64,000 nucleotides of DNA from Apostichopus japonicus (taxonomy: Eukaryota > Echinodermata > Holothuroidea > Aspidochirotida > Stichopodidae): contig NC_092569.1 in assembly GCF_037975245.1 (NCBI RefSeq), positions 23,154,168 to 23,218,167 on the forward strand. Reading direction: 5' to 3'. The notes beneath the pieces were generated by a model. It did not search any database. It was not told where the DNA came from and was given only the letters and a program-made list of their open reading frames with translations. Below are positions 1 to 64,000 of this stretch, piece by piece; position 1 is the stretch's first letter; the number at the start of each line of letters is the position of its first letter. The position numbers and the translations under genes were made by a program.

Positions 1-23
1 TTCGGTAACGACTCTCTCCATAG

Positions 24-291
24 GTAATACAAAGGCGTTTCGACGGGTCCATCGATTTCAGGCGCGACTGGGACAGCTACAAGTCTGGCTTCGGGTTTCT
101 CTCTCATGATTTCTGGCTCGGCAACGAGAAGTTGTCTTTCTTGACCAACCAGAAGAAATACCAACTGTTGATTGAGATAACCACATCAAGCGGTTACTTA
201 ATTCGGGTTTCTTACGATCATTTCCGTATAAGTGACGCCTTTAGTCACTTCAAGCTGGTCAACCTCGGAAACTATTCTGGAGAGAATACTG
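24..291 (+). CDS. copy A exon: first fibrinogen domain, middle part
   Basis: 268 nt, preceded by a CATAG acceptor and followed by GTGAGT; ends in phase 1. Encodes [12 protein letters not shown] through NYSGENT. It differs at only about four bases from the matching exon of copy C (33381-33648), one change giving RRF where C has RRT. Confidence 0.88.
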
Positions 292-3099
292 GTGAGTTAT
301 CACGGAAAAAATAGATATAAACGCAATATTATACCCACATTTCTTAAAAGGCTTTAATATATGTGAAGATTACTTGTTTCGTGACGTCGTCAAACATTTC
401 ATTAGATGACAGATATGCAGGGTCATCAGGGGAGATTCACTGACAAGCCTCTCTGGCCCATTTGGTACCTCCATCTATGGTCAACCATCGCTTTGATAAA
501 AGAATACATCTGAACTTTATTTATCAAACACTTCATTCACTTCATTAGGTAACATATATTCCGAGTAACATTAATGTAATAATAATTCAAATTAATTTTA
601 TCTTACAGATGCCATAACATTCACTTCATTGACACCAGCAAAAGATTGTCAGGAAATTTATGATGATGGTTCTAGAAACAACGGTATATACAGCATCAAA
701 CCAACCGGATGGACCGGGCCAGCATTTGAGGTCTACTGTAACATGACTGACGGAGGAGGATGGACGGTAAGTGCTATAGCCTACGATAAGCACGGAGATT
801 ACATTATGAACTATATAGTTCATTAGTAGATCTTGCACTGGAATACATTTTTCTCTAATGTAAGACTTACCTTAATCGTAACCATTCTTTTCACCGATCT
901 ATGTCTTTTATTGGATTTTCGTCATTTTCTTTGTCATTGTTCTTAATGATATTCGTTTTATATACAAGAACATTTTACATTGTACCACAGTCTATTGACA
1001 TTTATGCTTGTTGCGAATATCATATTTTTTATTCCTTACCTCCATGATTGAGGAAGTTTGGTTTGTTCTACCTTTGAACTCATTAATTTGCCAGATGAAT
1101 AGTTTTTACGTATCAAATAACCTTAAGAGGGTAGTTCATTTTGAGAATATGACATTTCAAATTTCACACCCGGGAGGCCACAAATATTATTCACGTTTGT
1201 GTTATTAACTACTTTTATCATTTTCAAATCTTTAAGGTGTTCCAGCGACGTGTCGATGGTAGTCAGGACTTCTACCTTGGATGGAACAGCTACAAGCAAG
1301 GATTTGGAAATTTAAATATTAATTTTTGGCTCGGAAATGATCAACTTTATTACTTGACCAACCAAAAGAGATATGAAATCAGAATCGACTTAGTGAACAG
1401 ATACGGAGCTCCATACTACGCCAAGTTTGACTTTTTTAGGACAAACGACGAAAGCGATAACTATCGGTTATCCGGTCTTGGGACCTACAGTGGAACAGCA
1501 GGTTTGTAGCCTACACATACCCTTTAATACTAAATATGATATTTTAGCCTTACTAGATAGTGAGACAACATATGGCAAACTGTTAACACCAACAAGTTAT
1601 CTTTTGTTCGATACTACCCCTCTCTAGAAATATATATTACTTCAGTTAAGTATAGTACATATTGACAAAACCTTAAGGATGAAGAAATAGATAACAAGGT
1701 AAGTAGGCTAAGCAAATGAAAGATATATTATATTTGTAATTAATAGCATGAGAATGGAAATTGTATCAAAATAGGAAACTACCTACAGTTGTCTGTTATA
1801 GTTTACCATTTCCACAATCCTGTCAACATTGTTAAATCCCTTCAAAATTGCACCGGCTGGAACTAATTATAAGCATCGTTGAACCATTAGTAAGAATCAA
1901 CGACTAACTGATAAATACAGGCAGGAAGAAAATTATGTCTGTATCACCTATTAGAAAAAGGAAAAAGTCAGTCCAAAGAGGGAACAATACACACATTTAA
2001 AATTAAAATTCATAGTATTCAAGTTATCAATCTACAGACGAGTATTAGTTGTCTTCCTTCGTCTATAAAAGTAGTAAATAACTGACTGACATGAAATGAT
2101 CTACATATCCTTACATTTGTTAATTTCCCTGTGACGAATTCTGCGAGTGGGAGAGGGAGCTTTGAACGGTTACTTCTATTGCACGAAACTTTTTTTTTTA
2201 ACCCAAGTGAATGAAATAAGTAGATAAGATCACAATGCATACATGCAATTACACCTCTCATACATTGGTTTACAATAACAAACCACGAACGAATGTAGAC
2301 ACCGATACTATTGTGATTACTTAATAGTGCAATAACACAACAAGCAAATCTTACTCTGGAAAAAATATATGAGCGTTCTGTAAATAGTTTATTTAGTAGG
2401 TTTAAACAAAATGACGATTTTCGCATTTGTGATCAGCTAGATATATATTTGACGGCTACATAATAATGTCTCTTAGTGATAATCACTGGAATGTAATGAT
2501 CTAGTATGGTGTGCAATAAAAGAGAGAATTATGGTCATGTGTGTACATCTGACTACTATAAAATAGTTATCAACAACTAATACGGTTTATTATATTGTCA
2601 ATAACACTACGACCCGATAATAGCTATTAACGAAAGAAAAAGCACTGCAAGATCTTGTTTACCCTAACATTATATTTATAAGTCTGCATATTGGATTTGA
2701 AGTTAAAATAATTAAGCAACCAATCTGAGTATATGTTAGTGCGATGCAATTACAACAAATGAATTAAACAAGGTTTAGCATGTATCAGACGTACAACAGT
2801 TATATTGATGATTGATATTGACGGTGTGTCTTTGTATTTGATTCATTCTACCAGGAGATGGCCTTAGTTATCACCGGAACCAGCAGTTTACAACAAAGGA
2901 CCGAGACAACGATGCTTATAGTAATTATAACTGTGCAATTAGTTATTATTATAATTACTATCATGGTGCATGGTGGTACAATAATTGCCTTCATTCTAAC
3001 CTGAATGGTATCTATGCCGCATATTATTTCATGTGGGATAACCTCCCCGGAAGTAATTATCATGTCAAATTTACAGAGATGAAGATCCGCCCTATCTAG
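24..3099 (+). CDS. FREP copy A, short form, 5' end outside window
   Basis: Four exons are visible: 24-291, 609-766, 1237-1501 and 2855-3099 (TAG at 3097-3099). They encode the middle of a first fibrinogen domain, then a complete second fibrinogen domain (DCQEIYDDG start, WLGND middle, DRDND calcium motif, GAWWYNNC, closing EMKIRPI). Junction phases run 1, 0, 1, the same as in copies B-D. The 5' exons (leader, linker, first half of domain 1) must lie left of the window. The exon at 609 joins the start of a TIL-type exon directly to a fibrinogen exon, so no TIL or EGF module is encoded. The predicted product is a secreted lectin-like recognition protein; no ligand can be deduced. A polyadenylation signal follows at 3199. 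No stop or frameshift is seen in the visible exons. Confidence 0.88.
609..766 (+). CDS. copy A fused exon: TIL-exon start joined to fibrinogen domain 2 start
   Basis: 158 nt between TTACAG and GTAAGT. It begins DAITFT, like the TIL exon of copy D (DALTFC), then passes into [12 protein letters not shown], the fibrinogen part of D exon 6. The intron just before it also matches the intron before D's TIL exon. Frame is kept. Confidence 0.85.
1237..1501 (+). CDS. copy A exon: fibrinogen domain 2, middle part
   Basis: 265 nt. Encodes [19 protein letters not shown] through GLGTYSGTA; phase 0 start, phase 1 end. The donor is the non-consensus GTTTGT, shared by all four copies, which supports common descent of the splice site. 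Confidence 0.9.
2855..3099 (+). CDS. copy A last exon: fibrinogen P subdomain with calcium site
   Basis: 245 nt ending in TAG. Carries [16 protein letters not shown] (calcium loop), [16 protein letters not shown] and EMKIRPI. The loop between NCA and GAWW is the longest of the four copies and is built of Tyr, Asn and Ser codons (TAT/AAT runs). Confidence 0.9.
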
Positions 3100-3198
3100 A
3101 GATTGAAGCAGATGTAAGAAAAAAACTATTACGTCGCTGATCAACAACAAAATACTCAAGAGATTCATTTTAAGAAGAATTGAATGTTTTTATTTGAA

Positions 3199-3204
3199 AA
3201 TAAA
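3199..3204 (+). terminator. polyadenylation signal of copy A
   Basis: AATAAA 100 nt after the stop codon, conserved at the same relative place after copy C (36489) and copy D (50504). Confidence 0.6.
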
Positions 3205-3391
3205 AAAGGACTACTTGTCCAATTTGTAATAGCACTACTCGCATTTTTTTCCAAGTTATCTAATTTATCTAATCTATTTTCCCGTTAAACTTACTATTGA
3301 ATATAATGAAATAAAAAGGAGTTTGACACGATTTGTGCAATATTGCAAATGAAATAGATTAAATGAAAACGAAAAATGCTACTACACAGTA

Positions 3392-4340
3392 GTGTGCCCA
3401 TAGGGGCAAGTGTCCCCCCCCCCCCCCACCCAACCCCTACTCCACATATTTAAAAAAAAAAAACACAGGGAAGTCCAAAAAAGATAAGGAACTTTATATT
3501 ATATTATATTATATTGACAGGATAAGCTAATTGTTTTTACAGTTAGGATAAAAATGGAAATCATGGAGCACGCCTCCCATTGGTTGTCGAATAGGCTATT
3601 CTTCTTAAATTGTAAAACAATTTATACAAAATGAGAAATCCACCCTGATATTAAACAAGACTTCCTTAATGGAAACAGAACACACCTTCGTAGTAATGCT
3701 CCCCTTCAGGCTCGGACCCAGTATGTTGTTAGTATTTACCACACCCCTCCCGCACCACTTTCAAACTCAGACAAACTTTCAGAATGAGTGGTCGTAGTGA
3801 CTAGACCTAATTATAGGTATAATTTAAAGTCTAAATATAACTCGGAATGCACCACTTGACGTCTATAAGGTTTAATTTTGTCTTCCTTCGGGAAAACCCC
3901 CACGCTACCTACATGGTGGTCGGTCAAGCAGATAAACTCTGTGGTGTTAAATAATTTGCACCAGCAAACAGCTTCTGGGAATCAACAGGAAACGTATAAC
4001 TCTAGAAGGGACGGTTTACGAACGCCGTTTTATGAATCTATTTCCCGTTATTTATGTACGTGTTTTCTCTCTTCAGTGGTGGCGCCAAGGGAGGAGGGAC
4101 TCCCCTCAAATCAACATGTTACCCCAGTCCCCCCCTCCACCTCCCGCTCGCCCCTCTAAAAGAAATCGACACATTCTCTTTGACGTCCAAAAAATATTAT
4201 TTTTGGGTAGTAGTAGGCTAACAAAACGCTATAAATTCCTGGGCTTCGCTCCCTGGATACCCATAGGCTCAATTCATTTGGAACGTCTAAAAGGTTTTTC
4301 TGTGCTTACGTTAAACAGCTACAAGAGAGATGTCTAAGAG
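3392..4340. repeat. 3'-flank repeat block with poly-C tract
   Basis: The stretch starts with a CATAGG..GCAAGTG motif running into a long C tract, then an (ATATT)n microsatellite near 3493-3515, and continues to a GGCGCCAAGGGAGGAGGG-like segment near 4080. Paralogous blocks follow copy C (36672-38400) and copy D (50690-51650). No gene is seen in it; the C tracts and CATAGG motif suggest decayed transposon ends. Confidence 0.6.
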
Positions 4341-5090
4341 CACTGCAGCTTCCGGGCTTAGATACCTCCCACAGAAATTAAAATTCATCTTATTGATATG
4401 TGCGTTTGTTCTTTAATTCGCTAAGAGAGAACAAGATATATCTCCAACTCCAACTATTTCCGGTTCTTCGAACTTTATAAACGTGCGCTTTTGCACTTCC
4501 AAAATGTTTTCCTCTCCCTAAATTGTTTGCTCGTCCCTCACTCACCCATCCCCAAGTAAAACCCCCTCCCACATCAACCCCAAATAGGCCGACACCGTCT
4601 CTAACGTTGAAAGAAAACAATTCAAAGTGTCCTTTCAAATATTTGACAAATTCCTTCTTGCTTTCCATTTCATTAAATATTAAGGGTATCTATCAATTGT
4701 CTTTAAAATTGCCATGCTACTCTCGATCCTTCACTTGATTCCCGATACAAAATAGTTTCATCACTGATTTCTAATTTACTGTAAAATATTGTGTAGGTGA
4801 ATGTCTTAACCCGACTGCAACCGACCACAACTTCTCTCGCGTGACTGCCCATAAGTGTGACAAATTCAATTGAATCTTTAAGATGACGTCATCGGCTTGT
4901 TCTTTTCGAACGCCGAGTTTTATCGAATTAGAACCAGTTTGGTTGTGTGTTTTTTCGGTTATTGAGATTTATCATTGTTTAAATAGAAGGATTAAACTGA
5001 AGTGTAAAGGAGAGAAACACACACACGAGACTGAAACAAGTGAACTTAACGAATCAAAGGCACGTGTTAATGATAATAAAAAGAATTCTC

Positions 5091-5152
5091 AGCAATGATG
5101 AGAGTGCCAAACTACCGACTGTCTGGACCTGGGACTTACAGTAGAGCAATAG
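5091..5152 (+). pseudogene. fibrinogen relic R1, end of a domain-middle exon
   Basis: Only the last codons of a fibrinogen middle exon remain: an NDES-like start, then NYRLSGPGTYSRAIG and a GTGGGT donor. A frameshift separates NDES from NYRLSG. The paralogous relic in the D flank (52408-52470) lacks that frameshift. No upstream part of the exon is recognisable. Confidence 0.7.
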
Positions 5153-6555
5153 GTGGGTATTATAATAAATATAAATGATTTAGCTGCTTCTGCGTTGCAA
5201 AAATATTTTCTTTCCTTAATAAACTTAAGGCTAGGCTACACTATCGGATTTCAACATCTAGCAAATATATATGATATGCATATCTCACACTTAGCTTATC
5301 GAGATATCGAGAGATTTATGTAGCAAGCTGTTTGATATATAAAATTTGTAGCAGTATTATTTCTTTAGCATTTATAACTTAAAATGTCAGCAAAATAAAA
5401 TAGAAAGACAAAATAATAACAAGCTAGACTAACAGTTATTTTGGTGAATAACAGTAATCCGGTCATATGTGGATCCAAGCAAGAAAGAGGACTGTTATTT
5501 CTAAAGTTATTAACCAAATTCATGGATTGAAACTTAATAAACAATATCTCTTCTTTGTTACTTGATATACCTAAAGGAAAGGTTGGGATACTATAATGAT
5601 TTGATTTAAATAAAAAATAAAATAAAATAATGAACTGGTTTTGAACTTTGTTTTCATATATTAACAGTAAACAATGGTTCATAATAGCATTGAAAGGAAA
5701 TACATGGGTAGTGGAAACTGCATCATTATAATTCGCAGGAAAATATAACAAAAGGTTACTTCCTTAACACCGACAAACAAGAATTTAAAAAAAATCCGAA
5801 CGTACAACTTTTACATTAATAAATTACAGACACATTAGTAAAGATAACACATTGTGATTCTCTGGACCTATTGTACCGCGGATAAATTGGTAGTAAAAAT
5901 CATCCAAACCACCGATGAATGCTCAACAGTATGGATTTGCGCTATTGCATGTATATACCCAATGCACAGTAACGCCATATTGTATTTAACTGTAATCGTA
6001 TCAAACGGTTAATTGAATTTATACTTATAAAATTATATAAAGCTAAGAGAAATAAACTTCCCGGCATGCATTTGATACATCCGACAGTAAACAATTGCCG
6101 TTTTGTTACCATGTAAAAAGATGATCATTTCTTACCAATGTAGTTTGTTGACAAATATAACAAAAACTATAAACAACTGCAATAATTATTTCATAACTAT
6201 ATGCGACACGCTTCTGAAATTGTACTAAATAATGAGGCAAGTAAAATTACGGTAAATTACCTGTTAGCTCAATTCTTAGTAGTAATTATTATTGTATGGA
6301 TACTGATACCAGTTCAGGATATGCAGATATCACCAAACTGAAGATCAAAACCAAAAATGGTGAATATGAATAAGTAAAGTAGAAATTCTACAAACCAAAA
6401 TAATTATTCAGTTTTATTCTCGTAAGAAAGTAAGCCATACTTCTGCGAAGTTCTGCCCGTATCTCTCCCTATGAATTCCTTCGTCAGCTGGTATACACAC
6501 AACCGTAAGTACATTGCACCGAATAACATATATGTATCCATATACCACGTGTTAC
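5153..6555 (+). other. former intron of relic R1; no gene seen
   Basis: AT-rich, with no conserved exon. It contains the TTAA at 5816-5819, which is the empty counterpart of the site filled by a 7.48-kb insertion at 52835-60316. Confidence 0.6.
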
Positions 6556-6760
6556 GATGTTTATAATAATAACTGTGCTTTTTGTTTTCAAGGTGGTACG
6601 AATTGGTTACTATTCTAACCACCACCGTCAGTTTAGAAAGTGATTCTAGCATCTATTGTTATGATATCCCAGGATCGAATTATAAAATCAAATATACTGA
6701 AATGAAGAATCGTCAAGTTAAACCTGAGCAAGGGATAGCACCACCGCAAAGGTTGTAGAA
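6556..6760 (+). pseudogene. fibrinogen relic R1, decayed last exon
   Basis: Remnant of a terminal fibrinogen exon: a DVYNNNCA-like start, then a shifted WYELVTILTT stretch, and DIPGSNYKIKYTEMKNRQ near the end, matching [17 protein letters not shown] of copy A. The calcium-loop half is deleted, and frame changes occur around GGTGGTACG. The sister relic at 61090-61330 keeps the half missing here, so both derive from one formerly intact exon. Confidence 0.75.
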
Positions 6761-7949
6761 GTAGCCACAAAGTATGACATTTCCTTCTCATTACATTTTA
6801 TTTTATGTATTTATGAAGATTTGTATGTTTGTTGGATACTAATGAATCTTATTGGATATTACATATTTCATTACTTATATGATTACTTTACGTGAAAACT
6901 TCAGACGCATATTGACCACCAATATGACATTCCAGAATACATTCTTTCTCCTTTCTTCAAGCGACAATTATTTTACTTCTTAAAGCAAGTAAAATATAAC
7001 ACGTGATAAACAATAACAAGGGTTGGTTCTTTATTTGTGGTCACCTCCATAACGCTTAAATCTAAAGGGCAGAACCGCATCAAAGCAAAAATTGCATAAA
7101 TAACAGCAGTCAATGTAAGCGATAGTAATATACTATTAACTCCTACTGAAGACATATCTATTAGTTCTTACAACTGACCAGTTCTGAATTGGCTGGAGCG
7201 CTTCAGTAACAAACGCTGTTATAACTCACGAGTAAAATCACATGAAAACATATGCAGGCAGTTAACGTAAATTAGAGAAGCATGTTGCTGCCACAACATA
7301 TTTGAAATGATGAAAAACATTGCGAAATTACGTAAAACACTTTCTCGAAATAACATAAAGATGTTTGTTTCGTGGCAGCATTGCGCTTCATAAATTAAAC
7401 GCTATTATAATTTTAAAATTAACATAAACCAATACTGAGGGCACAACTTTTTATTGAATAACATTGATAAACACGTAATAAAACATCATTTAGCCATCAT
7501 AGGTGCGCTGTTTGCAGTGGGTTACTATGAAACACGGTTGCAAATCGTACTAGCTTAACAAGATTTTGACAGCACAGAGCGTTTTGCTTTATTTTAATAT
7601 TCAATATAAGAAGTATTTTCTTTTTTCTCTGCTTCATATGTTGTTTGAAATCAATGTAATCTGTCTTTTCTTTTTAGTTTCATACGTTTAAAATGATAAA
7701 GAAGAAGAAGACAATATATCATAGCACACGGGGAATCAGCAAGACAATGAAATATCTCAGGAATTTATTGGTCACTAATTGTGTGTATCATAGCTCCGAA
7801 CCTTTGAGGTACGTTTGAGTCGTATAGGAAGAATGTCGGTTTATTGGTTTAACACGATTGTCACACCTCACTTACGTCCTGAACTTACAGTTTTCCTTAA
7901 CTGCTTGTCTAAACTCTTGAACCACAGCAGACGATACACACATAACACA

Positions 7950-8200
7950 GTTACTACTGTAAATCTTAAAGTTTTGTGACTAGGTAAAAACTGGATCGTG
8001 CTTTAAATCGGTAGCATGTGCTATTATGATTACAGTAAGAACTGAGGAAATGTGTAATATAAACAAATCCAGTTGTTGGCATTTGTTAGGATTACACATA
8101 TCCTCAGTTATTACTGTAAATCTACTAGCACATATTACCGATTATCAGCACAATCCAGTACTTACTGTGGTACAAAACGTTAAGATTTACAGTAGTTAAT
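7950..8200. repeat. foldback palindrome (MITE-like), copy 1
   Basis: Two inverted arms of about 108 bp (7950-8057 and 8091-8200) around a loop of about 33 bp. The arms start TTACTACTGTAAATCTTAA and share CGGTA.CATGTGCTA-like and ACTGAGGA motifs with scattered mismatches. No ORF. A second copy lies at 62017-62279. Confidence 0.8.
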
Positions 8201-8202
8201 GT

Positions 8203-10399
8203 AATCTCTGTGTGAATCAGCTGACCACAGCCTCCAATTTAATTCTGAAAAGGTTAAAGCGAAATTGAATACAAGACCGCGAACTTATTGTTTGTCTTAT
8301 AACGCAAGGAATTTTAAGCTGAATTAATTTCTGCGATCAAATATAAATCAGTTTCTTGTCGAAATTTAGACAACCAAAGTCGACATGTTCTCACTAAAAT
8401 TCGTCCTTAAATAACATATCACACTTGAATTCACCTTTGCGTTCGTCCTAAATTACCATAATTGAAATAAGGACCGACTATTTTCTTTGATTAGTCTTGT
8501 TTTTCTCGCTACGAGATCCCATGTAACATGATATGGGAAGCAGTAATTTCCATTTTTGGTTTACAGTCAACCAATCCGTGCATGTGGTAATGTTTTGTAA
8601 CGAATAAAGACAGGGGCGTCAGTGCCAATTGAAAAGTGTTGAGGCGGTACATAAACGATTGTACACGGATAAAACTGGGAGCCGAAGTCTTCCAATTTGT
8701 TTGGTTACTGCATTTTTATTAAAAGTCAGACCTGGCAAGTAATTAGACATATCTTAGGAAAGACTTATCTATTTAATATCCGTGTGAAACTTAGGGCCTG
8801 TATCATGATTGATAAAATCGAATCCTGAACCCAAACGGAAACCTTTTTCAAATTTTGCACACAAATAAAATAATCTTGTTTCACAAATGTCTACAATATG
8901 AACACATAAGGTATCAAAAGCACAGTAAAAAAAAAATCACCATTGAGTATCTAGGCACATTCACTTTATCGGAAATACAAAATAAAGATACTTTTGGACC
9001 CAAAACAGGGTAGAATCTATAGGGGTACTTGAGTGATATCAAGAACAATTATGTCTCGTCTAAATGTTACATATTGCTGCTTTTGATGTGGATATATACA
9101 AGGGCCTTTTACGAAATTGTTAGTGGGTGGGCCACCTCCCGAACTGGACCATTATGACACTATCGAAACGTAGCGCCAGCATCGGTTGGAGCGTAGCTCA
9201 GCAAGTTTTTAAAAAAAAAAAAAGTTTTTTAAGAAAAATGCCTTCTCCAGATTGCCGAAAATGGTACATTGCGAGCCCTGTAAGTTGCTGTAAGAACATT
9301 TTAATTAGGAAGTGGAACTCTCAAGGGCAAATCTGCCCCCCCCCCCCCTACGACCCTGTACTTGACGTTAGTAAACTTAACACAAATTAAGCATTTTGTG
9401 AACATATGTACATAACTAGTAAACTAAAACTTGAGGTATGTTGATTAACATATTTATTTATATCAACAACATTACTAGCAGCTTAGGACCCAGTTTTAGC
9501 ACCATATTTAGAATGCTTCAAAAATCCTATGAAATATATAGTTATTTCAAGAACACTTAAAACTAGCATGAGTGGCATTGCTAACCAAACTGAACGCACA
9601 ATATAATTTACAGGTAGTGTTATATTACTTATACGAAATAATGAAGCATACTTCAAAATGTGAAAAATAATATACTGGAAAGGAGATTAGTGAATGCTGT
9701 TGGCTTTCATTATCTGCTGGCTCATTATATAGCCACAGAGTTATATGGGCGCTGTTCCTCATTAAATTTACGCTTCAAGTGAAATCTGTTATTCTTACGT
9801 ATCCCATGATTTAAAAACTTCAGCCAAGACAAGGTAAACAGAGTCAACCCTCTTTTGCACCCAAGTATTTAAGACATGGTAGACTGTATCCAATAGAAAG
9901 GACACCACAACCGGAGCAGATTAGAATTTGTCCTATTGACGTCAATTAAAGATCATTTCGATTCATAGAGAATACATAGATTCGTCGATAACATGATTGG
10001 TTCCTAAATAGTTTAATAAAGACACCTTAGTATTCAATACAAGGACAATTCATTAGCGTGAATATGATTTTTTTTATGATTTTATCTTTCAATTTGTTAG
10101 TATCACGTCCAAATCCGTGTCCACGCTTTGAGACTTCCTTGTTCTGTTATCTACGGACGCTGTTAAGTAGCAGTTTTAATGGAAGTCTTCCGTATGATAT
10201 AAGTATTTATCACGTAATGAAATTAACCAATCAATTTAGTGAATGATTAGTAGTACCGAAGATGGAAACAATGTTTTACTGTACATTGTAAATTCCCCGA
10301 GGCAGTATCTGTAGTTACCCGTTAGTAGGTGAAAGTCATTGTCAACTTGTAATTCAGACAACAGCAGGTCTCTGTAGAAGACGAGACGCCATCCTCAAG
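8203..10399. other. intergenic DNA upstream of copy B
   Basis: No convincing gene. 9060-9400 and 9650-9790 are paralogous to 63240-63420 and 63867-64000. A run of C near 9340 is another decayed repeat end. A block near 10120-10170 (GACTTCCTTGTTC, then a CTAC-GA-GC motif) is shared with the upstream regions of copies C and D. Confidence 0.5.
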
Positions 10400-10480
10400 A
10401 TGTACTGTTATCAATTTTATTCGTTACTTCGAGTTTCATTTTTCCTTTGGACAGCCGGCTTTCTCGATTCAAGTAGAACG
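10400..10480 (+). CDS. copy B exon 1: signal peptide
   Basis: Starts MYCYQFYSLLRVSFFLWTAG, with a hydrophobic core VSFFLW. Donor is GTAAGT; phase 0. Homologous to the leaders of C and D (shared FFLWT). Confidence 0.85.
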
Positions 10481-13400
10481 GTAAGTGTATAAAATTTGAT
10501 ATATTCTTTGACGTTTCCATCATGTTTCATTGAAAATTTTAGATACTTATTCTCATCAAGAGAGTGCAGTTTATTTTAATCTACTGACAGACTGTTAATA
10601 CTTTTTAGTTGCTAGTTGTCACTTCTTATTATACTGAAATAAGCAATAAATATAGAGAAAGTTAAAAAAAAATGACTATTCAAGTATAATATTATCAAAT
10701 GGGTTTAACAATAATTCACACTGAATTAAAATAAAACTTTTTTTAAATAGATGCTTCGTAAGAAAAGAAATTATCATATGGTGTGCAAATATCTGACATC
10801 TTCATAACCACAAAAACTCACTAATCATTATTCCCTTAGTACAAAGCATATCAATACACATTGACAGCTAATGAAATTAAATAAAATCTAATTAAGTTTA
10901 TTTAAATATTGCTAACAACTGGCGTATGCTGTAACAGTTGGAATATATATGAAATTTTTTAATTTAGTGCAACGTTCAACTTGACTGAGCACAGAAAATA
11001 ATTTTATTTGTAAAGATTGTGAACTTTTAAATCCAGAGGTTGTATTCCTTCTCCAGATTTAGTTTCCATATTTAAATGCACAACTAATCTGAACTCAATT
11101 TATTTCCATTGTCAAAGTAAACAAAAAGCGATTTTGTTTTTCGGTTGAATCACAAAATTGAGTTACAAAAATAACAACAAAAACTTGAACTGAGCGTTTT
11201 CAAAACTTTCACTTATTCAAAAAATTTAATTTTAATTTTATTTTAATACGAATGAAATTACAAATTAAATGTAATACTGAAATTAGCAATAAATTTAGAG
11301 ACAGTTTAAATACTAACTATTCAAGTATGATATTATCAAAAGGGTTTAACAATAATTTACACTGAATTAAAAAAAATAGCAATAAATTTAGAAGAAGTTT
11401 AAAAAATAACTATTTAGGTATAATATTCTCAAAGGGTTTTAATAATTATTCACACTGAATTAAAATAGATCTGTTTTTTTTTAAATAGATGCTTCGTAAG
11501 TGAAAAAATTATTATATGGTGTACAAATATCTGACATATTCATAACCATAAAACTCACAACTCAGTATTTCCCTAGTACAAAGCATATCAATACACATTG
11601 AAATGTACAGATTTGGAACTTTTAAATCCAGAGGTTGTATTCCTTCTCCAGGTTTAGTATCTATATTTAATGCACAACTAATCTGAACTCAATTTATTTC
11701 CATTGTCAAAGTAAACGGAAAGCGATTTTGTTTTCATAACTTTCACTTATTCATAACTTTAAATTATTATTTTATTTTATTTTAATGCGAATGAAATTAA
11801 AAATTCACAATTGAGTTGTTTACTCCCAGTTTTAACGATCGCTTAGATTACAACCGGGCTTTTGAAGTTTCAATGTGATTTAATTTTTTTTTTTCAAAAG
11901 ATTGAAACAACTTATTTTTGAAGAAAAAAATGTTAGGTAAAGTTTTGGTACATATGAGCAAATAATATAAATGTGGAGACTGACTAAAGATATATGAATT
12001 TTTCAAACAAAAGTTTTGAAAGAACCATTGTTTTGTTCCATAGTTAATTGCACGGTGGAAAAAAAAATATGTTTAATGTTACTCCACACGCGGTAGGGTA
12101 AAATCAATTGCAAATATTCATATTGTCTTCAAAGTATTATTTAATAAAGTTGAATCGAACTTTTCGGAAATAGTTATTTGTTAAAGCTTTTCATCGTTCT
12201 GCCCAGATCCATGTCAATCTATCCACTTTTACCGCTTACACGCTATCTAAAACATATTTGTTGTAAATTTCTTGTTAGTCAGTAGAGAGCTGTGACATCT
12301 GCTTCATAAACAGCGTCATCAATTTAGAATACCTTAAAATAAACCTTTTTTCCCCTTACATAAATGATTTTGTCATTTCGCATGGTATCGGTCGACTAAA
12401 CAATTTTTATTTTCAAACCTTGAATTTATGGAAAAAGTACCTGCAAATTTGATATCCAAATAAACCATTTACTTCTCAAGGATTGTTTCATTGATTGGCC
12501 ATAAAATGTCCAGGTAAAGTTTTTTTGATAAATCATCTGTGCATCATAGTAATATTATAGTACATCATAGTGATAAACGAAAATTACATTACAATTGGTA
12601 AACCGGGACTTTAAAATAAAATTAGGGACGACGTATGGAAAATACATCACCAAAAATTGCTATACATATATTGCTTGATTTTCAAAAGAAAAGATCTTCA
12701 CTTTTGTAGTGAAACGTTTCGTAGATTGTGTTTACATACCAAATATTTTCCTAAATAACATAACTGTATCTATATTTAATAGTTAGTACTGGGGTCAGTC
12801 TGTCATTCTCTTTTAAATAACACAATAATTTTGTCTTCTTGTGTCAAATAAGCTGCTGAATAAATTTACAATTAATAGTAACTTTTAATTTAATAAGTCT
12901 TAATGTGCAATTTCACCTAGAGAAATGTGAAATGGTTACTTTCTTTTACAACTTTACCTTTGTATTTTGTGCTGATTGTTGTAACTAACTTTTTAAACAC
13001 TATTTAAAAGATAGACTGTCCTTTAGGAGAAACAGAAGGATGCAGCGAATATTATATAAATTCATTAAAATGTGTTACCAGACAACTCAGTAATAAATAA
13101 AGAATCGGAGGAGTCTTCAATCATAAAGTGAACGATTAACGTGTTTAAATATACTGTGTACCATTGTAGATCGAACCGAAATCAACACCATTCTACATAA
13201 TGATAGTTGACGATCAAAAATATACAATATTTATAGTAGTTACATTCTGGTGAGTTAAAGCAAACTATGTCAGTTAATGTTAAATTATTAGAATAATCAC
13301 TTTTTCACTAAATTTGTTGATGGTGCTAACTAGCACCAAAATATATATGACTTATTTTAGGATTAACTGAAAGCAAAAGGAGAATGATTTATGGGACTGT

Positions 13401-16400
13401 AAATTGCCAAGATCCTTCGTTTCATAATGTCCAGATCAAAATTTAGGCAAAATATCTTGCTACTGAATCTATTGTTCCGAATATGGTTCAAACAAAATGT
13501 TGCATCAAGTTTAGAACTTAGATTGTTCTATCTCGATGAGCTATACATTTCTTGGCAGATATTTTGTATCCGGCAATGTCTATGCCTGTCTCTTCGAACT
13601 GATGTTGTCAAACTGTAAATCTCTAAAAATTAACTGAAAGAAACGGTAAGTCACCGGTTAGAAATGATTGAATTCAACTACAATTAAAATATTTAGCTGC
13701 TTAAACAATATACCTAGCATACTCGATCCATTTAATCGTTGTAACATTTTTTTTCTTGAGTCATAGATATCATTTTGATATCCATATATCTAACTTAAAC
13801 AAAAAGTGTACCAATTTATGTTGACTGTCTTTATACATAAAACAAGTACACACGTATAGCCAAGAACTTTAGCTATTATATGAACGTTTGGATATTGATA
13901 ATATTTGTTTTACTAACACGGCCGAACTAATAATTTGACAGGTTGCTTCATGAAACCGAGTGTGTTATAGTAAATAGTTTGTATGAAACTACAATGAAGA
14001 ATTGCAGCTTCAGCTTCATCAACTTTGCCAAACAGGAAGGGTCTGGTTTTGGCATGTGTGCTTATTTAGATCCGTTAAATTATTATGACAGTGTAGAGGA
14101 TATTTGTTTTTACAGGGAAGTTAAATCGTCGGATGCAAAGTGGATACACGGTTTGATATATGTTTGGTGTAGTCTTGTTAATCAATTGTTAGACAATGAT
14201 ACCGAAAATAACACACAGCACACCATTGTAATATATCTAGAAATGAGCATATAACAGTATTCGCCGCATATATATAGTTGTCTTAATTTGAGTAAATATT
14301 GAGTATTTAAGGAATTGTAATCTGAGCTATATTTAATTTAAAATTATAAATTAACAATCATTTCACTTCATTCTATCCCTATTCAAAGTAAACTCAATTT
14401 GACAACCGGGGCGATAACATGCCATTTGTCCGAGTTCCTATCTGTTTTATGTTGAAGAATCATTCATTTAAATTTGATAAAACTGAACTATTTTCATTAT
14501 TACAAGGGTTTCTTTGCTCTTAAAGTTACATAGCGTCCAATTCCTGAGGAGTGATGTCGTTAGAAATATCGCTTGTTTGGATTATTGTATTGTCTGTTTG
14601 TTTGGTAGACTGCAGAAGCTGGGACAAGTGATGCCGCTAACAGTGACGATGGGCCAAGTGAGTGTTTATGCCTTAACTCCTTACCATTGAATCAGATTAT
14701 AATAACATGTACATTTTGTTTCATTCATTCATTTCCCATGCTTATTGTAGAATTAGTGAGGAAACCATGAGTAATATTTCCACAAGAAGCAAAACTTAGG
14801 TATTACCTTTTCGAATGAAACAAAGGATTACACTGACACCATTTTTGGCATAATGTTAAAGCATTTAAAACATAGCTAGGAAAACGAAATGTTTGTATTA
14901 GGAGTTATCTCTCACTAATGTTCTTTAACCATATGTGATTGGTACATGTCTTTGAGAGAATGACAAATAGTTACAAAATACAGCCTTTGAACGTCAAAGT
15001 TTCACAAACTTCCTTTTTCTCTCACTCCATTGTTTATTAAAAAAGGTTCACAAACTACTTATTTGGAATTATTTCAGCCATGCAGAGCTCATGTTTCCCA
15101 TGCCAGTAGTGTAGATAGATACCTTTTTTTCAAAGTCACCATATTTGTGTTTTAATTGCCTCTTGGAAGTAAGTCAACTAATATTGAAGACATTGATCAC
15201 ATTAGTTCGATATGTGGTAGTATTATTATTTTTATTAAGTGTATGATAACAGTAAAATATGGTATTTATTCCGTCTTAAGCAAGGCTCTTCAGCATTTTT
15301 CTTCTATCAACAATCGAGTTACCCGAGAGATTGCAAGTTTGACGCCATAACTCATGTCAGATATGTCTGTTGAAGTGTAAAATACGTAATGATCCGCATT
15401 TTTCAGAGATTTTTAGCGATACTACGGGTGTGAAGTCTTTCGAATAGCGGAAATTCAGACCGTGTTGTTATTACATATGTAAACCATTGAAAACGCAAAA
15501 TCAACAAATAATGAGGACAAATATATTTTTGATTCCATCACATCATAGGTCAATCATCATTTTTCTTCTATCAACAATCGACTTATCCGAGAGATTGCAG
15601 AGAAGTCCAGGAGCAATGTTCATCTCATAACTCTACCGGTGTCTTCATGATCAAACCAGATGGCTATTTAGAACCTTTTGAGGTTTACTGTGATAGTACA
15701 GATATATCTGGTGGATGGACGGTAGGTGTATCTTCGATTAGCACTGCTTCCGTTCCACGTTACACTCAATATGTCAACATGTATGGTTAATGTACAATGT
15801 CCGGAGAAACAGTGACCTCATACTTCATAAATATGTATCTATTGGTGTGGGTGTGTATTGCCAATTAATAACTCTCGAGTAGTACTCTGGAATCATAAAC
15901 AGAAATTGTAACCGTACATGACTAGACCTATTATGTTTTGTTTCATAATAGTCCTTCGAAAATTCCTATGTTAAATCATCCTCTTGGTTCTTCATGTTTT
16001 AAAACTTAGAAATAAATAGTCAAGAAATGTTCAATGTTACAGTTTCCTGTTTGGTCAAACTTATCTACAGTTACTTGTAAACCTTTATTATATCAAAAGC
16101 TTACTTTCAATGTGATTGTAAACAGTTTCCAATCAATCCGTCTAATTATTCATCAGGTTATTCAACGACGTATTGACGGGTCCATCGACTTTGGTCGTGA
16201 CTGGGATAGCTACAAGACTGGCTTCGGGTTTTTATCTCGGGAATTTTGGCTCGGTAATGAGAAGCTCTCTTTCTTGACTAATCAGAAGAAGTATCAACTG
16301 GTTATTGACATGACAACATCAAATGGTTCCCTAATTCGTGTTTCTTACGATCATTTTCGAATCAGTGACGCCTTCAGCTACTTCAAGTTAGTAAACCTCG

Positions 16401-19400
16401 GACAGTATTCTGGGGAGACCGGTGAGTATTATGTTACTGTTAAAGGTTGAAGATAACTTAAGATGTAACTAGTTAGACAGAATGTTTAAAATGACAATTG
16501 TATTCCAGTTAAGAATGTATGTAGACTATGTACCTGAGACAGCTTTTGCAAGTTCTTGGAAAAATATTCTCCGTATTTAATGTTCAAGCTTGCACGACCA
16601 TTGCTCATCAACATCTCCATAAAACTTATCTAAGTGTTTTCAATCAATTCACTGTATTCACACAGATGTTGTCACATTGTGTCCAACAAACATGGCCTAT
16701 ACAAACTGCAGTACCGCTTGTCAACGAACTTGTGAAGCTCCAGGGATATGTCAGGATGACGTCTGTACGGAAGTTGAAGCCTGTGTTTGTCGCGATGGAT
16801 ACTTTTTGTTGGGATCAGACTGTGTACCTCGTGAACAATGTGGATGTTACGAATCAGAAGGGCAAACAATCATTCCAGTAAGTCATCTGAGAGTATTATT
16901 CCGAACGCCAATGGTTTTTCTACATTTGCAGGGTCATATCGTTACACTTCAATAATTCCAGCGAGTTTTACTCATTGGGTGACATTCATATATCAGTGGC
17001 GTGGCGTTTTAAATATATAAAAATTGAATTGTTGTCTACTTTCTTCGAATTCAGTGTTGTGTTTGCATGTTAGAATGTTATTTTATGTTTAACTCTTTAT
17101 TAGTTTTTATTCGTAATATCTAATGTTAGGATCTATCTGTCTATTGATCAGTGAGAAAAATGCAACATCCTACACACTAAGGTGATATTAATTATGTCAC
17201 GATGTGTTCCAATCAAATCGTACACATAAATAAATGATAGGGAGGGGCAGTGGTAAAACTAGGTATTGCATAGTTTGTGCTTAATGACAGGCATTGATAA
17301 CTCTTTGAGTACATATTTTGGTCTTCAGGAAGGCGAGTTCAATGTGAATCCTAGATGTACAAGAAAGGGTGTTTGTACCAACGGACAAATCAGCTGGGAT
17401 GAAACTTACGCTTGTAGTCCTAATGCGGTTTGTGACGTTAGGAACGACATAAGACGATGTTATTGTACTGGAGGTTACAGAGGTGATGGTGAAGTATGCG
17501 AGAGACCTCCTAAAGATTGTCAGGAAATTTATGAGGATGGAACCAGTGACGACGGTATTTACAGAATCGAACCAACCGGCTGGACCGGAGAGGCATTTGA
17601 GGTCTACTGTAACATGACTGACGGAGGAGGATGGACGGTAAGAGAAATAAATCGTTATTGAATGCGACAATATCCCAGTGGTGTAAATGATATGATGTTA
17701 TTATCCGCTGTTCAAGTCACTTCGGTAGCTACAAAGTACATTCAAAGTAACGGTTGTTGTAACGTGTGATACCTCCTTAGTTAATTACAGTTCGCAAAAT
17801 ACATATAAATTACTGAAAAAGCGACTAATGTTAACTTGTACCATGACAATTGCACATGGAGCTCTAGTTATTTGAACTTCTGTCATAGGTCAATTGTTGT
17901 GCGCTTAATGTTTTGAAATCTTCTTACAGGTCTTCCAACGCCGTGTTGATGGAACTGAGGATTTCTACCTAGAATGGAACAGCTACAAGCAAGGCTTTGG
18001 ACACATTGATCACGAGTTTTGGCTAGGAAATGATAAGCTGTATTACTTGACCAATCAAAAGAGATATGAAATCAGGATTGATCTTGTGAATAAAGAAGGG
18101 GCTCCGTACTACGCAAAATTTGACTTTTTCAGGATAAATGACGAAAGCGACAACTATCGATTATCCGGTGTTGGAACCTACAGTGGAACCGCAGGTTTGT
18201 CAACCTCGATTTCATTTCGTTATTTTCGAGTCTGGTTCGTGTTGCAATATTTTATTAAAAACCAAACAAATGTAACACATTACACACGCACATTATCAAT
18301 AAAGAATTCTTTTACAGTGACCCACACGGGTTTTATATCAATTGACCTGTGGGGCTACTCATAAAATGGTGACAGAGAGGAACTCAAATAAGCCAGACTG
18401 CAATTAACAGCTTATAAAATATCAAAAATAAGGATGGGACATGAAAATACATTCACAATAATCTATAGTACCCTGGGAGAATCCTACACAGACTGAGGTA
18501 GTTACCTCTACCCTAAGCCCAAGTTATATGAATTAGTATCGGTATAGGCCTGTACAATTAAGCAATATCTATAAGTTATGTAATACTTCTCGCACTTTTG
18601 TATCTCTACTTGTAGCTAACTGTGGTCACCAAATATAAACTACATAAACTGAATATTGTTCAGATTATTTTAAGGCAAGTTTAGGTATCATAATGTTGCG
18701 ATTCTCCGAGCCCATTGATGAAATTAGCAAACCTTGCGTTATATTTCATAAAATATACAATCTGTTAACGACTATGTTATTCACTCTAGTTTCTTCAAGA
18801 GCTCAAAATCATGTTTATCTGCCCTGTTCCTAAAATCCTTGGAAGTTATATTAAAACTCTTGATCTCTTTCGTGTAGTTTCAATGTCAGTTATTAGTTCA
18901 CCCAAGGAGCTGTGCTCTACTAAGTTAATCTTCAGGATTGTGTCAACCTGTTAAGACGGTAATAAGTGATTAAAATAACCCTTGTTAGAAACAAGGCACT
19001 AAATGTTGGCTTAACAGTGCCGAACTCAACTTATAAAAACACCTTAGTCGTTATCAAGGGAGGAAAATAGGTGAATTTTTTTCTATGATACCAACATTCC
19101 TTTCGATGAACCAACAACAGATGAAAACAAATGAAAACAGTAATATTATTACTCGCCAGTAATATTGTTACTGGCCAGATATAAGTAAACAAATTGTAAC
19201 TATTCGGTGTAAATAAATGAAATATGGTGGAGAGCAACGTTTCAGCAAATGACTGACATGATGTTTAGTATGAAGGATATCAAATAAAAATAAAATAAAA
19301 GTATATCACCTTTGTCATAAAGAAAAAAATGAATTTTCATAAAATACCACCCCTACTCACCTTCTACCCAAAATCAGAAAATTATAAAAGCTAGTCACTA

Positions 19401-19882
19401 CATTTTTTTTACATAATCCATGTAACTACTTTTTATAATTACATACGTATAATAATATAAGCATCAACATCAAAAGCAACAACACGAGAAACTTTTAATT
19501 ATCGGAGGTACTCACCTTCCTAACGTTATCTTTAAAACGAAATTTAAATAATGCTGCCAATTTACTGCTCTCTTATTGTGTTAAGGTAATTGTACCACTT
19601 CTTTAGATTTTGTGTTTTTTTTTTCTCTTTACAGATGATCAGAGCACTCCCGATGGTATTTCTCTAACGTATCACAGGAACCAACAGTTCTCAACAAAGG
19701 ACCGAGACAATGATGCTTATAGTGGTAACTGTGCGACTTATTATCTTGGTGCATGGTGGTTCAAAGACTGTTATTATTCTAATCTGAACGGTCGCTACGG
19801 GCATAGTTACTTTTATTGGTATTACCTCCCCGGAAGCAATATTTACCTCCAATTTGTAGAGATGAAAATTCGTCCAGTCTAA
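10400..19882 (+). CDS. FREP copy B, long form: FBG(partial)-TIL-EGF-FBG
   Basis: Eight exons: 10400-10480, 14609-14657, 15549-15721, 16157-16421, 16666-16877, 17329-17637, 17930-18194 and 19635-19882. All junctions are GT..AG and in phase, giving 1602 nt or 533 residues. Order: hydrophobic signal peptide; short Ser/Asp/Thr-rich linker; fibrinogen domain 1 without its C-terminal third; a ten-cysteine TIL module; a VWC/TILa-like strip plus EGF-like module; complete fibrinogen domain 2 with DRDND calcium loop. A secreted, disulfide-rich pattern-recognition lectin is the family expectation; the ligand is unknown. The start codon is the first ATG of the leader and aligns with those of C and D. No stop or frameshift is seen. 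Unlike A, C and D, the AATAAA after the stop has decayed to an A run near 19971. Confidence 0.92.
10631..11808 (+). repeat. direct duplication in copy B intron 1
   Basis: Two copies of a unit of about 0.6 kb (10631-11272 and 11273-11808). Shared landmarks are GCAATAAAT.TAGAG, GATGCTTCGTAAG and AAATCCAGAGGTTGTATTCC. A subunit of about 95 bp is present a third time at about 11377. AT-rich and non-coding. Confidence 0.75.
11809..14608 (+). other. rest of copy B intron 1; no gene seen
   Basis: AT-rich. A 103-codon open frame at 13943-14254 has no recognisable domain, splice context or paralogue and is probably chance. Confidence 0.5.
14609..14657 (+). CDS. copy B exon 2: linker
   Basis: 49 nt encoding TAEAGTSDAANSDDGP plus one base (phase 0 to 1). 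Acceptor GGTAG, donor GTGAGT. The matching exon in C is 46 nt; D has lost its first half. Confidence 0.75.
15549..15721 (+). CDS. copy B exon 3: fibrinogen domain 1, N-terminal part
   Basis: 173 nt. [17 protein letters not shown] leads into the domain and FEVYCDSTDISGGWT closes the exon. It carries an extra cysteine (EQC) that domain 2 lacks. Confidence 0.9.
16157..16421 (+). CDS. copy B exon 4: fibrinogen domain 1, middle part
   Basis: 265 nt, [19 protein letters not shown] through GQYSGET, ending in phase 1. One codon shorter than in A, C and D (ET for ENT). No exon for the calcium-binding third of domain 1 follows. Confidence 0.9.
16666..16877 (+). CDS. copy B exon 5: TIL cysteine-rich module
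   Basis: 212 nt encoding 70 residues with the spacing C-C-C-C-C-C-CxC-C-CxC, starting [19 protein letters not shown] and ending REQCGCYESEG. This matches TIL modules of protease inhibitors and of VWF-type mucin-like proteins. In this context a structural or interaction module is as likely as an inhibitor. Confidence 0.88.
17329..17637 (+). CDS. copy B exon 6: VWC/TILa-like plus EGF-like plus start of fibrinogen domain 2
   Basis: 309 nt. The first part is CTRKGVCTNGQISWDETYAC; then an EGF-like module with spacing C-C-CYC..GGYRGDGEVC; then KDCQEIYEDGTSDDGIYRIEP to GGGWT. Fusion of EGF and fibrinogen start within one exon is shared with D exon 6. Confidence 0.88.
17930..18194 (+). CDS. copy B exon 7: fibrinogen domain 2, middle part
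   Basis: 265 nt, [19 protein letters not shown] through GVGTYSGTA, with the family-specific GTTTGT donor. Confidence 0.9.
18195..19634 (+). other. copy B last intron; no gene seen
   Basis: AT-rich; a short near-direct repeat AGTAATATT.TTACT occurs twice near 19140-19170. No coding match. Confidence 0.5.
19635..19882 (+). CDS. copy B last exon: calcium/ligand subdomain
   Basis: 248 nt ending in TAA. It has extra residues at its start (DDQSTPDG) compared with A, C and [21 protein letters not shown] is a short version of the variable loop. Ends EMKIRPV. Confidence 0.9.
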
Positions 19883-20276
19883 AGAAAGATGAATTGCGAT
19901 CAACATAATTACCCTTAACTCTGGACAAAAGGATTCCCTTATGCGACTCTGAAAGATGGAACTTTTTTGTTTGAAAAAAAAGGATCTTAATCTATTCGAT
20001 CAAAGATATCTTTGGAATGTTCTGCATTCCAGCAACTTGAGCATGACTGTCATGCTTTCATGTTTTTCATGAAGTTCATACATTCATATCAATATATTCC
20101 GGTTATTTCACGTTTGCTTCATTTCGATATACATTAACAAGACCGTTGATATTTAGATTATCATCATCGTGGTTCTCACCATTTTAGCAAAGACTATCAG
20201 CGTTACATGTAATGTAACTTGACGTATATCAGTATAAAAAGTCATAGAGAAATAGTTGATTCTTGTTTTTTATAAA

Positions 20277-21080
20277 TTACTTTGGCGTCCTTCCCGAGTT
20301 ATTTAACGTTCTTATTGCTTCACTTCTTTGGAAGGTGACGATGAGGGTGGAGTGGGGGTAGGGGTGGGGCGCAATTGATTTACAGTAAAGGAGTGATGGG
20401 GGTAAACCTGTTCGCCCTATCGACGATTCGAGCAGCCGTGTTTTGGATCCTTTGCAATCTCGATAGTTGGGATGTAGCTGCACCAAATAAAAGAGAATTG
20501 CCATAATCAAGCCTACTCGAGATGACAGCATGAATAAGTTTTTCAATAGCAGGCCTATCGAAATATTTCCTAAGTTGCCCCACCTGCCTAATATGAAACA
20601 TTGTCGACTTACATGTGTGGTTCACTTGCTGATCCATAGCAAGGTGAGTGTCCATATATACACCGAGATAGCGGACTACCGGAACAGAGTTTACGATATT
20701 GTCACCAATTCTTAAAGGAACCTTGTTTGATCCCAAAACATCACCTACTTTTTTCATCTCTTAACTTAAGATAGTTATTGGACATCTATAGCCTGACTTC
20801 CTGAATGCATGAATCTATCTTAGGTACAGCTAACTTGAGATGTTTAGATCAAAGACAACATTAAGTTGTGTGTCATCAGCATACACCATATAGGTAATAT
20901 CATAAGAACTAATAGTGTTTCATGGCGAAGAGGTATATAGAGAAAGAGAACAGGACCGAGAATTGATCCGTGAGGTACCACATGGTAGAGATCATGAGTA
21001 ATATACCTATTGCGTGACATTTGGGATAAATTGCGATCGACTTTCCAGTTAAGATCTAAACCAGCTCAAAGCGACTCCGG
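20277..21080 (-). pseudogene. LINE reverse-transcriptase relic, CR1/L2-like
   Basis: Reading the minus strand, a GSILGPVLF-like strip and a YADDTQ active-site strip lie in shifted frames near 21000-20860. Then an open stretch (20757-20380) carries VRYLGVYMDTHLAMDQQV and SSRLDYGNSLLFGAATSQL followed by RLQRIQNTAARIV. These are the C-terminal RT motifs of CR1/L2-like non-LTR elements. Several stops and frameshifts make it dead. It is distinct in sequence from the LINE at 44745. Confidence 0.8.
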
Positions 21081-21828
21081 AGAAGCCGAAATAAACCCCC
21101 ATATATATTATATTCAACAACAAAAGATTACGTGAAATATAAAGTGTGAAATACTACAACTTCAGTATCTTTCCATTTTGAACAATTTCTAGGCAACAAC
21201 TCAAACCGCCATCCTTTTTTCTTCTGCAAATTTGTAAAGAAAACTAAATATTACATGTGCGAAACAAGATTTCCCCAATTTGAATGCGTATGTCGAGGTG
21301 GTACTAAAAGTAAAAAATTCCCACATTTTACCGTTTGCACCGACATAGTTTATTATTGAGAGTTTTATTTCAATTGTTGACGTTTTTAATGAGAATACCG
21401 AGAATAAACATTTTGAAGACTAGAGTTTCTCACCTCACCAACCGATATTGAAAATTGTGCAAAATGGCATATACCGTTTTACCGCAGTTTTACCCCGTGT
21501 TTTACTCTCCAAGGAAAGGAGCTTTCTAAGCTTCCGTCCTTACATGCACTAAAGTCTCAATGTGTGTATGCCAAATTTTAACTTCGACCTTTCCCACTGC
21601 CTTAAAGTTCAGTGAAAATAGCACCTTTCTATGCACTTTTCATATAAATATTCATTATTTTTATTGGGTTATCTGTCGTTAAATATTTTGAGCTGAATAA
21701 AATTCGCCAGATTGATTAACGAGTCCGTAGATTCTACAAACTTCAATCAAAATGTGCAAGCCCCGCCCAGCAGATCATGAGCCAATCAAATCCCTCTGTT
21801 TTGTTCACGACCGTTTGGCGGCTTAGGC

Positions 21829-22188
21829 TTATAGAGGTCTTGTACATGACGTCATTCACTGGTTTTCACACCACGTGATCAATTTTGCTGGAGTGAAAAA
21901 TAGCTTCTTCTCACACTGACTTACTATGTAGCCCTAAATTCAAACGATGATTTCTAAATGACTGGTGAATATATTGAGTAAACCTTGCCATATGTTATTC
22001 TACAAAACTTAAACAAACCCCCAAAATATATATAATTTGAATCTTTTTGCAAATGAAGAAAAACGAGCAAAATAAAATAAAATTAGCCTATTGAACGTAA
22101 CGATATAGAGAGGCTCTCTTTCCCTCCAGTCACTGAGCATGATTCAGGCTATGTCCCAAAATATGACGTCACTGCAACACCTCTATAG
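21829..22188. repeat. imperfect inverted repeat pair
   Basis: TATAGAGGT.TTG...TGACGTCAT occurs at 21829-21855 and in inverse at 22163-22188, 300 bp apart. Possibly the ends of a small DNA element; no target duplication was identified. Confidence 0.35.
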
Positions 22189-22599
22189 GAATACTTTCAA
22201 TTTCGTGGCGAGCCTGTGTTAGGTTTCTTCCCTTAAACAGTATGAATCTTTTGGTCTTACCGATGTAGCTTGCAAAATTGTGTTATTTCTTTCCATTGTA
22301 ATGAATAAAGAGGTATTTTTAGACGTTTCCTCCGTGGAATTGGGCCAAAAAAGTAGACGGTACGAGAACATAGGTTACGTTTGTGTAATGAACATGTTGG
22401 AATGGGCGGTCGCAGTGATTTACGGTAAGTCGTTTGCGCCATAAGGGCAACAGAAAATGCATTTCTTTTTCTTCGATTGCGACAGTTTTTTTTTCAATTA
22501 AACCCACCAGGTCAGAGTGCATTTAGAATAAGAAACATTGAATCTGCTTCGGGAGTTTGTTTTTCCGAAATTCATCAGCAAACACGTATTGAGACTTTA

Positions 22600-22840
22600 A
22601 CACTGGTCCGGCTCATAAATTAAGGCACATTTAAAGCAGTGAAACATGGTATTTGGAAGGTCGTGGGTGCGATCCCTGACCGGCACTCTGGCCGGACCGA
22701 TGGGCTCTTCTTGTTGATTTTGTCTCTTTAGCTATTCTGGTTTTCTCATATTCAGCCTTAAAATATGTTAAATCCGTGGAAGCTCCTTTAATTATAACTT
22801 GAAGATCACCCCGACTCTCTAGGACATTCCCCAATGTGTA
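22600..22840 (+). mobile_element. possible tRNA-derived SINE relic
   Basis: GGTCGTGGGTGCGATCCC at about 22659-22676 resembles a tRNA T-arm / B box, followed by CCGGCACTC. No convincing A box is seen, so this may be a 5'-damaged SINE tail. Confidence 0.4.
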
Positions 22841-23056
22841 TGTTAATCCATTGTCGGTAAATATTTATAACTCAAGTAAAACAAAGTCTTATGACTTCAT
22901 ATGAAGCACAGAGCAGTCTTGGGTAATATGCAACGCTATTAGTCGGTGATAAATTTGTAATGCATTGTAGAAATATTATCTAGCCCATACATGTAGTGTT
23001 TTCCCATTTGGGATTTGTGTTTCATATGGGACAATGGACTAACGGTCTGTGTAAGA

Positions 23057-23461
23057 CAGGGTTGTCCAACCTACGGCCCGCGGGCCACAGTCCGGCCCGC
23101 CGCAGGGTTGCGTCCGGCCCGCCAGAGATGCTCTACGGTGCGAAATTTTAGTGAGCAGATTTATTGATAACAATTTGAAGCTATATAATTAATCATTCGA
23201 ACCTTCTGGGTCCAAAAAAACTGCATACAGGTCAGCTTGTGTGACACTCTCAGCGAAGGGGGGGGGGGGGCGGCTGGACTTTATTCATATGTTTTATCAG
23301 GAAGGAAAATAAATCAGTGCGCTCCGCGTGCAGTGCTCACATTTTGTTGCCTTGAGCTTCGGGCAAAAACATCGAAAAATCGAGCGTAGGGCTCATGCGG
23401 CCCCCTCCTTCATCATAATCATTCCATGTGGCCCTCCTCTGCAAAAGGTTGGGCAGCCCTA
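23057..23461. mobile_element. hAT-type non-autonomous element (MITE)
   Basis: 405 bp. Starts CAGGGTTGTCCAACCT and ends AGGTTGGGCAGCCCTA, imperfect terminal inverted repeats of hAT type. Flanked by a perfect 8-bp duplication GTGTAAGA at 23049-23056 and 23462-23469. The interior is rich in CGGCCCGC and holds a G run near 23260. No transposase. Confidence 0.85.
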
Positions 23462-23469
23462 GTGTAAGA

Positions 23470-26200
23470 CTTTTTAGTCCCGACGCTTTTACTTCATGGG
23501 TCTGAGTTACTTAAAGAAATATTTTTCAAAATGTAAAGCAGATATAGAAATTCAAGTTGAGGACACTGTTGTTTAGCATCTTAAACATCAAATTTGATTT
23601 TGTGCATTCGGTCACCCGTTAATACTATGTTTGGTGGGCACCACGAGAAGTTAAAAAAGGAAGCGTTTCTGGATATTCTAGATAAATTAGCGATGGTACA
23701 AGAAGAAGTACATGGTGTCTATTTGGTTTAATGTCTTCACGTTTAACGTCAATATTAGTCGTTTCACGGGTCTCCTGCCCGCGGCCGGCTTCAGTCGATG
23801 AGTGAGTCCTGCATGAATGAGAACATTAACATTATGTTTACAGAAACTATTTTCTTACGAATGCGTGGCGGCGGGAAGTAAGTTCATTCAAGAGCCAAAC
23901 CCTTTACACGGAAAGCAGCAACTTCCTTGGGTAGTTGGCCTGAACTAGGAAAGCAGAACAATGCTAGCAAAAGAAATATCATAAGCATATAAGCAGAATA
24001 ATGGGGGGCGACATACTTTGCATTCTGAATAAGACGTTAACTCATTACAGACTTAGACACAGTTTGGCGAACTGCGCCGTATTATTGGATAACATTTGCT
24101 TATTACACTGAAATACCATCCACTGTTTCGATGAGTAATACGTTAGTAGTATCGGTGAGCACGTCACATGCCTCCCAATGCGTGGTACTTTATTAATATG
24201 TAATACGACGTTCAGTTTATTTCAGTCGAAAAATTCGTGAGCGAATAACAAACGATTGACCAACTTTAACCATGGCTAATCTACACTTGTTGGTCTCGTA
24301 TATCTGTTCGCGAGAGTTTGTATTGTAATCCAAACGGGCTTAATGCAAAGAAATAAAACTGAAGCCAATGAAATAATAATTAATCCTTAATATCAAGAAT
24401 ACAACTCTAATATTTGTTTTGTAAATGAACATTTTTGACACGTTATCAGCAGAGAGTGGGGACGTGGAACTTCCCTCCCCGCTCGAATGAGCAACACATA
24501 CCAACACAATCAATTATACAGGTAAGACTATGTGCAAATACTTTGACTATTATAACGACAATTATGAACGAACATGCAAATGAGGGTGCAGTTAACACAA
24601 CATCATAGGGTCTTAATATTTTCAGGAATATTTCGTGTTTGGGTTATTGACAAAGGATATATAAAGACAGCAAGTCAAATAGATAAACAAATAGGACCTT
24701 GATTTCATTCAAGGATTTGCTTCAGGCAAACACACGATTTTATATATTTCTTATCAGTGATGATTAACTATCAAAATAAATTTGTCTCAAATCCAAATGT
24801 TTCTTCGCTCACGAACGTTAATATCACATACATAATATTGGAATACTTCAATTAATAGTTCATTATTTGAAATTTTACTCTAACGTGGCAATGTGTTAAG
24901 CAACGTGGTACTAACATTAAATTCAACTGCAAACAGTGCTTTTAGAAAAAAAAATGAGATCACATGTCGTTTAAAAAACTGTAAAAAAGATCTGTAGGTA
25001 ATTAGTGCAGATTCTCCAAGATCATCTTCAATATCCAATTTGAAGATATCTATTTTTTCCATTAAAACGATTTAAATGTCTGTAATACTGATTTAAGTAG
25101 GTTTGATCATGTAGTCCGTGCCTCTGTTAGACATAAATTGTCAAGATCATTGCAGAGTTAACGCATTTTAGTCACCCTTTCTAAAAGGGTATTCCTTTTG
25201 TTAGCGTGAAAGAATCAAAGAATGAGATGAAGAATACAATATCATCTTCCAAGAAATAAATATATAAGCAAAGTGTTTATCAATAAGTCGTTTGAATCCA
25301 TTAAAGTCAGGTGGTTTCCATTTGATTAGTGAGTCGCTTTTGAAGAATTGACTAGGCTAATATTTTGAGGGACATTGAATTACATTGGTTTGTTTCGCGA
25401 CCACTGTAGAAGTATTGAGTACTACATAAAATTATATTAAAAAATTATAAGAATTATTGTTATTAAACTTCGAGCCTACTTCATTTTGGAATAGGTACTA
25501 CGTTTGTCAAATATACCTCGCACATCCGTTCACTTTGACAAATAGCTCAAACATCGGCAAATTCTTACATCTCCACACATCTTTATCCGAAAATCCAGTT
25601 CTATAATTTTTCTATCTTTAGATACAATTTGCATTCCCGCTTATTTCTTTGGAACATGAAAAGGTAAATAATTCTTTGAATAATGATACGAACTTATTTT
25701 TCCCTATTCTCTGTAAGTCTTCAGACCAGTGTATTTATATACAATTAATAAAGTAACAATTCCCACACGAAACACTACAGACTTTGATGTAGATGTTTTC
25801 AAGTGGATTTTACTGTTAATCGTTTGCGTCCCTTTCTCATTCATTTATGTCTGATAATGGCTCGTTATACTTCTCCATCAGTATAGCCCTACTTGTAATA
25901 CATAGCTACGGTGATTTACTGCCTTCAGTTTACTGTCAGCGCATATCTTAGTTCTTTCATCGTTTCGTCAGGGCGTTAAAGAGAAGTGCATGGTTTGACG
26001 GAAAATAAGAACCTCGATAAGTCCTAGATTGGCTTCCTATATATAGTCTTCTTTCAACCCTTTTACTACAATCTAGTTTTCTTTTGAATACAGAAATATT
26101 TAATTAAATTTAATTTAAGTAATATTCATTAAAACCACGGCTATTTTTCTTAACGTTATGGACTTGACCGAAAATCCCAGTTGTATTTTCCGAAAGAGAT
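23470..26200. other. upstream region of copy C
   Basis: No gene recognised. From about 24080 it is paralogous to the region upstream of copy D (38400 onward), which marks the left end of the C/D duplication unit. Confidence 0.55.
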
Positions 26201-26300
26201 CACGAGGGGAAGAATCATATCAAGATGGCCGACTCATAGTTTGTACTGCACGATTTCAGTAATCTCGATTTCCTTGTCCACAGGGGTTTGACTTCCTTGT
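26037..26300 (+). promoter_or_regulatory. conserved upstream block, possible promoter of copy C
   Basis: Shared almost unchanged with 40376-40640 upstream of copy D. It contains CTATATATAG near 26039 (CTATATGTGCAG in D) and CAAGATGGCCGAC near 26222, which resembles a YY1 site often found near transcription starts. The ATG is about 300 nt downstream. The transcription start is unproven. Confidence 0.35.
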
Positions 26301-26523
26301 TCTTCTGTCTACCGATGCGCGTAAGAGACAACATTTAGTAGAAACTACCATTTTACTAAAGTGCATTTTTTTAAATGAGGTTAACTATGTTCTGTATTTT
26401 CTACCGTACCTACTAAAGTACTCAATGTAAGGTAGGTTCTGTCGTCGAAAGAGGTGATAGACATTATCAACTTGAATTCAGAGAAGGGCGAGCCACCAGA
26501 AAAGATTCCACTCTTTCGTCAAA

Positions 26524-26601
26524 ATGATCAGCAAGTTTGATTCAATCTTCCAACTTTTATTTTTCCTTTGGACAACTAGCTGCCTCGTTTTTCGTGAATC
26601 G
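26524..26601 (+). CDS. copy C exon 1: signal peptide
   Basis: 26 codons, [20 protein letters not shown] at the start, GTAAGT donor, phase 0. Confidence 0.87.
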
Positions 26602-29600
26602 GTAAGTTCTAGTACTTTTATATTTTTCAATTTAATCCAGCATAAAAGTCAAAGTCAATTCATTTTTGGTGCCTTCTAATGTAGCACACAGAAAATACAG
26701 AAAAGAATTTTAAACGCATTTCATTATAAACCTTCTTCAGTCATCTGTCGTAGTATATATATTTTAATGTACTTGCGCGATAACAGAATTTGAAACTAAA
26801 GTTTTGATTGTTCAAAAGATGAGATCCGATATTGGAAATGGAGATATGATAACTCCTCAAATTCAGTACAATGTTAATATTTGGTATATTGTAGTGATCT
26901 GTATTGAAATAAACATCATTGTCTGTAACGCTTCAAAAGTCCGTAACAAATAATTCAAAAAATAAACGCAAAGGATATTGAAGTGTGTAGAGTAAACGTT
27001 CGAGTAGATTAAGATATACTTTTTTCAGAGTAATGAAATACTTAAAATTAATTTTAAGCCACCTACAAAAAGAGTCCCAAATTAAAACAAAGTAAAAACG
27101 TTCAAATCTTGAATAGCAATTCTCGTTTTGACTATATTTTAAAGTAAAGTTTTGATAGTTCAAAAGATTGTATATGATATTGGAAATGGAGACATAATAA
27201 TTCCTCAAATTCAATACAATGTTCATCTTTTGGAATCCTGTATTTGTCTGTATCGAAATAAAAATGATGGTCTGTATCGCTTCAAAAGTGTGTGACAAAT
27301 AATTCAACAAAATAATAATAAACGCAAAGTATATTTCAGTAATTGGAGTTAACGTTGAAGTTGATTCAGTTAAACCTTTTTCAGATTAAATTAAGTACTT
27401 AAATTATTTTAAACTCCCCACGAACCACAAAAGAGTCTCGAAATTGAAGCAAAAGACAAGCAATCAAATCTTGAACAGAAAGTCTCCTTTTGACTATATT
27501 TTAACAAATCAAGAAATAATAATCTAATGCTTTCAAGTTTGTTTATGTTTTACATTTATATCAGACATTAAAAGCGTTAACCTTTAGAATTTCTGCAATG
27601 TGGTAAAGAAGACTGTTGTATGTAAAGTAAAGGTGTTAGATAAAAGATCGGATAATAAGGATGAATTTTTTTTTGTGCAAATTCGATAAATAATTGTAAT
27701 ATTACTAGTAACTTAGTAACGTTCTGGAACCTTTTAAGACACAAACATCTAGTTAAACATTCAAAGTTCTTTTAATAAAAACGATATAAAAGTTGTATAA
27801 AATATTGAGCTCTTGTTGTGTTAGTAATTCATAAACCTGTATTCCTACCTTTCACTTTAAAAGTGAACATTAACCTGTTAATAGTAAATCTCTCATAGGT
27901 ACAATTTCAGAACTATCCTGTGTTTAAAAAAGACGTGCTAAAATTTGCAATAGGATTTTATCATTAATGAAATCAGACATAATGCAGACTGTCATAAATG
28001 CAAGTTTTACCGATAGTGTAATTCAAATACGGTAGTTTTAAATATTAATAGAAACGTTATAGCTAAGATTTACATACCCACACTTTGAATATCTCGCTTC
28101 AGTTTCTTAACTTTATAATAATTAACGAGAAAAGAATGTTTTTACTTGATATTAATTACAGTTTTCATCCGTCTAATTCAATTCACATTAAAACTTATGA
28201 TTTACTATAATGCCACCTATTTTGTATTCCGATGTGGATCTTCTTTATTTAACAGAAATCTATCAAGTTCAATGAAGCAATGGACAAATAACAAAGTTAA
28301 ATTTTAATTGAGTAACCAATTTAGCGCAAAATTCTACATGATTTACTGAGGATAAAGAAAATTAAAGTTAATGCAAGACGTAAAAATGTCTGGACTTACA
28401 GTTTTGTCCAATTTGCCAAATTTAAATGAGAAAAGGCAAATATACATGAAATATATATCATTTAAATATACAAAGACCTTTTCGCAAAGTCTATAATAAA
28501 ACTTAAAGCAACTTAATAAATATTTCTTAATATTTGTAGAATCTGTAGAGCCTTTGTAGTTAACCCATAGATACATTTTTATATCCGTCAAAGATTTAGA
28601 AAAAAGGCAAATAAGTCATATTGCACATCGATTTGGCGAAAGAATGAATCAATATGATTTCACCTTCTAAACTTTGAGAACCATTGGCATATCATTCTTG
28701 TCAACTGCTTCTTCATTTAATGTATTGTAGTCTTACAAACGTTATACAACTCGTTTAAGATTATACAAGGATGAGAGAATTCAGAAAGTAAATAGAGCAT
28801 GTTCTGAATTTCAAATAAAAGAATATACCAGCATACGTAAATTGTCATAATGTGATCTATTAAATCATATTTTGTGTGTAGCTTCAAGAAAGTAGACAAT
28901 TCTATAATAACTCAAACAAGACAAATTGAAAAAATCGAAATCAATGTTTTGTTAAAAGGACCCCTTCTTTGTCACTTAAAGTTAAAGGTTCGGTTATGAC
29001 TAAAACATTTTTTTTTTAAAACATTTTTGGGCACAATAATTTTTCAAACATAGAACAGTATCGTCAATATGAGTTTTTTTAGTACTGGTAAAGTTCCTGT
29101 GAGACTTGCTTCACCAGTGCGAAGCTATGTCAATCGTAAGTAAGCTGCATATTACGACCTTCGTTTCAGGTCAAAAATAAATTAAGAAACGGACGTAATG
29201 TGTACTGTCAAATTAATTACTAAGAGAAATACGTTCAACTAAATACATGTAAGATAAAGTATTCTGCAACGTTATTGGCAACCATGTTGATGTTTTCTTA
29301 TAGTTGTAACTGTTTGTTCTTACGTTCGACTATCTACAAAAGTATGTGGATTTACAAACTAAAATCAGAAGATAGTAAGTAAATGTAAAACATTAATTTG
29401 TACTGTAAACATAAAGAAAACACATATTTTGCTTAATTCCAATGAAATTTGAAAATCGCTATTCGTCTAATACTTTTATTGCTCATAACTCCTACAAAGT
29501 AGTATGATTCGCGATCAATATATATTCTTGGTTCAACAGATCGTAACCCATTCCAGCAAATATCTTATAAAAAATGTTAAGTCTCAATTTATTGCCGTTT

Positions 29601-32600
29601 CGAACAATATAAGTTCCGATAACTTTTCTCGACTACTTACTTAGAGTAAAAGATTCCGGGATACAGGATACATTGGAAAGACCTTACATCCAACTAAATA
29701 GGCTGATAATTTTTTGAATATTCGAAAATTCAACATTTGTTGATTTGATCTTCTTTTTCTTTATGTCAGACTCTTAATAATTAAGATCACAGCGACTGTA
29801 TGTTTGTATTTTAACACTGACAGTTTATTGCTGAACATTGATACTTAATATTTTGACGATACGTTTGTACCTAAGGGCTACCTCTGTGTATTATTGTTAT
29901 GTTAGCTGAGCGATACAATTAGTTATTGGTATACATTTCTTAACCGAGTATGTCATAATAGCTTTAAAAAGGCACCTCATTTTACTTAAATTTGATCACA
30001 ACTAACAGTTACATCAATCCCATACTCGTAGATACATAACTTTTACGTCATTAATTATTATTTATAACAACACAAATAAAGTGTTACTTAGAAAGAAAAA
30101 AAAAACAACCGTAAGATAACAAAAAAGGGAGGAAGTTTTAATGCCATAACTTGTTGTCAGCCAGCAGAAGATTTTGCATTTTTCATTAACTATCTTTTTA
30201 TCTATATTTTCCTCTGAAGTTTAATACACCATTTTCGATTGTAAAAATAAAAGTATTTCCTTCTCAAAATAAACTGATATTCCGGAGCAATGTCTGTGTC
30301 TGTTTTTGTTTTAATGAAAAATACAATAGTAACAATTCATTTAAAGGGAATGCCACTTATAAGTTTTTCTAAAAAATATATGTCGTAATTTATTTATTCT
30401 GTATCATTAGCTAACAAATCTATACTTGAATTTGCTATTTCTGGTTCGGTTGTCACTTTAAAAAAAAGGGGGTGTTGATATGTGTTTACAACATAACCTG
30501 AAATTACATGTGCATTGTGCAATATTTGTCACTTCATTGATTTCGTTATGTTTTACACAGCTGGTACGAACATTTTAAATCTTCCCACTCCCTAACACCT
30601 CAAAAATAGTAATATATTAAGTTTTCAATGTCAACATAAAAACCGTATAGGAAATTATCAGGATTTAATTCAGTAAGGTTATAATTATATTGTTTCCTGG
30701 TAGATATAAAGCTCTTACAGCATGTAAACGAAATAAGTGCATTTTCGCTTTAACTGTCTCGTCAATTTCTTTCTCTTCAGTGTAAAATTTCAAATGCAAA
30801 GATTGAGATTGATCTCTGTTTAGAAAGAACGACAATGCCTATATCAATTATTTTTTTGTCAACCAGGAAGGTTTAAGATTGGGGAATGCAAGTTAGAATT
30901 GTAGAAGGAAGAGTTATTGTTGTAAAAACGTAAACACAACAGAGTACAATCATTTTCATCTGCTAGTCTAGTCTACACATTTAATTTGCATCTTAATTCA
31001 TTATCATTCGAGCGTTGTCTAATGAGCCCTCGAAGGATTTATGAGTACTGATTATTTATAGTGGAGCTAGGCTGTTTATCTGAATTCTGTTTAGTGTTAA
31101 CCTATACCATGTCTCTTTTAACGGTACATTACAAATATCTGTATTAACACTTCTAATAGATTCAAACACTCCATGCCTTGGCGATACATGTTTTCATCCT
31201 CCCACTCCCGTTGTTTGAGAGAGGAATGTGTGAACTTGTTAGCTTAATGTTTGAAATGGACAACTCGAGTAAAGATAAAAGCGAGTCGAGTGATTTGTGT
31301 TCATCATCGGTCCCCCTCTCTGTCTTCTCATTTCAATTGGAATACATTTTTCTTTCTAATTTCAAATGAACCAATTTCAATAATTTCAATTTCAATAGCA
31401 ATATTGTTGCACCCATAGAGTAACTGACATCTTCGCTATCCCCAAATCTATCCAACCGGCAATCACTACTTGTTTTTTTAGTTGATGTATTCAAGTAGGC
31501 CCAGTAAGTATTTCCAGTAATACTTCTCAACGTAAATGGGACACACATTTCACATTTACTCCGTAATATAATGAAAACCTGTTTTCAAAAAAGTTTGAAA
31601 TCTTTTTTCAGAGCTTGATATCCAGAGGTCACTGATTCGAATCATGTTCTATCCAAAAGCTCTTTGCTCTATTCCATTGTTTAAAACAACAAAGTCACTT
31701 TCCTGTTATTCATTTACATATATATATATATCTTTTTTCTTCGGTTAGAGTGCCCAACAGACAAGTGATGGATCTACTAATGGAAAGATATTAGGTGAGT
31801 GATGCTTACCCCTCTTGATTCCAAATATGTAATTTAAATATAGTAAACCCTTGTTACATTATATTTATCATGTAAACAACACATGCATTAGGGCATGATT
31901 TTTTTTTTTTGGGGTGGGTGTGGTTCGTCTGAAGTATTAGTGGACGAGAATGGAAGAGGAGGTAAGGTGTTTTGGAGCATTCAAATAGAAATCTATCTTA
32001 ACAGTTAAACAAAACAGTCGATATAACTCATGTTAGATTTGTATGTATTGTGTAAAGTAGGCAGTGTTAGGTTGTGCTGTTAGAGTAACTTTTTTCTGCA
32101 AAACTACAAGTGTGAGACCTTTCGGATAGTTGAAATTAAGAACGTGTTGTATGCAATATATGTAAACCAATATCAAAAATGCAAAGTAAAAAAAATAATG
32201 TGGACAATTTTTTATTTATTTCTTTGCTTTTTAGGTTCATCATCATTTTTCTTCTATCAACAATCGACTTATCCGAGAGATTGCAGAGAAGTTCAGGAGC
32301 AATGTTCATCCCATAACTCTTCCGGTGTCTTCGAGATCAAACCAGATGGTTATCCGGAACCATTTGAGGTTTACTGTGATAACACTGACAGTTCCGGTGG
32401 ATGGACGGTATGTCTTTGGTTTCTTGCTCTAGTATTAACAATTGTCAGACTGAAACAATCATGTTCACAGCAGCTGGAAGAGTATTAACGATGTTACTAA
32501 CATAGGCGTTGGAGGCGGGGGGGGGGGGGGGCTGGGGTGGCTGCAGCCCCACAACCAATTTTTTTTGTGAAACTTCGGGCAATATGCTGAGAATTTTTCG

Positions 32601-35600
32601 GGCACCAACTGAAAGAAGAAAAAATTGCAGTGTGTTTTTCAATATTTTTGGTGAAAATTCGGGCTATATGCTGAGAATTTTTCGGGCACCTACTGAAAAA
32701 AGAATAATTTGCAATGTGTTTTTCATTTTTTGGGGGGTGAAAATTCGGGCAATATGCTGAGAATTTTTCGGGCACCTACTGAAAGAAGAATAATTTGCAA
32801 TGTGTTTTTCATTTTTTGGGGGGTGAAAATTCGGGCAATATGCTGAGAATTTTTCGGGCATCTACTGAAAAAAGAATAATTTGCAATGTGTTTTTCAATG
32901 GTTAAACTGATATTATTATTATCGTTATTATTGTAACGACTTTCCCAATAATTCTAACCAATATGGAAGGGTAATAACACGGAATATATAACCAAAATTT
33001 TTCGCGCTCTCCGCGCGCGTTCAACATCTTAATGTGCATGTCAAATAGGCTTTCATCGGTTATCGGCATGTGATGTAAAACCGATGAATGCCTATATGAT
33101 AGCACATTAACATGTTGAACGCGCGCGGAGCGAACAAAAATTTTGGTTATATATTTCGGGCAAGTCGTTACACCCCCCCCCCCCCCCCAATCAAATTAGG
33201 CTCCTACGCCTATGGTTACTAATATCGGTAACAATGTTATATATGTTTAAGTTACATTGTGCTATTCATTTATTTTTTAATTACCTAAAAACAGAGACGG
33301 CTGTGCTGGATGCCAAATATTACGCATTGAATGAAAGATCAGTAACTCTCAAATCATTTCGGTAACGACTCTGTCCATAGGTAATACAAAGGCGCACCGA
33401 CGGGTCCATCGATTTCAGGCGCGACTGGGACAGCTACAAGTCTGGCTTCGGGTTTCTCTCTCATGATTTCTGGCTCGGCAACGAGAAGTTGTCTTTCTTG
33501 ACCAACCAGAAGAAATACCAACTGGTGATTGAGATAACCACATCAAGCGGTTACTTAATTCGGGTTTCTTACGATCATTTCCGTATAAGTGACGCCTTTA
33601 GTCACTTCAAGCTGGTCAACCTCGGAAACTATTCTGGAGAGAATACTGGTGAGTTATCACGGAAAAAATTAGATATAAACGCAATATTATACCCATATTT
33701 CTTAAAAGGCTTTAATATATGTGAAGATTACTTGTTTCGTGACGTCGTCAAACATTTCATTAGATGACAGATATGCAGGGTCATCAGGGGAGATTCACTG
33801 ACAAACCTCTCTGGCCCATTTGGTACATCCATCTATGGTCAACCATCGCTTTGATAAAAGAATATATCTGAACTTTATTTATCAAACACTTCATTCACTT
33901 CATTAGGTAACATACATTCCTAGTAACATTAATGTAATAATAATTCAAATTAATTTTATCTTACAGATGCCATAACATTCACTCCATTGACACCAGCAAA
34001 AGATTGTCAGGAAATTTATGATGATGGTTCTAGAAACAACGGTATATACAGCATCAAACCAACCGGATGGACCGGGCCAGCATTTGAGGTCTACTGTAAC
34101 ATGACTGACGGAGGAGGATGGACGGTAAGTGTTATAGCCTACGATAAGCACGGAGATTACATTATGAACTATATAGTTCATTAGATCTTGCACTGGAATA
34201 CATTTTTCTCTAATGTAAGACTTACTTTAATCGTAACTATTCTTTTCACCGATCTATGTACAATGTCGGAATTTTTCGTTATTTTCTTTGTCATTGTTTT
34301 TAATGATATTCGTTTTTATATACAAGAACATTTTACATTGTACCACAGTCTATTGACATTTATGCATATTGCGAACCTCATCATTTGTATTCTTTACCTC
34401 CATGATTGAGGAAGTTTGGTTTATTCTACCTTTTAACTCATAACCGACATGTTGAAGGTCTTACGTTTCGAATTACGTTTAAAGGTAGTTCATTTTAAAA
34501 TAAGATGAAAATTTCAGATTTCACACTTGGGAAGCCACTAATATTATTCACGTTTGTGTTATTAACTACTTTTATCATTTTCAAATATTTAAGGTGTTCC
34601 AACGACGGGTCGATGGTAGTCAAGACTTCTACATTGGATGGGACAGCTACAAGCAAGGATTTGGAAATTTAAGCATTAATTTTTGGCTCGGAAATGATAA
34701 ACTTTATTACTTGACCAACCAAAAGAGATATGAAATCAGAATCGACTTAGTGAACAGATACGGAGCTCCATACTACGCCAAGTTTGACTTTTTTAGGACA
34801 AACGACTTAAGCGACAACTATCGGTTATCCGGTCTTGGGACCTACAGTGGAACATCAGGTTTGTAGCCTACACATCTCCTTCAATACTAAATATGGTATT
34901 TTAGCATAACTAGATAATGAGACACCACCAGGTTATCGTTTCATCGATAATACCACTTTCAAGAAATATATTTTAACTTCAGTTAAGTTGAGTACATAAT
35001 GATATCACCTTAAGAATAAAGAAGTAGATAACAATGTAAGGAGGCCAAGCAGATGAAAAATCGATTATATTTGTAATTAGTAGCCTGAGAATGGAAATTG
35101 CATCAAAATAGGAAACTACATACAGTTGTCTGTTATAGTTACCAGTTTCACATTCCTGTCAACATTGTCCAATACCTTCAAAAGTGCACTTTAATGGAAA
35201 CTAATGATAAGCATCGTTGAAACATCATTTAGAATCAGTGATGTACTGATAAATAAAGGCAGGAAGAGAATGCTGTCTGTATCACGTATTAGGAAACAGT
35301 ATAAGTCAGTCCAAAGATGAAATTGCAGAAAGCTAAACAATAGACAAATTTAAACTTACAATTCATAGTATTCAAGTTATCTCCGTTTGTCTTTAAAATT
35401 AGTAAATAACTGACTGACATCCTCAGAACATTTAAGACTGATCTACATATCCTTACATTTGTTAATTTCTCTGAGACGTATTCTGGTAGTTGGAGCAGGT
35501 AATCCATTGCGCGACACTATTAGTAAATCATGCCACATGCAGTAGTGACACTTTCCAGAACGCTAACAACTGAGTATTTGTCTTACGTGCAACAATTCCG

Positions 35601-36383
35601 TTAATTTATTTCATACATATAATTACACCTCTAATACATTGGTGATGAATACCAAACCACAAACGAAATGTAGACACCAAATCAATTGTGTTTATTTAAT
35701 AGTGCAACAACGCAAATAGTGAATATGTCCATAGTTATTAAGAAGGGCTAAACAAATGAAGATTGCCGCATTTGTGGTGATCCTCGATGATGAGATGCCT
35801 CTTAGAGATAAACACTGGAATATAATGATCTAGGATGATATATAATTAAAGAGAGAATTATGGTCATGTGTGTACATCTGACTACAATAAAATATTTAAA
35901 AACAATTAATATCGTATATGCATTATCAATAAGACCACGACCCAATGATAGCCATTAACCACATAAAGCATCGCATTACCTCGTTTTCCCTCAACTAAAC
36001 TTATACATTGAAATAGTATAATTGACGTAAAGAATGTTAATCAACCAGTCTGAGTATAACGGAAGGTTTAGGATGTATCAGATATACAACAGTTATTTAT
36101 ATGATTTGTATTGAAGGTGTGTTTTTTTATTTGATTCTTTCTTCCAGGCGATGCTCTAAGTCGTCACCGGAACCAGCAGTTTACAACAAAGGACCGAGAC
36201 AATGACGCTCATAGTTCTTATAACTGTGCAAGTTATTATTATTATAATGGTGCATGGTGGTACGATGACTGTCATGATTCTAACCTGAACGGTGTCTACG
36301 GGGCGTATTATTTTTATTGGAGAAACCTCCCCGGTAGTTATTATTATATCAAATTTACAGAGATGAAGATCCGCCCTATCTAG
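26524..36383 (+). CDS. FREP copy C, short form: FBG(partial)-FBG
   Basis: Seven exons: 26524-26601, 31749-31794, 32235-32407, 33381-33648, 33967-34124, 34594-34858 and 36148-36383 (TAG). Phases are consistent and total 1224 nt, 407 residues. Order: signal peptide ([15 protein letters not shown]), linker, truncated fibrinogen domain 1, then a complete fibrinogen domain 2. The TIL and EGF modules present in B and D are missing, through the same fused exon as in copy A. No stop or frameshift is seen and the AATAAA at 36489 follows the stop. Intron 3 carries a 714-bp transposon. The predicted product is a secreted lectin-like protein; specificity is unknown. Confidence 0.92.
26801..27500 (+). repeat. 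tandem duplication in copy C intron 1
   Basis: Two units of about 348 bp, starting at GTTTTGAT.GTTCAAAAGAT at 26801 and 27149. The same pair exists in D at about 41062-41715, so it predates the C/D duplication. Confidence 0.75.
28166..29175. other. 1-kb segment in copy C intron 1 absent from D
   Basis: The paralogous sequence in D passes directly from TAGTTTTCA to AAATTAGGAAACGG near 42455. Either an insertion in C or a deletion in D. AT-rich; no gene or clear terminal repeats. Confidence 0.6.
31749..31794 (+). CDS. copy C exon 2: linker
   Basis: 46 nt, [15 protein letters not shown] plus one base; acceptor after a TCTTTTTTCTTCGG pyrimidine tract, donor GTGAGT. Confidence 0.8.
32235..32407 (+). 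CDS. copy C exon 3: fibrinogen domain 1, N-terminal part
   Basis: 173 nt, [20 protein letters not shown] to NTDSSGGWT; donor GTATGT. Confidence 0.9.
32566..32900 (+). repeat. four tandem repeats of 84-86 bp
   Basis: ATATGCTGAGAATTTTTCGG recurs at 32582, 32666, 32752 and 32838. Each unit also carries TTGCAATGTGTTTTTCA or a variant. Confidence 0.9.
32983..33155. repeat. foldback palindrome inside the 714-bp element
   Basis: Arms of about 75 bp sharing ATATAACCAAAATTTTT, CCGCGCGCGTTCAACAT and TTCATCGGT, around a loop of about 20 bp. Confidence 0.85.
33381..33648 (+). CDS. copy C exon 4: fibrinogen domain 1, middle part
   Basis: 268 nt, [19 protein letters not shown] to NYSGENT, phase 1 end. 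Nearly identical to the copy A exon at 24-291, introns included. Confidence 0.9.
33967..34124 (+). CDS. copy C fused exon 5: TIL-exon start joined to fibrinogen domain 2 start
   Basis: 158 nt, [20 protein letters not shown] to GGGWT. Same fusion point as in copy A. Confidence 0.88.
34594..34858 (+). CDS. copy C exon 6: fibrinogen domain 2, middle part
   Basis: 265 nt, [19 protein letters not shown] to [15 protein letters not shown] donor. Confidence 0.9.
34859..36147 (+). other. copy C last intron; no gene seen
   Basis: Paralogous to 1502-2854 and 48780-50169 with many small indels; non-coding. Confidence 0.55.
36148..36383 (+). CDS. copy C last exon: calcium/ligand subdomain
   Basis: 236 nt ending in [23 protein letters not shown] precedes [14 protein letters not shown]; ends EMKIRPI. 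Loop length lies between those of A and D. Confidence 0.9.
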
Positions 36384-39300
36384 AGACTGAATCAGATTAA
36401 AGAAGAAAACTGTTACATCGTTGACCATCATTGATCAACAAATACCTAAGATATTCATTTTAAGAACAAATTAATGTTCTTTTTTGAAAATAAAAAGGAA
36501 TACTTGAATCCATGTTTTCATGTTTTAATCGCACTACTCGCATTCTTTCCAAGTTACCGTATCTATACCACTTAAACGTGCGATTGGATAAATTGAAACG
36601 AATAAAGGAGTTTGATACGATCTTTGCAATATTGTAAATGAAATAGATTAAAGGAAATGGAATAAAGCTAATGCACAGGGGCGTAGCCATAGGTGCAAGT
36701 GCCACCCCCCCATTCGCATATTCTTTTAGAAAAAAAAAACACAGGGACGGCAAAATAATGTTTATTATATAGACATGCTAAGCATAGACATGTTTTTTAC
36801 GGTAAGGATGCAAAGGGGAATACAAGGAGCGCCCCTCCCATTGGTTGTCGAAAAGGCTTCCTTTTTTTTTTATAAATTATTAAACAGTTTAAGCAAATGA
36901 AACATCTACCCTAATATAAACAAAATTTCCCTAATGGAAACAGAACACCACTTCAAAGGAACTCGCCGCCCCCCCCCCCCCCCTCCGCCATTCATGCTCG
37001 GGCCAATTGTGTTGTTGTTATTGTACCACCAATTATCCCCCTACCCCTCCCGCATTCCTTTGAGACTTTGAGACTTTCAGAATGTGTGATAGTTGTAAAA
37101 CCTAATTATAGGCATAATTTAAGTCTAAATATAACTCCGAATGTACCACTTGACGTTTATAAGGGTTTTTTTCCCGGGGAGAACCCCCACGCCAACTACA
37201 TGGTGATCGTTCAGGCAGATGGGTAAAATGTATGTGGTGTTCTGGAAAGTCTGTTTACCAATGCAAGCAGTTGCTCTGGTTCCTAAAATGAGGACAAAAT
37301 ATAGTTTTTCCCCGCCATACCACAAAGAATGGCTAAGTGCTTGATATTATAGCAAGCGGTTCTAAAGTGCGCACGATAACTTGTTATGAATTGTTTTACT
37401 TCAGTTATTGTCTTACTCCTGTGCATACATTTCTTCCCTTTTCCCTTTTCTCAAACCCATGTACTCACTAGTATGAAATAAATACAACTACACATATTAG
37501 ACTAAAACAACATATATACCACAGAATAAACAATTCATGCAAATACTTCGGCTATATATTTTATTTCTAGAGGACACAAGGCAGTCGTTCGATGTCATAA
37601 TGACCTATGACTCATGTTACTTTGAGTGGTAGAGTGACATCAATTTGAAAAAAAAACCTAACTGATATGTCAAATACATAGGCTACCTTGCTAAAACACA
37701 ATATCAAATTTCCTCATGTCAGCGTATTAACCCGTATATCTTATACTTCTTCCATTCTTCTCTACCACTATATTGACATCATGATAATATGCAACACGAT
37801 TAAAAACAATTTAACTCTGTCTTGATATCACTAAACTAGGCATGTTACTGAGTCTTGGACAGTCCTCCATTTTTTTCTTTAACTGGGAAATTATATGAAT
37901 ATTGACAATATTTGGATTGATGTGTATATAGTAAGGCACCAATATTTTATATCATGAACACAATTAACGGATTTTTTAATCGACGATATCGTCGGCAAAT
38001 TGCCGTCGGTGTCACTACCACTTGACGCAATTCGTTCAAAATCATCGGTTACCGACAGAAACAACTACCGTGTGGCTGTGAATAATGTTTCGTTGGCATT
38101 TAACTTCATAAACAAACCAACTCAGCCGTAACGAATTGTCTGAAACTCGAACGATACTTCCGCCTGAAAACAGCTGATGAGATTCTGCAGGAAACGTAAA
38201 CTCTAGAATGGACGGTTAACAAACGGCGTGTAATGAATCTATTTCCCGTGATTTCTATGTGTGTTTTCTCTCACCAGTGACGGCGCCAAGGGAGTAGGGA
38301 TTTCCAAAAATCAGGATGTTCCCAAAGCACCTCCCCCCCCGCCCAAGTCGGCTGCCGTAAAAGAAAGGAAACATTCTCCTTTAAGTCAACAAATTACTTT
38401 ATTTGGGCAGTATTATTGGATAAAATTCGTTTGTAGCACTGAAAAACCATACAGGGCATCTATTAGTAATACGTTATTGAGCACGTCATTTGACCCGCAA
38501 TGTATAATACTTTCCTTACTGTGTAATGGGAAGTTCAGATTTATCCCTGTCATAACTTTCGTGGGAAAACTTTATAGCCTAATAAAAACCGATTGTCCAA
38601 CTCTAAGCATGGCATATCTACACGTATTGGTCTCGTACATGTCTATGCGAGAACTTGTATTGTAATCCAAACAGGCTTAATGCAAGTAACTAAAATTAAA
38701 ACCAATGAAATAATGAATCTTGAATTCAAAAGTCTCACCCAAGGACAATTTTTGACACGTTTTCTGCCAGATGATGGGGCGAAGAGGCTCCTCCCCCTCC
38801 CTACATGAAAGAGTCCATATGCAAATACCAACATGTTATAAAACTAAGACTTTCTGCAAATACGTTAACATTTTTAACGACGACTATTAACGAACATGCA
38901 ACTGAGACTGTAGTTAACAACAAAATCATCGGGTCTTACTATTTCCAGTGATATTTCTTATATGGATTAGTTACACAGAACCCATACAGACAACAAGACA
39001 AATTAATACACAAACTGATGTTGATTATAAGGATTTTTTCCGGCGAACCCATAATCTGACATATGTATTCTTAATGAAGGATAACAATTAACTATTAAAA
39101 GAAATTGTCACAATACATATTTTTCTTGCACTCAAAAACATTCATATCATATTAATACTATTGGAATATTTTAATCTTTTGTAAGTTAATTATCTGAAAT
39201 TAAGCTTTAATATAGAAATGTGTTCAGCAATTGAAATGTTAGTATGGAATAGTGATAACATTAAATTCAACTGCAAACGTTGCTTTAAGAAGATTATTGG

Positions 39301-40870
39301 GATAACATGTCGTTTAAAATATATCTAAATATGTAAGTAAATATTGCAGATTCTCCAAGGTCATCTTCAATATCCAAATTCGATTTTTGTTTTCTCCAAT
39401 AAATACGAATTCAAATGTCTTCAATACTAATTTTGGTAGATTTTATAGTCCGTGCCTCTGTTCTAATAAATTGCCATAATCGTTACACATTTTACTAACC
39501 CTATCTAAAAGGCTTATGTAAGCGTGAAAAGAATCAAGAAACAGAGTAAGAAAGCAAGTGCAGTATCATCTTACTATAAAAATAGAATAGAATAAATAGA
39601 TTAGTGAAGAAATTATAAGTATGTCGTTTGAATCCACAACATTTATATGGTTTCTTTTTTGATAAATGATTCGCTTTCGAGGAATTTACCTACTACTTTG
39701 TGGGACATTGAATTATATTGTTTTGCTTCGCGACCACTGTATGAGTACTGCATTAATACAGAACCCCGAGGCAACTTCACGAATTAATGTTATAACATTT
39801 CAATGTTGCGCTATATACACGTATTCTTTCCAATGGCTTGACAGACATGACGATATGAACGAAACATTTCCCCAAAGTTATATTTCCTGCAAGAAAAGCC
39901 TATTACTAATGAAAGGTGATTGTGATGTGTGGAAAATGTAATAGTTTCTTGAATAACGATAAGAAGTTAATTTTTCAGGATGCAATTTGCTATAAGCAAA
40001 AGCTTCACTTTCTTACCACAAAATATAAGCTCTTGCAAAAAGAAATATTCAAAATACCACAATTATTCAAAACTATAGTTGTCAGACCTATATAAGTCTT
40101 CAGACCAGTGTATTTATATGCAATTGATAAAGTAACAATCCCCACTCGAAACACTACAGACGTTGATGTAGATGTGTTCAAGTGGATTTGACTGTTAATG
40201 GCTAGTTTTACTTCTCCATCAGTATAGCCCTACTTGTAATATATATCTACGGTGATGTACTGCCTTCAGTTTACTGTCAGCGTATAACATTGTTCTTCCA
40301 TTGTTTCGTCAGGAAGTTAAAAAGAAGGACAGGATTTGACGGGAAATTAAAACCTCGATAAGTCCTAGATTGGCTTCCTATATGTGCAGTCTTCTTTCAA
40401 CCCTTTTTTCTACAGTTTAGTTTTCTTCTGAATACAGAAATATTTAAGTTTATTTAATTTAAGTAATATTCATTTAAACCACGGCTATTAAAGTTAGCTT
40501 AAAGTTATGGAATTGACCAAAAATCACAGTTGTGTTTCCCGAAAGAGATCACGAGGGGAATAATCATATCAAGATGGCTGACTCATAGTTTGTACTGTAC
40601 GATTTCAGTAGTCTCAATATCCGTGTTCACAGAGGTTTGACTTCCTTGTTCTTCTGTCTACCGATGCGCATAAGAGACAACATTTAGTGGAAACTACCAT
40701 TTTACTTTAATTCCTTTTCTAAATGAGTTACAAATGTTCTGTATTTTCTACCGTACATTCTAAATTACTCGATGCAAGGTACGTTATGCCATTGACAGAG
40801 ATGAAAGTCATTATCAACTTGAATTCAGAGAAGGGCGAGTCACCAGAAAAGATTCCACTCTTTCGTCAAA
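36384..40870. other. intergenic DNA between copies C and D
   Basis: The first 2 kb matches the 3' flanks of A and D, including CATAGGTGCAAGTG plus C run near 36690. From about 38400 it matches the upstream DNA of C. AATAAA of copy C is at 36489. Open frames at 38261-38665 and 39666-39941 show no domain and no conserved frame in the paralogous segments. Confidence 0.55.
40376..40640 (+). promoter_or_regulatory. conserved upstream block of copy D
   Basis: Counterpart of 26037-26300. The AT box is altered (CTATATGTGCAG) and the YY1-like motif reads CAAGATGGCTGAC near 40569. Confidence 0.3.
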
Positions 40871-40948
40871 ATGATCAGCAAGTTTTATTCACTGTTCAAA
40901 TTTTTATTTTTCTTGTGGACCACGAGCTGCCTCGTTTTTTGTGAATCG
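40871..40948 (+). CDS. copy D exon 1: signal peptide
   Basis: 26 codons, [20 protein letters not shown] at the start, then LVFCES; GTAAGT donor. Has a cysteine near the end that C lacks. Confidence 0.85.
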
Positions 40949-43900
40949 GTAAGTTGTATTACTTTTATATTTTTTAGTTAAGCCCAGCATAAATGTCAAA
41001 GTCAAATTTTATTTTGGTGCCTTCTAATGTAGCACACAGAAAAAATAACATAATTTGAAACTTAAGTTTTTATTGTTCAAAGATGATATACGATATTGGA
41101 AATGGAGATATGATAATTCCTCAAATCCATGAAATTTTCATATTTGGTATATTGTAGTGATCTGTATCGAAATAAACATGGTTGTCTGTAACGCTTCAAA
41201 AGTCCTTAACAAATCATTCAAAAAGTAAACGCAAAGGATATTGAAGTGTTTGGAGTAAACGTTGAAGTCGATTAAGATATACTTTTTTTCAGATGAATTT
41301 TATAACAAAGTAAAAATGTTTAAATCTTGAATAGCAATTTTCCATTTGACTTTATTTTAAAGTAGTATTTTAATTGTTTAAATGATGGTATAAGATATTT
41401 GAAATGGAGACATCATAATTCCTTAAACTCGATACAATGTTCATCTTTTGGAATCCTGTATTAGTCTGTATTGAAGTAAAAATGATGTTCTGTATCGCTT
41501 CAAAAGTGCGTGACAAATAATTCAACTCAATAATAATAAACGCGAAGGATATTTCAGTAATTGGAGTTAAAGTTTGAGTAGATTCAGGTATATCTTTTTT
41601 TTCCAGATTAATTTAAGTACTTTATATTTATTTTAAACTTCCCACAAAAGAGTCTCGAAATTGAAACAAAAGACAAGCAATCAAATCTTGAACAGCAAGT
41701 CTCCTTTTGACTATTTTGTAACGATTCAAGAAAATTCCACACAAAAAAAGAGATTCGAAAATCATTAAATATTTATATTTTTGGCAAAGATATTGAAATC
41801 AGATTTTAATTAATTAAATATAATGCTCTCTAGTGTTTTCATGTTTTATATTCATCTCAGAAATTAAAAGCGTAAACATGCATACTTTCTGCAATGCGTT
41901 GAAGAAGCCACTAGTTGTATGTAAATGTAGTAGATGATAGATCGAATATCAGGTATGGGATTTTTCTAATCTTTCAAATAAATTAGTTTATTGTAATATT
42001 AATAATAACTTAGTAACGCTCTGGAACCATTTAAGACACAAACATGTAGTGAAAATTAAAAGTTACATAAATATAATAGGTATAAAAGAGGTATAAATAT
42101 TTACCTCTTGTTAAGGTTGTAGTTTATAAACCAGTATTCCCCAGCTATAACTTAACAACTGCAATTTAACATGTTTATTGTATATCACCGGCACAAATTC
42201 AGAACTTTCATGTGTTCATTAAAGACGTGCTAAAATTGTTAATATGATTTAATACTAATAATAGCAAACAAAGTGCAGACTGTCATAATGCAACTTTTAC
42301 CGAAAGTATAAATCAAATACGGTAGTTTGGATTATATTAATAGAAACGTAATAGCTAAGATTTACATACCCACACTTTGAATATATCGCTTCAGTTTCTT
42401 AACTTTATAAAAATTAACGAGAAAAGAATGTTTTGACTTGATATAAATTATAGTTTTCAAAAAATTAGGAAACGGACGAAATGTGCACTGTCAATTTGAT
42501 TACTAAGAGTAAAACGTTCAACTAAATACTGGTAAGATAAATTGCTCTTCAACGTAATATGCAACCTTGTTGATGTAGGCCTAAACTTATTAATATTTGT
42601 TTTTACATTCATAGACAAAAGTATGTGGTTTGTGGTTATTTTCATGAAAAGATTTGTTTTATTTACAAACAAAAATCAGGAGATCCTAAGTAAATGTGAA
42701 ACATTGATATGTACTATAAAAAATAAAGAAAACACATACTTTGCTTAATTCCAATGAAATTTGAAAATCATTATCATTAATCATAGCTCATACAACGTAA
42801 TACGTTTCACGATCAATATATATTCTTGGTTCAACAGATCTTAACCTATTCCAGCAAATGTCTTATAAGAATATTAAGTCCAAAGTCATTGCGGTTTCGC
42901 AATAAAACCTCCGATAGCTTCTCTCGACCACTTTACTTAGAGAAAAGAATACTTGATACAGGATAAATTTGAAAAGACCTTATATCCAACTAAATATGCT
43001 GAGACTTTTAAAAATCTTCAAAAATTCACTATTTTGTTGATTTGATCTTCTATTTGTTTGTGTCTTCATAATTTAGATCAATGCGACGAGATGTTTTTAA
43101 TTTAACGCTGCAATTATATTGCTGAACATTGATACTTTATATATTGACGATACGTTTGTACATATAGGCTACCTATGTGTATCATTGTTATGTTAGCTGG
43201 TCAATACTATTAGCTATTGGTATACATTTCTTAACCAAGTATGTCATAGTACCTTTAAAAAGGCACTTGACTTTACTTAAATTTGATCACAACTAACAGT
43301 TACACCAATCCCATACTCGTAGATACATAACTTTTACATCATAAATAACAACACAAATAAAGTGTTACTTAGAAAGAAAAAGAACAACTGTAAGATAACA
43401 AATAATGGAGGAAGTTCTAATGCCACAACTTGTTGTCAGCCAGCAGAAGATTTCGCATTTTTCATTAACTCTCTTGTTATCTATATTTTCCCTTGAAGTT
43501 TTAAACACCATTTTCGATTGTAAAGAATAGTATTTCCTTCTGAAAATAAACTAAAATTTCGGAGCATATCTGTGTTTGTTTTATTATGAAAAATACAATA
43601 GTTACAATTCATTTAAAGGGAATGCCATGTGTAGGATTTAAAAATATGTCGTAATTTATTTATTCTGTATCATTAGCGAGCAATCTATACTTGAATTTGC
43701 TATTTCTGGTTCCGTTGTCACTTAAAAAAAAGTGTTGATATGTTTTTACAACATAACCTGAAACTGCATGTGCATTGTTCAATCTTTCTCACTTTATTGA
43801 TTTCGTTATGTTTAACAAAGCTGGTACGAAAATGTTAAATCTTCCCACTCCCTAACACCTCCCCGGCCAAAAATTAATAATATAGTTGAGATTTAAAAGG

Positions 43901-46900
43901 CAACATGAAAAACTTAAAAGAACTTATCAGGATTTAATTTATTATGGTATAATTATATTGTTTCCTGGTTGATATAAAACTCTTACAGCATGTAAATGAA
44001 ATAAGTGCATTTTCGCTTTAACTGTCTTGTAATTTTTTTTCTCTTTAGTGTAAAATTTCGAATGCAAAGATTGAGATTATTCTCTGCTTAGAAAGAACGA
44101 CAATGCCTATATCAATTATTTTTTTGTCAACCAGGAAGGTTTAATATTGGGGAATGCAAGTTAGAATTGTAGAAGAAAGAGTTATCGTTGTAAAAACGTA
44201 AACACAACTGAGTACAATCATTTTCATCTGCTAGTCTACACATGTAATTTGCATTTTGATTCATTATTATTCGAGCGTTGTCAAATGAGCCGTCGAAGGA
44301 TTTGTGAGTAATGATTATTTGTAGTGGGATTAGGATGTTTATTTGAATTCTGTTTAGTGTTTACCTATACCATGTTTCTTGTAAAGGTATATTACCAATA
44401 TCTTTTAACACCTCTAAATAGATTCAAACACTCCATGCCTTGGCGATACATTTTTTCTTCCTCCCACTCCCGTTGTGTGAGAGAGAAACATGTGAGCTTG
44501 TTGGCGAAAATATTTTGGAATGGACATCTTGAGAATAAACAAAAGCGATGCGAGTGATATGTGTCCATCACCCGCCCCCCTCTCGTTCCTCTTATTTCAA
44601 TTGGAATACATTTTCTTTCTAATTTTAAATGAACCAATTTCAATGAAAAGATTGTTGCACCCATATAGTAACCGACATCTTTGCGACCCCAAATCTATTT
44701 AACAGGCACTCACTACTTGTTTTGTTAATCGATTTATTCAAGTACACAACATATCTGCATCGGTAATGCCATCTCCGATGCTGTTGTTCTCGACTACTCT
44801 GTTCCACAAAGCTCGGTTTTGGGTCCTCAACTCTTCACTATCCATACTTATCCAGTTCGAGATATTATCCTCAAGTATAATCTCCAGTATCATGTTTATG
44901 CTGATGACACTCAGATCTACTTCTCATTCAAATCCTGTCAACACGATGCTGACTCATCACTCAGAATTATGGAAAATTGTATACAAGAAATTCGGTGTTG
45001 GATGCAGCAAAACTTCCTTAAACTGAATGATGATAAAACTGAATTTGTGCTTTTCGGATCTCGGCAACTACTATCAAAGATCAGTCTCCCTTTTATACGA
45101 ATTGGGGACTCACAAATTGTTCCTGTTTCTCAAGCTAGAAGTCTAGGAGTGGTCTTTGATTCTTTCATGACGATGAAGCCACATATCTCTAATGTTATCC
45201 GTTCATCCTCATTACACATTCGGAACATTGGTAGGATTCGAAAGTACTTAAATCGTGTTGCTGCTGAACAAATCGTTCATTCATTTATCACTTCTCGTCT
45301 GGATAATGGAAATGCCTTACTCTTTGGTTTACCACAATCTCAGCTCTCCCGACTTCAACGTCTTCAAAATACTGCAGCTAGAGTTGTAACTTTGTCAAGA
45401 AAATCGTCTTATATAACACCTATACTACGAGATCTACACTGGCTACCTATTTCTTATAGGATTATCTACAAAATTCTACTCATTGTTTTTAAATCACTTA
45501 ATAACATGGCTCCTATATATTTTTCAGAATTACTCCAATTGTACTCTCCATCACGGAATCTTCGTTCAAGCAGCACGCTTAACCTCCAGGAACACAGGTC
45601 TAAACATTTGTGGGGTGACAGGTCTTCAGGGTTGCCGCCCCACGCCTTTGGAACACTTTACCATATGAACTGAAGTCATGCACCAGTATTGCAGCTTTCA
45701 AGAAACACCTTAAAACTCACCTTATGCGTGAAGCTTTCCAGTAGTTTTATTTGACTTTTTTCCATGTTGCGCCTTGAGCACCCTGTAGGGTGGATATGTG
45801 CGCATTATAAATCTCTGTTATTATTATTATTATTACGCCTAGTAAGTATTGCCATTAATAATTCTCAACGTAAATGGGACACATACTTCACATTGACTCG
45901 GAATATAATACGAACCTGTTTTTAAAAAGTTTGAAATCTTTTTCAGAGCTTGATATCCAGAGGTCACTGATTTGAATCATGTTGTATCCATAAACTTTGT
46001 TTCTCTATTCAATTGTTTAAAACAACAAAGTCACTCTCCTGTTATTCATTTACATATATGAATTTTATTAATGGAAGCTGATTTCAGGTATTTTTGGGCA
46101 TTCAAATTCACAATAGTCGTCAGAAATCATGTCAGATAAGTCTATTGAAGTGAATAGTACGTAGTGATCCACATTTTTTCTTAAAGTCACTTTTTGTTGG
46201 AAGAGCAACGGGTGTGAGGTCTTTCGAATAGTGTAAATTAAGAACGCTTTGTATGCTATATATGTAACCAAAGAAAAAAAACACAAAGGTAACACATGAG
46301 GACAACTATTTTTTTTTATTCCATCATATCCTAGGTCAGTCATCATTTTTCTTCTATCAACAATCGACTTATCCGAGAGATTGCAAAGAAGTCCAGGAGC
46401 AATGTTCATCCCATAACTCTTCCGGTGTCTCCATAATCAAACCAGATGGTTATCCGGAACCATTTGAGGTTTACTGTGATAACACCGACAGTTCCGGTGG
46501 ATGGACGGTATGTCTCTGGTTTCTCGCTCTTCTCTCGACAATTTTCAGACTGAAGCACAGCAGCTGAAAGAGTAGTAAAGATGTTAGTAATACAAGTGAC
46601 CAAGTTGCATGTGGTAAACAAAAATACGTTCTGTTTTTATTGAGTAAAGAAAGAAACGACTGTTATGGATGCCAACATTTAAAACACCGAATGAAAGATC
46701 AGTGACTAACAAACCATTTCGGTAACGACTCTGTCCATAGGTAATACAAAGGCGCATAGACGGGTCCATCGATTTCCGGCGCGACTGGGACAGCTACAAG
46801 TCTGGCTTCGGGTTTCTCTCTCATGAATTCTGGCTCGGCAACGAGAAGTTGTCTTTGTTGACCAACCAGAAGAAATATCAACTGGTGATTGAGATAACCA

Positions 46901-49900
46901 CATCAAGCGGTTACTTACTCCGGGTTTCTTACGATCATTTCCGTATAAGTGACGCCTTCAGTCACTTCAAGCTGGGCAACGTCAGCAATTATTCTGGAGA
47001 GAATACTGGTGAGTTATCACGAATAAATTAGTTTACAATGCATAATCATACCCACATGTCTTACAATGCTTAGATATAAGTAAAGATGTATTGTTTTGTG
47101 ACGTCGTCAAACATTACATAAGATGACGGATATGCAGGTTCATCAGGGGAATATCATCGACAAACCTCTCTGGCCCATTTGGTACATCCATCTATGGTCA
47201 AACATAGCTTTGATTTAAGAACACATCTGAACTTTACTTATCAAACACTTAATTCACTTCATATTGTTAAATACATTCCCAGTAACATTAATGTAATAAT
47301 AATTCCAATTAATTCTATCTTGCAGATGCTTTAACCTTCTGTCCTAGCAATATGGACATTGATAACTGCAGTACCGCTTGTCAGCGAACTTGTGAAGCTC
47401 CAGGAATCTGTCAGGATGAGGTCTGTACTGATGGTGAAGTCTGTTTTTGTCCCGATGGATTCTTCATGAAGGGATCTGACTGTGTACCTCGTGAACAATG
47501 TGGATGTTACGTATCAGAAGGACAGACGATCGTAGCAGTAAGTACAGGAGCCATCCATTACAGATATACAAAACGACTCTTTACTTTAATAAACAAATTG
47601 TACGTTACTGCTTTGTTATGTATAACATTCATCTCAGTTCAAAGAATTGGTACAAACTGGAGTAAGAGATGACTGCATACTGTAATATTAAAACATGTTA
47701 AATCATAACATACGATAATTTTGACAGGAAGGTGACTTTTTCGTGAATTCTGGATGTACAAGAAAGGGTGTTTGTAATAACGGACTGATCATCTGGGATG
47801 AAGGTTACGCATGCAGCCCTAAAGCGGAGTGTGGCGTACGAAATGACATAAGACAATGCTATTGTGCTAATGGCTACAGAGGGGACGGTGTAAATTGCAC
47901 GAGACCACCTAAAGATTGTCAGGAAATTTATGATGATGATAGTACCAGAAAGAGCGGTATATACAGAATCAAACCGACCGGATGGACCGGGTCAGCGTTT
48001 GAGGTTTACTGTAACATGACTGATGGAGGAGGATGGACGGTAAGTGTTATAGCCTACGATAAGCACGGAGATTACACGATGAACTATATAGTTCATTAGT
48101 AGATATTGCACTGGAATGCATTTTTCTCTAATGTAAGACTTACTTTAATCGTAACTATTCTTTTCACCGATCTATGTCCAATGTCGGAATTTTTCGTTAT
48201 TTTCTTTTTCATTGTTTTTAATGATATTCGTTTTTATATACAAGAAATTTTTGACATTGTACCACAGTCTATTGACATGTTTACATATTGCGAATATCAG
48301 AATGTGTATTCTGTATACCTCCATGATTGAGAAAGTTTGGTTTATTCTACCTTTAAACTATTTACATTAACAGGTTAATAGTTTTTACGTATCAAATTAG
48401 CATAATAGGTATACCATTTTGAGAATATGATATTTCAGATTTCACACCCGGGAGGCCACAAATATTATTCAACTTTGTGTTATCAACTATTTTTATCATT
48501 TTCAAATCTTTAAGGTGTTCCAACGTCGTGTCGATGGTAGTCAGGACTTCTACCTTGGATGGAACAGCTACAAGCAAGGATTTGGAAATTTAAATATTAA
48601 TTTTTGGCTCGGAAATGATAAACTTTATTTCTTAACCAACCAAAAGAGATATGAAATCAGAATCGACTTAGTGAATAGATATGGAGCTCCATACTACGCC
48701 AAGTTTGACTTTTTTAGGACAAACGTCGAAAGCGACAACTATCGGTTATCCGGTCTTGGGACCTACAGTGGAACAGCAGGTTTGTAGCCTACACGTCTCC
48801 TTTAATATTAATTACAGTATTTTGGCATAACTTTATAATGAGACACCACCAGGTTATCGTTTCATCGATACTACCTCTCTCTAGAAATATAATATAACTT
48901 TAGTTAAGTATAGTATATACTGACATTATCTTAGGGAAACAAGTAAATAACAAGGTAGGAAGGCCAAGCAGATGAAAGATAGATTCTATTTGTAATTAAA
49001 AGCCCGAGAATGGAAAGTTGCATCAAAATAGGAAACTACCTACAGTTGTCTGTTATAGTTACCAGTTCCACAATCCTGTCAACATTGTTAAATACCTTCA
49101 AAATTGTACCGGCTGGAAACTAATTATAAGCATCGTTGAACCATTAGTTAAAATCAACGACTAACTGATAAATACAGGCAGGAAGAGAATTCTGTCTGTA
49201 TCACCTATTAGAAAAGGGTAAAGTCAGTCCAAAGGGTAAACAATACACACATTTGAACTTAAAATTCATATTATTCACGTTATCAATCCACAGACGAGTG
49301 TTTGTTGTCTTCGTTTGGTTTTAAAAGTAGTAAATAACTGACTGACATGCTCAGAACATTTAGAAAGGATCTACACATTCTCACATTTGTTAATTTCTAT
49401 GAGACGAATAATGGGAGTGGGGCCTTTGAACTGTTACATCTATTGCGCGAAACTTGTTTTTTTAACCCAAGTGAAAAATATATCTTAGATAATAAAACAT
49501 TCAGTATGACATCTCACATAACGTTAACAATACACATGCAACAATTATGTTAATTTATTTCATCACAATGCATACATGCAATAACACCTCTCATACATTG
49601 GTTTACAATACCAAACCACGAACGAATGTAGACACCAATACTATTGCGATTACTTAATAGTTCAATATCACAACAAGTGAATCTTACTCTGGAAAATTAT
49701 AAAAGCATTCTGTACATAATTTATTAAGAAGGTTATACAAAATGACGATTGTCGCATTTGTGATCAGCTAATTAAATATTTAACGGCTACATGATGATCC
49801 TCGATGATAAGGTGCCTTCCTCTTAGTGACAAACCAGGAATGTAATGATCTAGTATGATGTGCAATAAAAGAGAGAATATGGTCATATGTGTAAATCTAA

Positions 49901-50399
49901 CTACCATAAAATATAAATCAACAACGTATAGCATATATGGATTATCGATAACAGAAACAGTAAAAGCAGTGCAAGATCTTGTTTACCCTAAAACTAGATT
50001 TACAAATTTGCATATCACAATTTACATTTAAATAATTAAGCAACCAGACTGAGTATATTATAGTGCGATGTAATTACAGAAAATGAAGTATACAACGTTT
50101 AGCATGTATTAGATGTATCTTGATGATTGGCATTGACGGTGTGTCTTTGTATTTGATTTTTTCTTCTAGGAGATTCTCTAAGTTATCACCGGAACCAGCA
50201 GTTTACAACAAAGGACCGAGACAATGACGCTTATAGTTATAACTGTGCAACTTATTATAGTGGTGCGTGGTGGTACAATGCTTGTAATATTTACTCTAAC
50301 CTGAACGGTGTCTACGAGAATTATTACTATCGTTGGTATTACATACCCGGAAGCAATAATTATCTCAAATTTTCAGAGATGAAGATTCGCCCTATCTAG
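40871..50399 (+). CDS. FREP copy D, long form, exon 2 damaged
   Basis: Recognised exons: 40871-40948, 46335-46507, 46741-47008, 47326-47537, 47728-48039, 48515-48779 and 50170-50399 (TAG). Order: signal peptide, truncated fibrinogen domain 1, TIL, VWC/EGF, complete fibrinogen domain 2. These exons total 1538 nt, which is not a multiple of three. Exon 2, which changes phase from 0 to 1, has lost its acceptor and first half: only TTATTAATGG.. before a weak GTATTT donor remains near 46068-46088. Direct splicing of exon 1 to exon 3 would reach a stop within exon 3. A 10-nt remnant exon after GGAAG would restore phase but has no good pyrimidine tract. Either a recent pseudogene or a gene with altered splicing. 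All other exons are intact. Confidence 0.85.
41062..41715 (+). repeat. tandem duplication in copy D intron 1
   Basis: Counterpart of the two-unit repeat at 26801-27500, with more substitutions and a short deletion in the first unit. Confidence 0.65.
44745..45835 (+). mobile_element. 5'-truncated CR1/L2-like LINE in copy D intron 1
   Basis: Encodes the C-terminal half of a reverse transcriptase: [13 protein letters not shown], the catalytic YADDTQIY near 44900, [33 protein letters not shown] and [14 protein letters not shown] frameshift near 45625-45630 separates the last part (APRLWNTLP onward) and its stop at 45742. The 3' end is a (TTA)n tail, typical of this group. The paralogous intron of C (near 31495) has no insertion. 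Confidence 0.9.
44819..45673 (+). pseudogene. reverse transcriptase fragment (LINE ORF2)
   Basis: Open for about 284 codons; homology continues upstream without a stop to about 44760 ([17 protein letters not shown]). No endonuclease domain is present, so the element is dead on arrival. The reading frame leaves the homologous one near 45627. Confidence 0.88.
46335..46507 (+). CDS. copy D exon 3: fibrinogen domain 1, N-terminal part
   Basis: 173 nt; [17 protein letters not shown] then [18 protein letters not shown]. Acceptor CCTAG, donor GTATGT. Confidence 0.88.
46741..47008 (+). CDS. copy D exon 4: fibrinogen domain 1, middle part
   Basis: 268 nt, [19 protein letters not shown]; differs from A and C mainly near its end ([11 protein letters not shown]). 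Confidence 0.9.
47326..47537 (+). CDS. copy D exon 5: TIL cysteine-rich module
   Basis: 212 nt, [20 protein letters not shown] to [11 protein letters not shown], same cysteine spacing as copy B; GTAAGT donor. Confidence 0.88.
47728..48039 (+). CDS. copy D exon 6: VWC/TILa-like, EGF-like, fibrinogen domain 2 start
   Basis: 312 nt. [23 protein letters not shown]-like [14 protein letters not shown], then [20 protein letters not shown]. Confidence 0.88.
48515..48779 (+). CDS. copy D exon 7: fibrinogen domain 2, middle part
   Basis: 265 nt. [10 protein letters not shown] replaces [10 protein letters not shown] of copy A; GTTTGT donor kept. Confidence 0.9.
48780..50169 (+). other. copy D last intron; no gene seen
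   Basis: Resembles the copy A last intron more than that of C over several stretches; non-coding. Confidence 0.5.
50170..50399 (+). CDS. copy D last exon: calcium/ligand subdomain
   Basis: 230 nt ending in [23 protein letters not shown], then an unusual [11 protein letters not shown] spacing; ends EMKIRPI. Polyadenylation signal AATAAA at 50504. Confidence 0.9.
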
Positions 50400-52407
50400 A
50401 TATTGGAGCTGACGAAGGAAGAAAACTGTTTCATCGCTGATCAACGAAATTAAAAATACAAGAGATATTAATTTTTAGAGCAATTGAATGTTTTTTATTT
50501 GCAAATAAATAGAACTACTTGTCCAATGTGTAATGGCACTACTCGCATTCTATCCAAGTTAATTTATCTAATTTATTTTCCCGTTAAACATTCGATTGAA
50601 TATGATGAAATAAAAAGGAGTTTGATACGATTTGTGAAAAATTACAATTGAAATAGATTAAATGGAAATGAAAAAAAAATGACAATACAGAGTGGCTCAG
50701 CCATAGGTGCAAGTGCCCCCCCCCCTCCTACCCCACTTCACATACGTTTTTTTTTTAGAAAGAAAAAAAATAGTGTCATCTACAAAAGATAAGGAAATGT
50801 ATATGATTTAGATAGGATAAGCTAATTGATTTTACAGTTAGGATACAAAATGGAATTCAAGGAGCGCGCCTCAAATTGATTGTCGAATAGGCTATTTTTA
50901 TTGAAATTATAAAACAGTTTAAAACAAAATGACACATTCACCCTAATATTAAACAAGATTTCCTTAATGCAAACAGAACACCCCTTCGTAGTAATGTTCC
51001 CCTTCAGGCTCGCACCCAGTATGTTTTTGGTATTGTACCAACCACCTCCCCCCCCCCCCCCTCCAAACTCAAAGTTTCAGAATGAGTGATAGTGATAATA
51101 CCTAATTTTAGGCATAATTTAAAGTCTAAATATAACTCGGAAAACATCACTTGACGTCAATTAGGTTTATTTGTGTCTTCTTTCGGGAGTACCCCCGACG
51201 CCACCTATACATGGTGGTCGGTCAAGCAGATAGGTATAATCTATGTTATGCTATGAAATTTACGCAAGAAACAGCTTCTGGGAATCTACAGGAAACGTAT
51301 AATTCTAGAAGAGACGGTTTACGAACTCCGTTTTATGAATCTATTTCCATTATTTCTGTATACGTGTTTGTCTCATCAGTGGCGGCGCAAAGGGAGTAGG
51401 GGACTCCCTCAAATCAACATGTTTCCTCAGTTTCCCCCCCCCCCACCCCCTCCTTCCCAACTACCTCCCGCTCGGTCGCTGCTGTAAAAGAAACCGAAAC
51501 AAATTATTTGACGTCCAAAAATTTGTTTGTGTAGGCTAACAAGCGCTATAACTTCCTGGGCTTCGCTCCCTGGATACCTACAGGCTCAAAGAAATTGGAA
51601 CCTCTAAAGTGTTTCTCTGTGCTTACGATAAACAGCTACAAGTGAGATGTCTGAGACCACTGCCGCTTCCGGGCTTAGAATTCCTCCCACAAAAATTGAA
51701 ATTCATCTTTCCGATATGTGGTCTTGTTCTTAAAGTCGCTAAGAAAGAACAAGAGATATCTCAAATTCAAACTATTTCCGGGGACTTTGAACTTAACAAA
51801 CGTGCGCTTTTGCACTTCCAAAATGTTTTCTCCCTAAATTGTTCGCTTGTCCCCTCACTCACCACTCCTCCAGTAACAATCCCCTCTCCTACCACCAAAT
51901 AGGCCGACACTTTCTCTCACGTTGAAAGAAAACAATTCAAAGTGTCCTATCAAATATTTGACAAGTTCCTTCTTGCATGCCATTTCAATAAATATTAAGG
52001 GTATCTATCAATTGTCAGAAACATTGCCATGCTCCTCTCGATCCTTCACTTGATTCCCGATACAAAATAATTTCATTACTCATTTCTTAGTTACTGTAAA
52101 ATGTATTATGTATAGGTGAATGTCCTAAACCGACTGCAACCGACTACAACTCGTCTCGCGTGACTGCGTAAGTGTGACACATTCAATTGAAGCTTTAATA
52201 TGACGTCATCGGCTTGTTGTTTTCGAACGCCGAGTTTTATCGAACTAGAACCAGTTGGGTGTGTTTTTTATTCGGTTATAGTGATTTATCATTGTTTAAA
52301 TAGAACGATTATACTGAAGTGTAAAGGATAGAAACACACAAGCACGGGACTGAAACGAGTGACATAAACGAATTAAAGTCACCTGTTAATAATTATACAA
52401 CGAATTC
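50400..52407. other. 3' flank of copy D
   Basis: Paralogous to the copy A flank 3100-5090, with the same CATAGGTGCAAGTG plus C run near 50695 and further C runs near 51050 and 51437. No gene. Confidence 0.6.
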
Positions 52408-52470
52408 TCAGCAATGGTGAGAGTGACAACTACCGCCTGTTGGGAATTGGGACATACAGTAGAGCAGTAG
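52408..52470 (+). pseudogene. fibrinogen relic R2, end of a domain-middle exon
   Basis: SNGESDNYRLLGIGTYSRAV in one frame, with GTGGGT donor. The rest of the exon is gone. Sister of 5091-5152. Confidence 0.75.
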
Positions 52471-53459
52471 GTGGGTAACATACTAAATATAAATGATTTA
52501 GTGGCTCCTGCGTTGTAAAAGATTGTAAGTTATTCACCAAATTCATGGTTTGAAACTAACTTTACAATTTTTTTTTTTTTTTTATTATTTGATATAGCTA
52601 CGGGAAAGGTGGGGTCACTATGATGATTTGGATTACAGAAATGTTATTATCATGAAATGGGTTGGAAATGTTTTCATATATTAACAGTAAACAATGGTTC
52701 ATAATAGCATGGCAAGGAAATACATGTGTAGTGAAAACTGCTTTATTATAGAATTAATTTTTAGAAAAATAATTAATTAATTAGAAATATAATTAGAATT
52801 TAAAGAAACCAGTACATACAACTTGTTTTATTAAAGGCACACTCTCAGCTAGGAAATTGCTAAAATAAAAAATCTTGTCTCAACGTATTCCCCGATTAAA
52901 AAATAAAAACAATGCTGCCCTCTTCTCACAGCGGCAACATATTCATTTCTTTAATATGGCATTCTCATCCTTAGCTATAAACAGCATACGCAAATGGGTA
53001 CCGTTACCGCGAAGGTATCAGATTTCCGAGATTCTAATCTGCCTCTCAGTGTTGCGTAACCTATAGGCACACTGTGTAATTGTACTGTGTGCTATTCGAG
53101 TTACGCAATTTTTCGATTTGCTATATGGAACAGTGCATATTGTACTGCTGGGAAAACGCTATACCAGCTCGTAGCAGCAGATAGTTGTTATGGAAAGTCA
53201 TATGGGCCCGTATGATCTCGTGCTGCCGATTTTTGTTGGAGAAATTGCTGAAGAAATAAAATGCGAATAGTTTCGTCGTGTTATTCTCTATAAACATGTG
53301 ACTGAATGTGTGCTGCTTATGTACTGTTATTTGACGAAACGACTTGCTTCTGGCTTAACGTTCTTCAATACTTGAGTTCAAAATAAAATAAAACAGTGAG
53401 CAAACAGCTTATCCACTAGAGAGCCTGTGTAGAAAAAACACGCACATAATACAGACAGG

Positions 53460-53730
53460 TTAATGAGCATGGTGAACACAAAGAGATAGATGTAAGGGGA
53501 TTAGTAGACAAGGGATGGAGAGAAGAATGAAAGATAAAAACCAACAGGGGAAGAGGATAGGTAGGAGATAAACAGTGGAGGGACAAAGAGAGGATTAAGG
53601 GAAGGGGTAGGGAATAAACTGGAGAAGGACAACGGCAGAAAAGTGTGGAGAAAAAAAGGGGTGGAAAAAGCTATGAGAAGAGGAGTAATGGGGGAGGGGG
53701 GCAAGGGGAGAAGGAGGGGAATGAAGAAAA
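53460..53730 (+). repeat. purine-rich low-complexity tract
   Basis: About 270 bp almost entirely A and G on the + strand. Confidence 0.8.
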
Positions 53731-53732
53731 GT

Positions 53733-53930
53733 TAGTCATGTCCTTCCTGAATGTTGAGCCCATGAGGTTGAATGGTGCGAAGGCGTAGCATCCACAACCT
53801 CTCTCTGCTGATTTGCACTAGCTCAGGACGGCTACCTAAGGATTCAATCCCCTGGGCCTATAGAGACATGTCGTTAATGGTATGGTTGCATAGCTCCCAA
53901 CTCTTGAGAAGGCAAATGCTGGTCCATGCC
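53733..53930 (-). pseudogene. GIY-YIG-type endonuclease tail relic, retroelement-like
   Basis: On the minus strand a degraded frame reads WELCNHTINDMSL, a stop, then AQGIESLG, ELVQISRERLWMLRLRTIQP and HGLN before a stop. This resembles the conserved C-terminus of GIY-YIG-bearing retroelement proteins (Penelope-like and related). The catalytic GIY-YIG part is not recognisable. Confidence 0.5.
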
Positions 53931-56900
53931 ACGAATTGCCGTCCTGGGGGAGGGGTATATGGGGGGTGTCTCCCTCCCCTTTTTATTTTTTTTTGAATCC
54001 TGGTGATGCCTACATGTAAACTGGTGGCACCTAGAAAGGCTTTTGTCACCCACAATTTTTTGAGAAATATGCATTTTTTTGTGTGTAACATCAATAAATT
54101 GAGTAGTAGGTGATAATTCATTCTTGCCCGTGGCATGAAAATGTTCGCTGCTCGCCCCAATGAAATGAAATATAGCCTAATTTGAGGTTCAAATGATGAT
54201 GTAAAGGAGGTTTTATACTCTATTATGCTTAATGCTAAAGAAATGATGGCTGCTAAGTCCAAATTTGATGCAATTTTTTGTATGTTTACTTGTCAATTAC
54301 AATGCAGGTTTTTGGGATGCTTGAGCGGGTCAGGGGCTTTGGGTGTTAGAATGCGGGTCCAACCCGCGAATTGTGGGTCAGTTGGGAGCTCTGTGGTTGG
54401 GAAGGTTAAAGTGTTCTCCAAAAAAACCTAAAAGATGAATGACCTTCGGCACAGGGGTAAACTGGACTCCTCCAGCTGCCTTTACTACATTTTACTGCAT
54501 TACTACAAACATATAATGGCTTCCACACCAACTCTTGACCAGAGTATGCTGTATTGGCCCCAAATAAACCAGATATTCAAATATGGTTACCTTTGGTCAA
54601 AGTTTTGAAACTGGTTTTATTACCACCTTCCAGGAAATTTACCTCACGGGGACATTCAGGCATCTTATGCTTTCAATTAAAATGCCTTCGAACAATTTGG
54701 AAAGTAAATACCTCTAGGAACATATTAAATATTCTAGCAATTATAGCATGCTAAATTGGGGACAATACTACATAGCCCACCTTGAAAATATCCTGTAACC
54801 TACTCTGGATAAACACTATCTAATATGGAAGAAATGCTTTGGTTAAAGTATGAATATGGTCACTTGAACATTAAGAAATGCAAGTGAGATAGTGGTAAGT
54901 TTTCCCTGCTCATGGTTATTGTATATAGTTGAACTCAATGTAAGAACTGTACAGATGCAATCAATGTGTTACAAATAAAAACATGTTACAATACTGACTT
55001 ACCTAACTTTAGAATAAGCAATACAAACAATAGTAGGGCAGTGTTCAAAATACGGAATGCAAGGACATATACCCAAATAAGGCTAGGAGACGCCATGCCT
55101 CCATTGTGGAACTTCTCCATCATACAGTAAGTATAGCAGCTTTACATGCAAAATAACTTTTGCCAAAACTTCAAAAGACCCTATAATGTCCCCTGCATTT
55201 CAAACATCTCCATCTGCCACTATCTCCATCTGCCACTGGGCCGGACTGGGGTTATCATGAGAGCACTGAATGAACTGTTTTATCACTGCTAGCTGCAAGT
55301 TAGAGTACCTCTTCAACACTCTATGACATCACAAAATATGTTATGTTAAATTGATCTCACACAATACAAAATAAAGACAAGTTATTCTGTACCAACAATA
55401 AATAACCCAAGATCAATGTCACATTAGAACTACTGGTATGACTGAACAAACTACAGTAATTAAAAAGATCAGATATTGCTATCATGGAAAGCCAAATAGT
55501 GTACAATCAAGTATGTAGTGAAACCAATATTTCAATCATTTACTTATTTAATATGACACAGTTGTAACTTTGATGACATCAATTATGTAGTTTACTTACA
55601 CTATGAATGAACATGCAAATCAATGCTAAATACTACAGAAAGGAGAAGGATACATAACGTACTGAATGCAACAATCAATGTTTGACACCATGGAGAAGAT
55701 AAATTCCTATGATACATTGCACTAGCTTAGTAACTTCATTTTACTGAGACACCATGTTTGTTGTTGTCTGTTATGGTACAGTTTGTCCAATTGTCTTGAA
55801 GCCTTGTGATATCTACATTCTGGATACTTGTTACTCCCATTGTCCACTCTTGTGTCCTTGATGTATGGTATTAAAATAAGCTGAGAAACTGCTTTGACAT
55901 CAGCTATTTCAAAATTGTCCGTATCCATGTTAACAACGTTCACTATGCAAATCCATAGCTTTCACTGGAGAACAAGAAATATGACAATCATCTTACGTAA
56001 AGTAGAGAAGCACACATTTATTAATGAAACAATCCAACACAAATACTTCCAGTTCCAACCCTTATATCTGCTTGCAAAACATCCATCATGCCATAACGCT
56101 ATGCTGTGCTGTACTGTTCCTCTAAAGGATGTTCTGTACATCTGTAATGTGAAATGAAAATGGAAAAAAGACATATTTATGGCATTGTGTGAGGACAGAA
56201 GTGTCACAAAGATATACCTGTTCAAATGATTTTCCAAGATATGATTTATTTGATTTTAATTGCAAAAGAGACATTCAGGCTCATAGCCAAGGTAACTGGG
56301 TTGGAGCCAGCATAAATGTTATGTTCGTTTATTCACTGAGATTGTAACTTGCACTCATTGTAATAAAAACATAAAGAGAAAAGAATAAAAGTGCAATTTT
56401 TGAACACAAACTGCTTCAGACAGGTAGGTACCACATTCTACAAGATTGGTAAATGTCTTTATTTTTCAGAGATAAGGAAAAATACTACAGGTACTGTTAT
56501 CATTCACTTGTGGGGTTTGAACATTTTTGGGTCCCACACATTTACAGACCTCCAGTGGCTGTATTAGCACCATATTTAGCACTACATGTCTATGTCATTA
56601 ATATAACATAATACAATAAATGAATAAATGTGTCCAATGTCCTAAATCTGGTTAGTCATATACAGTCCTACAGTAGTAGACTGCAGACCTAGTTAAAATG
56701 TAGACTTATTTCGAGTTTCTTAATTGGGCGCACACCTTCAACTGAAAAAGACAAATAATACCGGGATGTGCAAAGTTAATAATATATCAGAATGCATACT
56801 GTACGCATAGCAGGGAAGTGCTCATGAATATTTGAGTGCCAGGCAGATTGGGCGGTAGTGTGATCCACACCCTGGGAGAGGGATTTCATGGGTGGGGTAC

Positions 56901-58340
56901 CCCCCCCCCAAATGGACAAATTTTGCACATGAAGTATGCTTAGGTGGTGCTATATTCCTATTCTGTGCCATATATTCTCCCAGATTTTGGTTATGGTAAA
57001 ACTTATTAAATTATCATCAAAATGTTCTGGGCGAAAAAGGTTAAATACTGTTTGTGCGGGGCGGCATTCAGAACTGCTGGGCGTACCATAGCTGCCCAGT
57101 GTGAGCAAATTCCTGACATAGTGAATTATATAACTTCCAACATAAATTACTGAATACCACATTTTGCCCTTCACTAAATAGTCAAAAATTCAAATCAATT
57201 TTGCAAACACAGGACAGTAATAACACTACTAGTTAAAACAGAACTTTGCTATTGGCAGCATAAATTCATCACATCTGCTTTATGATTTACAGTATGTATA
57301 GTGTCAACTCTGCAAGTATTCAAGAATGGTCCATTTACTAATATAGTGCAAACCTAAACTAGTGATGTGCAACAATTTCTATTATATTTCTTATTTCTAT
57401 GTTAGTAGTATACACCTGCAGTATTATAACTCATCTACTAATACCTTACATACACTAAATGTCATAACGTTTGATGTTACAATGGCAGTGTCCCAGTAGG
57501 CTTGCTCATACACTAATATGTCACTTAATTTCATCATGTTCAGGGATGCATAATTGCTTTCAAATATATAGCTAGGCTTTGCTTATTTCCAAGACTAAAA
57601 ATTACAGAATATTCTACAGGTGTGCCCTAAACAATGAAGTGTTTAAAAGATATATACTACAGAAACATGATATGGTATATAATGGGTGACCATTCTAGTT
57701 CTCTCACAAATCAGTAGTATCATTTTCATTTTGTATAATTTTTAGAACTGCATGATCAGATTATGTGTAGAGCTATGAAGCCTATGATGTTGTTATATTT
57801 TGGCAAATGTCTTTAATTTCAATATCATGATGAAATTATCAATTATTGTAAGACGGACTCAACGACCCCCGGAATGGTGCGTCATGTCTGATGAGGCGCA
57901 TATTTGGTGCGTTATTACAACTACAATATGTGCTTCAGTGTCCGTCAATGTGCCATGCATGGTGTATCCTTTAAATTAAATGTGATAAATTTTGTCGAAC
58001 ATAAAATGGTGGCATTCACAATTATTGGTGACATTGATTTGTTTATGTTGTCCTTGATTTTATGATTAAACAACGATGATAGCAAACTATCATGTTATGA
58101 ATGCATAAACATGTGAACAATATCTACTATCTTTCACTAATTCAACAAAGGAGCCTGTAGAGTTAGTGTAGCTTCTTTCTGAGAAGGCTTTTGAGTTTTG
58201 AATTAATTTGGAAGACTTAGTAATATCAGTTATCACTTTACACTACAGTTACAGGAAAAGCCGCTACCGTTTTTTAAGTTACTATACCAAGTTGGGAGTA
58301 TTATAGGCAAACTCTAATTTGGGTGAAAGAGTTTAAATTA

Positions 58341-58612
58341 CAAAGTGGCTATTCTTACAACTAGTCGTAACAATAATTCCCTTTTACGCATGCACAGTTG
58401 CTTTAACGTGGCTATTTTTACGACTAGGAGTACTCTTTTTACGACTAGGAGTAACAATATTTTACGGTTAAGGGATGGGTTAGGGTTAGGGTTAGGTTTA
58501 CCCCTACTACATACGCAGTTGCTTTATTTACTTCACTGCGCATGAATTCGCCGATGTTGTAAGAATAGTTTATAAATAATTGTTACGACTAGTCATAAGA
58601 ATAGCCACGGCC
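58341..58612. mobile_element. Mutator-like MITE with telomere-like repeats
   Basis: Perfect 9-bp duplication TTTAAATTA at 58332-58340 and 58613-58621. Inverted repeats of about 34 bp begin GTGGCTATTCTTA 4 bp inside each end. The interior has direct repeats of TTTTTACGACTAGGAGTA and about three TTAGGG units near 58485. No ORF of note. A 9-bp duplication is typical of Mutator-like elements. Confidence 0.85.
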
Positions 58613-60316
58613 TTTAAATTAATTCGTACATTTTTTCTTTGCAAGTGGAGAATCATCCACAGCTAAAGTGGCTATGCGGTTTGACAAACAAGTGAAGCAA
58701 AGTAAATATCCTAGCCGATGCATATTAGACTTAAAAAAGTAAAGAACCCAATGCCTTAGTAACTTAATTCATCTTGGAGTTGCTCAGCAGATTCGAGGTT
58801 ATTTCACCACTTAAGAACCCATTCTCAGACAAAAAAAAAAGACAAAACTGAAATGGCTACACAAATGAGTAGTCTATAACTGAGAATGACCATGCATGCA
58901 AATGTGCAGTAAATTTTCAAGTTGTCAGACTAATTTATTTGTTGCTAGGAACTCTATAATTGTGCTGGTAAAGTAGAGTAGGAAATGAAAACAGTTACTT
59001 TATTGCGTATAGGCCCGTCCCTCACGTATCTCATTGCATACTAGACTTACAGTTACAAAATAAATTTGCCCATATCAAAAATGCTCTTGACAGGAATAAC
59101 CATCAAATTGAGGCAGGCCCTCCATGGTGCATAATTTTATAAATCTGGGCCTGGAGCTAGGCTACAGTAGTCCTACTTTTGCTATTGCTCCGCTCATAAG
59201 AAGTTGCATTTCTTTCGAGTTTAATTTTCTTGTGGGGAGATCTCCCTACCAAATCCATATTACACTAATGTAGGCTAAGTCCTATTCATATTTGCAAAGC
59301 TACCGAATCATAAACCAAACAAATGATACCGCACACTTCCATACTGATCATGCTTAGTAGGCGAATATAAGTAGAAAAGCATAAATAACACTTCATGAAA
59401 TGTTCGGCCTAGGCTAGGCTACAGTTTGTACAGCAGCCTGCACTGCAGTAGCATGGACACTGCGGAGTTCGGACACTTAAGCCTTAAAACACCCCAAAAC
59501 TATATCTCATGGTATAAATCACCTGAAACTATACTTGATATATGTTGGGTCATTTTGGAGAGAAAACAACTGTAGCTTCGTAGTTTTTTGTGCAATTGGC
59601 TCTTGCTGTAGGTTGTCTCATCGTGAAATCGCGTATTTCTTAGGGGTGTCCGAACTTCACAGTGTTCCAAACTTCGCAAAACTGACTATACTACTACTGT
59701 ACTAGCCTATGTCTCTCGGTGTATTAGTTGCCTTAGTTTGTAGTACTCGTAGTAGTAGGCCTAGCTAGCATGATCTATTGAACAATATAACAATGAAGCC
59801 TACGGCAGACCAAACACTTCGGCCGGAAAACAGTATGCAGTAGCCTAAATAGTAAATATATAACGTTAGTCGTTAGCATAATTTGCTGCCTACCTTCTCG
59901 TATGATCTGCCATGCCAGTAAATGCTCCGCGAAGGTAGCATTGGTCATTTTGTAGATCCCCGATCTCTGTTCCAGTAGATCGCTTTTGGAGACCCAGTCC
60001 ACGTACGTAGCACCAGCTCAAGTACACTTTTCATTTCATGTCCGTTTTGTCGCTCACTGCTTTTGGCATTGGGACCCACAATAGAGCAACCTGTGCCTTT
60101 CACGTAAACAGCGCGGCGACGCGGCCACAATATACACGTTACGTGTGTTATGCTACCACTGCATGAAACTGTGCTATATATTACGTATATTTACATACAG
60201 GGTACACTGTACACTGGCAGTATATTACAAATACCGTGTCACGTGATTAACGGTGAACCATCGAAACATATGAAATTGGCCCGCCCTCTAAAAATTTCCT
60301 AGCTGAGAGTGTGCTT

Positions 60317-61089
60317 TTAATAAATTACAGACACATTAGTAAAGATAACACGTTTGTGACACTCCCGACCTTCGTCCCACGGATAAATTGGTAGTGAAAG
60401 TCACCCAAAACACCAATGAATACTCAGCAGTAGTGCTTTGAGCTATTGCATGTACATTTCCCAAATGAACAGTAACGCCATATTGTACTTAACTGTAATC
60501 GTATCAATCGGTTAATTGAATTTATTTATAAAATGCTATAACGTTATGAGAAAAAAAACTTCCCGGCATGCATTTGATGCGTCCAACAGTTAAACAATTG
60601 GCATTTTTTTACCATTTACAAAGCTGATCATTTCTTAACAATGTCGTTTGTTTACAAATACAACAAACTCTATGAGCAGCTGCAGTAATTATTTCATAGC
60701 TATATGCTACATGCTTCTAAAACTGTATTAAACAACAAGGCAAGTAAAAGTACGGTAAATATAATAATTGGAATTACTTGTAAGCTAAATTCTTAGTAGT
60801 AATTATTATGTATGCATATCGATACCAGTTCAGGAATGCAAATATCACCAAACAGAAAATCAATAACATAAATGGTGTAGATGAATAAGTAAAGTAGAAA
60901 CTTCTACAACCAAAATAATTATTCAGTTTATTCTTGTGAGAAAGTAAGCCATACTCCTGACCCACTCTCTCCCTCTGAATTGATTCGGCAGCTGGTATAC
61001 ATACAACCGTAAGTACGTTGCACCAACTAACTTATATGTATCCCTACATGACGTGCTAGGTTTCATTCCATTCCACAGAAAAAAAAAAC
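60317..61089. other. continuation of the D flank after the transposon
   Basis: Paralogous to 5816-6555 in the A flank; no gene. Confidence 0.6.
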
Positions 61090-61330
61090 GGAGATGGTTA
61101 TTTCTTGCGTTATTACATAAATCACGAGTTCAATACCAAACAAAGGGACAGCGATGTTTATAGTAATAATTTTGTTTTTTTGTTTTCAAGGTGGTACGAT
61201 AACTGTTACTATTCTAACCACTACCACGTCAGTTTAGAAAGTGATTCTAGCATCTATTGTTAATATATCCCAGGATCGAATTATAAATCAAATATACTGA
61301 AATGAAGAATCGTCAAGTTAAACCTGAGTA
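61090..61330 (+). pseudogene. fibrinogen relic R2, decayed last exon
   Basis: GDGYFLRYYINHEFNTKQRD with DSDVYSNN (calcium loop region), then a shift over a T run, WYDNCYYSNHYHVSLESDSS, a TAA stop in place of Tyr, and IPGSNYK. NCA and GAW are lost. Complements relic R1, which lost the first half. Confidence 0.78.
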
Positions 61331-62016
61331 AGGGACAGCATTACCGAAAAGTTTGTAGAAGTAGTCACAAAGTATGAAATTTCAAATCATTACATTTCCA
61401 TTTTTGTATTTATAAAGTTCTGTGTTTGTTGGATACTAATGAATATCATTGGCTATTACATCTTCCACTTATTATATAATTACTTTACGTGTAAACTTCA
61501 AAAGCATATTAAACACGAAATAGAACATCATTTAGCCCTCATAGGTGCGCTGTTTTAAATATACTGCAGTGGTTTACTATGAAACACGATTAAAAAACCG
61601 TAGCTTACTACCTTAACAAGATTACGATAGCACAGAGAATTTGCTGTATTATAATATTTAAAATTAAGAAGTATTTTCTCTTTTTCTATGCTTCATATCT
61701 TGTTTGAATTCAATGTCATCGTGTCTTTTTTTTTAGTTGCATACGTTTTAAATGATAAAGAAGAGAGCAATGTATCATAGCACACGGGGAATCAGCAGGA
61801 CAATGAAATATTCCAGGAATGTATTGTTCACTAATTGTGTGTATCACAACTCCGAAGAAATCACAGCTACGTTTGATAAAAAAGAGTCGTATAGGAATAA
61901 CTTCGGTTTATTGATTAAACACAATTGTCACACCTCACTTATGTCCTGAACTGACATTTTTCCTTAACTGCTTGTCTAAACTCTTGTACCACAGCACACG
62001 ATACACACATAACACA

Positions 62017-62279
62017 GTTACAGTTACTACTGTAAATCTTAAAGTTTTGTGACTAGGTAAAAACTGGATCGTGCTATAAACCGGTAGCATGTGTTATTGT
62101 GTTTACAGTAAGAACTGAGGAAATGTGTAATATAAACAAATCCAGTTGTTGGAATTTGTTGGGAAAACACATATCTTTAGTTCTTACTGTAAATCTACTA
62201 GCACATGTTACCGATTTATCAGCACGATCCAGTGTTCACTGTGGTACAAAACTTTGAGATTTACAGTAGTTGCTGTAAC
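62017..62279. repeat. foldback palindrome (MITE-like), copy 2
   Basis: Counterpart of 7950-8200 with slightly longer ends (GTTACAG...CTGTAAC). Arms about 62017-62130 and 62164-62279. Confidence 0.8.
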
Positions 62280-64000
62280 CTCAGTGTGAATCAGCTGACC
62301 ACACCCTCCAATTCCTAAAGTTTATTTCTGAAAAGGTAAAAGAGAAATTTAATACAAGACCGTGAACTTCTAGCTTGTCTTATACAGCAAGGAAGCTGAA
62401 TTAATTTCGGCGATCAAATATAACTCAGTTTCTTGTCGAAATTTAGACAACCATAGTCGACATATCCTCACTGAAATTCGCTCTTAATTCACAGATATCA
62501 CTTGAAATCACCGTTGCGTATGTTTTAAATTACCATTATTGAAATAATGACAGACTATTTTCTCTGATAAGTCTTGTTTTTTTCTCGCTACGAGATCCGA
62601 TGTCACATAATATGGGAAGCAATCAGTTTCAATTTTGCTTTAAAGTCAATCAATCCGTTCATGCGGTAATGTTTTGTAACAAGTAAAGACATGAGCGTGA
62701 ATGCCAATTGAAAAGTGAGGGGGCGGTTCATAAAAGACTGAACACGGATAAAACTGAAGGAGTCTGCTCGTAGCGAGCGCCTCGGGGCAAAATCTTTTTT
62801 TCGGGTGGGGTCAAAGGGCCGCCTAAGGGCCCTGACGGGGTCCAGGGTAAAAGTCCAGGCAAGAGCCGAAGTCTTCCAGTTTGTTTCTGTTTGGTTACTG
62901 CATTTTTACCAAAAGTCAGACCTGGCAAGTGATTAGACATAACTTAGGAAAGACTTATCTATTTAATATCCGGGTGAAACTTAGGGCCTTTATCATGATT
63001 GATAAAATCGAATCCTGAACCCAAACGGAAACATTCTCATTTTTTTGTTTCTCAAATACAATAATCTTGTTATACAGATGTCTACAATTTGGTACCTGAA
63101 GTACAATAAAAAAAAATCACCATTGAGTATCTGGCCACATTCACTTTATCGGAAACATACAATAAAAATACTTCAGTTCCCAAGCCAGGGTAGAATCTCT
63201 AGGGGTAGTTGAGTGATATCTAGAACAATTATGTATCGTCTAAATGATGTGGGTATATACTAGGGCCTTTTACGAAATTGTTAGTCAATGGGCCACCTCC
63301 CAAACTGGACCATTATGACACTATCGAAACGTAGCGCCCGCATCGGTTGGAGCGTAGCTCAGCAAGAAATTATTTTGTGAAAAATGCCCGCCCAGATTGC
63401 CGGAAATGGTACATTGCGAGCCTTGTAAGTTGCATATGAACATTCTAAAATGTGAGATCTCATGTTGTAGAAAATTTTACCCTCCACAAAAAAAAATTAT
63501 ATGAGAAGAAATCTTTGCGGGAGAAAATCACTTCGTAAGGGAGAAATAGGTCTTAACGTTACTTCATAAGCTATAATATTTGTTTCACATACCAAAGAGG
63601 GACCTACTAGAGGGTGTGGGGGGGGGGGGGGGCAAGTGAGCTGAGTGGATCGGCCGTGTAACTGACTGAGCCTCAATATTTTTAGTTAAATCAACGGGTC
63701 ACTGATTAAGGGGCTAACAATATAACTGATAAGCCTTTAGATACACAAAGACGTAATAAGTATATAGTCCAGGCGTTCACATAATCATAGGCCTACTTCC
63801 ATCTAGGAAGTTGAACTCTCACGGGCGCAACTGCCTCCCCCCCCCCCCTCCATGCAGGTTAAAAATAATATGCTGGAAAGGAGATTAGCGAATGCTGTTG
63901 GCTTTCGTGATCTGCTGGCTCATTATATAGCCTCAGAGTTATATGGGCGCTGTTCCTCATTTAATTTAGGCTACAAATAAAATCATTTATTCTTAAGTAT
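62280..64000. other. distal D flank, no gene seen
   Basis: Collinear with 8203-9790, the DNA just before copy B, with a G run at 63617, a C run at 63836 and a small GC-rich insertion near 62760-62860. The window ends about where a B-like leader exon would be expected some 600 bp later. Confidence 0.55.

Follow-up and report, generated by a model that had tools for sequence, protein, structure and literature searches.

The Apostichopus japonicus genome paper (PLoS Biol 2017, PMC5638244) describes fibrinogen-related proteins (FREPs) as the gene family of greatest expansion, and reports 21 tandem FREP genes on one scaffold that are up-regulated in visceral regeneration. These are tandem fibrinogen-related genes like the ones analysed here; the main text of that paper has no occurrence of TIL, EGF, domain loss or domain architecture, and gives no domain cassette, exon fusion or breakpoint. 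The available text of a Holothuria glaberrima preprint (PMC13228809) merely cites the A. japonicus expansion. A literature search, which covered mostly papers open without subscription, returned reports of FREP expansion and no account of the exon fusion described below.

We analysed a window of 64,000 nucleotides, by which we mean the whole stretch of A. japonicus chromosome C9 under study, containing four genes (A, B, C and D) of one FREP family. Mollusc-type FREPs combine IgSF and fibrinogen domains. By contrast, the Pfam matches of B, C and D at E 0.001 include no immunoglobulin domain. IgGFc-binding and zonadhesin-type proteins contain TIL-TILa units, and the TIL domain followed by a TILa-like cysteine pattern in B and D resembles these units; however, no von Willebrand D domain is found among the Pfam matches of B, C and D. 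Ficolin, FIBCD1 and tachylectin-5A (PDB 4r9t, 4m7f and 1jc9) are similar in sequence and fold to the second fibrinogen domain (FReD2) of these genes, but the matched chains, of about 220-270 residues, cover one fibrinogen domain, and no half-fibrinogen domain (half-FReD) was seen in front of it in these matches. Among database proteins, the product of gene C is the A. japonicus 'fibrinogen-like protein A' (P0011; identity over 381 residues), and 'techylectin-5B-like' (P0001) is a long-form sister of D. Neither name says anything of a fusion.

Results

Genes and domains in the window

All four genes lie on the forward strand, and their spliced frames have a stop at the final codon only (Table 1). 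In Pfam searches, B and D encode a half-FReD, a TIL domain, a TILa-like module, an EGF-like domain and a complete fibrinogen domain. C matches fibrinogen models, plus a weak COLFI match, and no other Pfam model. A TIL domain between the fibrinogen parts is therefore found in B and D and not in C, and the DNA of A and C likewise lacks it. Each of the genes B, C and D has two stretches that match Fibrinogen_C (PF00147), with E values of 8e-99 to 6e-106. While the TIL match exceeds its Pfam cut-off, the TILa match (E 3e-4, 21.1 bits) is under the 27-bit cut-off and the EGF part of D (EGF_3, 24.7 bits) under that of 28.5. The initial annotation had labelled the middle module VWC; no VWC family is among the Pfam matches of B, C and D at E 0.001, and the module is TILa-like instead.

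FReD2 is complete, with a last exon to itself and matches to entire ficolin heads. The first fibrinogen domain is a half domain because it has no last exon of this kind. Ligand and calcium binding by ficolins reside in the part corresponding to the FReD2 last exon, the part that the half-FReD does not possess.

Two further elements were observed in the window. Gene C has a tandem repeat at 32556-32897, within the intron that separates its first two FReD exons; the copies are offset by about 85 and about 170 bp and are 92-93% identical. Upstream of D, an open stretch at 44780-45484 matches the reverse transcriptase model RVT_1 (E 3e-11) and is probably a retroelement fragment.

Table 1. Positions of the genes, exons and junction discussed in the text (window coordinates unless a chromosome is named)
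Feature	Position	Strand	Remarks
Window	C9:23154168-23218167	forward	Apostichopus japonicus chromosome C9
Gene A	from 24	+	leader and first half-FReD exon matches just upstream of window (L036)
Gene A second half-FReD exon (N1)	24..291	+	exon model
Gene A fused exon	609..766	+	14 nt of TIL exon, then six codons TSLTPA, then FReD2 start
Gene A deletion junction	622..623	+	ACATTC, then ACTTCA
Gene A FReD2 exon	1237..1501	+	exon model
Gene A last FReD2 exon with stop	2855..3099	+	exon model
Gene B	14609..19882	+	long architecture as in D; outgroup of array
Gene C	31749..36383	+	six-exon model
Gene C exons	31749-31794, 32235-32407, 33381-33648, 33967-34124, 34594-34858, 36148-36383	+	
Gene C fused exon	33967..34124	+	junction as in A; one T to C change (S to P)
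Gene D	46335..50399	+	half-FReD, TIL, TILa-like, EGF-like, FReD; model without leader exon
Gene D TIL exon (cassette retained)	47326..47537	+	exon model, Pfam
Gene D TILa-EGF exon, also bearing FReD2 start	47728..48039	+	exon model, Pfam
D counterpart of DNA absent from A and C	47340..47898	+	derived from coordinates: 198 nt exon + 190 nt intron + 171 nt exon

An in-frame fusion of two exons

Self-alignment located the DNA missing from A and C. Positions 1-622 of A align with D 46718-47339 (88.7%) and positions 631-2218 with D 47901-49480 (86.7%); the corresponding blocks of C are 33275-33980 with D 46634-47339 and 33989-37235 with D 47901-51246. What A and C both lack between the blocks is the greater part of the TIL exon, the intron that follows it and the beginning of the next exon. 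Together with the exon models, this result confirms the proposal that one exon in each gene joins the start of the TIL exon to the end of the TILa-EGF-fibrinogen exon. Both fused exons are 158 nt long, are entered in phase 1 and left in phase 0, and are flanked by AG/GT sites, and the frames of A and C are open, in agreement with an exon-to-exon deletion that keeps phase. Alternative splicing was rejected as the cause in A and C, as the DNA itself is absent.

The left break lies 14 nt into the TIL exon, after D-A-I-T-F, which is close to the 15-20 nt of the initial annotation without falling in that range; comparison with the TIL exon showed that these first 14 nt of the fused exon derive from it. 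The right break had been placed just before KDC. It is instead found 171 nt into the next exon, directly behind the last EGF cysteine and six codons ahead of KDC. Because both breaks fall between codons, at the ends of the cassette, the splice phases are kept and no cassette cysteine remains. Measured in three unfused genes of the same array, the lost stretch amounts to 654 bp (L016), 540 bp (L017) or 541 bp (L018). In all three, its coding part comprises 123 codons, 18 of them for cysteine, and is free of stops.

The parent gene type and the probable mechanism of deletion

The bases around the junction were compared with those of unfused genes. On the left side, L017 and L018 read ATGCTATAACATTC up to the break and TGTCCC beyond it, where the fused exon reads ATGCCATAACATTC up to the junction. 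On the right side, L016 reads GAAACTTGC before the break and ACTTCATTGATACCAGCAAAAGATTGT behind it, and the fused exon continues from the junction with ACTTCATTGACACCAGCAAAAGATTGT. The TSLTPA codons of the fused exon fit L016 (ACTTCATTGATACCAGCAAAAG against ACTTCATTGACACCAGCAAAAG) and not D, which encodes TRPP. From the junction to KDC, L016 is one base from the fused exon and D is several bases off, so that D, originally taken as the parent type, does not fit this role. L017 and L018 are without the GCA codon behind the junction and read TSVTP. When 16 unfused genes were read, TS.. was found behind the EGF cysteine in L016, L017 and L018 only, and RPP or RPS in the other 13. A long-form A. 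japonicus protein on a further contig, P0160, reads TSLIPA, as in L016.

Mismatches to the fused junction number one in the 22 bases behind it for L016 and, in the 14 bases before it, one for L017 and L018 or two for L016. Microhomology at the breaks is at most 1 nt, a single common C in L016 and L017; if the parent had TGC as in L016, the C at the junction can be assigned to either side. Untemplated filler was also considered and rejected: eight bases of A (623-630) are unaligned against D but match L016.

For all nine fused rows, the nearest TIL-bearing row is L018 on the left flank and on the right flank. An intragenic deletion is therefore the simplest origin. The second-nearest row on the right flank is D or L024 for seven of the nine and L016 for two. 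Behind KDC, the fused exon reads DDGSRNNG, as does the long-form A. japonicus protein P0005, which is listed with another contig, but L016, L017 and L018 do not. No gene compared here fits as the parent throughout: L016 fits before KDC but P0005 is nearer behind it, and the second-nearest rows vary.

Alternatively, unequal crossing-over between neighbouring array genes, broken in the TIL exon of one and in the TILa-EGF exon of the other, might have made the fused exon as an intergenic recombinant. The tandem array does show exchange, in that cassette and flank distances disagree (for L017/L018, 0.047 against 0.229), and the context of the left break is nearer to L017/L018 whereas that of the right break is nearer to L016. 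However, the agreement of both flanks on L018 in every fused row speaks against a recombinant, and breaks with so little common sequence are unlike homologous exchange; we regard such an origin as unlikely. A single intragenic in-frame deletion in an L016/L017/L018-type gene, followed by spread through duplication, very probably explains the fused genes.

Fused copies in the genome

The initial annotation reported the fused exon in A and C. Both are real, but they are not the only ones: among 40 matches scored from 132 candidates in a genome search, 10 copies reach 98% identity or more across 157 or 158 of the exon's 158 bases, and every one of them lies within C9:22.41-23.23 Mb. They belong to nine genes, with two copies in L009 counted as one gene, and to seven distinct genes when the near-identical pairs C/L010 and L011/L015 are collapsed. 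The junction is identical in the 10 exons apart from one substitution common to C and L010. A search for the base pattern behind the junction gave 11 matches in 671.6 Mb, all at C9:22.38-23.23 Mb, and none for a reversed control; the matches are eight fused copies plus L016, L017 and L018, with C and L010 falling outside the pattern by one base (the T to C change). Among 161 proteins returned in three protein searches (13 candidates were scored in the third), only P0011 and P0014 bear the junction, and both come from the same 37.46-Mb contig.

The N1+fused+F2 frame is open in seven of the nine fused genes; in L011 and L015 it is interrupted by a common stop that lies in the FReD2 exon (codon 146 of 230). 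AG/GT splice dinucleotides are kept in all nine over these exons. Pooled pN/pS is 0.245 over 21 non-independent pairs of the seven distinct genes, L011 included. The near-identity of some copies, as between the C and L010 regions, might be taken to reflect uncollapsed haplotypes and the fused exons to be an artefact of assembly or annotation. Nevertheless, a junction common to seven distinct genes with different flanks, together with the open frames and the intact splice sites, opposes this explanation, to which we give next to no weight.

Other features of the copies were noted. In L009 (C9, 22.41 Mb), the half-FReD exon and the fused exon are tandemly duplicated at 2222-4173, with an offset of 1079 bp and 861 of 873 aligned bases identical, and the exon order predicts half-FReD, half-FReD, FReD. 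Near-identical sequences about 0.67 Mb apart pair C (33381-36383) with L010 and D (46741-48779) with L024, involving the L037 and L038 regions; the C and L010 regions agree at 99.6-99.8% over about 9.4 kb. The near-identity of C/L010 and D/L024 reflects either recent segmental duplication or an uncollapsed haplotype. In L029, the TIL exon of an array member (2509-2719) is one base short and runs into stops, and this copy looks broken from its sequence.

Probable single origin and direction of the change

Trees were built from 27 left-flank rows, from 26 right-flank rows and from both combined. The fused rows form a clade with support of 73/90, and in 74% of bootstrap trees, on the right tree and of 75/15 (75%) on the combined tree, and one state change is needed on each. 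On the left tree, L012 is placed outside with support of 92/86, the remaining nine fused rows form the sister group of the 15 TIL rows, and two changes are needed; a single fused clade is not rejected on this tree (p-AU 0.186). Tree support for one fused clade inside the array is thus weak. With the junction common to the 10 copies, and one change on the right and combined trees, a single origin of the deletion, as initially claimed, is most likely.

The direction from long to short that had been assumed is borne out by the outgroups. In genes B and L030 the cassette occupies the same position and has the same phase, and exon matching found TIL and TILa-EGF exons in the same order in L031-L035. 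Cassette dS between D, L016, L017, L018 and L028 on one side and B and L030 on the other is 0.48-0.75, and the corresponding values are 0.70-0.81 for FReD2 and 1.1-2.5, near saturation, for N1. Fused and unfused genes differ by a dS of 0.08-0.30 over N1+F2 (7 by 6 comparisons). As cassette dS to B and L030 exceeds the fused-unfused dS, the cassette predates the split of fused from unfused genes, which makes the short form the derived one. Since the cassette is less distant from B than its flanks are, B-type genes may have taken part in some older exchange. Among six unfused genes, too, the distances of cassette and flanks disagree, indicating that array members exchange pieces; deep branches in the array are weakly supported by the trees.

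Could the short form be ancestral in the array and the TIL-TILa-EGF cassette a later insertion? The left-flank tree, with L012 first and the fused rows not nested among TIL rows, would be consistent with this order of events, as would the lower divergence of the cassette from B and the cassette-free forms elsewhere in the family. Against it stand the shared place, phase and exon order of the cassette in the outgroups, a cassette that differs clearly more from those of B and L030 than the fused genes differ from the unfused ones, and the confinement of TS.. to three of the 16 unfused genes read, the other 13 having RPP or RPS. We therefore judge a late insertion very improbable and retain loss of the cassette as the direction of change.

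Predicted structures of the long and short forms

An AlphaFold model of P0011 (80 sequences) has a mean pLDDT of 89.1 and a pTM of 0.61, with both fibrinogen parts confident and pLDDT falling to 72-83 in the new linker. For the long form P0001, modelled with 78 sequences, the values are 87.3 and 0.54, respectively. The half-FReD (residues 58-186) has the same structural elements in both models, and the linker shrinks from about 136 residues in P0001 to 14 in the short form. In these models, the deletion would thus leave the complete fibrinogen domain untouched and shorten the linker. Comparison of FReD2 with ficolin and FIBCD1 heads gave E 7e-55 by sequence (4m7f) and a TM score of about 0.9 when target-normalised and 0.5 when query-normalised. 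The resemblance to ficolin-like lectins is one of sequence and fold, and any carbohydrate or acetyl-group binding is putative.

Linker variation across the family

Linkers were obtained from 152 of 163 proteins (159 found and four from the window), and a family tree was built from 135 rows. Rows with incomplete domains were left out, winA was added by hand, and 11 rows (P0009, P0022, P0033, P0036, P0134, P0137, P0139, P0143, P0148, P0152 and P0155) were dropped by name for belonging to other phyla or classes, for extra domains or for odd models. Labelled by linker length and cysteine count only, in an uneven sample made of the best 120 of each search, 87 rows have the canonical length, 18 are without cassette, 17 are shorter than canonical ('noTIL'), 11 are long and two are EGF-size. 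The label 'without cassette' changes eight times on this tree, with eight changes forced by starred branches (quick method, SH-aLRT only), a count that cannot separate gain from loss. Since A. japonicus itself and Holothuria leucospilota have other cassette-free half-FReD/FReD proteins, with different linkers, the short form is not the new protein architecture that it was first thought to be. Of the 18 cassette-free linkers, 16 have no cysteine or two, and those of P0141 and P0144 have one, under a label that itself allows at most 2.

Some cassette-free rows may be isoforms: the first part of P0121 (isoform X4) shares 172 of 180 aligned residues with the cassette-bearing P0026. Splicing may also vary the linker, as P0095 and P0056 do not differ in the columns kept for the tree, which cover the fibrinogen parts, and have different linkers. 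At the DNA level, cassette-free P0119 has a different linker exon, starting near an FVDC motif, and a weak-threshold search of 9.7 kb gave no credible match to TIL, TILa or EGF remains there. The cassette-free state was therefore reached by more than one route.

Several proteins show other arrangements. The TILa-EGF pair is repeated in A. japonicus FREPs, with five pairs in P0012 and four in P0018. P0131, P0132, P0135, P0140, P0129 and P0130 have cassette-free linkers whose first residues resemble TIL (such as CPPNTV...C) and which lead into the second fibrinogen part; to judge from these residues, they are possibly other TIL-exon fusions with a deeper break. Linker states seen in sea cucumber FREPs thus comprise none, EGF-like only, no TIL, TIL-TILa-EGF and repeated TILa-EGF.

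Discussion

In the sequence of events that we propose, one intragenic deletion of about 540-650 bp would have occurred in an L016/L017/L018-type gene of the C9 tandem FREP array. The alignment shows its outcome, the fifth codon of the TIL exon joined to the codon behind the last EGF cysteine of the next exon. The deletion may have proceeded by end joining with at most 1 nt of common sequence. The shortened gene then gave rise to the nine genes with 10 fused exons that are present today, presumably by tandem and segmental duplication. To judge from sequence and the AlphaFold model, the product would be secreted and would consist of a half-fibrinogen domain, a linker shortened from about 136 to about 14 residues, and a complete ficolin-like fibrinogen domain. 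Its likely effect would be to bring the two fibrinogen parts close and to remove the TIL/TILa/EGF arm, with the recognition domain unaltered.

It is possible, although we hold it only tentatively and rather doubt it, that the linker of holothurian double-fibrinogen lectins is an adjustable module, repeatedly removed or multiplied in frame between disulphide units, whose loss leaves no cysteines or an even number, so that the arrays would yield varied spacing of recognition units.

An event of this kind is ordinary, but its resolution is good, with an exact break and cysteine-neutral ends: the loss of three cysteine-rich domains from a multidomain lectin-type protein in one step is resolved nearly to the base. 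One array holds sister genes with the cassette, seven distinct descendants without it, and outgroups. The case points to a labile linker module in holothurian FREPs, and because the linker of sea cucumber FREPs varies, their arrays are usable for testing its role.
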